A stretch of 64,000 bases of DNA, from positions 20,316,036 to 20,380,035 of the forward strand of contig CM055092.1 in assembly GCA_029204225.1 (NCBI GenBank), read 5' to 3'. The notes under the pieces were generated by a model, which saw only the letters and a program-made list of their open reading frames with translations, had not been told where the DNA came from and did not search any database. A program made the translations under genes and the position numbers. This DNA is from Diphasiastrum complanatum. Its lineage: Eukaryota; Streptophyta; Lycopodiopsida; Lycopodiales; Lycopodiaceae. Shown here in pieces: positions 1 through 64,000 of the stretch (position 1 is the first letter of the stretch; each line of letters begins with the position of its first letter).

Positions 1-652
1 ATTTGTGAATTGATTCTCACTAGCTACACAAATCTCTCTAAAACAAGATCTATTTCACATCAAATGATGGAGTATAGGCAAAGTTAGGATCCAACACTCT
101 TAGCACGTGTGAAATACACTAAGAAACCAAATTTGACTCAAATACAATTATATTGCATGAAACAAAATGGCTAAGATCTCAAAACAGTGCCTAGATCACA
201 TATAGATAAGATTGGCAAGCATACAACTGTGATTTTGGATCAACCAAGCAATCTCTTGACCAAACCAAATGTGTCCACCCAGGTCTAGGTGCCCTACCTA
301 ACCCTCTTCAAAAGCTTATAACTTTTGATTGGCTCAACCAAATGGAATGAAACTGATTGCAACAGAAACTAGACAAAAATAGCTTCAAAACAAGCTATCA
401 AGCAAGATAAATGGATCAAACATGAGAGAGAACTTCCAAACTGAAATTGGATGTTCCTCACACGTGTCTGAGCACCTGATTCCGTACAGTACCAGATCAG
501 ACCCAATCAATGTCCTTTTGATCTCTTTTGATCCAAGATTGAACAAGATAGCTAGGAAAATGGGCCTTGACAATTTCTAGCTCAAGATTGATGAAAATTT
601 TTCACTTAGATGGATCAAAATGCATGGTAACCTTAGGTAGGCTCTGATACCA
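1..652 (-). mobile_element. Copia-type element E0, 5' leader (truncated by window edge)
   Basis: Seen: this stretch lies directly inside a minus-strand LTR (653-1312) and begins, in element orientation, with a primer-binding site. It is AT-rich and has no long frame on the minus strand; a 62-codon frame at 385-573 has no recognisable content. Known: copia elements carry an untranslated leader of several hundred bases between PBS and gag. Inferred: this is that leader, with gag lying beyond the left edge. Near-palindromes related to the G-box motif occur at about 106 and 459. Confidence 0.65.
641..652 (-). other. Primer-binding site of E0
   Basis: Read on the minus strand this is TGGTATCAGAGC, complementary to the 3' end of initiator methionine tRNA, as used by most plant copia elements. 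It abuts the LTR end, which fixes the element's orientation. Confidence 0.85.
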
Positions 653-1312
653 TGTTGAATTTCACACGTGTGGACTGTCCACTACATGTACTTGTGATCT
701 CCTAAGGTGTGTAGATGCACCAAGATCAAGACTAGATTGAGATTCAAGATCAATCTTGAATCCTATGGCAAAAACACACTACTACATGCATTCAATCACT
801 TCCAACTCTCACTCACACGTGTGGGAAGTATTCAAAAAATAATCTAAGTAAAAACAAGCTGCTCTCCTCGGGTAGAGAGAGAAAATACATCAAGAGCTCT
901 CGGGTAGAGAGAGAAAGCTAGAAATCCAATAACTCACAAAATCCATGAAATCACCAAATCAATTAATTTCAAAATGAGGAGTACAATGATACTAGTAGGT
1001 CCACGAGCTACCACTATGCTTAACTATGATTGGACCACATTTTGTCACCTCTTGATCCTATTGGATCATTGATCTATGCACCTCTTAATTCTATTGGACT
1101 ATATTCAAGCACACCTCAATTTCCTATTGGACCTCACAAGGTTCCACCTCTATATCCTATTGGACCTCTTGGAATTCATCAAACAAAAACTTTACACTTG
1201 TCTACACTCTAATTAGCAAGTGTTTAGCCTCTTACTCTATTTTGGCTCAATAGTGGCATTACAAGTGGAAATGCATAATTTGCCATCTATGCCAAATTTA
1301 TTCCTATCAACA
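653..1312 (-). repeat. LTR, family A (5' LTR of E0)
   Basis: The 660-bp segment starts TGTTGA and ends TCAACA on the plus strand, a perfect 6-bp terminal inverted repeat of the TG...CA type, and it abuts the PBS at 641-652. It carries CACACGTGTG at 663-672 and 814-823, and four copies of a CTATTGGA-containing motif between about 1060 and 1170; these create a spurious Pro/Ile/Gly-rich frame at 1030-1212. The partner LTR lies outside the window. Confidence 0.8.
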
Positions 1313-1639
1313 TCCTACACCTAGATGCTTGATGTAAAAAACATAAGACCCCTATATCTAACATAGATAATCTTTTTCAATTCTTCACATATGCTTAGTA
1401 TAGGTACATAGTTAAAATTTCTTTTAAGGTTACGATGTCAAGTAGTTCTACCTCTTCTATTTCAGTAGTTGTAACTCAATACGTTGCAACAAGTGCATCA
1501 TCTTCATCCGATATTTCCAATGAAAGTTTTTTTTTATAAAACCACTCCTGAATTTGAACATATTTTCGTAAATGATGTGGAATCATCATCATTTACATGT
1601 TCATCTTTTGAAATTCCTTAAGCAAGTACTTTTCAAAAA

Positions 1640-2062
1640 ATGACGTCTATAACTCAGCTTGTGTCAAATCTTTCGACCTCGTCTTCCTCTTCATATACAG
1701 GCTCTACCCATTTAGAACATTGTTCTATTGAACAAGTTGAATCATTGAGTGATGAGTCAAAAGCTTCAATTCACTCAGTTACTGATTCTAGTAAATCAAC
1801 AGATCCACGTAAGTCTCTTGATCCGCGACGTTCAAGCTTTTCTCATGTTCATAGGAGACCTTCTCAAAGTGATGTTCGTCGTGTTAAATCTAAAAGAGCT
1901 ATATTCGTTGAAAATTTAGAGCCTTCTGAGGGTCCAGAACATCCTGAGGTTGGAGCCAAAATTCCGAGTCATGAAATTCCAACACCTTTTCAGCCAGTTC
2001 AAGTACCTACTAGTGTCACAGGTTCAATTTATAGATCAGACTCCAAACAAAAAGAAAAATAG
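1640..2062 (+). CDS. Serine-rich hypothetical frame upstream of a transposase relic
   Basis: A 140-codon open frame, rich in Ser, Thr, Glu and basic residues, with no domain that I recognise. It lies just upstream of, and on the same strand as, the decayed DGMDQ-type transposase that begins near 2070. It may be that gene's low-complexity N-terminal region, since the reading resumes after one stop at 2060-2062 (residues beginning RRDLRF). The compositional bias looks like a disordered protein region, but a chance frame cannot be excluded. No start signal or splice site settles the matter. Confidence 0.3.
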   Translation: MTSITQLVSNLSTSSSSSYTGSTHLEHCSIEQVESLSDESKASIHSVTDSSKSTDPRKSLDPRRSSFSHVHRRPSQSDVRRVKSKRAIFVENLEPSEGPEHPEVGAKIPSHEIPTPFQPVQVPTSVTGSIYRSDSKQKEK

Positions 2063-4091
2063 AAGAGAGACTTGAGATTCTCACCTGATTTAACGAATCG
2101 TCAAAAACAGTTGATTACAAAATCTGAAATTCAAAAGGTACAAAATATTATTTGCTGCTCATCATGTTGTTTGCAAAAGCTGAGTATCAAAGAAATTGAA
2201 GAATTAAGATCAAACTTCTTTTTTTGAAGTAAGGATGAGAGAAATTACTATTTGTGTGCAACAGTGAGGCTGGACAAAAACTCACTTTCATATTTTTTAA
2301 ATGCTTTGGAGGTTTGTCGCAAAGCTTACAAAGTAGTTCATGCAATCAAAAACTCAGGGCTTCAACGAATGCATGCACGATTTCAAAAAGATCCAACATT
2401 ACGAGGATCCTTATAGGGTCAAACTGTTTTTCCAAATGTTTTAAAAGCAACTGCTTGGCTAAAGCATTTCATAGATGTGCATGGAGAGAAATTGTCTAAT
2501 TTCTTATATTTTCACTTGCTAGATAATTTTACAAAATTAAAAAAAAAAAATTGATGTACAAAGAGTTTGCCAAAACAAAAAATGTTCCCTATTTGAGTTA
2601 CTCATATTTTCTTAGAATTTGAAAAAGAGATTCTGGACCGGTAAAGATTCCCAAAAAATCACGAATGACAGTATGCTCCACTTGCATTTTAAAGTCTGCA
2701 AAATAACTTGCAAAGAACAATGATGAGAAAGGTAAATATTAATCAAATTTGTCATTCATTTTAATACTTTCTATTTTGAAAAAATTTAACTTGCAATCTT
2801 TTTTAATATCATTATGGTATGATCTTTATTCTATTAAATAAGTGAATTATTGTATTTTTAGTGGATGCTGCAAAAGCTCTTCAACTGCACAGAGATCAAC
2901 AAACAGTTGAAAGACAAAAGTTAGCCAAGCATCGAAAGAAATGTTTGGAATGTCCACAAAAATATCTGGGCCATGTTATTGATGGCATGGATCAAAAGAA
3001 AACAATGTTGTCTCATTTTGTGAGAGTCCCCAAAAATTTGAACGAGGCAGATATTATTCAGGTTCGTTGGAGCACTTGTGTTTAATGGCACTTTGGAGTC
3101 CAAGGTCTTTTTTAATTATCTCAAGGCGTCCAACGAAACAGAGCGATGCGTAGCTAATATTAATGATATTAGCTTTCAGCACCAGTTTAAAATCAAATGT
3201 AACAAATCATACATTATATTATTGTGGGACAAACTATTTTCAAATTCAATTTCATGGCTACCTCTTGAAGGAGTTCGATTTTTGCTTGACATTCCATCGA
3301 CTCAAATCAAGCTTGTTGTGTTGTCTCCCTTGAAGTCCTTGCTAGAAGAACAAAAAGCGCAAAGAAAACATCGTGAAATTGATCCATTTGTCTTATTAAA
3401 TTTTTTGGAATCAAGTATTCAAACAGCTTATCATTTTTTTGATGAGTTTGATCAGCATTGGTGGATGGACTTTTTCGAGGAACAGAAAAATAGTTTGCTC
3501 AATCTTGAACATACATCAACAACTGAAGAATTTCATTGGCCTCATAAATTAGGAACATCAACTACAACTGTCGAGCCTTCAGATCTTCCTCGAGATAATG
3601 ATTTCTTGCAGCTTGTGCAAGGTGAGGAATGTGAAATTTATGTGGGCTCAAGGAAGAATAGGCAAAGTGTAAAAGCTGCAAAAATGAAATGGCGTGGTGA
3701 TTTGAATGAAATCCAAATTGGAAGCCTTGTTGCACTTCTAGCTTCAAGAAACAATGAAGGACATCCATTTTGGATTGCCAAAGTACTTGGTTTTATTCAA
3801 AATAGCAATTAAACAAAAGTACTACGTGTCCATTGGTTGCACACCACTTCAACGAATGTTTTTTTGGGAAGGTATGAACTCAAAATATTGCAAGTAGATC
3901 CAAAGGGCAAGAGAAAGAGATTGTCAAAAAATCAACCAAGAGTCTACGATTTGAATTTACAGGATGTAGATGTTTTGGCATTTAATTTTGAATTAACAAT
4001 GACCAATCATCTACAAAAGTCAACTATATCTATATTGAAAAAACCACTTGGATTACTGGAAAAACCATCATCCTCCACTCATCATCAATAG
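2063..4091 (+). pseudogene. Decayed DGMDQ-type DDE-like transposase
   Basis: Translated pieces follow the order of a transposase-like family that I know mainly from invertebrate and fungal genomes. First comes a Cys-rich start (CCSSCC near 2155), then a segment with VCRKAY and a HGEK motif (2240-2500). Next is a block with RHxxCxxxPxxY-like spacing ending in DGMDQKKT (about 2980-3010); its Asp is the likely first catalytic acid. A 244-codon frame follows at 3078-3812, ending in GHPFWIAKVL, and then a C-terminal block (RVHWLH, then 3837-4091). Stops and frame changes near 2228, 2417, 2550, 3075 and 3810 show decay, though some breaks could be introns: 2861 is preceded by a splice-acceptor-like TTTTTAG. 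The expected LDNCxxxNKN segment is not seen. Function is inferred from motif order alone. Confidence 0.6.
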
Positions 4092-5535
4092 AGAAAAACT
4101 GATTTACAAGGTTTTTTGTCAATATTAGACGCAAATTCTGAGGAAGATATGCCAGTTGACTCTAATGAAGAAGACGGGTCTTCCACTTTATCAACTGAAA
4201 ACGAGTGTTGATAATATGTCAAATTCTGAATTGAGAGGCATCAGTAAAAATTCCTTAGAAAATGTACTTTAAAAAAAAGAATGTGCAAATATAATTTAAG
4301 TTGTTTTGTATTTCAATGGGATTTCGAGTTTCAATAATCATTTGTTCTCTTAAATTATAATTTCATTTGTAACTATGATGGTTTTATGAAGTTTGCAACA
4401 AAAAACTTGTAGTTCTTTATTTAAAATATGCATTTTTTGGTTTTTTTTTAAAAACAAAATCTAGAGATTTATTAAAAAAATCTATAATTTTGGCCTAAAA
4501 CTAGGACCATTTAAAAACACCAAAAAGGATTACTCTTTTTCAGGTCAAAGTCCCAAAACAAATGTCATCGTGTTCTCTATTGAAGTACCAGAAGATGAGC
4601 CCACTAGTTCATCTTTCTTAGATTTAGCTACCATCCCTTTATTTGTTCCAATGGATGTAGATGAAGATGATGTTGATATAGGTGTTGAAGCTGAAGTTGA
4701 AATGGCATCTGAATATTAGCAGACCACCTATCGCTCAATAATTTTGTCCGATTTTAAATCTTCAAAAACTCCTTTTAGGGAGAAAAGTTTACTGGATCTT
4801 CATGTATATATTATAGATAATGATCATTATATATTGTTCAATGATATTGAAAATGTTTTTGATTTGAGAGAAGATGAAATCTTATCAATTTTTTTCTAAT
4901 ATTATTGATTATGATTATGATGATTTTAAGTGCGAGATTGATATTGTGATGGATGGCAATTGGAAATCTGATAAGGAAACATTGGATGCCACGATGTGAC
5001 AAAGCTTATTCTGAAACCTTGCGAATTGAAGAAATTTTTTTGGAGTTTTAGAAAAGGTATCCACCAAGGATTCATCATGAACTAGTGAGAACTGAAGAGT
5101 CTAGTGGTGGCCACGACATTACAACAAAAAATATGATCAGTTTCGATGAAGATGACCTTGTAAGTTATTGTTTTATGACCTAATACCTTAATTATTGTTC
5201 TATTTTTTGTAATTGTGATTTTCATTTTTTAATCTAAATATATCTCTTATTGCACTCATTTACAAAATACCATTGAAGCAGATTCCTTTGCTATAAGACG
5301 TGGAGGTCTTCGCAAAGGATCGACAACTATTGGGGGTACAAGGAGACATCCCTTGCCCACTATTTGAAATTTTTTGTAAATAACAAAATTTGTATATATC
5401 ATACGAGTTATAGTCCATTCGTCACAACCATTATAATGGCAATTAGAGCATTGTCTGTTTGCTTAGGAGGCCACAATTATGCCAAAGGAACATTCAAATT
5501 TGTCTTTGTTCAGAAGGATCTTGACTTTGGTGGTT
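4092..5535 (+). other. Unassigned degraded region between transposase relic and E1
   Basis: There is no long frame. Short acidic readings occur at about 4560-4718 (with PEDEPTSSS and a run of Asp/Val) and at about 4890-4995. Near 5405-5535 an open reading including ALSVCLGGHNYAKG runs up to the E1 breakpoint. These may be further exons or debris of the preceding relic. The right edge at about 5536 is where homology to the family-B gag begins on the minus strand. Confidence 0.4.
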
Positions 5536-6263
5536 GATGGAGATGCCTTTGGGGGTCCTTCTTGATCCTCAAGCTTTGTAGACTTCTTGAATGTTGATCC
5601 TTTGCCTTTGGACTTGCCTTTGCCTTTGGTGAAGAGAGCTTGGTCATCTCCACCTTGGATGGAAAGCCTATCCATCCTCTCTTGCATTTGGCTCCTTCTT
5701 GATTCCTCGGCCATGAGTGTGCCTTGGAGTTCTTCAAGTATGGGTACCTTACCCATAATTGCATATTCCTGAACCAAATTGTCAAATTCAAAGCTTAGTC
5801 CATTCAATATGAGTTGAACAAGCTCTTCATCCTTGATAGGGTCACCTATAAAGGCTAGCTCTTTGTTCAATTCCTTTACTCTTAGGACAAAAGTATGTGC
5901 ACTCTCTCCTTTCTTTTGATAGCTTCTATAGATTTGATTCTTCAAAGCCAACATTCTAGTTTGGTTCTTGGATTCATAGACCTTTTTCAAAGTCTCCCAA
6001 GCATCTTGAGCTGAAGTGCAATCTCCTACCTCTCTTAAGAGTTCATTTGCAACATTCATTTTTATGCAATGTAGTGCAACATTGCACCTCTTGATGTATT
6101 TGGCTTTTTCTTAAGGATGAATAGGTTCACCCTCCTTACCATTTACAATTTCCATCAGATCTTGCATGATCATGATAGATTCCATTCTAACTTTCCATAT
6201 GGAATAGTTAGTTTTGTTGAGCCTTTCATTAGTATCCAAAAGATATGCATTTATAGATGCCAT
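5536..6263 (-). pseudogene. Copia gag N-terminal part (E1)
   Basis: Gag forms the nucleocapsid shell that packages element RNA. The start is placed at the ATG at 6261-6263, because the same start heads E2 at 9535. A CAA-to-TAA change gives a stop at 6111-6113; the frame then stays open from 6059 to beyond the breakpoint. The plant copia gag core is visible (ELLREVGDC, then DAWETLKKVYES, LRVKELNKEL and VQLILNGL), followed by a Lys/Gly-rich stretch. The zinc knuckle is absent because homology ends at about 5536, and the last roughly 20 codons of the open frame are foreign. It is broken by both the stop and the truncation. Confidence 0.8.
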
Positions 6264-7062
6264 CTAGTCTCCTAATCAAGGACTTGACACAAATGAAGGT
6301 TACTTCTATTGATTTGATTGAAGGTCTACCTTATCCCACTTCTTAGGGACCTGAAAAGATCAGTAATAGACTTCCTATAAAGATCTAAGAATGATCTCTA
6401 ACAAAATCAAATCATAGAATACTAGAAACAATGCACTTGCTTGATTGAAGTAGACAATACTAGTAGAATTGCCCCTCTTTCTATAAAGAACATTAAAGCT
6501 TCCAAATGATCTGATCAAGAGTGAATTTCAGCAACCTAATATACTTCCAAAATCACTTGTAAAAGATCTAAATGGAACTTAATGAGGATGGAACACAATC
6601 TACTATCCAATCACAAGCAAAAAATGATCAAAATTGATGAAAAATTGATCTAGTTTGGTGCATAAGTCAAGCAATGGTTGGACTGAACCTAAATCACTTT
6701 AGGAGGTGCCTACTACACCTTAGAAAAGCCTTGAAGAGTCCCCAAAACTCTGATCTTCCCTCTCCTTGAATGCTAGAAAGCCTCCTCTATGAAATCACCT
6801 CCAAAACTCGCTTAGAAATCAATGCTTGGAGCAAGCAAAGCTTGCTATCTTGGTAATGTGAATTGAATTCAACTTTGCCTCTGGTTTTAGACACCCAAAA
6901 ACCTGCAAATGAAGTCACACAACACCAATCTCCAATGTATTTGACTCACTTTGAGTTCTAGAATCAATACTAGATGCTAAGATCCAATCTACACAAGATT
7001 TAGATCAAAAATTGTGATCAAATTGAATGAAAACCAAGGATTTAGCTCATTTCAACCTTTAG

Positions 7063-7074
7063 GCTCTGATACCA
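7063..7074 (-). other. Primer-binding site of E1
   Basis: The minus strand reads TGGTATCAGAGC directly after the LTR end, matching initiator Met tRNA. Confidence 0.85.
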
Positions 7075-7756
7075 TGTAAAAATTACAACAAATAAGGATC
7101 CTAAAACACTTGAAATGATGAGGGAAACAATAGATTATGATTTCATAAGATTAGCACAAGTTGAACCATCAAAATCCATCAAAAATCTATGCTTGAACCT
7201 CACTAAATGGCCCAAATCCTTGAAGAAGGCTTCACACGTGTGAAAGTACGGCCTCCCACAATCTGAGTACTGTACACCAGACCTACATTCAATCCTATAA
7301 TCATTAGTAATCACAAGTACTCAAACAATTATGAACATAGAGAGCAATTGCACCATTATGAGAAAAAAAACATGGAATTGCTTGATTGATTTTGGTGAGA
7401 TATCATCACCTATATATACATGATCCATCACGGTTTTGGGCAGGTATGAGTAGTCCTAAACCTATCCCTAATGCTAATTTTGGTGGATCTTTCATCCCTA
7501 CCAAGTTAGGGTTGGAATCTTGGAGATCCCTCAACAATGCAAAAATTACCAAAAATAGCTCCTATTTTTTCTCCCTTGTATCTAAGCATAATTTGGACTC
7601 ATTCCAAAGGTTCTAACACTTAGGTCTACTTGAGAATATCCTTATGAATGGAATCCTATGCTATTTGGCACGTGTGACAAGCCACATCATGACCATCTAA
7701 CTATTTACAAGTGATATGACCAAAACTAGTCAAGCTAGAATTGTGAATTTTTAACT
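7075..7756 (-). repeat. LTR, family B (5' LTR of E1)
   Basis: This is the full 682-bp family length, identical in length to the LTRs at 12463-13144 and 19900-20581. On the plus strand it starts TGTAAAAATTACA and ends TTTTTAAC plus one base; the terminal A expected at 7756 is T. It holds the 14-bp palindrome TTCACACGTGTGAA at 7231-7244. A spurious 76-codon frame inside (7386-7616) recurs in every copy of this LTR. Confidence 0.88.
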
Positions 7757-7764
7757 TAGTACAT

Positions 7765-7824
7765 GTTCTAACACTTAGGATTCCATTCATAAGGATGTTC
7801 TCAAGTAGACCTAAGTGTTAGAAC
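7765..7824. repeat. 15-bp inverted repeat at the broken 5' end of E2
   Basis: Positions 7765-7779 (GTTCTAACACTTAGG) are a perfect reverse complement of 7810-7824, with a 30-bp loop. The right arm is native family-B LTR sequence. The left arm is not found at this place in intact LTRs and replaces the first roughly 110 bp of the LTR. This is what self-primed snap-back synthesis at a cDNA end would leave. Confidence 0.75.
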
Positions 7825-8337
7825 CTTTGGAATGAGTCCAAATTAGGCTTAGATACGAGGGAGAAAAAATAGGAGCTATTTTTGGTAATTTTTGCATTGT
7901 TGAGGGATCTCCAAGATTCCAACCCTAACTTGGTAGGGATGAAAGATCCACCAAAATTAGCATTAGGGATAGGATTAGGGCTACTCATACCTGCCCAAAA
8001 CCGTGATGGATCATGTATATATAGGTGATGATATCTCACCAAAATCTATCAAGCAATCTCATGATTTTTCTCTCATAATGGTGCAATTGCTCTCTATGTT
8101 CATAATTGTTTGAGTACTTGTGATTACTAATGATTATAGGATTGAATGTAGGTCTGGTGTACAGTACTCAGACTGTGGGAGGCCGTACTTTCACACGTGT
8201 GAAGCCTTCTTCAAGGATTTGGGCCATTTAGTGAGGTTCAAGCATAGATTTTTGATGGATTTTGATGGTTCAACTTGTGCTAATCTTATGAAATCATAAT
8301 CTATTGTTTCCCTCATCATTTCAAGTGTTTTAGGATC
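7776..8337 (+). repeat. Truncated family-B 5' LTR of E2
   Basis: Homologous to the interior and 3' part of the 682-bp LTR, beginning at TAGGATTCC and stopping at TTTTAGGATC, about 25 bp short of the normal end. The TATA-like TATATATAGG lies at about 8014. The G-box palindrome TTCACACGTGTGAA is at 8190-8203. It lies head to head with the E1 LTR, 19 bp away. Confidence 0.85.
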
Positions 8338-8345
8338 ATTTCAAG

Positions 8346-8723
8346 TGCGTCCCTGCGGTGGCGTACGAGGTCCAATTTTCCTACATGGTATCAGAGCCCA
8401 GGACTTGCTACAACCGTATTCGGTTGCCTCAACCGGTGCTTGCTTAAGGGGGAGTGTTGGAGGTGTAAGTTGCGCACCAGTCAAAGAGGCTCCAGAATGA
8501 AGCAGAGGGCACGGAATGGTCTCATAAGTAAATGGGAAGATGAGAACGGGCAAGTCAAATAAGGAAATTGGAAGACTTGTGATTGTCCCCTGGTACCATC
8601 CCTTTTGGGGGTAAGGGGGAGACCACAATGCGATGGGTGGCTAGGCGACTGGGGTGGGACACCCAATATGCGGCCCACACGCGTGCGTCCCTGCGATGGC
8701 GTGCGAGGTCCAATTTTCCTACA
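8346..8723 (+). mobile_element. TRIM-like miniature LTR element inserted into E2's LTR
   Basis: The order is partial LTR (8346-8385, ending TTTTCCTACA), PBS (8386-8397, TGGTATCAGAGC), 48 bp, polypurine tract AAGGGGGAG (8446-8454), then a full 269-bp LTR (8455-8723, TGTTGGAGG...TTTTCCTACA). The whole internal region is only 69 bp and codes for nothing, which fits terminal-repeat retrotransposons in miniature. The 40-bp LTR fragment matches the end of the full LTR apart from a few base changes. It is more GC-rich than its surroundings. The element was not simply inserted: its LTR abuts the PBS of E2. Confidence 0.8.
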
Positions 8724-8735
8724 TGGTATCAGAGC
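8724..8735 (+). other. Primer-binding site of E2
   Basis: TGGTATCAGAGC directly follows the TRIM LTR, and the sequence after it (TAAAGGCTGAAATGAGC) is the family-B leader seen in E1. The TRIM/family-B join therefore lies at or beside the PBS. Confidence 0.85.
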
Positions 8736-9534
8736 CTAAAGGCTGAAATGAGCTAAATCCTTGGTTTTCATTCAATTTGATCACAATTTTTGATCTAAAT
8801 CTTGTGTAGATTGGATCTTAGCATCTAGTATTGATTCTAGAACTCAAAGTGAGTCAAATACATTGGAGATTGGTGTTGTGTGACCTCATTTGCAGGTGTT
8901 TAGGTGTCTAAAACCAGAGGCAAAGTTGAATTCAATTCACATTACCAAGATAGCAAGTTTTGCTTGCTCCAAGCATTGATTTCTAAGCAAGTTTTGGAGG
9001 TGATTTCATAGAGGAGGCTTTCTAGCATTCAAGGAGAGGGAAGATCAGAGTTTTGGGGACTCTTCAAGGATGATCTAAGGTGTAGTAGACACCTCCTAAA
9101 GTGATTTAGGTTCAATCCAACCATTGCTTGACTTATGCACCAAATTAGATCAATTTTTCATCAATTTTGATCATTTTTTGCTTGTGATTGGATAGTAGAT
9201 TGTGTTGCATCCTCATTAAGTTCCATTTAGATCTTTTACAAGTGATTTTGGAAGTATATTAGGTTGCTGAAATTCACTCTTGATCAGATCATTTGGAAGC
9301 TTTAATGTTCTTTATAGAAAGAGGGGCAATTCTACTAGTATTGTCTACTTCAATCAAGCAAGTGCATTGTTTCTAGTATTCTATGATTTGATTTTGTTAG
9401 AGATCATTCTTAGATCTTTATAGGAAGTCTATTACTGATCTTTTCAGGTCCCTAAGAAGTGGGATAAGGTAGACCTTCAATCAAATCAATAGAAGTAACC
9501 TTCATTTGTGTCAAGTCCTTGATTAGGAGACTAG

Positions 9535-12448
9535 ATGGCATCTATAAATGCATATCTTTTGGATACTAATGAAAGGCTCAACAAAACTAACTATTCCATA
9601 TGGAAAGTTAAAATGGAATCCATCATGATCATGCAAGATCTGATGGAAATTGTAAATGGTAAGGAGGGTGAACCTATTCATCCTCAAGAAAAAGCCAAAT
9701 ACATCAAGAGGTGCAATGTTGCACTACATTGCATAAAAATGAATGTTGCAAATGAACTCTTAAGAGAGGTAGGAGATTGCACTTCAGCTCAAGATGCTTG
9801 GGAGACTTTGCTTATGGCACAAAAGACTTGGACATGTCAACTCGGGTTCCATGGAGGCTATGATCAAGGAGGAGTATGCTTTAGGCCTACCAAGGTCTAT
9901 TGGGAAGGAAGACAAGGTTTGTGAAGCTTGTGCCTTATCCAAGGCACATAAGAAGGTGTTTCCTAACTCCATCACAAAGTAATCTCATCCTCTTGAACTC
10001 ATACACTCGGATGTGCACATTGCTAGCACCAAATCTAATGGAGGTTCATCCATGTTTTTAACCTTCATTGATGACTACTCAAGATATTGTTGGGTGTTCT
10101 TACTTTCCTTCAAGTCTCAAGTATTTGATACTTTTGTAAACTTCAAGTTGTTTGTGGAAAAGCATCATAATCATAGCATCAAGATTCTTAGAAGTGACAA
10201 TGGTGGAGAATTCATCTCCAATGAGTTCAAGGCCTTTTGTGAGGAGGAAGGGATCAAGAAAGAGACTTCTTGTCCTTACACTCCTCAACAAAATGGAGTT
10301 GCTGAAAGAAGGAATAGAACATTATGTGAATGTTCTAAGGCTTTAAGATTAGATGCTTGTTTGCCCAAATCCTTTTGGGGTGAGTCTCTTGTATGTGCAA
10401 ACTACGTGATGAATAGGGTGTCTTGCAAAGCAATTGAAGGCAAAACTCCTTATGAGATGTTGTATGGAAAGAAACCCAATCTTAATCACTTGAAAGTTTT
10501 TGGGTGTATATGTTATGTGCATGTGCCATTGGAAACAAGAACCAAGGAGGATCCATCTTCCACAAGAGGGATCATGCTTGGATATGCAAGCTCAAGCAAG
10601 GGCTACAAAGTCTATCTCCCATTCTTGAACAAATTTGTTGTCTCAAGGGATGTCATCTTTGATGAAAATCATATGCATATGCTTGAAGAAGGCTCAAGTG
10701 CTCCAACAATCAAGAAGAAGATGGCCGAGGAGCAAGATCTTGGTTTTGAGGAGGAGCTCATGGAGGAGCAAGCACCAAACCCACCTATCACACCAAGGAG
10801 ATATTCAAGGGCAAAAGTGGAGCCATCAAGGCTCACATATCAAGGCAAAGGACAGCAAGTTGAGGGTATCTCATCCACTTATTATGATTTATCTAGTTTT
10901 GAAGAACCATCTAATGTTGAAGATGCATTGAACTCCAAAGAATGGTATAAAGCTATGTTGGATGAGTATGATGCCTTGATTGAGAATGAAACTTGGTTGC
11001 TTGTTGAGAGACCTCAAAGGAATGTAATAGGATGCAAGTGGGTCTTCAAGCTTAAGTTGAATGCAAATGGTAGTGTTAACAAACATAAAGCAAGATTAGT
11101 TGCAAAAGGTTATGCTCAAGAGAGAGGGATAGACTATGAGGAAACTTTTGCACCCGTGGCCAAGATGGTCACAATAAGGCTAATCATTACACTTGCATCA
11201 CATTTTGGATGGATTCTATGTCAAATGGATGTCTCTAATGCTTTCTTGAATGGTTTTTGGAAAGAGGATATCTATATGGAGCAGCCACAAAGGTTCATCA
11301 AGCATGGAATGGAGAACAAAGTATGCCATCTCCAAAGAAGCATCTATGGCTTGAAGCAAGCCTCGAGATCTTGGAATTCAAGACTACATTGCTATCTTAT
11401 TTCAGTTTCTTTTGTTCAAAGTGAATATGATCCTACTCTTTACATTAAGTTTGATGATGTTGGTATTGTAGTTTTACTCATTTATGTAGATGACATCATC
11501 ATTAGTGGAAATAGTGTTGATGGTATTGAAAAAATCAAGATAGATCTATCCTTAGAGTTCAAGATGGTAGATCTAGGGTGTCTTCACTTCATCTTAGGCA
11601 TAGAAGTACTTAGAGGGTTTGATTTTATCTTTATAAGTCAAGTAAACTATGCTCAAAGTCTTTTGAAGAAGTTTAAGATGGAAGTATGCAAAAGTGTTGA
11701 CACACCAATGGAGCAAGATGTAAAAGTGCCAAATGAAGATGATGAAAGATCCTTCATGGACATCACTTTGTTTAGGCAACTTATAGGTTCCTTAATGTGG
11801 ATCACTATAACTAGACCAGATCTTAGCTTTAGTGTATGTAGGTTGAGCCAATCCATGCAAAAGCCATTGAATATCCATTGGAAAAAGGCTAAGAGGATTC
11901 TAAGATACATCTCGGGTACATTGGATTTTGGGATTCTATATAGAGGAGATGTGATTAACCTTCATGCATTTAGTGATTCAAATTTTGCAGGGGAAAGAGG
12001 GATAGGAAATCAACAAGTTCCTATTCAACTTTCATAGGAGAAGGTGTGGTTTCATGGCTTTCAAAAAAAGCAAGAAACTATATCTCTATCTTCAACCGAG
12101 GCCGAGTACAAAGCTTTGACAACCACTACAAAGGAGGTACTTTGGATCAAGAGATTATTGGTGGAACTAAAGATCATGGATTCAGAGGAGGCACCAATCA
12201 TCTACAATGACAATATATCAGCCCAACACCTTGCATATAACCCAATCTTCCATGCAAGATCTAAGCACATTGAGATATGCCATCACTTTGTTAGAGAAAT
12301 GGTGCAAGCCAAGGAGATTACTTTGGAGCATGTTCCAAGAAATGAATGTGTAGCTGATCTACTTACTAAACCACTTCAAAAGACACCTTTTATGAAGTTC
12401 AGATCATCACTTGGAGTGATTAGTAAAGCAATGATTGAACCAAGCTAG
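9535..12448 (+). pseudogene. Copia gag-pol polyprotein of E2, deleted and frameshifted
   Basis: The ATG at 9535 opens the gag N-terminus (about 90 codons, through DAWETL). At about 9809 it is joined to the gag-pre-integrase zinc region (HKRLGHVN), so late gag, zinc knuckle and protease are gone and the frame shifts. A TAA at 9980-9982 stops the next frame. From 10013 integrase (SDNGGEF, NGVAERRN), RT (YVDD near 11490) and RNase H follow. A one-base loss near 11995 moves the reading to 12044-12448, which carries LSSTEAEY and LTKPL; an extra A in a run near 12065 accompanies it. E3 is the intact comparison. Without protease and a nucleocapsid it is non-autonomous. Confidence 0.88.
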
Positions 12449-12462
12449 ATAGTGAGGAGGAG

Positions 12463-13144
12463 TGTTAAAAATTCACAATTCTAGCTTGACTAGTTTTGGT
12501 CATATGACTTGTAAATAGTTAGATGGTCATGATGTGGCTTGTCACATGTGGCAAATAGCATAGGATTCCATTCATAAGGATGTTCTCAAGTAGACCTAAG
12601 TGTTAGAACCTTTGGAATGAGTCCAAATTATGCTTAGATACAAGGGAGAAAAAATAGGAGCTATTTTTGGTAGTTTTTGCATTGTTGGAGGATCTCCAAG
12701 ATTCCAACCCTAACTTGGTAGGGATGAAAGATCCACCAAAATTAGCATTAGGGATAGGTTTAGGGCTACTCATACCTGCCCAAAACCGTGATGGATCATG
12801 TATATATAGGTGATGATATCTCACCAAAATCAATCAAGCAATTTCATGTTTTTTCTCTCATAATGGTGCAATTGCTCTCTATGTTCATAATTGTTTGAGT
12901 ACTTGTGATTACTAATGATTATAGGATTGAATGTAGGTCTGGTGTACAGTACTAAGACTGTGGGAGGCCGTACTTTCACACGTGTGAAGCCTTCTTCAAG
13001 GATTTGGGCCATTTAGTGAGGTTTAAGCATAGATTTTTGATGGATTTTGATGGTTCAACTTGTGCTAATCTTATGAAGTCATAATCTATTGTTTCCCTCA
13101 TCATTTCAAGTGTTTTAGGATCCTTATTTGCTGTAATTTTTACA
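12463..13144 (+). repeat. LTR, family B (3' LTR of E2)
   Basis: A complete 682-bp LTR, TGTTAAAAATTC...GTAATTTTTACA, preceded by the polypurine tract GAGGAGGAG. The palindrome TTCACACGTGTGAA is at 12975-12988. It ends cleanly at foreign sequence at 13145. Unlike the 5' LTR it has the native family-B 3' end, so the two LTRs of E2 do not match. Confidence 0.9.
12801..12810 (+). promoter_or_regulatory. TATA-like promoter element in E2 3' LTR
   Basis: TATATATAGG stands about 340 bp into the LTR and is present in every family-B copy (also on the minus strand in E1). Its position suits an LTR promoter with transcription starting about 30 bp downstream, but the start is inferred. Confidence 0.5.
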
Positions 13145-13164
13145 TCCCTGATGCAATTCAGATA
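13145..13164 (-). repeat. 20-bp flank copy, inverted relative to 20582-20601
   Basis: Directly after the E2 3' LTR, these 20 bases are the exact reverse complement of the 20 bases directly after the E3 3' LTR. On the minus strand they extend an open reading ending YLNCIRD, which resumes after the E3 LTR. Confidence 0.9.
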
Positions 13165-14200
13165 TGGCAAATTGACTTGACTTACCCGGAATAGGCAGTT
13201 GAAGTATATCTCTTCGATGACAAACCTGATACACTGCTCCACAACTAAATTTGACTTGATCAAAAATGACTTACCAACTGCAAAACCACAAAATCATCAC
13301 ACTTACTACTCTCCAAGAGTCTCCAAAGAGTGATTACTGACCCATTCTTCATCCTCTGCATGTTCCACACACAGCTTGTCCAATGCAAGTCCGCTATCTT
13401 GTCCAATGGCTTCCAACTGGCACCACCTTGCATTTCCATCACTCGTGACTGCCAATATGTGTGTACCTCCAAGCTAGCCCATATTTCCCTCCAAATGAGA
13501 AATTTCCAAGCTACAGATGCGTGTGTCAATGCAGCTATCACCTGACTCGACAATGCCACTATCGATCATACCTATGAGAGCATTCCCCCAAAATGCCACC
13601 TGACATTGGTCGGTTCTAACCTCAATAGTTGAACCTGATCACAAAAACTTTTCACTTGTAATCGGCATACCATGCCTACCTCTCACCTGTGATTGCTTGC
13701 CCTCTCAAAATTGTCACCAATGATGAGTAGTCACGCCGCCAAACTACACTTCCACCGCCAAAACTAGCTTTCTCCACGCAATTCCACTTCCATTCGCTCC
13801 CATACCACATTTACCACTTCCAAACACCCTGTTACCTTGTCAGGAGTAAGTAATAATGATTCAAAAGTGATTATGCCTCAATGTACCGCCCTGTAGCAGG
13901 TTTCACTAGCCAAAAATTTCTCCAAGTTTGGCCCTACGGTACCCAAATAGCGAATGTAGCCCATCACTAGGTCACCTGCACTCCGCTCGATAAAATGGTG
14001 ACAAAAACACCCTGAAATGCATTTTTCCCTACTCTGTGATGTCGCTCTATCCGCTGGCTCTGTCCGATGGCCAAAGAAGGTGCCTTCTGGCCAAAGATAG
14101 GCCTCTCCAAAGATTGCCCTTGCAAAATTGAACTGGAACTTCATTTAGAAGTTTCTTAATGAAGAAATGGGATTTCTGCCCTTCGGGTCCCTTCAGGCCC
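13165..14200 (-). other. Foreign sequence interrupted by the E2/E3 complex, left part
   Basis: Less AT-rich than the retroelements. Minus-strand open frames at 13145-13263, 13260-13559 and 13878-14144 have no domain that I recognise. The frame reading toward the E2 LTR (through SQVNLPYLNCIRD) continues in phase at 20582-20815 on the plus strand, so 13145-13263 and 20582-20815 were once contiguous. Whether the frame is a real gene or an older repeat is unknown. Confidence 0.45.
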
Positions 14201-14434
14201 TTTCTTTTGAAGATTTTTAGTGAAGTTGCATGGCCAAATGCACTTCATACCCTTCGTACCCTTTCAACCAGCATCTAATGGTCCATGACAAATCCACAGT
14301 CTTAAAGCACTCCCAGAGAAATCGATTACGACCGTTGATCTATGGCATGGTTGATCTGACGTTCCAAATGCCTCCTGCACCTTGATTCGCTACCCTACAG
14401 ACACAATCCGCTTCAAGACGCTAGGCGCCTCTCC

Positions 14435-16464
14435 TTGCTGGCTGCGCGCGAGCTGCTGTCTGAGCTCCTCTTCTCTCTCATTTACCAAAAGTTGAACAAC
14501 TATGGCAAAAGGGTTTTGGGCCGCACTTACAGTTTGATTACGCTAGATCTATTCAATTTAACTGATTGTAGTTTGAAACATTTACATATTATAGCTATCA
14601 ACAATGGCAATGTTTCATTTGCATGTTGCACTTCCTATGGAATGTACTCTAATTATTAAGAAAAAGTTGAAAGCTATAGAGAATGTTGCTGAATTGTTAG
14701 AGAAATGAGAATAAATAATCATAAGAATATAGATTTATTGGTGGATGGATCAATTTATTCTAGAGATCCAACTACCAATTTGTGTCTAGATTTCAAGTCC
14801 GTAACTTATTTTCTCATATTTGTATGCGAAAGAAATAGCAGATTACTTGGATATTGTCAAAGGTTGCGCAATATTGGAATGCATAGTGTATCTTGTCTTA
14901 ATCAGCAATTATAGTTTGCTAATCAACAATTACAATGTGCAAATCAACAATTGTTTCATTATGTGCAGCAGTGTTGAAAACAATGCACTCAAGCCTATTA
15001 TATCAAAGTTGAATACTGTAGTCACTAGTCTTCGAGGTTCAAACGAAGATATATTAGAATCCATGGAGAAGTTGCGATCTGATAGTTTAAAATCTGTTGT
15101 TGATATACAAGTTTTAAAAAAGACAATGATGAAAAGGAAAAGAAAGAGAGTACCGATGAAGAATATTAATGACTTATCCACACATAGTGGCAATCAAAAA
15201 AAAAGATTCGAGCATTTAAGTATGTTTTCTTATAAACTATTTATTTGATTTGTATTTGTCATTTAAGTTTGATTTGCAATTGAAAACATGCATTATCAAT
15301 TTGTTAAACATAATTTGAGTTTTATATGTTTGTTGCAGATCATGTTTGGTGGCAAAGAACTATTCAATAGATCATTCATGCATTGGAGAATCTCTAAGTC
15401 ATGTTTTACCGAGAAAGTCAGCAAAGGCAATGATGAAAATGTTTGGTTTAAAAAAATAAAATAAAAAATTGTAGAGATTGTTTTGAATAAGGTTCAAACT
15501 TACTTGGATGCAAATGTGATACAATGTGCATGTGATAATTCTGGAATCAGCAAAAATGCTTATTTTACTTTTTTTAGAATAGTTAAAGAAGCCTTTTCTC
15601 AAGTGATAGTAAAACAAACTTATCTTCCTCGTCCATATTGGGTAAGAGTAGCAAGAAATTATTATAATGACAGAATGTTCAAAGTAGTTGGCCAACCATT
15701 TCATATAACTAATTATACAAATCAGAATGTGGTGAGCTCAATTACAAAGATTGCAATAATATTTTTCTTGATATTGAAAATGTTCTAAAATACATTATTC
15801 GATTGTATAAACTAGACGAACATCAAGTAAATGGAAATATTTTTATTGTAATGAAATTAGATGAATATGAAATCATCAAAGGTCAAAAATTGGAATGGGT
15901 GAGTGTCACTTTGACGAACAAAATTTTAAATACCGATGATCAAATATTTAGTGTTCAATCGAAAAATCACATATGGTGGTTGGCTACATTCTAGGTATAT
16001 TTTGGTGTTATCAGAAGATATGAGGACTTTGCAAGATCATTGCACCACATTTGTAAAATCTATACGAGATTATTGGGGAGAAGATCACGTTACACATTAC
16101 ATGATACTGATCTATTTCATTATATGGTATCTCATTCATGATTATATTTATTTCTACTGATGTTACCAATTTTAACGAATTTCAACTCTTGTTTGTAGCA
16201 AAAAAAATTTCATCATGCAACTTATTTTGCAAAGGAATATGTGAGCTTAAGTATCAAGGCATGGAAAAATCACATTGGCAAGCAAGAGGCACATCTCATA
16301 GAGCTACAAATCATGGTGGACATAATTCAAAAAATAAATATTTAGTACAACTATTCGAGTGGTTTTACAAAGGAGCACAATTTAAATATCAAGCTAAAAA
16401 CTCGCCAAACATTATGATCTTTAAAAAAGCATTCAAATTCATCACAAAAGAGAGATCCTCTTGA
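14435..16464 (+). pseudogene. Unrecognised intron-bearing gene or TE gene, decayed
   Basis: Linked plus-strand readings form a plausible multi-exon gene. One exon runs from about 14820 to 15221 (acidic then Lys/Arg-rich, KRKRKRVPMKN) and stops at a donor-like GTATGT. After an acceptor at about 15339 (TTGTTGCAG), a long reading with one stop near 15460 includes YLDANVIQCACDN, RPYWVRVARNYYNDRMF and, after frame changes, KLDEYEIIKGQKLEWVSV. A reading with FVKSIRDYWGEDH (about 16040-16100) is followed by an acceptor TTTGTAG near 16200 and KKFHHATYFAKEYVSLSIK. I do not recognise the family; the layout suggests a transposon-encoded protein. Stops and frameshifts indicate decay. Confidence 0.4.
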
Positions 16465-16678
16465 TACAATGGAAAACATGTATATATATGTATAATATAT
16501 TTTAATTTCAATTTTCATCATCTCCAAGTTTGAGATGCATAGTATTGTCATGAAGGAACAATCTCCTTTCATTTTGATTTAAAAACTGTATATATATTTT
16601 TTTGCTCATGTCTATATATCCCGAATAAAAAGCCATTGAAGATGATCTTTTTGTGGTATCTTCAGGGACAAATCAAAG

Positions 16679-19600
16679 GTGAAGTGCTACTATTGTAGCA
16701 AGATGGGGCATTATGCCTCGGAATGCTTCAAGAGGAAGCAAGATCAAAGCCAAGCCAACATGAGCAAAGAGGAGGAGGAGAGTTCACATGAGGACTCTCT
16801 CATGATGTCCATATTTTCTTCAACAAGCTTCAAAGGAGAAGATCCTTGGTGGATTGACTCGGGTGCTAGTTCACACATGACTAGTAAAAGGGAGTTTTTC
16901 TCTTCTCTCTTATCTTATGATGGACCTATAAAGTCTATCTATACATCAAATGATGAAGCTTGTAAGATTGAAGGAGTTGGTATCATTCCCCTTTGCTTAG
17001 GATCTTCCAAAAAGATCAACATAGAAGGTGTTTTGTACATTCCTACAATAACAAAGAATCTACTAAGTGTTGGCCAAATGGTAGCCAATGGTTTCAATGT
17101 TGATTTTGCTTCAAATGAATGTTTCATCAAGAAGAAGGGTAAGATAGTGGCTAAGGGCACTAGACTTGGCAAACTTTATAAGTTGGATGCATTTGTGGAT
17201 ACTAATGTTTTCATGTTGGCCGAGAAGAGCAAGATATCTACCTTTACTTTATGGCACAAAAGACTTGGACATGTCAACTCGGGTTCCATGGAGGCTATGA
17301 TCAAGGAGGAGTATGCTTTAGGCCTACCAAGGTCTATTGGGAAAGAAGACAAGGTTTGTGAAGCTTGTGCCTTATCCATGGCACATAAGAAGGTGTTTCC
17401 TAACTCCATCACAAAGTCATCTCATCCTCTTGAACTCATACACTCGGATGTGCACATTGCTAGCACCAAATCTAATGGAGGTTCATCCATGTTTTTAACC
17501 TTCATTGATGACTACTCAAGATATTGTTGGGTGTTCTTACTTTCCTTCAAGTCTCAAGTATTTGATACTTTTGTAAAGTTCAAGTTGTTTGTGGAAAAGC
17601 ATCATAATCATAGCATCAGGATTCTTAGAAGTGACAATGGTGGAGAATTCATCTCCAATGAGTTCAAGGCCTTTTGTGAGGAGGAAGGGATCAAGAAAGA
17701 GACTTCTTGTCCTTACACTCCTCAACAAAATGGAGTTGCTGAAAGAAGGAATAGAACATTATGTGAATGTTCTAAGGCTTTAAGATTAGATGCTTGTTTG
17801 CCCAAATCCTTTTGGGGTGAGTCTCTTGTATGTGCAAACTACTTGATGAATAGGGTGTCTTGCAAAGCAATTGAAGGCAAAACTCCTTATGAGATGTTGT
17901 ATGGAAAGAAACCCAATCTTAATCACTTGAAAGTTTTTGGGTGTATATGTTATGTGCATGTGCCATTGGAAACAAGAACCAAGGAGGATCCATCTTCCAC
18001 AAGAGGGATCATGCTTGGATATGCAAGCTCAAGCAAGGGCTACAAAGTCTATCTCCCATTCTTGAACAAATTTGTTGTCTCAAGGGATGTCATCTTTGAT
18101 GAAAATCATATGCATATGCTTGAAGAAGGCTCAAGTGCTCCAACAATCAAGAAGAAGATGGCCGAGGAGCAAGATCTTGGTTTTGAGGAGGAGCTCATGG
18201 AGGAGCAAGCACCAAACCCACCTATCACACCAAGGAGATATTCAAGGGCAAAAGTGGAGCCATCAAGGCTCACATATCAAGGCAAAGGACAGCAAGTTGA
18301 GGGTATCTCATCCACTTATTATGATTTATCTAGTTTTGAAGAACCATCTAATGTTGAAGATGCATTGAACTCCAAAGAATGGTATAAAGCTATGTTGGAT
18401 GAGTATGATGCCTTGATTGAGAATGAAACTTGGTTGCTTGTTGAGAGACCTCAAAGGAATGTAATAGGATGCAAGTGGGTCTTCAAGCTTAAGTTGAATG
18501 CAAATGGTAGTGTTAACAAACATAAAGCAAGATTAGTTGCAAAAGGTTATGCTCAAGAGAGAGGGATAGACTATGAGGAAACTTTTGCACCCGTGGCCAA
18601 GATGGTCACAATAAGGCTAATCATTACACTTGCATCACATTTTGGATGGATTCTATGTCAAATGGATGTCTCTAATGCTTTCTTGAATGGTTTTTTGGAA
18701 GAGGATATCTATATGGGGCAGCCACAAGGGTTCATCAAGCATGGAATGGAGAACAAAGTATGCCATCTCCAAAGAAGCATCTATGGCTTGAAGCAAGCCT
18801 CGAGATCTTGGAATTCAAAACTACATTGCTATCTTATTTCACTTTCTTTTGTTCAAAGTGAATATGATCCCACTCTTTACATTAAGTTTGATGATGTTGG
18901 TATTGTACTTTTACTCATTTATGTAGATGACATCATCATTAGTGGGAATAGTGTTGATGGTATTGAAAAAATCAAGATAGATCTATCCTTAGAGTTCAAG
19001 ATGGTAGATCTAGGGTGTCTTCACTTCATCTTAGGAATAGAAGTACTTAGAGGGTCTGATTTTATCTTTATAAGTCAAGTAAACTATGCTCAAAGTCTTT
19101 TGAAGAAGTTTAAGATGGAAGTATGCAAAAGTGTTGACACACCAATGGAGCAAGATGTAAAAGTGCCAAATGAAGATGATGAAAGATCCTTCATGGACAT
19201 CACTTTGTTTAGGCAACTTATAGGTTCCTTAATGTGGATCACTATAACTAGACCAGATCTAAGCTTTAGTGTATGTAGGTTGAGCCAATCCATGCAAAAG
19301 CCATTGAATATCCATTGGAAAAAGACTAAGAGGATTTTAAGATACATCTCGGGTACATTGGATTTTGGGATTCTATATAGAGGAGATGTGATTAACCTTC
19401 ATGCATTTAGTGATTCAGATTTTGCAGGGGACAAGAGGGATAGGAAATCAACAAGTGCCTATTCAACTTTCATAGGAGAAGGTGTGGTTTCATGGCTTTC
19501 AAAAAAGCATGAAACTATATCTCTATCTTCAACCGAGGCCGAGTACAAAGCTTTGACAACCACTACAAAGGAGGTACTTTGGATCAAGAGATTATTGGTG

Positions 19601-19885
19601 GAACTAAAGATCATGGATTCAGAGGAGACACCAATCATCTACAATGACAATATATCAGCCCAACACCTTGCATCTAACCCAATCTTCCATGCAAGATCTA
19701 AGCACATTGAGATATGCCATCACTTTGTGAGACAAATGGTGCAAGCCAAGGAGATTGCTTTGGAGCATGTTCCAAGCAATGAATGTGTAGCTGATCTACT
19801 TACTAAACCACTTCAAAAGACACCTTTTATGAAGTTCAGATCATCACTTGGAGTGATTAGTAAAGCAATGATTGAACCAAGCTAG
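16679..19885 (+). CDS. Copia gag-pol polyprotein, uninterrupted over 1068 codons (5'-truncated)
   Basis: The polyprotein supplies nucleocapsid, protease, integrase, reverse transcriptase and RNase H for replication in cytoplasmic particles and nuclear insertion. Visible in order: zinc knuckle CX2CX4HX4C (residues 3-16); aspartic protease DSG (Asp60); integrase HHCC (His193, His198, Cys227, Cys230); integrase catalytic Asp257, Asp319 (in SDNGGEF) and Glu355; RT from about residue 560 with Asp663 and YVDD (748-751); and RNase H with SDSDFAGD (about 911), STEAEY (about 951) and LTKPL near the end. This domain order (integrase before RT) is diagnostic of Ty1/copia. The first Met is simply the first in the surviving frame; true gag starts some 190 codons earlier and now lies inverted at 5536-6263. 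With no upstream LTR promoter, normal expression is unlikely. Confidence 0.93.
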   Translation: MKCYYCSKMGHYASECFKRKQDQSQANMSKEEEESSHEDSLMMSIFSSTSFKGEDPWWIDSGASSHMTSKREFFSSLLSYDGPIKSIYTSNDEACKIEGVGIIPLCLGSSKKINIEGVLYIPTITKNLLSVGQMVANGFNVDFASNECFIKKKGKIVAKGTRLGKLYKLDAFVDTNVFMLAEKSKISTFTLWHKRLGHVNSGSMEAMIKEEYALGLPRSIGKEDKVCEACALSMAHKKVFPNSITKSSHPLELIHSDVHIASTKSNGGSSMFLTFIDDYSRYCWVFLLSFKSQVFDTFVKFKLFVEKHHNHSIRILRSDNGGEFISNEFKAFCEEEGIKKETSCPYTPQQNGVAERRNRTLCECSKALRLDACLPKSFWGESLVCANYLMNRVSCKAIEGKTPYEMLYGKKPNLNHLKVFGCICYVHVPLETRTKEDPSSTRGIMLGYASSSKGYKVYLPFLNKFVVSRDVIFDENHMHMLEEGSSAPTIKKKMAEEQDLGFEEELMEEQAPNPPITPRRYSRAKVEPSRLTYQGKGQQVEGISSTYYDLSSFEEPSNVEDALNSKEWYKAMLDEYDALIENETWLLVERPQRNVIGCKWVFKLKLNANGSVNKHKARLVAKGYAQERGIDYEETFAPVAKMVTIRLIITLASHFGWILCQMDVSNAFLNGFLEEDIYMGQPQGFIKHGMENKVCHLQRSIYGLKQASRSWNSKLHCYLISLSFVQSEYDPTLYIKFDDVGIVLLLIYVDDIIISGNSVDGIEKIKIDLSLEFKMVDLGCLHFILGIEVLRGSDFIFISQVNYAQSLLKKFKMEVCKSVDTPMEQDVKVPNEDDERSFMDITLFRQLIGSLMWITITRPDLSFSVCRLSQSMQKPLNIHWKKTKRILRYISGTLDFGILYRGDVINLHAFSDSDFAGDKRDRKSTSAYSTFIGEGVVSWLSKKHETISLSSTEAEYKALTTTTKEVLWIKRLLVELKIMDSEETPIIYNDNISAQHLASNPIFHARSKHIEICHHFVRQMVQAKEIALEHVPSNECVADLLTKPLQKTPFMKFRSSLGVISKAMIEPS

Positions 19886-19899
19886 ATAGTGAGGAGGAG

Positions 19900-20581
19900 T
19901 GTTAAAAATTCACAATTCTAGCTTGACTAGTTTTGGTCATATCACTTGTAAATAGTTAGATGGTCATGATGTGGCTTGTCACACGTGCCAAATAGCATAG
20001 GATTCCATTCATAAGGATATTCTCAAGTAGACCTAAGTGTTAGAACCTTTGGAATGAGTCCAAATTATGCTTAGATACAAGGGAGAAAAAATAGGAGCTA
20101 TTTTTGGTAATTTTTGCATTGTTGAGGGATCTCCAAGATTCCAACCCTAACTTGGTAGGGATGAAAGATCCACCAAAATTAGCATTAGGGATAGGTTTAG
20201 GGCTACTCATACCTGCCCAAAACCGTGATGGATCATGTATATATAGGTGATGATATCTCACCAAAATCAATCAAGCAATTCCATGTTTTTTTTCTCATAA
20301 TGGTGCAATTGCTCTCTATGTTCATAATTGTTTGAGTACTTGTGATTACTAATGATTATAGGATTGAATGTAGGTCTGGTGTACAGTACTCAGATTGTGG
20401 GAGGCCGTACTTTCACACGTGTGAAGCCTTCTTCAAGGATTTGGGCCATTTAGTGAGGTTCAAGCATAGATTTTTGATGGATTTTGATGGTTCAACTTGT
20501 GCTAATCTTATGAAATCATAATCTATTGTTTCCCTCATCATTTCAAGTGTTTTAGGATCCTTATTTGCTGTAATGTTTACA
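19900..20581 (+). repeat. LTR, family B (3' LTR of E3)
   Basis: A complete 682-bp LTR, TGTTAAAAATTC...GTAATGTTTACA, following the polypurine tract. TTCACACGTGTGAA lies at 20412-20425. It is very similar to the E2 3' LTR and the E1 LTR. Confidence 0.92.
20238..20247 (+). promoter_or_regulatory. TATA-like element in E3 3' LTR
   Basis: TATATATAGG at the same place as in the E2 LTR. In a 3' LTR it could drive readout into flanking DNA at 20582 onward; this is inferred. Confidence 0.45.
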
Positions 20582-20601
20582 TATCTGAATTGCATCAGGG
20601 A
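20582..20601 (+). repeat. 20-bp flank copy (TATCTGAATTGCATCAGGGA)
   Basis: Directly follows the E3 LTR and is exactly reverse-complementary to 13145-13164. It is four times longer than the usual 5-bp copia target duplication. Confidence 0.9.
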
Positions 20602-21210
20602 TGCAGATTTCAGTGATAATAGGGTGCGGATCATTTGGTTTGGGCCATGGAAGATCTCACAGGTTCACTTGAAGGGATATTGGCATGCACAATCATGTGA
20701 GGAACTTGATGGTGGCTTTGGAGTTCATATCTCATTGTATTCTCAAGGAGTGGTTTGGAACCATTCACAAGAGCAGCTTGGAGCTAGCTTGGGGGAATAC
20801 AGGTGGACAGGGTAGATGCTCAGATCTTTGTGATCAGGGATGACGTTGGGATACCTGGTAGGGATAGCACTGTAGGATGACATGGGATGATCATCAGGGG
20901 ACAGCTATTTCATATTGGACTTGAGTAATTGGTATGGACAGGACTTACAAGGGCAATTCATAATGGAATCATAACGCTGCACACGCAAATGGACAACTCA
21001 TTACATTCCATCAAATGTGAAGGAACAATCAGAGTTGAATTCAAAAACTACATTGGGCCCTTGTTGGCCTATTATCCTTATTAACTACTTTGGAGGGCCT
21101 AAAGAGGGAACCGCCTTATTCTTAAGGCTAATAGCTCCTTTTGGGCCTACAAAGCTTACAATGGATATTCTGATGCATTGATAAGCACTATTGTACTAGT
21201 AGTACATGAC
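20602..21210 (+). other. Foreign sequence, right part of the interrupted locus
   Basis: An open reading from 20582 to 20815 (through IRDADFSDN and GPWKISQ) continues the minus-strand frame that ends at 13145. Beyond 20818 there are many stops and no recognisable product. Confidence 0.45.
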
Positions 21211-21905
21211 AGTAAAAGTTCTTATGAAAGATGATGAAAAATCCTTTGTGGACATCACTCTTTATAGGAGTCTTATTGGCTCACTTATATGGTTAACAGT
21301 GACTAGGCCTGATCTAAGCTTTAGTGTCCATAAGCTAAGTCCACACATGTAGGATCCAAAGTTATATCACTAGAAGTTGGCTAAAAGAATTTTGAGGTAT
21401 ATATCTTCTACCTTAGATCATGGATTCTACAAGATCTGACTTTGATTGCTTTTTCAGATTCAGACTTTGCAGGAGACAGGTTGGATAGAAAATCCACAAG
21501 TGCTTACACTATTTTTCTTGGAGGAAACATAGTTTCTTGGTTGTCAAAGAAGCAAGCAACTATTTCTTTATCATCCTGTGAAGCTGAGTACAAATCTCTT
21601 CCAATCACAACAAAGGAGGTTTTATGGATCAAAAGGCTACTTTTGGAGCTAAAGTGTTATGGAGATGAAGACTTCCAATTATCAAGAATGATAACATTTC
21701 TGCTCAGGCTCTTGCAAATAATCCAGTGTTCCATGCAAGGAGCAAACACATCGAGGTAGCTCATCATTTTTTAAGAGAAAAAGTCCTTGGGAGAGAGAAA
21801 AAGGCCTTGGAGCATGTTGGATCTTCAAATTGTGTTGTAGATCTTCTCACCAAGCCATTACTCAAGAATGTCTTTATCAAGATGAGGTCTAATCTTGACC
21901 CACTA
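21211..21905 (+). pseudogene. Copia RT tail and RNase H fragment
   Basis: Begins with a DDEKSFVDITLYRSLIGSL block, the end of RT, and continues with TRPDLSFSV, then RNase H readings SDSDFAGDRLDRKST, SSCEAEYKSL, ARSKHIEVAHH and LTKPL in shifting frames (21442-21759, then 21726-21953). A stop lies near 21351 and a frameshift near 21680. It is related to family B but clearly diverged. Upstream RT, integrase and gag are missing and no LTR follows on this strand. Confidence 0.8.
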
Positions 21906-22077
21906 GACCACAAAGGATTCTTGTGCCAGACCACAAAAGATTCTCATACGTGAATCTTTCGTATTCGTCTCCTTTGACTTTCGTTTTCGCGAATCGTTCG
22001 TCTTCGTTTCCTTTAACTTTTGTGTCAGACGAAGGGTTGAAAGCTAGCAAGGCTTTGTAGCTAGAAACATTTTGTTT
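21906..22077 (-). other. Probable LTR remnant at the 3' end of a minus-strand copia fragment
   Basis: It lies just past a polypurine-like tract (GAGAGGGAGTTGAAG on the minus strand, near 22090) that follows the RNase H end. The adjoining bases AAACATTTTGTTTCTTCA resemble the end of LTR-K at 55359. Only about 170 bp survive and the far boundary is not visible. Confidence 0.4.
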
Positions 22078-23160
22078 CTTCAACTCCCTCTCAAAGCATG
22101 ATAGCTTTACGATCCCAAGACTGCTCCTCTGTCTCTCAAAGGGTCCTTTGTCCAGGGCTTTGGTGAAGATGTCAACAACCATGTCTTTCGTTCCGATGAA
22201 GGTGGTCTGCAGCATCTTCTTTTCAATTAGATCCATGATCAAGTGATACTTGATCGCAATGTGTTTCATTCTGGAATGGAGCATGGGATCTTTTGTCAGG
22301 TGTATTGTAGAGGTGTTATCTATTTGCAAGACCAGGGGCTCGTTCCTCATTACGTCCAATTCGTCCAGGAACTGCCCAATTAGCCAGATTATCTCGTTGG
22401 CCATCTTTGCTGCTGCAACGTATTCTGCTTCACAAGATGACTGGGCTACAACGGTCTGCTTTTTGCTGACCCAGAGAACTGGTGCTCCTGATGCGATGGT
22501 GCATCCTCCTGAGACGCTTTAACAATCGTCCTTGAGAGATGCCCAACTAGCATCGCTGTAGGAGAGTATCTTGAAACCTGCACCACGACAATAATATAGC
22601 CCATAATCCCTCGTTAACTGAAGATATTGCAAAATTTGTTTCACAATCTTCCAATGTGTCGAGCCTGGATTTGTGCAGAATTGGCTCATCCTGAATACTG
22701 CATAAGCAATATCAGGACGTGTGTTGTCTGCAAGGTACATCAGTGATCCTATCAGCTTCCTATAAGGTGTGAGATGCATCTGTTCCCTCTCTTCCTCAGT
22801 CTTCGGACAGTCACCACTTGTCAGCACCGTCCCTACGAGCATTGGAGTATTTGCTCCTTTGCAGTTCAGCATCCCAAAGTCCTCTAGGATCTTCTGGGTG
22901 TATCTGGACTGGTGAAGGTATAACTTACCTCCCTCATAGTCCCTTTCAATTTGTAAGCCTAGGTAACGCCTAGCTTCTCCCAGATCCACGATCTCAAAAT
23001 GTTTCGAGATGTCTGTCTTCACTTCAGCAATTAGCTGCTCACTCTTGCAAAGTATCAAAGTGTCGTCCACGTATACAACCACAATGATGATCTGCCCATC
23101 TGTAACTCTGACATATACATTGGAATCAGCCAACAAAGGCTTGAAGGAGCTTTTGAGACT
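22078..23160 (-). pseudogene. Copia RT/RNase H fragment of a second lineage
   Basis: Minus-strand reading with the RT block VVVYVDDTLIL (near 23060), LGLQIERDYEGG, LYLHQSRYTQKIL, TRPDIAYAV, and RNase H blocks SYSDASW, QSSCEAEYVAAA and IFTKAL. An in-frame stop breaks the RNase H region at 22519-22521. This lineage (YVDDTLI, ILEDFGM) differs from the family-B/F elements around it and resembles the fragment at 63736-64000. Near 23160 it is fused to element E4, so E4's own RT is missing. Confidence 0.85.
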
Positions 23161-24220
23161 CCAATAGAGAATGATGTCCATGAAGGATCTTTCACCACCT
23201 CTTAGAGGATCCCTTACAAGATGTTCCATAAATGTATCTATATACATGTAGCACACTTCAAAACTAAACATCATGCCAAGCCATGGATTCCAAGGCATTT
23301 TGTGCACTTGAAGATACATCAATTAAAATATTAAGTGCATAAATAATGTTGCCAAAGACAACTTGTCTTGCTTGATCCATATGATTGAGCCTAGATGGCT
23401 CCATCTTGATACTCAAGATTCTTCTTGGAGTCCTCGGGTCTTGAGCTTGATCCTCCACTTGACTTGACTCCAAAACATCAATGAATTTAATAAGGTGTTG
23501 ATCCAAAGGTGCTTCTTCAAGTTTACAAATCTTCCACTCTTGAAAGATCACATTTCCACCATTGACAAATTCTTTGGTCGAAAACAAGTAGATTCTACAA
23601 TCTCTACTTGAAGAGCAAAACACTACCATTATTCCTATCATTGAAATAGGATAATCTTTGGTCCTTACATTGGAATGATCATGCACAAAGCATGTGAACA
23701 CAAAGATTTCCAAAGCAAATGATGTTTCATCTTTTATGACTCTATTAAAACTATTACAAAAATAGTTATCCAATGAAATTGCTTTATCAAAAACAAATGT
23801 AGATTTCAAAACAACCCATTTCATTGTCTTGTCATACAAAGCAATAAACACGATGAATCTTAAAGGTAAGAAACAAGTCACCTCATGTCTACTACTACTT
23901 TCCAAAAAGTATTCAAAGATAGTAGACTTTCCAATGCTCACCACCCTTGCAAGATGCACACTTGAATGGACAATTTGCATGCAATTTGATGACTCGGCCA
24001 TTGTCATTGAGGACTCCCTTGGAACTCTCATGCTTTGAGACTGATCCTCAAGATCTTCCTCCTTTTGATGCTCCTCCTCAATGCAAGCAAGATCACACTT
24101 TGCCAAGATCTCCTCTTGAGTGATCTCCTCCTTTGCCAAGCTCATTCTTTCAAAAGCAACACTAGCTTCCAACTTAAACAATCTTCCATGTTTAAATCCC
24201 TTTGCAATGCAAACATCATT
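23161..24220 (-). pseudogene. E4 gag-pre-integrase to linker region, integrase core missing
   Basis: A 305-codon frame (24181-23264) opens with the gag-pre-integrase tail (FKLEASVAFERMS). It lacks the HHCC and the DDE catalytic blocks, and resumes at the integrase C-terminal region (FVHDHSNVRTKD, IYLFSTKEFVNGGNVIF) and the RT linker (TPRRILS, MEPSRLN), ending QNALESMAWHDV. A block like ERSFMDIILYWSL near 23180 then shows that most of RT has been deleted. The long open frame in a protein that has lost its catalytic core is unusual; it may have arisen by a few in-phase deletions. Confidence 0.65.
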
Positions 24221-24502
24221 CTAAAAGATGAAACAAACACCATGCTTAAAGTGGACATCCAAACCACTTTCTAAGAGTAAACCAACACTAAGCATGTTCT
24301 TGGTGACTGATGGTACATAAAGGACATTTTCTAGATCCATGCATTTTGAGGATTCTAGACACAAAGAGATGGTACCAACACCATCTATCCTACACTCTTC
24401 ATCATTTGCAGTAAAGACAAACTTTTTAGCAGCATTGAAAGAGTGTAAGTTTGAGAAAAAGTCCTTTTCACAAGACATGTGGGAGCTATCCTCACTGTCG
24501 AT
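24221..24502 (-). pseudogene. E4 protease region
   Basis: Minus-strand reading with IDSEDSSHM in place of the usual IDSGASSHM: the protease Asp-Ser is kept but Gly-Ala is changed to Glu-Asp, and the preceding Trp codon is TGA. CRIDGVGTISLCLESS, ENVLYVPSVTKNMLSVG and DVHFKHGVCFIF follow, then a stop at 24221-24223. Loss of the active-site Gly implies an inactive enzyme. Confidence 0.8.
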
Positions 24503-25420
24503 TCACCAATTGTCTCTTGAATTGCTATTGCTTGTTGGTGAGGATGTAGATGCCATCAAGAATACATCTACTTCATCCTCCTCCTCCTCCTTTGCAAGGT
24601 TTCCTTTTTTGTCCTCCTCCACTTGTGCTCTTAGCCTCTTGTAGCATTCAGATGCATAATGCCCCTTCCTTCTACAAAAGAAGCATTTTTGCTTTGACTT
24701 GTCCTTTGAGCATGATGCATAATCCTCTTCTTTGGCCTCCTTTGGATGCTTCTTCTTTCCATTGGTCTTCTTTTTGCCCTTGACTGAGAAATTGGCTTTC
24801 TTATCACCATCCTGCAAAGACACGGAACTCATCCTAGATTTTGCATGGAGCATCCTACACTCTTCAGCCACTAATACACTGTGAAGTTTTTCTATAGTTG
24901 GCAAAGTGTCTTGGATGGCAAAACTTTGGACCAAATTTGCAAAGTCATCTCCTAGACCATTAAGGACAATTTGTACAAGCTCTCCATCATGAATCTTCTC
25001 TCCAATGGAAGCCAACTCCCTATTTAGAGACTTGATTCTGAGTACATAATCCTGTGCACTCTCCTCACTTCTCCTCATGCTTTGCAAAATTTGATTTCTA
25101 AGCATAAGAACTCTAGAAGTGTTGCTAGACTCATAGATTGATTTTAAAGACTCCCAAGCCTCTTTAGCATTAGTACAGGCTGATACTTCTCTCAACAAAT
25201 CATTGCTCACATTCATCTTCACACAATGAAGTGCAAGCCTAGATCTCTTCTTGTATCTAGCTAACTCCTGTGCACCTAGAGGTTCATCTTCATCTTCAAT
25301 CAAGAACTCATAAAGGTCTTGGAGCACTAAGAGTGACTCCATTCTAACCTTCCAAATAGCATAATTTGTAGAATTCAACTTCTCACTAGCTTCTAGAAGG
25401 TATGCTCTAGCAGATCCCAT
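24503..25420 (-). pseudogene. E4 gag, nearly complete
   Basis: About 305 codons from the ATG at 25420, chosen because MGSARAYLLEASE aligns with the starts of E2 (MASINAYLLDTNE) and E8; an ATG eight codons upstream (25444) is also open. It has the copia gag core (YAIWKVRMESLL, DLLREVSACTNAKEAWESLK, DYVLRIKSLNREL) and the zinc knuckle CFFCRRKGHYASEC. The frame ends at the TGA that replaces the second Trp before protease. Gag itself is intact and could in principle be made. Confidence 0.85.
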
Positions 25421-25446
25421 CTTACTAGTGACTTCTACAAACAAGA

Positions 25447-25795
25447 AATAGATTTGATTGACTTGAAACTCACAAAGGTCTCACACTTGCAGTGTTTCAC
25501 TCAAATTTGATTTCTAATCCAACAAATGGACTTATCATCACAGTTCTATCACTCCCTCACAAAGCTGGAATGAAGATAAGATGAAGTGAAAACTACTTTC
25601 AAACAAATCTTGCCAAGAAATGGATTTGATTGTCTCTAGAAACTCACTAAGGTCTCTCTCTTGTAGTTTTTCACTCAAATTAGATTTCTAATCCAACAAA
25701 TGGACTTATAATCTCAGTTCTAGCACTCCCTCACAAGGTTGGAATGAAGATAAGATGATGTGAAATCTACTTACAATCAAATCTTGCCAAATTTG
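25447..25795 (-). repeat. Tandem duplication in the E4 leader, period about 174 bp
   Basis: GATTTCTAATCCAACAAATG starts at 25509 and again at 25683, with about 170 bp of similar sequence around each. It lies between the gag start and the PBS, so the untranslated leader was lengthened by one unit. Confidence 0.75.
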
Positions 25796-26213
25796 GCTAT
25801 TTTTGGACAAAAAAATGACTTAATCTCTTTCTTCCTTCTTGGTGTACTTTCAAGACCTGTTTTTAACCTTAATAGGACTTGAACTCAGCCTAGATTAATT
25901 AGATTCCATGAAACAAATTCAAATCTAATCAATGGCAAATGATCTTGGTAGATTATCCTAGGATCTCCATCAAAAATTACACCAATAGCTCACAAATTGA
26001 ATTTTTTTGGATCAAATGAATACCATGCATTAAATGCAGGTTCAGAGGTTCCCACACATGTGGACAGTACGGATTTGGACCCCTACCAAGTTTGGGATCA
26101 AATCTCCTCACCAAAATCAAGATTCTAGCTTGCCCTCTCAATACTAGCTTTTAGCACCAAAACTTGCTAAAAATGGATTTGCATTAGATCAATGGCTTAT
26201 GCTCTTGTACTTG

Positions 26214-26225
26214 GCTCTGATACCA
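26214..26225 (-). other. Primer-binding site of E4
   Basis: TGGTATCAGAGC on the minus strand, abutting the LTR at 26226. Confidence 0.85.
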
Positions 26226-26922
26226 TGTGAAAGTACTGTACTTTAGGACCATAAATGGATCTACAAAAGATCCACAAGAGTGATTGGATGCTTGCTTAAC
26301 AATCTATCAAAAAACTAGACACAAAAAAGTTGATCTAGATTGGCAGTTTGATAAACAACAAGCATTAGCAATAAAAGCATTGATCAACATTGAAATCCGA
26401 GACCACACGTGTGTAATACAGGCTGTAGTACGGCCTTCAACCTGAGAAACAAGTAGAAATTGATTTGGTTTCATTTGGATCACAAAAACTCAATGTACAT
26501 AGTGAACTAGCTTGAGATTGCCAATGAGCTCCAAAAATTTTCTATCTTCTCACTATGGAGAGAGGGAATACATAGCAAATTCGACTTCCTTCTTGAAGTT
26601 AGTGGATTTCCAGCATGTAATAAGGAAGTTAACTCACTCCTTGACCTAAAATGAAACCCTAGTCTATTTCCTAGAGTTATGCTTGGTAGGTAGCTAGTTG
26701 GTCAAATTTTCACCTTAAACTTAGGTGTAGGTCCTATAAAGTAGGGATGACCACCAAATAGACATGACCAACTCTATTGACTTGACCTAACCTACATTAG
26801 GATGGGTTTATCATGTGGCATCATGGCCTCACATGTGTGGGACCCACTTGTGTACACAATTTACACTATTCTACATGGTTTTTGATCAAGCTAGATTTGC
26901 CAATTTTTGGCAATTCTTCACA
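26226..26922 (-). repeat. LTR, family D (5' LTR of E4)
   Basis: A 697-bp segment, plus strand TGTGAAAGTACTG...GCAATTCTTCACA, next to the PBS of E4. CACACGTGTG is at 26404-26413. It is similar, in inverted orientation, to 27105-27783. E4's 3' LTR was not found. Confidence 0.85.
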
Positions 26923-27104
26923 TCTTGGAGGAGATCAAGATCAAAGAAGCTCTATCTTGGATATGGCGATAGATCATGTCATCATCTTTAGGAGCTCATT
27001 ATTCATCTTCTAAACCTGAATATGATTCATTTATGATGTTAAGATCAGGTCTTAGAATTGTATATAGATACATTATTGTTTCCAAGGCTAGATTTGAGGA
27101 GGAG
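26923..27104 (+). mobile_element. Last codons of a second family-D element (E5)
   Basis: A plus-strand reading with MLRSGLRI and VSKARFEEE resembles the last residues of copia RNase H, and GAGGAGGAG just before 27105 is a polypurine tract. Only about 180 bp of E5 remain between its 3' LTR and the E4 LTR. Confidence 0.6.
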
Positions 27105-27783
27105 TGTGAAAAATAGCCTACTTTGGCAAATCTAGCCATGTAGAACTTTGTAAATATTGTGTATAATTGGGTTCCACACATGGAAGGCCAAGATGCCACG
27201 TGGAAACCCACTCCTAATGTATGTTAGGGCAAGTCAAGAGAGTTGGTCATGTCTATTTGGTGGTCATCCCTACTTTATAGGACCTACACCTAAGTTTAAG
27301 GTGAAAATTTGACCAACTAGCTACCTACCAAGCATAACTCTAGGATCTAGGCTAGGTTTCATTTTAGGGCAATGAGTTAACTTCCTTATTACATGCTGAA
27401 AATCCACCTAACTTCAAGAAGGAATTCGAATTTGCTATGTATTCCAAGCTCATAGTGAGAAGATAGAAACTTTTTGGAGCTCATTGGCAATCTCAAGCTA
27501 CTTCACTATGTACATTGAGTTTTTGTGATCCAAATGCAAACAAATCAATTTCTACTTGTTTCTCAGCTTGAAGTCCGTACTACAGCCTGTAGTACACACG
27601 TGTGGGCTTAGATTTCAATGTTGATCAATGGTTTTGATTGTTAATGCTTGTTGTTTATCAAATTGCCAATCTAGATCAACTTTTTTGTGTCTAGTTTTTT
27701 GATAGATTGTTAAGCAGGCATCCAATCACTCTTGTGGATATTTTGTAGATCCATTTATGTTCCACAAGTACAATACTTTCACA
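27105..27783 (+). repeat. LTR, family D (3' LTR of E5)
   Basis: A 679-bp segment, TGTGAAAAATAGCC...AATACTTTCACA, following a polypurine tract. CACACGTGTG is at 27595-27604. It forms a large imperfect inverted repeat with 26226-26922 across a 182-bp spacer. Confidence 0.85.
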
Positions 27784-28523
27784 AACTCATAGTCAATCAA
27801 GTTAAAAACAATCAAGAGATTGTCCAGCATTACCACCCAGGCTTGGTAACTACTTCACCATTCCCATTTTGACAACCATTGTTTGTGTGTCTCAACTTTT
27901 CTATAAATAATGTTAAATACTACTCCAAAATATAGATATAGCTTATTATAATTTTCAAAATAATTTCCATAAAACTACATATGGGTTTAATAATATATCT
28001 TCATTCATTAGATAAGATTCTACATGCTCCAATTGTTTGAACAGTGCTTTTGAATATGGTAGTACAAAATAGACCAACTACGTTGAGCCTAGGAAAATGG
28101 AAACAAAAAGTAAACTAACTAATCATAAACATATCAAGTCCAAAAAAATGGTATTTTTTTCTTTAAGGACCTTTTCACAACATCCTCGCTCTCCATTGCT
28201 TTTGCTAGTGACTGTACATAAGATGGCTAATGACTGGAATGCAAGCATGGATAACCGAAACACATTTAATCGAATTAAAAATTATCTAACTTGTACATAT
28301 CATTTCTAGAAGTCATTAAAATCCCACTCATCAAGATCCTCAGCTTTTTAAAAGTTGTTATTTCTGCAAAATATGACACTTTTTAATTTTATGGCTTAAT
28401 GTGTAGATAAGTGGGCAGTTAAAGTAGTTAGATGGATATAATAGTATAACACCGTCATCATCCTAATCAATGTCAACTAGCAATGGATATAAGTCAACTG
28501 GCATTGAACTAGCAATGATTCTG
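27784..28523. other. AT-rich stretch, nothing recognised
   Basis: No frame with recognisable content, no LTR boundary and no RNA gene seen between the E5 LTR and the CACTA-like terminus. Confidence 0.5.
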
Positions 28524-28542
28524 CACTACAAACTTTTTGAAT
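28524..28542 (+). repeat. Candidate CACTA terminal inverted repeat (left)
   Basis: CACTACAAACTTTTTGAAT matches the CACTACAA start common to plant CACTA elements, and clustered subterminal repeats begin about 110 bp inside. Its reverse complement was not found near 32700 or 42250. Confidence 0.5.
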
Positions 28543-28636
28543 TAGTGAAAAAGTGGACAAAATTTGTTCTCATATTCTAAAAAAAACAAAGTAGATCCAT
28601 TCAAGGCCAGATTCACAACTACAAATATAGGCCCAT

Positions 28637-28765
28637 TGCCACGCCCATTGCCACGCACATAAGATGGGGACCAGATTTGACCCGACGGCCCTCGCGTGGC
28701 AATGTCTGTGGCAATTGCGTGGCAAACTACGTGGCAATGAATGTGTGGCACTGCCACGCCGCCTA
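28637..28765. repeat. Subterminal GTGGCA/TGCCAC repeats (left cluster)
   Basis: TGCCACGC or GTGGCA occurs at least eight times on alternating strands, including GTGGCACTGCCACGCC near 28748. The same palindromic unit recurs at 32660-32720 and 41760-42240. In CACTA elements such repeats are bound by tnpA. Confidence 0.7.
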
Positions 28766-29139
28766 AGTTTTCCATCATCGGCTCTTCCTCCGAACCGATT
28801 TGGGGGGAGGGGGCTCGGTGTTGACAGATCCCCTGCTCTAGAGGACTTGTTGTTTAGTTTCTCTGGTTCTTTCTTGCCACTTCTTCAGAACCGTTTTTGC
28901 CTATTACTAGGCTTAAAGGCATTCATTAGATGTCTTCTTGATTTAACAATGCCAACCCAGGCAGAAGGGACAAAGTGTCGTTGTAGTATGTTTCTTTGTC
29001 CTGCCCATCAAAGGACTACTCAGGGATGTCACTCTTGAACGCACTTACATTCTACATAGGATGCAAGCCAAGAACGCTCATTCACCGATCAGCATGTGAA
29101 CCAATGAATGTTCAGTAGTTTCTACAACTACTTACTCTA
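28766..29139. other. Short GC-richer stretch, nothing recognised
   Basis: Inside the CACTA left end. A 124-codon plus frame (28664-29038) overlaps the subterminal repeats and has no recognisable content. Confidence 0.4.
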
Positions 29140-29975
29140 AAAATGAATTGGAATCAGATCCTACACTACACTGAACTGAGCTACATTTGCATAATTAATA
29201 AACAAGAAACAAGAACTAAACTATAGCATGTTAGAAGTCCAAGAATCAAGAAACCAACCAGTCTATTGATTCTTGGACATCCCAAGAACATCAAGAACTG
29301 GATTGTATAGAGATATGCAAGAATCACACCACAGATCCAGCCTATTTAGTTTACCTGAATGCTGGTTCCTACATTAATCCACAAGAAAGCAAGAAAGCTA
29401 ATCCACTCTACAAAAAATAGGAAATCTAATCCACTCTACATTCCACAACCACACAAAAAAGGAGGGAAGGGCAAGATCATAAATGCATCACTCAAGAAAC
29501 AAGCATGATCAAGGAGCTCAAGGGTTGCACCAAACTCGTGAAGGCTCTTCTCATTTTAACTGGAGTTGATACAATTCACAAAAAGATCCTCTACACAAAG
29601 AGAGAGTCTCTTAAATAAGCAAGAGAGCTTCTTAGGTGGCATCCTAGTGGAATTTCCACATTTCACAAATTACAAGCCCACTAGAGGTCACCATCAAAAA
29701 GTGGCTCACTCTACTTTCTTTCAGAGGGGTCTACTTGCATTTATTACATTTGCCTAGAAATACTAGTTCCTACATGATCATTCCATCTTCCGGAATTCAC
29801 CATGAGGCTTACACAGTTCTTACTTGTCATTACTAACTAGTATTCCTCGGCTCTCATGCTCGGCTCTCAGTCTTCATTAGTCTCGTCTTCTCAGAGACCT
29901 CCTCGGTCTAAGGTGAGAGGTGCTCTTGAGTTGCTCTGTCCGAGTATCTTGAGGATTCATCAGAATTAGCCAACA
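29140..29975 (-). repeat. LTR, family G (minus orientation)
   Basis: In inverted orientation this matches 55472-56240 along most of its length, including the blocks around CCGAGGAGGTCT, AAGAGAGCTCCTTAGG and ATTCTTGGACATCCC. The element-5' end is clear at 29975 (TGTTGGCTAATTC on the minus strand). The other end is approximate, since similarity fades near 29140. No PBS or coding region adjoins, so it may be a solo LTR. Confidence 0.65.
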
Positions 29976-30189
29976 TCACCCCTAATGTGTTGCAGGACCC
30001 ACTACAACTCATATTGGACGATGTCGCTCCGCTTTGCATTGGCATCTTCGATGGTCACTCGGAAAAGTGTAGATCCTCGTTCTCTTACATAAAACCAAGT
30101 GCTTATTGTCGCCAGTCTTTATCACAAAAACTATTTTTCATGAATTGCCGTAGTTTAACCAGAATGTCTTATTGCTGCAATTGGTTGAC

Positions 30190-30460
30190 ATTCTCAAAAT
30201 TGGAGAGCTCTCAGCAACTTCACAACTTGTATGCTCGAGTGCTTTCCATTTGTCTCTTTGTTTGTCACTTGTATCTGTCGTTGATGGTTTCATCTTTGGT
30301 TTTTTGGCAGATTCTATTATCTGGGAGGTCTGTATCCTCCATTTGCCTCTGGGTGTTTCCGTAGTTATTCTCTTAGTTGAAGTTCCAATCTCAAGGAAAA
30401 CCTTTATCAGTCTCAAGAGAATGGACTCATCATCAAGAAATTGGTGGTAGGAATTGATTT
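30190..30460. repeat. Repeat R, copy 1
   Basis: Clearly similar, in the same orientation, to 58660-58960 (shared blocks around GGTCTGTATCCTCCATTT and AAATTGGTGGTAGGAA). On the minus strand both copies read MEDTDLP followed by a related CQxTKDE segment, suggesting a once-coding sequence. I do not recognise the protein. Confidence 0.6.
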
Positions 30461-30840
30461 GTAATCTAACAATGATTTGGTTTTCGTTGTTTGCTTTTAT
30501 AGAGAAAAAAAGAGATGCATCTTAGAAGGAATTAAAGATCATCCAAACAATAGATGAGGTATGTTTTTATCATCTTAAATTGATGTTTTGTTTGTTTTTT
30601 ATTGTTTGTATATATTTACAACAAATTTATACAAGATGAAATAGAAAAACATAAACAATAAACAATCATTCCATACATAATGAGATAGAGATGATCAAAT
30701 ACAAAAGTTTATATTCGTAATTCAAAAAAGTGTACATATTCGCATCTAATTCATGAAAAGAGCATTGATACTAATACTCTTTTTTTTTACTTTTGCAAAT
30801 ACTAAAAATACATCAAATCTAAGAAGTAATAGTAGCCTTC

Positions 30841-32011
30841 TTAGTCTTCACTATCTTCTCCCTCATCGTTGTCCGAAGCCGAATCTTGTCCTTTGTCTTC
30901 GCCTTCGTCCCCTTCATCTTCATTCCCTTCTTCTCCTTGGTTTTCTCTCATACTTTCTTCCACAAAGGAGGTGGATGCCCTCTACATACACATTCACAAA
31001 ACAAATTAATAATTATTAGCCAAACACATGTCATAAAATTGAAATGAGATAAAAATTGTGTTTAAAAAGTAAGAGAAATACAAATTGTGTATAAAAAGTA
31101 AGAGAAATATAAATTATGTAGCAAAAATTTACCCTTGGATGTACGCCTTGTGCCTCAAGATGATCAATCAAGGCACTATAGCCATGGCAATATCCAATAT
31201 TGTACTCGACATTTGTATACTTACGCCCATAATCTTCAATCTACATCAACACAAATCGATGATTAGGAAAAAACAAAAAAAATATTGATAAACATTAAAC
31301 ATATGAAATGCAATTAGCTAAAAGAAAATTGCTTACAAATTGGGCATGCATATTGGCCTTGCCTCCCGATCCAAGGTGAAATTGGCCTAAAAGATTAAGC
31401 CTTGATTTTGTTGCCTCTCTTTGTTGCTTAAAGTGCTCGGGATTAGGATGCTTGGATTCATAAACAACTTTTTCCCAATCTTTTTTAGATGCCCATCCCG
31501 GCCTCTTCTTGCCTTTACTACATAATCGTCTTAATGATTGGCGCTTATGATGAATATGCGTACACATACTCGTCTTCGCCCATTTGTCATTAAATCAATT
31601 TGGTTGTGGAAACTCACAGTACAATATATCAAGTATCTTGTCTTTGTCCCCTTGTTCTTGTTGCTCCCAAGGGTTAAACAAATCGTGACCAAAGTATTTA
31701 AGGGTAAGGTTGTGCAATCTATTGATGACGACCTTACCCCTAATGTCCATGATGATGGAACCATCCTCATCAAGGTCATAGAAAAAATTTGTGGATTTTT
31801 CTGACAGCATGTTCGTCGAAACGAATCCACGATCTTGTTGATCGGATTCTCCTTTGAAAAGACAAAGGGCTTTCATCCTTTGCCTTTCCTCGGGAGATAG
31901 CATAGTATAAAAATCTCGCACTCGATTGGAATCCGATCCTGAGGCTTGTCCTCTTCCACCGGAAAAGGATCTTGGCCTCCTCCTTGATGCTTTGCTACCA
32001 CTAGTAGACAT
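30841..32011 (-). pseudogene. CACTA tnpA-like protein (plant Transposase_24 type), one stop
   Basis: tnpA-class proteins bind subterminal repeats of CACTA elements and assist excision. Three exons join in phase with GT...AG introns: 32011-31337, 31240-31133 and 30981-30841, giving about 307 codons. The start (MSTSGSKASRRRPR) is basic. The middle holds the pattern typical of plant En/Spm transposase proteins (WASKKDWEKVVYES, then EATKSRLNLLGQFHLGSGGK). The last exon is a strongly acidic tail. The only lesion I see is a TGA at 31595-31597 (codon 139), where readings of relatives would suggest Trp. The 5' leader contains long CT tracts and the upstream region carries the TGCCACGC repeats. It is divergent from the tnpD gene at 36530-41362. 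Confidence 0.75.
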
Positions 32012-32078
32012 GACTATTGAGAGAAAGATATGAAGTTGTGAAAAGAACTTGGAAAGATATCAAATGTGAAAAATGAAA

Positions 32079-32220
<142 letters not shown>

Positions 32221-32318
32221 TGTGAGAGAGTGAAAAAGAAAAGCAAACTTTTAAATGTGTGAAAAATGAAAAGGAGGTGTGAAAGAGAAAGAGAGATTGG
32301 AAATTGGAGAGTGAAAGA

Positions 32319-32459
<141 letters not shown>

Positions 32460-32659
32460 TGGAGAGATTGAGAAAAGAGTGGAGAGGAGTGAAAAGAAAT
32501 GAAAGATTGAGAGTGAGAGATTGAGAGAGAGAGAGAAATGAGAGATTGAAAGCTTGAGAGTGAGAGCTTGAGAGTGAGAGCTTGAGAGCCTCAAGAAATC
32601 CACAAGAAAGCATGGAGAAATAATGAATGAGGGCCTTTATATTCATTTTCTAGATTTCA

Positions 32660-32720
32660 AGTGTCGCGTGGCTCTGCCACGCATTTTTTGGCCATGCGTG
32701 GCAGTGCCACACAATTTTTT
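32660..32720. repeat. TGCCACGC palindromic repeats upstream of tnpA
   Basis: GCGTGGCTCTGCCACGC followed by GCGTGGCAGTGCCACAC, the same unit as at both ends of the CACTA region. The location just upstream of the tnpA leader suggests either a tnpA-regulated promoter or an element end here. Confidence 0.7.
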
Positions 32721-33186
32721 TTTGCATGGAAATCCGTGATTATGGCTTGGAATGTGTCATATGGTGAGTGGTTTGTCAAAATGACAAATTATGGAACTAA
32801 AAAAATGATTTGACTCTAATTTATAAATATTTTTTGAGGAAAAGGCATGTGGGTGATATGACATATTTTTAAGCATGAATTTTTAAGGACAAAAGCATGT
32901 GATTGATATGACATATTTTGAGTACAAGAGGACCATGTTTTTTTTGAAGATTTTTTGAAAAGGACAAATGAGTATTAATTGTATTTTGATTTGATATAAG
33001 ACAAGTAGATGACTTGATATGGTTGGTACAAAATGACCATGTGTTTAAGAGAATTTTGTGATTTAAAAAAAATGACAAATGTAAATATGTGGTTTGATGG
33101 CACATATAAGTTGTGGACATTATTTAGTTTATAAAGTATGAATTCATTTGTTATATATGTGTCCCTTAGAAACCCTTTCCGACCCT

Positions 33187-33490
33187 TATCTCATGTGATA
33201 TGAGCTATCTCAGTATACTAGACTTGGGATTGGTTGAGTCTGATCACTTGATGAGCTGTGTCGAGTGATAAGCAACAAAACCATGCATAGACATAAAATT
33301 TAAGTCGTCACGTGTAATAGGGGTTTGACAAGGTGTTGAACTTGAGTTGTCTTAATATATTACTTGTTGAGTCTAGTCACTTGATAGAGCCATGTCAAGT
33401 AATAAGCAAGAAAATCATATGTTAGGTAGCAAATTTTGACTTTCTAGAGTGATAGAGGCATCAAAATGGGGCTATTTACATTGATAGACA
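33187..33490 (+). repeat. Dispersed direct repeat, copy 1
   Basis: About 304 bp closely matching 34501-34803 in the same orientation. It contains modules built on 'cacttgatgagc...tcgagtgataagcaac', which also recur in degraded form at 35600-36190. Confidence 0.85.
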
Positions 33491-33734
33491 TATTTATATA
33501 TGTGTCCCTTGGAAACCCTTTCTGACCCTTTTGGGTCAGAACGTACTGGGTCGGAACGTTCTTTAAAAATAAAAAAACATGTGTTAAGCTGGGCGCAATC
33601 TTCCTTCTTCTTTTTTGTAATACACCGAGGGACGCTAGATATACTACTACTTCGATGAAGTATGGTACCAATGAGCTAATAGATTTTGAGGAACATGGTT
33701 GCGTGCTGTGCGGTTAAAGCCAGTTGAAGGAAGA

Positions 33735-34147
33735 TTAAGGATAGAAGAGATCTAAAATCTTTGTGGGTTGAATCTGAGGAGGGATTGGGGGTGGGTTTTT
33801 TTTGTGAAGGGATTGTTGATGGATGGAGATGAGAGCAATTGACAAGAGCACAGGGGAATGTGGTGGGGTGTTTTTGGATTTTGTGTTGAGTGGATGGAAA
33901 GGAAATAACTTGGCGGACGTTGTTAGATGATTGCTAGCGTTGAGGAATGGATCAAACATCTTTGTTTGTGAAATCCTTGGCTGTGGTCTTCTGCAGAGGT
34001 GCTACCAGCAATGCTAACATGATCGCCATGACTAATTGATTGTATCACAGTTGAATTTGATTTCAGAAGATCATTGAGACCGTAGAATGGGTTTTTCTTG
34101 AGATGGTGATAGGGGACAAGAAAAAATTGAGCATTTGCAATGTCCAT
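33735..34147 (-). other. Two unrecognised minus-strand frames between repeats
   Basis: Frames 34147-33923 (MDIANAQFFLVPYHH) and 33959-33735 overlap in different phases. They have a mixed composition unlike simple repeats, but no domain I can name. They could be remnants of a captured gene. Confidence 0.25.
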
Positions 34148-34500
34148 ATGTTGAAGTGCTCATGCTTCTATATTAGATCTCTGCTGCCCTAATCTCTTCT
34201 TAAAATAAAACTATTGCTCTCTTGTCCTTCCAAGCAGCAAACTAATCATCCTGCCCAAGGACTAGATTCAATCTATCAGGGGCCAAAATTGATTGTTCCA
34301 AATCAGAGATTGACCAAGTTCAGCCACTCGATCTTCTATGTCAAGTGATAAGGACCAAGATCTTGTATTGGACATTAGTGGAATCGACTTTAATCTATTT
34401 CATGAGCACACAATTTCTTGAATTTGGTCACTTTATGAGAAACCTTTAGTGATATGCACCAAAAGTGAGCTATTCTAATATATACACATCACATTTTAGT

Positions 34501-34803
34501 TATCTCATGTGATACGAGCTATCTTAGTATATTAGACTTGGGATTGGTTGAGTCTGATCACTTGATGAGCCGTGTCGAGTGATAAGCAACAAAACCACGC
34601 ATAGACATAAAATTTAAGTCATCACGTGTAATAGGGGTTTGACAAGGGGTTGAACTTGAGTTGTCTTAATATATTACTTTTGAGTCTAGTCACTTGATAG
34701 AGCCATGTCAAGTAATAAGCAACAAAATCATATGTTAGGTAGCAAATTTTGACTTTCTCGAGTGACAGAGACACCAAAATGGGGCTATTTACATTGATAG
34801 ACA
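34501..34803 (+). repeat. Dispersed direct repeat, copy 2
   Basis: Matches 33187-33490 with scattered changes; the offset is 1314 bp. Spurious frames on the minus strand are repeated in both copies. Confidence 0.85.
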
Positions 34804-35040
34804 CCAAGATTGAGCTATCTGATGTGATGTTGGTCAAAGAACAATGATGAGTAATCAGGACCAAAATTGAGCTATCTCACATGTAAGCACAACATTCAAA
34901 GTTACACAAATGTCATAAACTCGTAATTACTCTAACTTGATCACTCAATGCCTTATCTCAAGTGATAGACAATAATTTTGAGCTATATCGCATGATAGGG
35001 GTCAATTCCATTGATAAGCGATAAAAAACAATCAATTTAA

Positions 35041-35592
35041 ATGTATTGCATGATGGAAGTCCAAGAAGAAAATCCAAAGCATGGCAAAAGTGATGATGAT
35101 CATGAATTAAGCTCTAAAGGAAAGAAGAAAGACAAAGCCAAACAAAAGTGCTTCTTTTGTGGAAGGCACTTTGCATCCCAGTGCTACAAAAAGAAGAATG
35201 CACATGAGAGTAAGCAAGACAACCTTACCATTGAGAATTATGAGGATGAAGTTGATTCATTCTTGATGGCATCTACACCAACAAGCAAGAGCTACTCCAA
35301 TGACACATGGTGGATTGAGAGTGAGGCTAGTCTTGGATCTCTTTAAGTCTTGGATTCTCTAAAAGATTGGATATAGAAAATGTACTCTATGTTTCTAATC
35401 TTACTAGGAGCTTGCTTGGTGTTGGACTAATGGATAGTGGTTTAGATGTTCATTTTAAGGAAGGTGTTTGCTCTATTATGATACTTGCATTGTAAACGGA
35501 TTTAAGCAAAGGAGACTATTCTCAAAGGCTCGCAAGCAACCATTTGCTAACTCTTCTACTAGATCTCCTAAGTCATTAGATCTCATGCATAG
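35041..35592 (+). pseudogene. Copia gag zinc-knuckle to protease relic
   Basis: Plus-strand reading with CFFCGRHFASQC, a zinc knuckle that has lost residues between its Cys pairs, then DEVDSFLMASTPTS and WWIESEASL, a degraded protease start in which the catalytic Asp is Glu. Frame-shifted pieces NVLYVSNLTRSLLGVG and the integrase-approach motif KSLDLMHS end near 35592. Everything else of the element is gone. Related to E4 in the zinc-knuckle region. Confidence 0.75.
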
Positions 35593-36190
35593 TAGATTTG
35601 AAACTAGTTGAGTCTAATCTCTTGATCAGCCATGTCGAGTGATCAGCATCAAAACCACATGTTAGGCATCAAATTTGAACTATTCCAAGTGATAGGTACC
35701 AAATTCAAGCTATTTCAAGGTCTTGAAGTCGCTATTCTATTGGTTTCGTCAATCAATAGATAAAGGCCAAAAACACAACTATCTTTGATGGTAGATAGCA
35801 AATTTGAGCTATCTGTTGTGATGGGGATCAAATGTCAACCTTAATTGGTGCAACAAAATATACTAGATTTGAAACTAGTTGATTCTAATAACTTGATGAG
35901 CCATGTTGGGTGATAAGAAAAAAAATTACACATTGGGCAACAAATTTTGGCATTCCCAAACGATAGGCAACAAATTTAATCTATTTGAATGAAATCCCTC
36001 AAAGTTGATCACTCTATGAGGAGCCTCAGGTGAGAAGTGCCAAAATGAGACTTTTTACATTGATAGACATCAAGCTGTTTGAGCTATCTCATGTGATGCT
36101 GGTTAATTATGATTATTCAATGGGCTATGTCAAGTGATAGGGACCAAAATAGAGTTGTTTCACATGTAAGTAACAAATTCAAGTTACTTG
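35593..36190. repeat. Degenerate module array
   Basis: Repeated but diverged modules ('gagtctaatc..cttgat.agcca', 'gataggcaacaaatt', 'gagctatctcatgtgatg') related to the 33187/34501 repeats. No coding content seen. Module spacing is irregular. Confidence 0.5.
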
Positions 36191-36529
36191 ATTTTTCCAA
36201 ACTCGGGATTTTGAAGATTTTGATGATTTTAAAAAAATGACAAATATGTATTAATTACTACTTATTTTTCCAAATAGTTAATAGAAATTACACTTCTATT
36301 TCATAGTTTGCTTGAATCTGCTTCTTTTCTTCATGAATTAGACAATGTCATATTCGTTCAAGCAACTTGACATTGGTAAGGTATCTAAATGTTTTAGTGA
36401 TAAAGATATTTGTGGATCTTGTTAAATTTGTGTGTACATATCAATTTTAACTGTATATTTTGACAAGTGTATTTTGTCAATATCATTAACATTCTTGTTA
36501 AAAAATTGCAGATAAAATTTAATCGTTCA

Positions 36530-39500
36530 TTAGCGAATGTGTCTTCTCCTGAGGAAATGTCTCAAAACAGGTATATTTATTAAATGTACAATAGATATTA
36601 TGTACTTAACATTTGGATTTGCAGCATTGTGTGTTGAATATAACTTTTTTGTTTTTTTTTTCTACGATTGTTTAAAGCACGACGCCTCCACAAGATAGCA
36701 AAAAGTTTAAGAAGATGCAATATTATTACAAAATGAAATCACGAAAAAGAGCACAAATGCTTGAGCAAAGACTTAGTGGAATATCATCGTCATCAAGTTC
36801 GGGTGCCCAGCCTCAACCTAAATCGCAGGTACTATATAATTATTTGTTTAAAACTTAGGACTATATTTATACACATATAAAATAGCTTGTAACATAAAGC
36901 TAATCATTTTTGTAGTTGTAAAATGAATTTAGTATCAACAGAGGTACACTAAAAAGATATATTGCGAGTGCAAACAATACAAAGGATTGAAAATTTCGAG
37001 AAAGACGAATAATGGTGCAACATCTGTGGAAGTTTGGAAAGCACATTGAGGAGCCCGATGTGGATTTGGAGGTACATTTTGACAATTTAGTACTGTTCTT
37101 ATCATACACATATTTATAATTTTTTTGAAAAAAATAAAACTAATTCTTGTGTAATGTTTCACTCTTGCAGAATAATACATTGATGTCAATGTCTTATAAC
37201 ACGTAGATTGACAATCTTATCAACAAAATAAGAAATATCAATTTTGGACCATCTTTGGCATTAGACGAAGATCTTATTGATGATCATAATGATGTCACTA
37301 GTCACTACACAGCATGTCTTAATTTTAGTTTTAATTTTCATGAATGACAATCTTATATTTTAGTTGATAAATATGTTAATTTGTTTCCCATGTTTGAAGG
37401 ACTATGAATTGTCATCTAGCTCTAGTGACGATGACAACAGTCACTCCATATCCAAAACACAATTGGCATACGATGGGCTGCGCATAAATCAACTATCACG
37501 TCATGAGTGTATGGGATTGAAAGCCATGCTGAAAATAGATGAACAACAACATGCCAAAGCAAATCAGCCTCAATCTTTTTCTTCTTCTTCTTCATAATCA
37601 AGATCAAGTGCTGAAAATGATTTTTGCATTCAAGATGAAGTTGAAATCATGAACAACTTGATAAACAACATCTATGAGCATCATGATCTGGAAGAACGCA
37701 CTGAACATGATAGCGAAGGAAAAAATTGAGAGAAGAATCAAACACACCATTATATCTTGGAGCAAAGACATCTCGTTTGGCCGCTTCATTGCTTATATTG
37801 AACCTCCAAGCAAAATATAAATGCAGTGATACAAGTGTTACATCCTTATTTGGATAAATAAGATTGAGATTTTTTTTTAAGAATTTAATAGATGTGTTGT
37901 TCAAGTCAAATATTTTAGTTGGCTAAATGATCTTTTATTTTATATTATGAAAATTCATTTCATTATGTACAGGTTATTGCGCAAACTACTCCCAAAGGAA
38001 ACACTATGTTAGAGACAAGAGGTGAGGCATGAATAATGTTGAGTGCAATGGGAATGGACTATACATTGCATCATGCTTGTCCAAAAGATTGCATCTTATA
38101 TCGTGGTGAGTATCGAGAGTTAAAAGCTTGTCCTATATGCGATACTCCTCAATATCGAGATGACTTACAAGGGACCACTATCCCATGCAAGGTGTTACGA
38201 CACTTTCCAATAATCCCACTATTGCAACGATTGTTTCGTTGCAAGTCTCTTGCAAAACTTGTGAATTGGCATGCTAGTCATCGTTCGTTGGATGAGATCA
38301 TGAGAGTACCCTCAGACTCTCCTGCATGGAAACACATTGACAAAGAATATCCATGTTTCGCAAGTGAAACAAAAAATATAAGATTTGGACTTGCAACAGA
38401 CGGGGTTAACCCCTTTGGAAAAATGTCAAGCACGTGGTCTACTTGGCCAGTGGTGTTGGTCAACTATAACATTCCACCTTGGCTAAGCATCAAAAAAGGA
38501 CATCTCATGCTAGCACTTCTAATTCCTGGAAAACATAAAGTAAAAAATATGGATATCTACTTTGCACCATTGATTGAGGAACTAGAACTACTATGGAAGA
38601 GAGTCCAAGAATATGACATCTCACGTCCACTTCAAGACAAAACATTTTGGTTGCGTGCGATGTTAATGTGGACTATGCATGACTATCCAGGATTGGGCGA
38701 TTGTTCAGGTGACTATAAAATGAAATCATTTGTAATGTTTGTATGTTTATTTTTTATGCATGCAATATTTATGCTATAAAAGCATTCTATTTATAACACG
38801 AATTGAATTTGATTCTTTTAGGTTTTACAACTTCTGGATCACGCGTGTTTCATTTGTGGACCAAATATTGATGCTCGCCACTCACATCATTTAAACAAAG
38901 TTGTGTATGAAAATCATCCATTTAGAAATGCTCATAGAAGAGGCTTTGGAGGAAGATCAGAAACAAGAATGCCTCCAAAGAGAATGTCCGTGGCAGATTG
39001 GCACAAACTTTGGATTGAATCCGAGACTAAGCCAATCAATGGTATGAAAAGACTATCCATCTTTCATTGTTTATCATATTGGAATAACCTTTTGATCAAT
39101 CACTTGCTTGATCCAATGCACATATTCAAAAATGTGGGTGAATCAATATGGAAACACTTGGTGGGCGACAAAGACAGTATTTCTGCCAGGCATGATCTAC
39201 AAGAATCAAAAACAAAAAAAGAGTATTGGCCAAAATTATGTACTGATGGAAATACCTATAGTATTCTAAGAGCCCCTTGGATTCTTACGAAAGAAGAGTA
39301 TAAGTACATACAGGTCAATTATTTGCGAGATGAGAACACCAACGGGTTTTGCTCATTCACTACGAACATCATTCACAGTTGAAGGAAAACTCCACGGTCT
39401 AAAATCTCACGATTGGTTGAAGATGGTCGAGTACATATTTCCAATGTGCATTCGTGGCTGTCTAACTGATCAACTTCATGATGCCATTCAAAAATTAGCA

Positions 39501-41362
39501 TCCGTTGTCAGGTACTTAATTTTTTTTGTTTACATCGATATCTTATGAAATTTCGTGTTTTTTTTTCTAATACAAGTTTGATAAAATAATATGAACGTAC
39601 TAAAATCTAGTTATACTACAAACATGATGTAGATGGATGTGTGGTAAGGAGATTCGTGAGATAGACGTGCAAACAAAGCAAGAAGATATGGTGGAGGCTG
39701 TATGTATGCTTGAGAGGGATTTTCCAACTTCTATCCTAGACATACAGGTGCATCTGCTTGTGCACTTGGTCCAAGAAGTTGGTATTGCCGGTCATGTGCA
39801 CTCAAGGTATAATACACTTGAATTTGATTTTAGTAGTTTGAATAAATGTAGTGTGATTCTTTCAAATTATAAATAACAGAATGTTCTCATTGATGTGTTA
39901 AAAATTTATGTAGGTGGATGTTTTTCTTGGAGAGATTCATGAAAGTGTTGAAAGATTTTGTGTGTCAGGTTAGTGCTAGAATATCTATTTTATGTTACCA
40001 AAGTTTTGTTTCAAATAGATCCATCTGCTCCACGACTATGGCATGATGAGGAAAGCAATGAGGTGAAAGGTGAAAAACCTCAAGGTATGGGTAGTCTTAA
40101 CAAAATGACACCTAGTTTGAGAGAAAAAATTTTAACCTTCATGCTATATAATTCAGGAGTAATGGATAAATGGTTGGAATTATATGAAGAAGAAAAAAAA
40201 AAGGGTATTGACTAGAAATCGACACCGACGCAATAGGCGTAGAGGTCAAGCTACACCTTCACATGATCTTGAGCTATTGCCCAACCAATGCACTATAGAC
40301 TGGATGGTTGATACACTCCAACAAGCAAGATCAAAGGGACAATTCATATCTGACACAAAATGGGAATTTGCAAGAGGATGTGATTGGAAGGTTTGTCTAT
40401 AACTCTATTTTTTTTAAGTGAACAATTTTAATTTGTACGATGATTGATTATTGTTTTAGTTATAATTAGCATGTGACAGTATCGAAAGTATAGTGCAATG
40501 TGGGCATATGGTCGTCATCATCGCATTGAATCAATTGATATGAAACGACGAACTTTTGATTATGGTGTGATGGCATCCTTCCATCAAGAAAGTCAGAGTA
40601 GTGCTCGAGATCAAAGTCCAATTTTTTTCGAGAGCTTGAGTATGTAGGAACCATACATGCCATATATGAGGTGTGTTTTGGTGAAATGGGTAAATATTTG
40701 TTGTTTGACGTGAAATGGTTCAAAATCAACTATAGAGGATCAAATGCAACTGTAAAGAAAGATCGTAGTGGATTTTTTTGCTATCGATTCAATCAAGATA
40801 TTAAGCATGGACTTTTCAGACACATTGGTGTTGCCTCGTCATTGTGAACACCGGTGTGCATGAATTTCACATTTTTTCTTTTTGTCAATTGTGATCGATG
40901 TTATATTAATCATCTACACTACTTTTTCATTACATCTATTATTGTGAATTAAAATGTGAGCATAATAAATATCTAATCCTAACATTGCTAAATGTGCAGG
41001 TATTTTTTCAACCAGATCGACTAAACAAAGATTGGTGGTATGTTGTTCAAATTAAGCCATGCTCAAGACATGTATTCGAAAATGCATATGTTGAGAATGA
41101 AATGGAAGATCTAAATTTGGACAACACAAGTATATCTGATGAAGATGTACATATACCTTCGAGTTTTATAAATATTGAAAACCCGAGAATTGATTCTCAT
41201 GATTCCGACAACTCAGATGATGAAGAGGACAACAATGATTTTTTGCATGAGGACAATATTGAGAGAGGTTTTGATTTCGATAGTGATGATGAAAATCATC
41301 TTAGCGGAGATGAGTTGCAAGATGTATTGGCTGATGAATTTGAATCTTGCGATGATGAATAA
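36530..41362 (+). pseudogene. CACTA tnpD transposase (Transposase_21 type, DUF4216-like C-terminus), decayed
   Basis: tnpD-class proteins are thought to cut the element ends. The long, intron-rich reading includes N-terminal pieces (36530-37600, Ser-rich) and the family core at 37975-38779, with LLPKGNTM, a stop, then CPKDCILYRGEY, CPICDTPQY and FGLATDGVNPF. A further core exon at 38845-39382 has KVVYENHPFR and HLLDPMHIFKNVGESIWKHL. GKLHGLKSHDW follows at 39330-39548, then exons at 39630-39810 (FPTSILDIQVHLLVHL) and 39910-39970 (RWMFFLERFMKVLK), and PSAPRLWHDEE at 40020-40215. A DUF4216-like C-terminus (40470-41362) carries EYVGTIHAIYE and QVFFQPD and ends in an Asp/Glu-rich tail. Lesions include a TGA at 38033-38035 and frame breaks near 38840, 39330 and 40630. 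Several gaps have GT and AG borders and may be true introns. Confidence 0.82.
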
Positions 41363-41759
41363 AGTTTGTACATGTCACAATATAATTTTGTCATTAAATG
41401 ATCCATTGTGGTCAATATATATTGTTTTCAGATTAAAATTATTATATTTTTCTACGATGTTGCATTTTTAAATTCATTTCAAATGCATCTCACGATCACT
41501 TAGAATTAGAAAAATTTATCAATATTAATAGATGTGTGAACTTATTAAAAGATATATGTGTTGAATATTTATATATTATAATTAAAAAACATCTTCTTTG
41601 AGATAATAATACATTTTGCCACAATATTGTTCGACTAAGTATACACCTATTCAAAATATATAAAAAAATCTTATTTGCTTTTAAATTAATCATAAAGTTG
41701 TTGTTTATTAACTTAATATTCATAATAGATAAAAACAAGAAAAATTACAACAAACTTAT
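41363..41759. other. AT-rich 3' flank of tnpD
   Basis: No coding content seen; very AT-rich sequence leading into the right subterminal repeat cluster. Confidence 0.5.
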
Positions 41760-42240
41760 TTTGCCATGCGTGGCACTGCCACGCGTGGCAAATTTCCCAG
41801 TTTTTTTTCTAAGTATTGTGTTTTAATATAAATTTGCCACGCGTGGCAATTTTTTTGACAAATTTTGCCACGCGTGGCAATAAAAAAAACCATCGCTCTG
41901 GAATTTTCTCTGGAAATTTGCCACGCGTGGCAAATCAAAAAAATTTATGTCACATGAAAATTGGTTAAATAACAACCGTACGTGGCACTTCCACGTGTGG
42001 ATGTGCCACGTCGACATATTTTGGCGCTCAAATTTCAAGTTTTAGTTTAAAAAAAATTTGCGTGGCACTGCCACGCGCGCAGAATTAAAATTTTTTTGCC
42101 GGACCTCTCCTCCAGCCTGGAATTCATCGGCAGGGTCCTCAGAAAAGTTTAGCGTGGATATGCCACGCGTGGCAGTGCCACGCATAAGAAAAATGTCAAA
42201 ATTTCGGCTAAGTATCGGGTTCGCGTGGCAAAACACACGT
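41760..42240. repeat. Subterminal TGCCACGCGTGGCA repeats (right cluster)
   Basis: At least ten copies of GTGGCA/TGCCAC, many as the perfect 14-bp palindrome TGCCACGCGTGGCA (for example near 41777, 41837, 41867 and 41920) or as GCGTGGCACTGCCACGC (near 41767, 42060 and 42170). It lies 400-880 bp downstream of the tnpD stop, as expected of CACTA subterminal binding sites. Confidence 0.85.
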
Positions 42241-42250
42241 ATATGTAGTT

Positions 42251-43260
42251 GTGATTCAATGTTGTTTGATATGAATTTACTGCATTGCAATGTTGACTTG
42301 TGCATCTGCAAGCACACAATGTTCCTCCACAGCCCGTAAATGGGTCAACAGCCCCCCATGAATACTTGCAACACATCTCTACAATGAAATGCAAGAGATG
42401 AGGACTCTTCTCCATCCCTCCTTGTACTGACATGGACATGGCTGAATCAACTAGTCTCTCAACCATAGGGTAGTACCTTCAATTGGGTCTGTCACAAACA
42501 AATAATATGTACTCACCTCATCGACCAAGGCATCATCTAATTATAACAAGTGCACGTCAACTCGTTCCATGTGTTCCATTTGAAGAAGTGTTTTGGCTTG
42601 CGATCTTGTCAAAACTATGTTGTGTAATTAACTCGTCAACATGTGTATTAGCAATATTGTACTAGCAAATTTATAGATTCACAATTGAAAGCACCCACTC
42701 TTGCCACCTTTCAACGTGAAACATTCAATAAGCATAAGTATTGAACGATTAATGGTTCACAAGGGTCCCACTCAGTCAATAAAGATAACATCTATGTAAG
42801 GACAATAGGCCAAGGATATTTGGCCTCAAGGAGTTTCTTCCAGCCAAGTGAGCTTTCCAATTGAGGACTCTAGCCCGAAGGAATCTCCTCAAAGGACTCT
42901 CATCTTTGGAGGTCTAGCCACCATGGTGTTCTCTTGTGAACAACAAACAATGTGCTCAATAAGCTTTTATTGTGAAGCCTTTATCTTTGGATAGCTATCC
43001 ATTTGTTAAGAATTAAAAAAATCTATTAGAAAAGACCTTTCCCTGCATACAAGAACTGGTTATAAAACAAAGACTCCTCTAAATATGACCCAATCAAAAG
43101 TAAGTAATCAAACAAGTTTAGGGCAGACATTGTCTTGGCTCAGACTAGTAGGCATCAAAATAGTCCTTTTTACAAGTTATTGGAAGGACTTTAAAGCACC
43201 TAGACTCAAATTTTGCCCGTAGTTTTGTCTCTGGCTACAACTCGATCAGATTTTCCATGG
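42251..43260. other. No gene recognised
   Basis: Flank of the CACTA region. Short frames on both strands have no recognisable content. The stretch at 42780-43110 is less AT-rich, with 'ccaaggatatttggcctc'-like sequence, and might be part of a gypsy LTR, but no boundary is visible. Confidence 0.4.
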
Positions 43261-43380
43261 ACAAGTATCTACCTTAACAGAAAAGATAGAACAAGTATCG
43301 ACTTTAAGAGGAAAGATAGAACAAGTATCGACCTTAAGAGGAAGGATAGAACAAGTATTGACCTTAAGAGAAAAGATAAA
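43261..43380 (+). repeat. 30-bp tandem repeat, four units
   Basis: Four adjacent 30-bp units built on ACAAGTATCGACCTTAAGAG with a few changes. The length keeps reading phase and gives a repeated RKDRTSIDLK peptide within the frame 43213-43467, which has no other recognisable content. Confidence 0.9.
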
Positions 43381-44149
43381 ATCTTTTGGCATCCACTTCA
43401 AGATTTCAACTTTCAGTTATCAGATACCTCTCCTCCCTTGTGTTTAGCTATCGTGGCTCGGGAGTGAAGTTGTCAATGTTTGATCTTCAGTGTCTCTTTG
43501 GTTGGATGGTTTGGCTCCACAAATATCCTGTTAGCCCAAAAGGATCTTGATCATTAACATTTTAAAATTTGTGTGAGGTTTTTTCTTTTATGAAAAAAAG
43601 AACACTCAAATTAAAAGAAGCTTTGCAATTAGATGTGAAATGAATCTTTGTAGGTATTATTGAAGTTAGTAAACAATAACTCCAGTAGAAGTGATGAGGG
43701 TTAGTTCTGGCTATTTTCTTTTCACATTTTGAAGCTGACAAGATTAGTAATGACGAAACACTGTTAGTTCATGCAATAACGAGAATTTACTTAACATATG
43801 CAAGTTTATAAAATTCACTTAAGCCACCAAAATGGAGTGATCGCCCTTGACGAATCCATCAAGTTGACACTCCGGTGCTCTTCTAGTTGATGGCAATGGG
43901 AAATGGTCCATTTTGGTTGCAGCATTGAGCTCCCTAAGCTCTATACATATGTGAAAATTTTCATTTCTCCTTTGCCAAGTGATGAAAAGAATGAAGATAC
44001 TCTATATAATGAATAATCACCACATAATCAGTCGGGGACCATGGATAGCAGAAAAATTTTATTAGAAGGGATCAAGAAGTTGAATTATTAGGCATATTTG
44101 TAAATGCTTTCTAAGGATCCCATTCAAATAAAACCTTTTGTGTTTTTCC

Positions 44150-44880
44150 TTAATAGATAGTGGTAGCACACACAACTTTTTTAATAGTCGGTTGCTTCAG
44201 AGTTGTGGTTTAGCGTCTTTGGATTCTTTTAATAAGATGAATATTCAAATCATGAATACCATTCCTTGCAATAACATCACTCCTATGGTTAGTTTGCAAA
44301 TCTGAGATTATACTTTTTAAAAAAGCTTAGGAGTGAAATGGCTTAAAACTCTGAAATTTCTGACTATAAACTTTGATGATCAAGGAATGATGAGATATAT
44401 GCAAGGGAAAAATCCATATGAGCTACACAATGTTCAACCCACACAACAACATTCAACCTTACAGCTAAATTTATGTGGAGAAGGCTCAACGACTGTCCAG
44501 AATGAATGTGGAAATATTTGTGTTAAATATCGAAGAAGTTGAAGGACAAGTCAAAGGAGTCAAGACTAAAGCACTGTCCAAAGTGAAAAAAAAATGTGAA
44601 AGATCCAAGGATTCGAAAGATCTTGGATAAATTTTTTGATCTGTTTGTTGAGCAATTATGTAGAGGCGAACCACCAACTAGATTCGTGGACCATATTGTT
44701 GAATTGGAACAAGGATCTAAACTGATCAACTTACTACCTTATAGACTATCAAGAGTAAAAAAAGAAGAAGTGCACAAATAATTCCAGGAGTTACTCTCAC
44801 ATGAATTTTGTGAAAAATTACCAAGACTTTGGTATATCTCTGTCCACTTCTTGAAGTTTTCATCATATTGAAATGGCTTT
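44150..44880 (+). pseudogene. Ty3/gypsy protease-to-RT relic
   Basis: Plus-strand readings show LGVKWLKTLKFLTINF and MRYMQGKNPYEL (44320-44430), as in the protease-RT linker of plant gypsy elements. The RT start follows: GEPPTRFVDHIVEL and LLPYRLSRVKKEEVHK, a stop, then FQELLSHEF (44660-44810). Multiple stops and no YVDD; the rest of RT is not seen. It is the only gypsy-type coding sequence that I recognise here. Confidence 0.65.
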
Positions 44881-45757
44881 TTACAGTACTGATACAAGTA
44901 TTCTTGCATAGAGGCCAAATAGTCAGCTCATTTACACTCTATTCATAATCTATTTTCTTTTCTCTTCGACCAATTATAAGCTGCCGCTTCTAAATGAATT
45001 GTAGCCAAAAGATAACTTTCACTGGATTAAGTATGTCGAAGTAGCGATCTAGTTTGTCCTATTCTCCAATATCAATGGAGTTGAAATCACCATTAAATTT
45101 CTGAATAGTGATTTTTATATTCTCGAGTATCAACATGGTTTTGTTGTTCATGAAACCTCGTTTGTTGTGAAACTCGTGGATCCAAGACTTTCCTTTCAAG
45201 CTCATCTCTAGCTCATCTTAACATTTAACATCAGGCAATTCACCTTGCAAAGTTTACCCCACAACTATGTAGGCAACCCACCTTGCAAAGTTTACTAGAG
45301 GATAGGTTTAACTTTTAGACCATTGACCCACTTAACTTATGAGTTTTGGTTTATAGAATGTGTATAGAGTCAATTTCCACTTGGATCGTGAAATGAATCT
45401 TGACAAGACTTCACATTTGCCAGTTTTAATGTATGTCAAAGGCATGTTTGCTAAAAAAGGCAAAATATTGATTGAAAGGCAATCTTAAAAACTTTCATAA
45501 TTTAGAATCAGAGATAAGGTAAAATGCAACAAGATGAGCCTGAAAAGTGCTTACATTGTTGTTTGAAATGTACATATAAGGTGTCCACATCCATAAAGCA
45601 ACAGCTTGTTTACCGAAGACAATCATATGATCACCTACTCATTTAACAAAAATTCATATTGTTAGAGAAAGATTTCTCATGTCTTTCATCTGAAGTTCAC
45701 TTTTGATTGGCATACGTTCAGTTTGAGGTTATAAGCTGTATGCCACTATTGATCTGT
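44881..45757. other. Degraded sequence, nothing recognised
   Basis: Stops in all frames. It may be further gypsy debris, but no motif supports that. It ends at the stop of the fucosyltransferase pseudogene. Confidence 0.4.
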
Positions 45758-47404
45758 TTAACTGTCAATCACCAGGCAACGTTGGATGTAAGGAACCTCT
45801 GAGCTCAAGCTTTTCCCATTAGTATCAGGATAGTGTGGGCAATGGTATACCTCTGGACCCTTCTGGTAACAAACGTCCACTGTCTGGCCTCTCAAGCAAT
45901 TTGGAGCTTCAGTCTTATTATCGGTGTTAAAATTGATGAACCAGGGAATGAGAGCTCCGTAAGCTTGAGCCACTCCTCCAAACGTAGATGTTGGGGTCAC
46001 AATCAGATCGTCTGCATAGCTGAGCAGAAGCATTTCAGTCAGAGCTTGTTTATCCTCCTCCAAGCTCATAGTCTGGTTTTGGTTGAAGCTTAATTGTATC
46101 ACAGCAACGTCCTCTCCCCCAGTGGTCGGGTATTGTAGATATGTCTGCTGCAAGCGATCATGCAAGCTGCGGAAGAGTGACGCAACGAATACCTTAATGT
46201 TAGGAGATCGGGTAGGAAGACGTGGGGAAGAAGAAGCCCAGCCACGATGATCAAGAATAGGAAGAAGGCCGTTCTGTGTAGTGCACTGCTCTATCTGGCC
46301 TTCAATCTCATTGCTCATGGATGTGTATTGGTCATGGCCCTCCCTATAACGGACCTGGATCCCTACCAGACGATCTGCATCTCGCAAATAAGCATTCCTT
46401 GCTCTTAGAACTCGTGCCCATATAAGGTCAGCTGGAAGCATGATGGATCGCAGTAAGTGTGTTAAAGCCATGTAGTCAGGAAACAGTGCTTCCAATACAG
46501 GTCTGAAATGGGGAACACTAAACAGCCTGGTTCAAATGTGCAAACACCGAGCCAGTAAAACTCACGGTATGTCATCAGCTTGATTGAGTTCCTTGGAACA
46601 AAAGAATCGGCTGCTAGGAGCGTCGTACGTTTCGCCGGACCTGACAGCGTACAAACCTGTGGAGCTGACGACTTTATCTTTGGCTGTTCTTTCAATATGG
46701 CTGAAGATTTTGTCCTCACGGCTCCAAAGGTAGGGGCTCCGGTCGGGCATAGGGAAGTCCTCCGGAAGCCTCCATGAAGACTGGTAAAAGGGCTCACACA
46801 ATATCTGGAATGAAGGAATTCCCTGAAATCAGCATCACTCTCTGTGTCATTATAGCATATAGAAAGGTAGTACAATACTCAGGATCTTATTTCCCAATCC
46901 TGCATGTGCATGTGCAATCACAAATTTGCAAGCTGAGGTATGGTTTTTACTGAGGAAATAACTTGTGGCATTTCCAATCAAGTGGGTGCAAGCATGATGC
47001 AACTTTGCATACTCTGACAAAACTGCTTCCCATTTAACATTTGTGCGCACATTCTTAGCATGCCTTCTTTCAGAGTAAAACCCAGTCAGTTCAGCTCGAC
47101 TTCGACATGGATTAGTTTGGCTCCACGCAGGATCTACTACTATTTCAGACTAGTTTTCCGCTGCCCGCAGTGTGGCATTCTGCAAGGCTTCAATAAGTGT
47201 TTGAACAGGATCGTAAATGTGATGATATTGGACTGTTTGGGATTGAGAAAGTTGAGAAAAATAGTCTCCACGAAGAACTAAATATGAATGATTGTTCCAA
47301 ATTATAAAGGAGAAATATAGCAAAATGATCGTTACAAATCCTATGGCAATGTCCCAACAATGGCCATTCAAAGGTCTGGACAGGACCTGTCTGCCTCCTT
47401 CCAT
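45758..47404 (-). pseudogene. GT37 (xyloglucan-type) fucosyltransferase pseudogene
   Basis: GT37 enzymes are Golgi type II membrane proteins that add fucose to xyloglucan or arabinogalactan side chains. The start is placed at the ATG at 47402-47404, which gives a short tail then a membrane segment (WDIAIGFVTIILLYFSFII). Family blocks follow: LSEYAKLHHAC, AHAGLGNKIL, LCEPFYQSSWRLPEDFP, LFPDYMALTHLLRS, DRLVGIQVRYREG (donor-binding motif), LLLSYADDLIVTPTSTFGG, and Cys-rich C-terminal blocks with LRGQTVDVCY and YHCPHY. Lesions: TAG at 47150-47152, a compensating frameshift pair between about 46880 and 46815, and TGA at 46562-46564 and 46532-46534. No intron is needed: the stretch between the two TGAs still reads like the family (FSVPHFRPVLEALFP). 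The ~550-codon length is close to normal. It is the only recognisable non-transposon gene here. Confidence 0.87.
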
Positions 47405-48197
47405 ATTAATAACTGGAAACATACAACGAAAACCATGATCTTCTGAATGTGTGTTTATTTTCCAACTTCTTTTGAAGCAGGCAGCCCACCTAACTGAAAA
47501 GCTAGTGCAATATGCATCTCTCATCTGTTCCCAACTATATAGTCCTTGGTAGCTCTTTATCAAAATGTGCCATTTACTAACTTTACTTGTTTCTGTTGTT
47601 TTTCGGGGTTTTTCTATAAAATTTGAGGAGTATGAACCATAACAGTGACGCAGTCAGTCACACGCTAAATCATCAGGGGGCGTTATCAGTCTGAATACAA
47701 CCAGCTCTCTCTGTGATCTCTCTCTCATGTCTCTCTGCCTGAATTAGCAAGCAAATGAGCTCAAAGCACTTTGAGCCCCTCATAGATCCCGTCTTTCCAC
47801 AGCAGAACAATATCTTCCTCAAGAACAGTACCTTGCAACAATTCAGATATAAGAAACTGGGCAAGGATTGGAGAGGTTAAGTATCAGTACCATTGTAGCA
47901 GCAGCAGGTATTTGTTACTAAAGAAGCAGCAAAATTGTAGCAGATATTGGCTCATGCAAATGGACGTATAGCCACGAAACGGAATATATCCAAATCACAT
48001 CTGATTCTGGAAATAGATAGTAAGCTTTCCGAGAATGCATCTGATTCTATGTTGGATGTATTGAGGAGTGGATTGATTGCTCAACAGCTGTAATCTTAAT
48101 CTCTTTAGCAACCGGGCGCGCGCTTGAAACGTGCCATCAAATTTTTCACGTCCCCCAAGACAGCTATAATGTTGAATGCTTGGTGCTTTGAAGTAAT

Positions 48198-48217
48198 AGA
48201 TAACGGGCCCGTTATCT
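48198..48217. repeat. 20-bp perfect palindrome
   Basis: AGATAACGGGCCCGTTATCT is its own reverse complement, with no spacer. Confidence 0.9.
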
Positions 48218-48264
48218 TACGTTATTAGCACTTTTTTTTTTTTCTAATACTTGTATTTAATATC

Positions 48265-48294
48265 GTATGAATACGTTTTGTACCGTATTCATAC
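48265..48294. repeat. 11-bp inverted repeat, 8-bp loop
   Basis: GTATGAATACG (48265-48275) and CGTATTCATAC (48284-48294) are exact reverse complements. They lie about 50 bp after the 20-bp palindrome and just before a 27-bp tandem repeat. Confidence 0.85.
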
Positions 48295-48304
48295 ATCGCA
48301 AGCC

Positions 48305-48359
48305 CGGGTTTCTCTTTGTCTCTGTTCTTCCGGGTTTCTCTCTGTCTTTGTTCTTCCGG
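48305..48359. repeat. Two-unit ~27-bp tandem repeat
   Basis: CGGGTTTCTCT(T/C)TGTCT is repeated with a shared TGTTCTTC tail; the two units differ by few bases. Confidence 0.7.
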
Positions 48360-49283
48360 TAGCCAAAAGAGGAGCTGCCTTTGCCATGATCACTCCTGCC
48401 GCTTAACATGGCATTGCATTTCACCTCTACTTCGTGACTTACAAGATCGGTTTCAAGCAATTTACACAGAATATAAAAATCTAATACTTTAGGATTAGTC
48501 TAGAACATTGATCTCAAATCATCTATCCATATCTTGGCTTACTATGATTTCTTGATTCAGAGTCTGTGGCTCTCGTAGCAGCGTTGGCATTGTTTTAAAT
48601 ACTCGAACCGTTGTTAATCGTCATGGAAGTTATTCCACAATGCAGGCCTGATCCCTTGTCCAAGTGAAGAAGGGAACCAGACACGATTGTAGATCAATCA
48701 TCTTATTCCTGCAAAAGGCATTGCGGAGAATACCAGCGCTGTTGTGAATGCTGTAGGAAGAAAAATTAGAACGAAACATGGAGTAGCGGATCTGAACCGT
48801 GACTGCACTTGCACGCTATGCTCCTCCGGTCCTACGCTCCAACGGAGGTACATGCGACAAAAGTCGCTGATTGTCATATATCTACAATGTCAAATACAGA
48901 ATCACCGTATAAATGTACGGTCCGCACTTTGATCACCAATGTTTCTAGAGCGAATTGAGCAACTTTAAGTATAGATGGAGATTTGGCAAGAGTGCAAGAG
49001 TTCAAATAGCTAAGAGCAAAGGGTGCAAGATTTTTGAAAGATGTGAATGAATGAAATAATAGTAGTATGACTAGTTATTTATACTAAGCAAAAATGGGCG
49101 TCCAGTAGGACAAATGATTAGGTCGTAGATCATAATGGCCAGTTGGCCGTAGTGAGTTGGGATCCGTCCAGTTAGTACTTCCTAGAAATTCACTTATGGG
49201 CGATTTCCGTGTACTTCTGCAGAGCTGGGTAATAAGTGGATGAAGATTAAAAGATCGATTAGTCGATAATCAAGAAAATAATC

Positions 49284-49857
49284 CAACACCCTAAATGAAT
49301 CTACCCTCAAGAGTGATTGGATACTTGGTTAATCAATATATTGCAAGACTAGCACTCAAATATTGATCTAGCAATTTTGATTTAAACAAGCAAGAACAAT
49401 CAAATTTTGATCAAATCACTATAATTTATATTGCATTCACATCAAAAAAATCTCAAAATAAATGGTGTAAAAGGTCCAAATTGTCAATGGCTCCAGAATC
49501 ATGATCACTCCCACATTGATTGAATGATTTGCAAGTAAAAAGAGGATCCTATCCTTGGTTGTTTGAGCAAGTATGGCACATGTTCATATACCAAAATTCA
49601 TTAGGTTGACCTGCTTAAGTCAATTTGACCTAACCATTAGGTATACCATCTATGTAGTTAGATCAACACCAACTTCCTTGATTTTTGGAGGTAGCTCCTC
49701 AATTTTAGAAAACTTGACCAAACTTCCTATCTAATTCCTATGATTAGGACCTAACTACCCTAGGCCTATTATTCACACGTGTGAATAGCCTCCACATGTG
49801 TGAGATCCACCTATGTATACAAGGTTAAGTCAAGCTATAATTTGTCAATTTTTCACA
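49284..49857 (-). repeat. Degraded family-D-like LTR
   Basis: Resembles 26226-26922 in the same (minus) orientation: 'caagagtgattgg' near the left edge, and 'agctataatttgtcaatttttcaca' at the right, ending 49857. It contains the 16-bp palindrome ATTCACACGTGTGAAT at 49771-49786. The left edge is approximate. Confidence 0.55.
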
Positions 49858-49880
49858 CTTCATAAACACTATAGGGAAGT

Positions 49881-50350
49881 GTCTTCTATGGCTTCTCTCT
49901 TTGCTTAGGACATTATGAAGAAATCAGATCACAAAGATCCAATTATAACCTTTGATCTTTAGCTAATATGGAGAGAACATCTAGCATCATTAACAATGTA
50001 GAAATCTTGCATCTACTACACATAGAAGATGTAAACTCAATAAGAACTTGTCAAAAACACTTATGTAAGTTAATTTACTGTTCCAGTCTATCCATTAGCC
50101 GTACAACATGGAAATGTCTTCTATGGCTTCTCTCTTTGCTCAGGGCATTGTGAAGAAATCAGATCACAAAGATCCAATTATACCCTTTGATCTTTAGCTA
50201 ATATGAAGAGCACATCTAGCATCATTAACAATTTAGAAATCTTGTATCTACTACACATAGAAGAAGTAAGCTCAATAAGAACTTGTCAAAAACACTTATG
50301 TAAGTTAATTTACTGTTCCAATCTATACAACAATAGTACTCACATGTGCC
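49881..50350 (-). repeat. 235-bp tandem duplication containing an LTR start
   Basis: GTCTTCTATGGCTTCTCTCT begins at 49881 and again at 50116. Each unit has about 35 bp of flank followed by about 185 bp of the low-coordinate end of LTR-I, which begins TGTGAAG in the second unit (50149) and TATGAAG in the first. So host flank and LTR edge were duplicated together. Confidence 0.8.
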
Positions 50351-50789
50351 ATAAACACAAGAAAAATAGCATTCTACAAACAAGATCTCACTATAATACC
50401 ACCAAGATGCAAAAATGGATGTAGAAACTCAAAGAGATATCTTCCATAAGAATGAATGAGACAACAATGAGAGACATGATGTGCTCCCACACTTGTAGAC
50501 TATTTATAATAGCCCCTTGCCCTATTTGGATGCTCTTACACAAGCTTATCAAGTTATGGAAGTTTCTAGATCTCTTCAAAAACCTAGATCTATCATGACT
50601 AAATTCAATGCATGTAAATGAACCAATATAAAGAGGTCTATATGTGACCTTATCAACATGCCTAAGCTGTCAAAATTAGTAATCCACTATTCTTAGGCCT
50701 TATTATCTTTGTAAAGTCTATCTCTAAGTTGACAATGCATATTGGCCTCAAAATTGCATTTTAAACTAAAACTAGGTGACATTTTCACA
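50149..50789 (-). repeat. LTR, family I (3' LTR of E6a)
   Basis: Plus strand TGTGAAGAAATC...ACATTTTCACA, 641 bp. At 50790 it adjoins a polypurine tract (GAAGAGGGAG on the minus strand) that follows the RNase H end. Similar to 51181-52131. Confidence 0.7.
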
Positions 50790-51180
50790 CTCCCTCTTCA
50801 ACTAGTTTTAGCATAGATCTAGATAGTTCTCCAAGTTGAGTTCTATGCTTCATAAACAAGTCTTTTCCTAATGCTTTGGTGAAGATATCAGCCACACACT
50901 CCCTTGATGAGAGACATGTTGAAGCTCCACCTCCTTTGCCATGACCTGTTCTCTCACAAAATGATAACCACTTCAATATGCTTGTTCCTTGAATGAAAAA
51001 TAGGATTATTTGCCAAAATTTGGGCCAAAAGGTTATCACAAAAGATGATTGGACACTTTTTGGTGCATGAAGTCAAGGCTTTGTACTCAGCTTCGGTTGA
51101 TGATAGAGAGATTATTGTTTGTTTCTTTGACATCATGAAATAGCTCCATCACCTATAAAAATTGGATTTCCTATCCATAA
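50790..51180 (-). pseudogene. E6a RNase H fragment
   Basis: Minus-strand reading from a MDRKSNF-like start through KKQTIISLSSTEAEYKAL, IIFCDNLLAQILANN, RNKHIEV, ECVADIFTKAL and SMLKLVEEGV. Frameshifts lie near 51040 and 50960, and about 20 residues are missing after the STEAEY block. The upstream edge is exactly the next LTR (51181), so the rest of pol was lost there. Confidence 0.8.
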
Positions 51181-52131
51181 TGTGAGAACTAAGATCTGAA
51201 ACACACTTGTTGGATCAGTTAGATCTTGGTTTAATTTGGATGCACATCTAGAATCATTCACAAACTAGAAAATCATACATCTACCATGCTAGAATTGCAA
51301 AATTCATGTAAATGTGATCATAAACACCAAGATCCGATATGGTACTATTCTTGTCCATACAAAGTAGCAACAAACAATACTACATACATGTGGATCCAAG
51401 TATAACAAGAAAATTCACATTTTGTACCCTAGAACTCAAGATATCATGATAAATATGCAAGAGATGAACATAGAATCAAAAGAGAAAGTTTTTCACATAG
51501 AAAGAGAACTAAAAGATAGATTCTCCACGCTGGTATTGTCATTTATAGCAGCAATAATTCCACTTGGCCACTTTCCCTAAGATTGTCCTAAAATAACAAC
51601 TTCTAGATACTTTACTAAAAACCTAGTTTCTAGTGAATAAATGCAATGTATCTATATTAGCCAATTAGAATGGGTTGAAATCCAACTTCCTCCACAAATC
51701 TACTAGTAAAAAATAGTACAAACACTATTTAGTCATTGATCTTTGCAAACACACAAAGGTGTATAACATTGCAATTTTTTTTATCAACAAATTAGCTTAA
51801 CAAGTTACCACACGGCTCTCAAATGTAAGGTACTTAGCATCCTTTCACATGCATATTAAGCTCATGCTTATATTTTTACCCATCAATACCATATTGAAAA
51901 AATTGTCAAATTTGGATTAAATTTTTTTCTCAATATAGAAACACATCATAATGTCTATAAATACGTAAGATAGCATGTAATATTCAATTGATAATAGCTT
52001 TAATTTGTCAAAGCATAATAATTTGAGATAATGATCATTTAATTTTTAGTCCACATTTTCTCTAAGTTGAAATTCCAAGTTGGCCTCGAAATTACCAAAA
52101 TAACTCAACTAAACTAGTTGACATTTTCACA
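51181..52131 (-). repeat. LTR, family I, long copy (3' LTR of E6b)
   Basis: Plus strand TGTGAGAACTAAG...ACATTTTCACA, 951 bp, longer than 50149-50789 mainly because of an AT-rich segment at about 51700-52060. It is followed by the RNase H end of E6b. Confidence 0.7.
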
Positions 52132-54533
52132 CTTTTTCTTCAACTAGTTTTAGCATAGATTTTGATAGTAAGCCAAGATGAGTTCTACGCTTCATAAACA
52201 AGTCCTTTTCCAATTATATGGTGAAGATATCATCCACACACTCTTTTGATGTGACATGTTGAAGCTCCACTTCTTTTGCCATGACTTGTTCTCTCACAAA
52301 ATGATAAGCCACTTCAATATGCTTACCCCTTGCATGAGAAACATGATTGCTTGCCAAAATTTGGGCTAAAAGGTTACCACAAAAGATGATTGGACACTTG
52401 TGAAAATCCATCAAGTTAAGATCCATTACCATCCTTTTAATTTATAGCATCTCCTTTGTCCATGAAGTTAAGGCTTTGTACTCGGCCTCACTAGATGATA
52501 AAGAGATGGTTGCTTGTTTCTTCGACATCTATGAGATAGCTCCATCACCTATGAAAATAACATGTGCACTTATGGATTTCCTATCCATTTGATCTCCAAA
52601 AAATTCCGAATCTGAAAATCCATACAAGTTAGGTGATGATCCTCTATAAATAATGCCAAAGTCTCTAGAACCCAAGATGTACCTTAATACTCTATTGCCT
52701 AGCTTCCATGCTCCACACTAGATCATGCATATATTGACTTAATCTACCAACACAATAGCTTAGATTAGGTCTTGTGATGGTTAGATATATAAGTGAACCA
52801 ACTAGCTTCCTATAGAGAGTAATGTCCTCGAAGGATCTTTAATTACCTCTTATAGTGAGCTTTGCATTTGACTCCATTGGTGTATCAATAGACTTAACAT
52901 CTACCTTAAGAAATCTTTTAAGAATAGAATTAGCATACTTCTCTTGAATAATGAAAGTAGATTGAGAAGTTCTAAATACCTCTATTCCCAAGATATAATG
53001 CAAAAGACCAAGATCATGCACCTCAAACTCCTTTTTAAGTGCCATCTTGATATCATCAATATCTTGATTGTTGCCTCCACTCAAAATGATATCATCCACA
53101 TAGATTACAAGAATAGTAACATCATTTACAATAAATCTAAAATAAAATGAATCATCATACTCACTCATTATGAAGTTTTGAGAAAGTAGAAAAGTGTTAA
53201 GCTTAGCATACCAACTCCTTGGTGCTTGCTAAGCCCATACAAACTCTTTTAGAGAAAACACACATGATTAGGCTTTCCATGTGAAATGTAGCCCTCAGGT
53301 TGCACCATAAAAACCTCATCCTCAATATCTCCATTCAAGAATACATTAGTGATCACCAATTGCCATAGATCCCATCCACAAAGCGTTATAAGAGAATAAT
53401 GACCCGAATGCTGACCATCTTTACCATGGGTGAAAAAGTCTCATCATAGTCAATACCATACTCTTGAGCATATCCTTTTGCCACCAAACTTGATTTGTAC
53501 TTGTTGATTGATCCATCTTGTTTTTTCTTCACTTTGAGGATCCATTTGCATCCATTTGCCTTCTTGTCCTAGGAAGTTCCACCAATCTCCATGTATTGTT
53601 TTTCATAAGAGCTTGATACTCAAGATCCATTGACTGGATCCACTCCTCTATTGACCTTGCTTCATCTACACATGTAGGTTTATCAAAAGAGATCACAAAA
53701 GCATATTTTGTAACACCAACAACTTGCTTAACCTTTTCATAATAAGTGAGTCTTAAAGGTTGTTGCCTCTGCCTTGATGTCCTCCTTGGCTTTTGATTTG
53801 AAGAAGGCTCTTCACCATCAACATCCAAAGTATCATCAACGTTGTCATCAACATCAAGAATGTTAGATCCAATCACCACACCACTTGAAGAAACCTTTGG
53901 AATGTTTCCTTCATAAAAAATGACATCTCTTCCTATGACCAATTTCTTAGTTGAAGGAATATAAACTTTGTAAGCCTTGCTCACCTGACTATAACCAACA
54001 GCCATAAATTTTCTTTGTAGATGGATCCTCCTTTGTCCCATCATCAAAAGTAATGTTGATACAGCAAATGCATCCAAATTTTTTGAAAAACTTGACACTC
54101 GGCCTCCTAGCAAATAACATCTCAAAATGTGTTTTTTCATCCAAGACAACACTCGACCACCTATTGTATAGAAAATTGGCACACAACAAAGCTTCACCCC
54201 AAAAAGATTTAAGAGGATTTGCACATAACCTCATTGCTTTGGCTCCTTCACATAAGGTCCTATTCTTCCTCTCGGCCACTCCATTTGGTTGTGGTGTCCT
54301 TGGACTTTTATACTCTCTCTTGATCCCGTTTGCATCACAAAATGCTTTGAACTTGGTGGAAATGTACTCACCACCATTGTCACTCATCAAGCACTTGATC
54401 TTGGTATAGAATTTGAACTCCCTTGCAATCTTGAATTTTACAAAGACATCAAACACCTCATCCTTGCTCTTTAGTAGATACACCCAACAAAATCTACTAA
54501 AATTATCAATAAATGTCACATACATTTTAGGAC
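52132..54533 (-). pseudogene. Copia element E6b, integrase to RNase H, decayed
   Basis: On the minus strand: integrase core (FIDNFSRFCWVYLL, LMSDNGGEYIS, GVAERKNRTL at 54555-53989), integrase C-terminus and linker (YSQVSKAYKVYIPS and LTYYEKVKQVV in the frame 54224-53529), RT with ILVIYVDDIILSG (53168-52839), then RNase H pieces (CPIIFCGNLLAQILASN, ARGKHIEVAYHF, ECVDDIF, 52600-52140). Arg replaces nothing catalytic in integrase; Asp and Glu are present. Frameshifts and stops near 53990, 53525, 53200, 52840 and 52215 inactivate it. It is the same lineage as E8 (SDNGGEY, KAYKVYIPS). It is cut at about 54534 by LTR-K, so gag and 5' LTR are missing. Confidence 0.85.
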
Positions 54534-55359
54534 TGTTGGAAAACCGAATGGGCAAACAATTGGGAAGAATCTGAGTGTTTTTTATTAGGCGACGTTTTCG
54601 GTTGGAGCTCAGACAGAGCCGATCTGTCGGATAAGGCTACTGCCTCAAGCCACGATCAATCTTCCTCTGAACTGCAAATAGCTTTGCTAATCTGACAATG
54701 AGTTTATGAAACAACAGACAATATCTAATGGTAGCAAAAATATATCTATTGAAAAATTGAACAAGCATCACAACATTCAGAGTTTGCACATTGAGAAGAG
54801 AAGATGTAACTCGTCCACATTGTAAAACATTGAGTGTACACTTTAAGTTCTTTCTAGACGCTGTATGTTTCCCAAATTAGTGCGTTGGCATGAGAGAGGT
54901 GTTCTCTTCTCACGCATGGAACTAGATAATGCTAGAACTGTCTTTATTCCTTGATACGCACCTCATTGAGTGTTGCATTCATCTGTGTGTATATCTCTGT
55001 CTCTGATCCAATACATATATCATGATGGATTAGATTACAAGATTTATTAGCTATAATTTAAACTGACCATCTGTTGAAATACGTTTCTATTAATGTTGTG
55101 TGGCGGCGGTGGATCGTGATAGTTTGAAAAACTTCACACCCGAGTAGCTGAGGTTCGATAGTTCATCCTCATCCCTGGCTTACATATGGATACTCTGAAG
55201 TGTTGGCCTTCTGAGTATGTGGCGAAAAAGACGAAGGTTGGTTGAAACAAGATCCTGGGTCATTTAGACCTGCTATCGCATTTTGATAAAAATGCGAACC
55301 GTGTGACAAACAGTTCAAATAATATGAAGGCTCTAAAGTAGAAACTCAATGTTTCTTCA
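54534..55359 (-). repeat. Probable LTR, family K
   Basis: Plus strand TGTTGGAAAACCG...ATGTTTCTTCA, 826 bp. On its right it is followed by a minus-strand polypurine tract (TTAAGAGGGAGT) and the RNase H end of a copia fragment, as expected for a 3' LTR on the minus strand. On its left it cuts E6b. No second copy was found in full, so the ends are moderately certain. Confidence 0.55.
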
Positions 55360-55471
55360 ACTCCCTCTTAAACAATAGATTTTCTTGATTCCTAAACTGG
55401 CTCTCTACCTTTTGAACATTGCCTTATCCAATGCCTTACGTAAAGATATTAGCTACCATCTGCTTTGTCGG
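55360..55471 (-). pseudogene. Copia RNase H C-terminal scrap
   Basis: Minus-strand reading (MVANIF, a stop, later LLFKRELKKH) aligns with the end of the RNase H at 22078-22200 (MVVDIFTKAL, LSCFERELKKQ). It is interrupted at 55472 by LTR-G. Confidence 0.65.
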
Positions 55472-56240
55472 TGTTGGCTGATTCTAATGAATCTCCAAGA
55501 TACTCGGCCAGAGCTACCCAAGAGCACCTCTCACCTTAGACCGAGGAGGTCTTTGAGAAGATGAGATGAACGAAGACTGAGAGCTGAGGAATGCTAGTTA
55601 GGAATGGCAAGCAAGAATTGTGTAAGCCTCATGGTGAATGCCGAAAGATGGAATGACCATGTAGGAACTAGTATTTCTAAGCAAAGTAATAAATTCAAGT
55701 AGACTCCTCTTAAAGAAAGTAGAGTGATTCACTTGTAATTTGTGAAATGTGAAAACTCCACTAGGATACCACCTAAGGAGCTCTCTTGCTTATTTAAGAG
55801 ACTCCCTCTTTGTAGAAGAGGAGCTTTTTGTGTAATGCATCTACTCCATGTCCAAATGAGAAGAGCCTCCACGAGTTTGGTGCATCCTTTGAGCTCCTTG
55901 ATCAGGATTGTTTTCTTGAGTGATTCTCTTATGATCATGCCCTTCCATCCCTTTGTGTGTGGTTGTGGATCTTAGTGGTGGATTAGATTTCTTTGTTTCT
56001 TGTGGATTAATAAAGGAATCAGCATTCAGGTAAACTAAATAGGCTAGATTTGTGGTGCAAATCTTGCATATTCTCTTACAATCCAGTTCTTGATGTTCTT
56101 GGGCTATCCAAGAATCAAGAAATGAGTGTTTCTTGATCCCTGGACATTCAAAATGCTATTAGATCAGTTTCTTGCTTCTTGTTTGTGGATTAATACAAGT
56201 GTAGTATAGTTTAGGATCTGATCCAATTTGTTTTGCAGCA
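55472..56240 (+). repeat. LTR, family G (plus orientation)
   Basis: Begins TGTTGGCTGATTCTAATG inside a copia RNase H tail and matches 29140-29975 inverted. The 3' end is estimated at about 56240, where similarity to the other copy stops. No PBS or coding region follows, so it may be a solo or truncated LTR. Confidence 0.65.
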
Positions 56241-57247
56241 AGGTGAATTATCAATGTTGATGAATGAAAGTTTTGTTCGACAAGTGCCATACAGTTCTCA
56301 CTCTCTATATCGTTCATTTATTTTCTTGTTCCTCTTCATACCTTTTGTGTGATTGATTTTTGCATGAGAAATAGCTACTGCACGAGAGTCTTCTGTAGAG
56401 TATCTCAAAAACACATTTTCATTCATCTATCCATCTTCAAATCACCTTTACAGAGTTTAGAATCTTTGAGCATACAACAACTTTCAGAAATACAAGTCAT
56501 TTCAGAGTTGATTCTTGTCTTTCATAGTGATATTATCTTCGAGTCAACTACAACAAGATCAAAACAATTTTAGTTAAAGTTTGTTCAATCTTTTGTCTAG
56601 TCGCATGTTCAACGTGTTTCAACTACTCCAAACGCCAATCCAACCTTGTGCATGCAAGTTACAGATAACAACATCCCCACCAATAGATTTTTTTGGGGGG
56701 GGAGAGAGTAGATTTGCAGGCATCCACTAGGAGCAGTTACATTGCCAACAACAACATTAGTAGATTGATAGCCAAGGTCACAAAACCAAAGATGATAACG
56801 ACAAGGCTAAGAAAGAAGATGGGCAATCCAAAGAGACTCAATCAAAGGAAGTATTCTAGTCATGACGAAGATCCTTCAGAAGATGGAAGCACAAGCATTG
56901 GGAATTCAGTCTCCTTCTTCACCTAGCCTCTTGTCATACGTTTGCATCCATTCTCATGCCTATCGCCCTCACCATCTACTATTGTCACCACTGCCACCAC
57001 TCTTCCTTCCATTTCTCTATTTTCCATCAAATCACTATTCATATGAGAAATTTCCGATTTTTTTCAAATCCTGGTAGTCTTACCAAAGCGGCTAAAAGTT
57101 CATTGAAAGTGTCTTGCGGAGACCAACTACCACCTACATTGGTTGGTCACCTAGAAAAGAAGATCTAAGAAAGCATGCGAAGTAGCAAAAAAGAAATAAA
57201 GCAAAGAAGATGAGGAGGAAAGGGCGAAACTTAAGCAACAAATGATT
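56241..57247. other. No gene recognised
   Basis: Short plus-strand frames at 56349-56573, 56693-56926 and 56862-57168 show basic or low-complexity sequence without domains. Nothing here supports a gene. Confidence 0.4.
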
Positions 57248-57774
57248 TGTGAAAAATACAGATCCTAAGTGGATCTAAACTCCAAGATCATTGGCTTGAA
57301 TGCTTGCACTCCAAACTACATAAGCTAGGAATTGGCAACACATTCTATGCTACCTAGAATGCAAAGAACTTGATCAAAAAGCATTTATCACAAATGGAAA
57401 CTTCCATAAACATCGAGTGCGGCCCAAAATAGCATTATACAGTCCATAATACATCAGCCTACCACTTTTGGAAAGCACCTAAGATCATACACAATAGCTT
57501 GAAGACAATACACACAACAATGCTCTCAATGGAGGAAGAAACAATGACAATGATCTATTGATCTCAATGAAGCATACAAAAGGTTTCTCCAACCTGTTCT
57601 CCACGACTTCCCTACTATTTATGGATGAGGAAGATGACTCTCTCTCCTCTCTCTAGAAGGTACTTGACCCTAGATATTCCCTATATAGGAAAAATAGCTA
57701 AAAATGGCTTATATGACCAAAATACATCAAAATGGTCTCATTTTGAAGGGTATGAAGTTTGACACTTCATCATA
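57248..57774 (-). repeat. LTR-F, partial, inverted
   Basis: A reverse-complement match to about 59387-59909. The plus-strand start TGTGAAAAATACAGATCC corresponds to the 3' end of LTR-F. The first roughly 130 bp of the LTR are missing, and the break joins RT sequence of E7 directly at 57775. Confidence 0.85.
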
Positions 57775-58403
57775 CATAATGCCTTCTTGAATGGTGATCT
57801 TGAAGAAGATATTTACATGGAGCAACCCGAGGGCTATGTTTCACATGATGAGCCTAATCATGTGTGCTATCTCCAAAAGAGTTTGTATGGGCTAAAGCAA
57901 GCACCAAGGAGTTGATTCAGATTTTGCAGGTGATCAAATGGATAGGAAGTCAACAAGTGCCTTTGCAATCTATCTTGGAGATGGAGTGGTCTCATGGCTA
58001 TCAAAGAAGCAACCAACTATCTCTCTATCTTCCACCGAAGCCGAGTACAAGGCATTAACAACATGCACCAAGGAGATTCTTTGGATCAAGAGGATGTTAT
58101 TGGATCTTCACTTGCTGGAACCAGAGAAGACTCCAATCATACTTTGTGATAACCTTTCAGCCCAAAGCTTGGCAAGCAATCCTGTTTTTCATGCAAGGAG
58201 CAAGCACATTGAGATTGCTCACCATTTTGTGAGAGATCAAGTCATTGCCAAAGAGGTGGAGCTTCAACATGTCTCTTCAAAGGAGTGTGTGGCTGATATC
58301 TTCACCAAACCATTGGGAAAGAACCTATATTTAATGCATATATCTAATCTTGGAATGTGCTCAAAGACTATGTTGAAACTAGCATCCAATGTTGAAGAGG
58401 GAG
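57775..58403 (+). pseudogene. Family-F copia element E7, RT scrap plus RNase H
   Basis: An RT piece ([20 protein letters not shown], then [11 protein letters not shown]) ends at 57915 and is fused to RNase H (DSDFAGDQMDRKST, STEAEYKAL, FHARSKHIEIAHHFV, CVADIFTKPLGK), deleting about 200 codons including YVDD. RNase H is open in frame 57938-58408 and reaches its normal stop, with the polypurine tract GAAGAGGGAG just before the LTR start at 58404. The surviving part begins about where E8's coding region ends. Confidence 0.85.
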
Positions 58404-58527
58404 TGTGAAAATTGTCAACATTTCCTAGCTAGTTTGAGGCCTAAATTGGCTAAAATTGTAAATAGTTTTGGTTCTGGAGTTTCACACGTGTGAACCAGGC
58501 CACAATGTTTTTATTTACTGTATTTTT
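58404..58527 (+). repeat. LTR-F, first 124 bp only
   Basis: Identical but for about one base to 59255-59378, including TTCACACGTGTGAA at 58481-58494. It correctly follows the E7 polypurine tract and then stops in an unrelated 727-bp segment. Confidence 0.9.
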
Positions 58528-59254
58528 GTGATTACATTTAGCATAAGCTGTCTATTAGACTGTTTTTGCATTTAGCAGCTGATTAGAATGGGAGAGTTGT
58601 TCCGCAATATTCCTACTCTCTTTTCCGTTCGCGTTCTTCTATCTCCCTTGTCCCATCACCATCAGCTTCACAACTTGCATGCCTGAGTGCATCTCATTTG
58701 TCTTTTTCCTCTATCACTTGTATTTGCCATTGACGATTTCATCTTTGGTTTCTTGGCAAGTACTAACTTTAGGGAGGTCTGTATCCTCCATTTTTCTTCT
58801 AGGCATTTTTGCAGTTCTTTTCTCAGTCGAAGTTCTAGTCTTGTCGATGCTCTTTCCTTGATGGAAAGAGGAGAATCTTCAATTGATAGGTTGCACAAAC
58901 CTTGGGTTATCAGTCTTCAAGGAAATGGACTTATCAACAAAATTGGTGGTAGGAACAGATTTAGACAGATGGTTTGGTGACCGTAGGGAAACATGGTGAA
59001 GGCTTGGTGGAAGGATGAAGGAGATAATAGTTCTATAGTTGCAGCCTTGGACCCTTGCAATGTCGAGCTTTGACCACCACTTGTTGGGTGAGGATCTCGC
59101 TTTATTCTGTAGGTCCACGGTTGTCTTCATTTTTCTTTTCTGCAACTCTTTCTTCCTTTGATCCATTACTTTTGGATCTCTTCGGGCTTCATAGGAGGGG
59201 ATTCAACTATCATTACTCCATAGAGTTTCTTTTGATCAATATCGATCTGAATCA
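58528..59254. repeat. Captured segment between two LTR-F starts, includes repeat R copy 2
   Basis: A 727-bp segment unrelated to LTR-F, containing 58660-58960, which matches 30190-30460. Minus-strand readings include MDQRKKELQKRKMKTTVDLQ, later MEDTDLP and QETKDEIVNG, suggesting a once-coding, intron-interrupted gene piece that I cannot name. Confidence 0.6.
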
Positions 59255-59909
59255 TGTGAAAATTGTCAACATTTCCTAGCTAGTTTGAGGCCTAAATTGG
59301 CTAAAATTGTAAATAGTTTTGGTTCTAGAGTTTCACACGTGTGAACCAGGCCACAATGTTTTTATTTACTGTATTTTTTCAGTATGATGAAGTGTCAAAC
59401 TTCATACCCTTCAAAATGAGACCATTTTGATGTATTTTGGTCATATAAGCCATTTTTAGCTATTTTTCCTATATAGGGAATATCTAGGGTCAAGTACCTT
59501 CTAGAGAGAGGAGAGAGAGTCATCTTCCTCATCCATAAATAGTAGGGAAGTCGTGGAGAACAGGTTGGAGAAACCTTTTGTATGCTTCATTGAGATCAAT
59601 AGATCATTGTCATTGTTTCTTCCTCCATTGAGAGCATTGTTGTGTGTATTGTCTTCAAGCTATTGTGTATGATCTTAGGTGCTTTCCAAAAGTGGTAGGC
59701 TGATGTATTATGGACTGTATAATGTTATTTTGGGCCGCACTTGATGTTTATGGAAGTTTCCATTTGTGATAAATGCTTTTTGATCAAGTTCTTTGCATTC
59801 TAGGTAGCATAGAATGTGTTGCCAATTCCTAGCTTATGTAGTTTGGAGTGCAAGCATTCAAGCCAATGATCTTGGAGTTTAGATCCACTTAGGATCTGTA
59901 TTTTTTACA
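59255..59909 (+). repeat. LTR, family F (5' LTR of E8)
   Basis: A complete 655-bp LTR, TGTGAAAATTGTC...GTATTTTTTACA, directly followed by a PBS. TTCACACGTGTGAA lies at 59332-59345; a TATA-like CATAAATAG is near 59533. Confidence 0.92.
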
Positions 59910-59921
59910 TGGTATCAGAGC
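59910..59921 (+). other. Primer-binding site of E8
   Basis: TGGTATCAGAGC immediately after the LTR; initiator Met tRNA type. Confidence 0.9.
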
Positions 59922-61081
59922 TGGTTGGCTTCTATTTACAGTAAGTATTCCATTTTTGGTGATATTTGGATGTTTGATCAAGTTCTAGCATGATTTTGCA
60001 TTGCTTTGTTGATCAAATCTTACTAACCTTTGTATTGTGAGTTGAACTTGTGGATCAAAAGCATATTTCAGGTCTATTGAAGATCAGAGGCTGAAAAGAA
60101 ACTATTTTGGATCAGATCATAACACCTAATCATTTGTGATTGTGAGGCTTGTGCATATTCAATACTAACAATGTTCTTTTCAATCCTATTGTTGACAATC
60201 TCCATTCTTGGATGAACACTCTCCTTAAGTGGATGAAACTTCTCCTTAAGTGGATGACAAATGCTCTTTTGAGTGAGTTGTAATTCTCCTAAAGGCTGAG
60301 CAAAGCTCCCATTTGGATGAAAGATCCCCTTTTTTGGGTGAACATATTGTAAGCTCCATTGTGAAGAGCATATTGTAAAGATTGTCATCAATTTTGGCAT
60401 AAATTTTGGTGTACTTTGTTGAGCATGTAAGTAACTCTCCTTATGTAATTTGATTGGAGCATTTGCTGGAAGGTGTTAACCATTATGCAAGTGTGTTTTC
60501 AGGTTCTTAACAGGTTGAGGAACATTCTCATGTGAAGTGATTTTAGATCTACATCTAAACACCAAGATTTGACAAGATAGTGAAGCTAGTCTTGTGATTC
60601 ACTAAGTGTGCTCATTCATTCACCTCTAAATCTTGTATTTATCACTTGCTGGAGTTTATAAACTTTTAGAAGTGTGGTTTACATGTGGTTTTACAGGTTG
60701 AATCAATATCTTAGTGTGTTGATCATATGTTGATCAAGTTTGTTCATTACTAGGTAATCTTGGCATCCTAGTTTTGGGTATTTTCTAAGAATGCAAGTAA
60801 CTCTTCACACCATAACTTGATTTGGTCACTTGCTGGAAAGTTTGAGAGCTTAAGCAAGAGTGTGTTCAGGTTGGTTTGATTTTTTAATCCATTCTTAGTG
60901 TGTGCAAAGTGTTGCATGTGTTTCAATCTTCCTTTCTATGCTTGGAAACCATCTAGGTTCAAGATAGAAGTGTTTTAGGGTCCTAAATCTTCATAGATCT
61001 CTTTATCTATCATTTGTTGAGAGAAAAGTGAGTGCTAAGTGCTTTAGGACAGAACCTAAAAGTTGAAGAAACATTAGAATC
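59922..61081 (+). mobile_element. E8 untranslated leader
   Basis: About 1.16 kb without an open frame. It includes short repeats (CTCCTTAAGTGGATGA twice near 60220-60260) and two diverged blocks (from about 60424 and from about 60790), each reading 'aagtaactct..., ttgctggaa..., gtgtgttttcagg'. Long leaders with internal duplication are also seen in E4. Confidence 0.7.
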
Positions 61082-63735
61082 ATGGCTTCCAATGGTGGGA
61101 TCATGCTAGAGTCTAGTGAAAGGTTGAGTTCATCAAACTACTCTACTTGGAAAGTGAGGATGGAGTCCTTACTTGAGTTGAATGAACTCATGGACATAGT
61201 TGCAGAAATTGAAGAGAGACCTCTCACACTTCAAGAGCAACAAAGGTTTGATAAGAAGGCCAAAAGGGCTCTTCATATCATTAAAATGAATGTTACAAAT
61301 GAACTTCTCAAGGAAGTTGGAAAGTGTCAAAGTGCAAGTGAGGCATGGAATGCCTTAAAGAAGCTCTTTGAATCAAAGTCCACATCTAGGTTATTGACCC
61401 TAAGGAGACAAATATTTTCTAGTAGGCAAAGAGAGGGTGAAAGTGCTCATGCATTTATCTTGAGAGTTAAGTCCCTAAGTGATGATTTAGCATGCATTGA
61501 TGAGAACATAAAAGATGGTGAAATAGTCCAAGTTATGTTGAATGGTTTGCTAAATGAACATGCTAACCTTGTGCAAAGTTTTGCCATTCAAAGAGTCTTG
61601 CCAAGTGTGGTTGACTTGCAAGAAATCTTATTGGCTGAAGAACATAGGTTGCAATCAAAGCTTGATGGTGCATCCTTGCAAGGTGGAGGTGAAGAGGCTT
61701 TCTTCACAAAAGGCAAATTCAAGGGCAAAGGTAAAGGCAAAGGGAAATGGTCCAAAGGTGGTAACTTTGATCATGATGATCACTCTTCCTCTTCCTCTTC
61801 TACTAAGAACAATAAGTCAAAGTTCAAGTGCTTTTATTGTGGGATAAAAGGTCATTTTGCAAATGAATGTTATAAGAAGAAAAGAGAGCAAGGAGAGAGG
61901 CAAGGAAATCTTACAATAGATGAGGAAGAACATAACACATGTGAATCACTTGTTATGACTTCAAGTTTGTTAGCCAACATAGATGATAATGATCCTTGGT
62001 GGATTGATAGTGGAGCCTCATCTCACATGACAAGACATAAGGAATACTTTACATCCTTATTGTCTTATGAGGGAGAAGGTAACATCATCTACACTGCAAA
62101 TGATGGTCAATGTGACATCAAAGGCATAGGCACTATTCCTATTTCCCTTTCAACAAATAGGAAAGCAAATCTTGAAAATGTTTTGTACATTCCTTCAATC
62201 ACTAAGAATTTGCTTAGTGTAAGTCAAATGATTGACAAAGGACTTGATGTGCAGTTCATTGGAGATGCATGTTTGATAAGTAAATGTGGATCCTTGATTG
62301 CTCAAGGTAGGAGGCATGGTAAACTTTTCAAGCTTGATGCATGTGTGATCTCTAATCATGAAGGATGTATGGCTAGGGAGCAATTGACAAACCAAGAAGT
62401 TTGGCACAAGAGGTTGGGCCATCCCAACTTCAAATCTTTGGAGGTAATGGCAAAGAAAGAGCTTGTTCTTGGTCTCCCTAAAAGTCTTGTTGCAAACAAT
62501 AGTGTTTGTGAACATTGTGCCTTGTCCAAATCTCATAGACTTGCTTATTCTAGATCTACTTCTAGATCTAAAGAAGCTTTTCAACTTGTGCATTCTGATA
62601 TTCATTCTTCTAGTACAACTAGCAATGGTGGGGCAAAGATGTATGCAACTTTCATTGATGACTTTAGTAGGTATACTTGGATCTATCTTCTTAAAAGTAA
62701 GGATGAAGTGTTTGCTGCATTTGTCAAGTTCAAGAATGAAATGGAAAACCAATTCAATACAAAGATCAAATGCTTAAGATCTGATAATGGAGGGGAATAC
62801 ACCTCAAATAGGTTCAAAGACTTTTGTATAGCACATGGGATTAAGAGGGAGATGTCTAGTCCTAGGACTCCACAACAGAATGGAGTGGCCGAGAGGAAGA
62901 ATAGAACCCTTTGTGAATGTGCCAAGGCAATGAGACTACATGCTAATCTTGCTAAGTCTTTTTGGGGGGAAGCTTTAGCATGTGCTAACTATCTATGTAA
63001 TAGATGGACAAGTGCTTCCTTGGATGGTAAAACTCCTCATGAGGTTCTTTATGGTAGAAGGCCGAGTGTCAAGCATTGTAGGATCTTTGGATGTACATGT
63101 TTTGTCAATATCACACTTGATGATAGAACTAAAGAAGATCCTTCATCAAAGAAGGGTGTGTTTGTTGGCTATAGTGAAGTAAGCAAGGCTTACAAAGTGT
63201 ACATTCCTTCTACAAAGAAAGTTGTCATAAGTAGGGATGTCATCTTTCATGAAGAGAATGTTTCCAATGTTGTTGATGTTGATGTTAATGTGCCTACTAA
63301 TCATCATGATGTGCAAGATGTCTTGGATGAAGATGGAGATGCCACTCCAAAGCAAACTTCAAGGAAGACTCAAAGGCAAAGGGCTAAGCCATCAAGGCTA
63401 ACCTATGATGAAAAAGGAAAGCAAGTGGTGGACAACTCTAACTTTGCTTTTCTTACCTCTTTTGATGAACCAACTTGTGTAGGTGAAGCAATTCAAAAGA
63501 AGGAATGGATCCAAGCCATGGATCATGAGCATCAAGCACTCATCAAAAGCAACACATGGAGGTTGGTAAAGCTTCCAAAGGACAAGAAGGCAATTGGTTG
63601 TAAGTAGATCTTCAAGATCAAGACAAATCAAGATGGATCAATCAACAAGTACAAGGCAAGGTTGGTGGCAAAGGGGTATGCTCAAGAATATGGTATTGAC
63701 TATGATGAGACCTTTGCACCCGTGGCAAAGATGGT
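61082..63735 (+). pseudogene. Family-F copia gag-pol of E8, open to the start of RT then broken
   Basis: An 841-codon frame starts at the first ATG after the leader. It holds the gag core (residues 1-200), a Lys/Gly-rich linker, zinc knuckle (Cys250, Cys253, His258, Cys263), protease DSG (Asp309), integrase HHCC (His442, His447, Cys476, Cys479) and the integrase triad Asp506, Asp568 and Glu604. A stop at 63605-63607 replaces the Trp of the RT-start motif IGCKW; reading resumes ([22 protein letters not shown]) until 63735, where foreign minus-strand copia sequence begins. Gag, protease and integrase look intact, so a gag-protease-integrase protein could be made, but RT and RNase H are missing. 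They may be represented by E7. Confidence 0.92.
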
Positions 63736-64000
63736 AATGTTGTGTACTAGACAAGATTTAGCATAATCTATCGAACCATGCTCTTGAGGCCTGTTTCAGA
63801 CCATAGATTGCTTTGTGCAACTTGCACACTTTGTGCTCTTGGCCTTTGACTTTGAATCCTTCTGGTTGGAAGATATACAACTCCTCTTCGACATTATCGT
63901 TGAGAAATGATGTCTTGACATCCATTTGGTGCATTTCGAGGTCTTCTGTGGCTGCTAACGCAATCAGAGTCCTGATTGACTGCATCTTGATGACAGGACA
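63736..64000 (-). pseudogene. Copia RT fragment, second lineage (runs off the window)
   Basis: Minus-strand reading IRTLIALAATEDLEMHQMDVKTSFLND, FQPEGFKVKGQEHKV and LHKAIYGLKQASRAWFDRL: the first half of RT, including the first catalytic Asp (in QMDVKTSF). It is of the YVDDTLI-type lineage seen at 22078-23160, not of E8. Open across its length; it abuts E8 in opposite orientation. Confidence 0.85.

What the first reader, a model, noticed from the sequence alone, without database searches (positions are those of the whole stretch)
5536..16666. An ~11.1-kb inversion has split one copia element into two complementary halves
Seen: E1 (minus) holds LTR, leader and gag up to just before the zinc knuckle and stops at about 5536. 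E3 (plus) starts at about 16666 just before the zinc knuckle and runs intact to its 3' LTR. Neither overlaps the other. The 20 bp after the E3 LTR and after the E2 LTR are exact reverse complements, as expected if everything between was flipped. Inference: one inversion with a breakpoint inside gag explains all of this. It also predicts that sequence left of 5536 and sequence left of 16666 (reverse-complemented) were once neighbours.
Basis: partly seen in the sequence, partly recalled or inferred. Interest (0 to 1): 0.85.

Follow-up and report, generated by a model that had tools for sequence, protein, structure and literature searches.

The report
Inversion splits a head-to-head copia pair
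A copia-type jumping element in what looks like plant DNA has been cut in two by an 11-kb inversion, and the flipped stretch suggests that the element entered the chromosome joined head-to-head with a second, damaged copy.

Summary
E1's gag most likely runs to 5498, not 5536, and E3 starts at 16667; both halves hold the word GACAAAT there, in the same gag frame. The exact edge rests on that word, because E2 is deleted there. E1's and E3's LTRs are the closest pair (3 differences in 682 bp, against about 2% to E2's LTRs). The 20 bp after the E2 3' LTR is the exact reverse complement of the 20 bp after the E3 3' LTR.

Copia normally duplicates 5 bp. I read it as two one-ended integrations 20 bp apart, or integration of a joined cDNA pair, then the inversion. 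E2 is itself a mosaic (TRIM-like insert, 1.07-kb deletion). Against joint entry: E2's LTRs look older.

No relative or own-genome sequence could be examined, so the empty sites rest on internal evidence. Ordinary in kind, unusual in detail.

The parts
5498..7755 (-). E1: 5' part of a copia element (5' LTR 7075-7755, PBS, leader, gag to the break)
   Evidence: (Retrotran_gag_2, E 6.2e-22 on 5506-6059)
5498..5504 (-). 7-bp word at the left inversion break (GACAAAT on the - strand)
7756..7775 (.). 20-nt filler between the two 5' LTR ends; 11 nt match the E2 LTR as a snap-back (15-nt inverted repeat 7765-7779 / 7810-7824)
7776..13144 (+). E2: second, defective copy; 5' LTR lacks its first 98 nt, TRIM-like insert, gag-protease deletion at 9811/9812, full 3' LTR 12463-13144
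8345..8723 (+). TRIM-like insert: 41-nt LTR tail, PBS 8386-8398, 47-nt middle, PPT-like 8446-8454, LTR-like 8455-8723, followed by E2's own PBS 8724-8736
   Evidence: 54-nt direct repeat 8345-8398 / 8683-8736 and reading by eye; the name TRIM is recalled
13145..13164 (+). 20-bp flank after the E2 3' LTR, exact reverse complement of 20582-20601
13165..16666 (-). host DNA carried inside the inversion
   Evidence: of 6 ORFs from here sent to Pfam, none reached a curated cut-off
16667..20581 (+). E3: 3' part of the same element as E1 (zinc knuckle, protease region, IN, RT, RH, PPT, 3' LTR 19900-20581)
16667..16673 (+). 7-bp word at the right inversion break
20582..20601 (+). 20-bp flank after the E3 3' LTR, the partner of 13145-13164
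5505..16666 (.). inverted segment, about 11.16 kb
   Evidence: inference from all of the above

Best explanation
Two steps. Step 1 (inferred): two copia cDNAs of one family, an almost complete one (E1+E3) and a defective mosaic one (E2), entered one host site in opposite orientations. Each was joined to the host by its 3' LTR end, 20 bp apart on opposite strands, and their free 5' ends were sealed to each other by error-prone end joining that left 20 nt of filler. Gap repair duplicated the 20 bp. Step 2 (well supported from the sequence, not seen in another genome): later an inversion of about 11.16 kb, with breaks in E1/E3's gag and in host DNA about 3.5 kb beyond the E2 end, flipped E2, the 5' part of E1/E3 and that host DNA. 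It used or produced a 7-bp GACAAAT word at both new junctions, as in microhomology-mediated joining or fill-in of a staggered break. The result is most likely inert: neither half can act as an element by itself.
For: Inversion: the halves tile to within about 40 bp by homology and share a 7-bp word in the same frame (88 of 20,000 random 80-bp stretches have it in a given frame); E1 and E3 LTRs are the closest pair, 3 differences in 682, and 18 of 19 gap-free variable LTR columns group them against E2; both LTRs fit one 682-bp length, E1 lacking only the first base; the 20-bp inverted match sits exactly at both 3' LTR ends; 500-bp G+C agrees better across the restored joins (differences 0.042 and 0.004) than in the other pairing (0.098 and 0.144). 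Against repeat-driven mis-assembly: no homology beyond the word around the two breaks (76 of 200 shuffles reach the best local score), and no N. Single composite insertion: the 20 bp becomes a direct repeat touching both 3' LTR ends; E1's 5' LTR is trimmed by one base, as for a free cDNA end; the filler has an 11-nt snap-back match to the E2 LTR (32 of 5000 shuffles match as well).
Against: No outside sequence showed either empty site: searches found nothing, in collections not expected to hold plants, and the genome search did not complete. The exact left edge rests on the 7-bp word; protein alignments put E1's end 4 or 13 residues beyond E3's start. E2's LTRs differ from each other more than E1's and E3's do: 14 of 566, or 12 of 563 after I dropped two columns at the TRIM junction, against 3 of 681 (Fisher p 0.008). 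Ordinary LTR dating would make E2 older, against simultaneous entry. I explain this by E2 being a mosaic: 2 of 12 private E2 LTR changes are C>T or G>A (my reading, the same two columns left out), few for methylated plant DNA (expectation recalled). But E2-E3 pol differences are neutral in kind (22 of 29 substitutions nonsynonymous against 78% expected, plus 2 indels), which also fits decay after insertion. The ORFs spanning the restored host joins (128 and 120 aa) are not informative: 12.7% of 1000 random joins reach 128 aa and 31.4% reach 100. In 250-bp bins the base composition beside the break is uneven (0.368 and 0.272). Another element at 57-64 kb also looks scrambled, which could mean a general assembly fault.
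Confidence: 0.7

Rival explanations
1. The inversion is real, but E2 and E1/E3 were separate ordinary insertions on two homologues, 20 bp apart. A later unequal exchange or end joining between the homologues put both on one chromosome, so the 20 bp is present twice without being a target duplication.
For: E2's greater LTR divergence fits an older E2; neutral divergence of E2 pol.
Against: The join would have to fall within one base of E1's LTR end by chance; it needs more steps.
Confidence: 0.2
2. E1 and E3 are two independent truncated insertions that happen to complement each other.
For: The three LTR types seen here differ by only about 2%, so LTR affinity alone does not prove identity; protein alignment alone does not fix the tiling better than about 40 bp.
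Against: The in-frame shared word, 18 of 19 LTR columns and the 20-bp inverted flank would all be coincidences.
Confidence: 0.04
3. The inverted stretch, or the whole arrangement, is an assembly error.
For: The region is rich in inverted repeats; a second copia at 57-64 kb is also in misordered, flipped pieces.
Against: The breaks share only 7 bp and lie outside the long inverted repeats; no N; non-homologous filler at 7756-7775.
Confidence: 0.06

Closest known systems
Complex LTR retrotransposon insertions by template switching (Sabot and Schulman 2007, PMC1950507; main text read in full)
   Same: Two copia elements inside one pair of flanking direct repeats, read as one integration of a chimeric cDNA
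   Different: There the elements are in tandem, share an LTR, have highly similar outer LTRs and a 5-bp duplication; here they are head-to-head, joined by filler, with outer LTRs about 2.2% apart and 20 bp
Recombinant complex elements formed by exchange after insertion (Devos et al. 2002, known to me only as described in PMC1950507)
   Same: Two elements fused by a later rearrangement
   Different: Those are said to lack flanking direct repeats; here there is a 20-bp one
Microhomology or staggered-break chromosomal inversions (recalled)
   Same: Short shared word at both junctions, no long homology
   Different: Nothing notable; small, and inside a transposon
TRIM / SMART miniature LTR elements (SMART: PMC3281118, listing and start of abstract only; TRIM recalled)
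   Same: Short LTR-like repeat, PBS and PPT-like stretch in a 379-nt insert
   Different: The 5' copy of the repeat is only a 41-nt tail, and the insert is fused at the PBS, so it looks like a chimera and not a normal insertion

Membership tests
Ty1/copia LTR retrotransposon (E1/E3 and E2) | copia gag, zinc knuckle, integrase ahead of reverse transcriptase | tested here: met
   (7 pieces sent): Retrotran_gag_2 in E1; zf-CCHC, Pol_BBD, rve, then RVT_2 in E3; rve and RVT_2 in E2; the E3 RH piece had no Pfam match
Ty1/copia LTR retrotransposon (E1/E3 and E2) | LTR TG...CA, tRNA-Met-type PBS, polypurine tract | tested here: met
   read by eye; E1's LTR lacks the first T; that the PBS is of the tRNA-Met type is recalled
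Ty1/copia LTR retrotransposon (E1/E3 and E2) | 5-bp target duplication | tested here: not met
   20 bp, and around the pair. Another copia in the window, itself scrambled, has AATCA beside both outer LTR ends, 5 bp (read by eye)
Inversion joined without long homology | both junctions without homology beyond a few bp | tested here: met
Inversion joined without long homology | un-inverted allele known | tested here: inconclusive
Template-switching complex insertion (PMC1950507) | direct orientation with a shared LTR, near-identical outer LTRs, 5-bp duplication | tested here: not met
TRIM | two short LTRs, PBS and PPT, no coding region | tested here: inconclusive
   one full LTR-like copy of 269 nt, one 41-nt tail, PBS and PPT-like stretch present; coding content was not searched separately

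The most novel reading that the evidence does not exclude
Copia integrase can make two one-ended insertions close together from two cDNAs, and the host seals the free 5' ends. This leaves head-to-head pairs whose outer ends are both 3' LTR ends, with an oversized (here 20-bp) duplication: a recognisable scar of half-site integration in plant genomes.
Probability: 0.4. Interest if true: 0.5.

Novelty: new variant of a known kind. Interest (0 to 1): 0.35.

Why it matters
Inversions inside transposons are common in kind, but few can be placed this closely from one sequence alone. The restored state shows a signature (two 3' LTR ends facing out, 20-bp direct repeats, filler between the 5' ends) that could be sought genome-wide to measure how often plant retrotransposons integrate one end at a time.

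Tried and rejected
An inversion between the two 20-bp repeats instead (flipping about 13165-20581) restores one host site but leaves a spare 20-bp copy between two LTR tails and leaves gag split; rejected by reasoning only. A spliced RNA as the source of E2's gag deletion: the missing part, as aligned, does not start GT or end AG, rejected. E1's extra 20 nt as a longer true LTR start: both 3' LTRs start at TGTTAAAAATTC directly after the PPT, so filler is preferred. A DNA transposon inserted in gag with a 7-bp duplication: no terminal repeats or LTR ends seen at 5497 or 16666 by eye. A host gene crossing the joins: 10 flank ORFs, a choice from those listed, gave 2 weak Pfam matches (E 0.018 and 0.062), both below the curated cut-off. 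Spanning ORFs were not better than random joins. Looking for relatives: with six short peptide patterns from E3 residues 1-200, 6 stretches in viral contigs and 127 in genome contigs matched a pattern and none was confirmed as a relative (close relatives only, and collections not expected to hold plants). The insertion-site pattern has no exact match in viral contigs. The joined host sites have no match crossing the join elsewhere in the window. Literature: ten searches, listings only, except PMC1950507, whose main text I read. Searches gave 0 papers; one search listed 10 of 843. I saw no title or abstract start describing a head-to-head pair of this kind in those listings, which is a weak statement.
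Full report
Setting. The window looks like plant nuclear DNA rich in copia elements; the organism is unknown, and 'plant' is my inference. Three stretches belong to one copia family: E1 (5498-7755, minus), E2 (7776-13144, plus) and E3 (16667-20581, plus). Self-comparison shows E1 against E2 at 98.4% over 1.1 kb, E2 against E3 at 98.6% over 3.3 kb, and the E1 LTR against the E3 LTR at 99.56% over 682 bp.

The halves. E1's gag frame stays open past 5536 and at 5498-5504 holds, as its reverse complement, the word GACAAAT with which E3 begins at 16667, in the same gag frame. I place the break there. The word occurs 13 times on the plus and 10 times on the minus strand of the window; of 20,000 random 80-bp stretches, 248 hold it and 88 hold it in one given frame. 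Homology alone is less sharp: against the gag at 61082, E1 residues 1-180 of 187 align to 69-247 and E3 starts at 244; against the gag at 25444 (minus), E1 aligns to 77-260 and E3 starts at 248. That literal overlap of 4 and 13 residues lies in a lysine-rich linker. E2, the only other copy of the family seen here, is deleted at this place, so the edge cannot be checked inside the family. Pfam finds copia gag in E1, the zinc knuckle and Pol_BBD at the start of E3, then integrase and reverse transcriptase. E1's gag also has one in-frame stop upstream of 6059, absent from E2.

Same element? The E1 and E3 LTRs differ at 3 of 682 positions. The differently cut alignment gives 4 of 682, which I put down to where I cut the pieces. 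E1 or E3 against either E2 LTR gives 97.65-97.88%. Of 19 gap-free variable columns, 18 group E1 with E3 and 1 sets E1 alone. The E1 LTR is 681 bp, lacking only the first base of the 682-bp LTR seen at E2's and E3's 3' ends. One element split in two is much the simplest reading.

The 20-bp flank. The E2 3' LTR ends at 13144 and the E3 3' LTR at 20581, both in ACA. The next 20 bp at each place are exact reverse complements. After undoing the inversion on paper (host flanks only were joined in scripts), the order is: left host, reversed 13165-16666, 20 bp, E2 reversed, E1/E3 forward, 20 bp, right host. So the pair is enclosed by a 20-bp direct repeat, with a 3' LTR end at each outer border. The polarity is the one expected when 3' ends of cDNA are joined to staggered target strands (retroviral-type integration, recalled), but the stagger for copia is normally 5 bp (recalled, and so stated in PMC1950507); a second, scrambled copia in this window has AATCA beside both outer LTR ends (by eye).

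The 5' ends. Between the E1 LTR (trimmed by one base) and the E2 5' LTR (first 98 nt missing) lie 20 nt. Eleven of them match the E2 LTR, and with neighbouring bases they form a 15-nt inverted repeat with a copy 30 nt away, as left by snap-back synthesis in end joining (recalled). Of 5000 shuffles of the filler, 32 match an LTR as well, so this is modest support.

E2 is a mosaic. Between its 5' LTR and its PBS lies a TRIM-like stretch, 8345-8723, made visible by a 54-nt direct repeat ending in the PBS. A 13-nt repeat (8315 / 8335) sits at the entry point. Its gag-protease region has a deletion of about 1.07 kb without splice signals. These look like errors of reverse transcription (inference).

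The inversion. The inverted part is about 5505-16666. Around the two breaks there is no homology beyond the word: 76 of 200 shuffles reach the best local score. That argues against recombination between the long inverted repeats and against an assembler flip between them. The word is either microhomology that was already present in the host or a filled-in stagger; I cannot separate the two. Host base composition agrees with the restored order: over 500 bp the G+C differs by 0.042 and 0.004 across the two restored joins and by 0.098 and 0.144 in the other pairing. In 250-bp bins it is uneven next to the break (0.368 and 0.272), and no test of significance was made. Open frames across the restored host joins (128 and 120 aa) are not informative: 12.7% of 1000 random joins reach 128 aa.

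Doubts. E2's two LTRs differ more than E1's and E3's: 14 of 566, or 12 of 563 after I dropped two columns at the TRIM junction, against 3 of 681 (p 0.008). By LTR dating this makes E2 older and speaks against joint entry. The three LTR types are about equally far apart (97.5-97.9%), and only 2 of 12 private E2 LTR changes are C>T or G>A (my reading), which fits a mosaic of different cDNAs. But E2's pol differences look neutral (22 of 29 substitutions nonsynonymous against 78% expected), which fits decay too. No relative was found in viral contigs or genome contigs, which are not expected to hold plants, and the own genome could not be reached (nine busy answers). The restored adjacencies are therefore inferred, not observed.

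Literature. The nearest published thing I read is the template-switching complex of Sabot and Schulman (PMC1950507, main text): two copia elements within one 5-bp duplication, but in tandem with a shared LTR. The present pair differs in orientation, joint and duplication length.

Verdict. The inversion is supported (about 0.85 by itself). The joint head-to-head insertion is the best reading of the state before it (about 0.6-0.7).

Noticed in passing
57243-63742: A second copia seems scrambled too: its 5' LTR, gag and part of pol are at 59255-63742 (+), a 3' pol piece plus LTR positions 1-124 at 57777-58527 (+), and most of the rest of that LTR reversed at 57248-57775. The LTR pieces are 99.2% and 99.4% identical to the 59255 LTR, and AATCA lies beside both outer LTR ends (in inverted orientation), as for one insertion broken up by flips.
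   Followed up: partly
63764-64000: A minus-strand reverse-transcriptase fragment of another copia directly follows the broken end of the element above.
   Followed up: no
8345-8736: TRIM-like insert fused at the PBS of E2: possible trace of a TRIM and a copia RNA being reverse transcribed together.
   Followed up: partly
9811-9812: E2 lacks about 1.07 kb from gag to protease; junction with short shared bases, no splice signals.
   Followed up: yes
26226-27783: Large fold-back: arms of about 700 bp, 89% alike, 182 bp apart.
   Followed up: no
25442-25790: Tandem duplication (177-bp match, 89%, 174-bp spacing) just upstream of a minus-strand copia gag.
   Followed up: no
32034-32588: Long simple repeat read as a Ser-Leu frame.
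   Followed up: no
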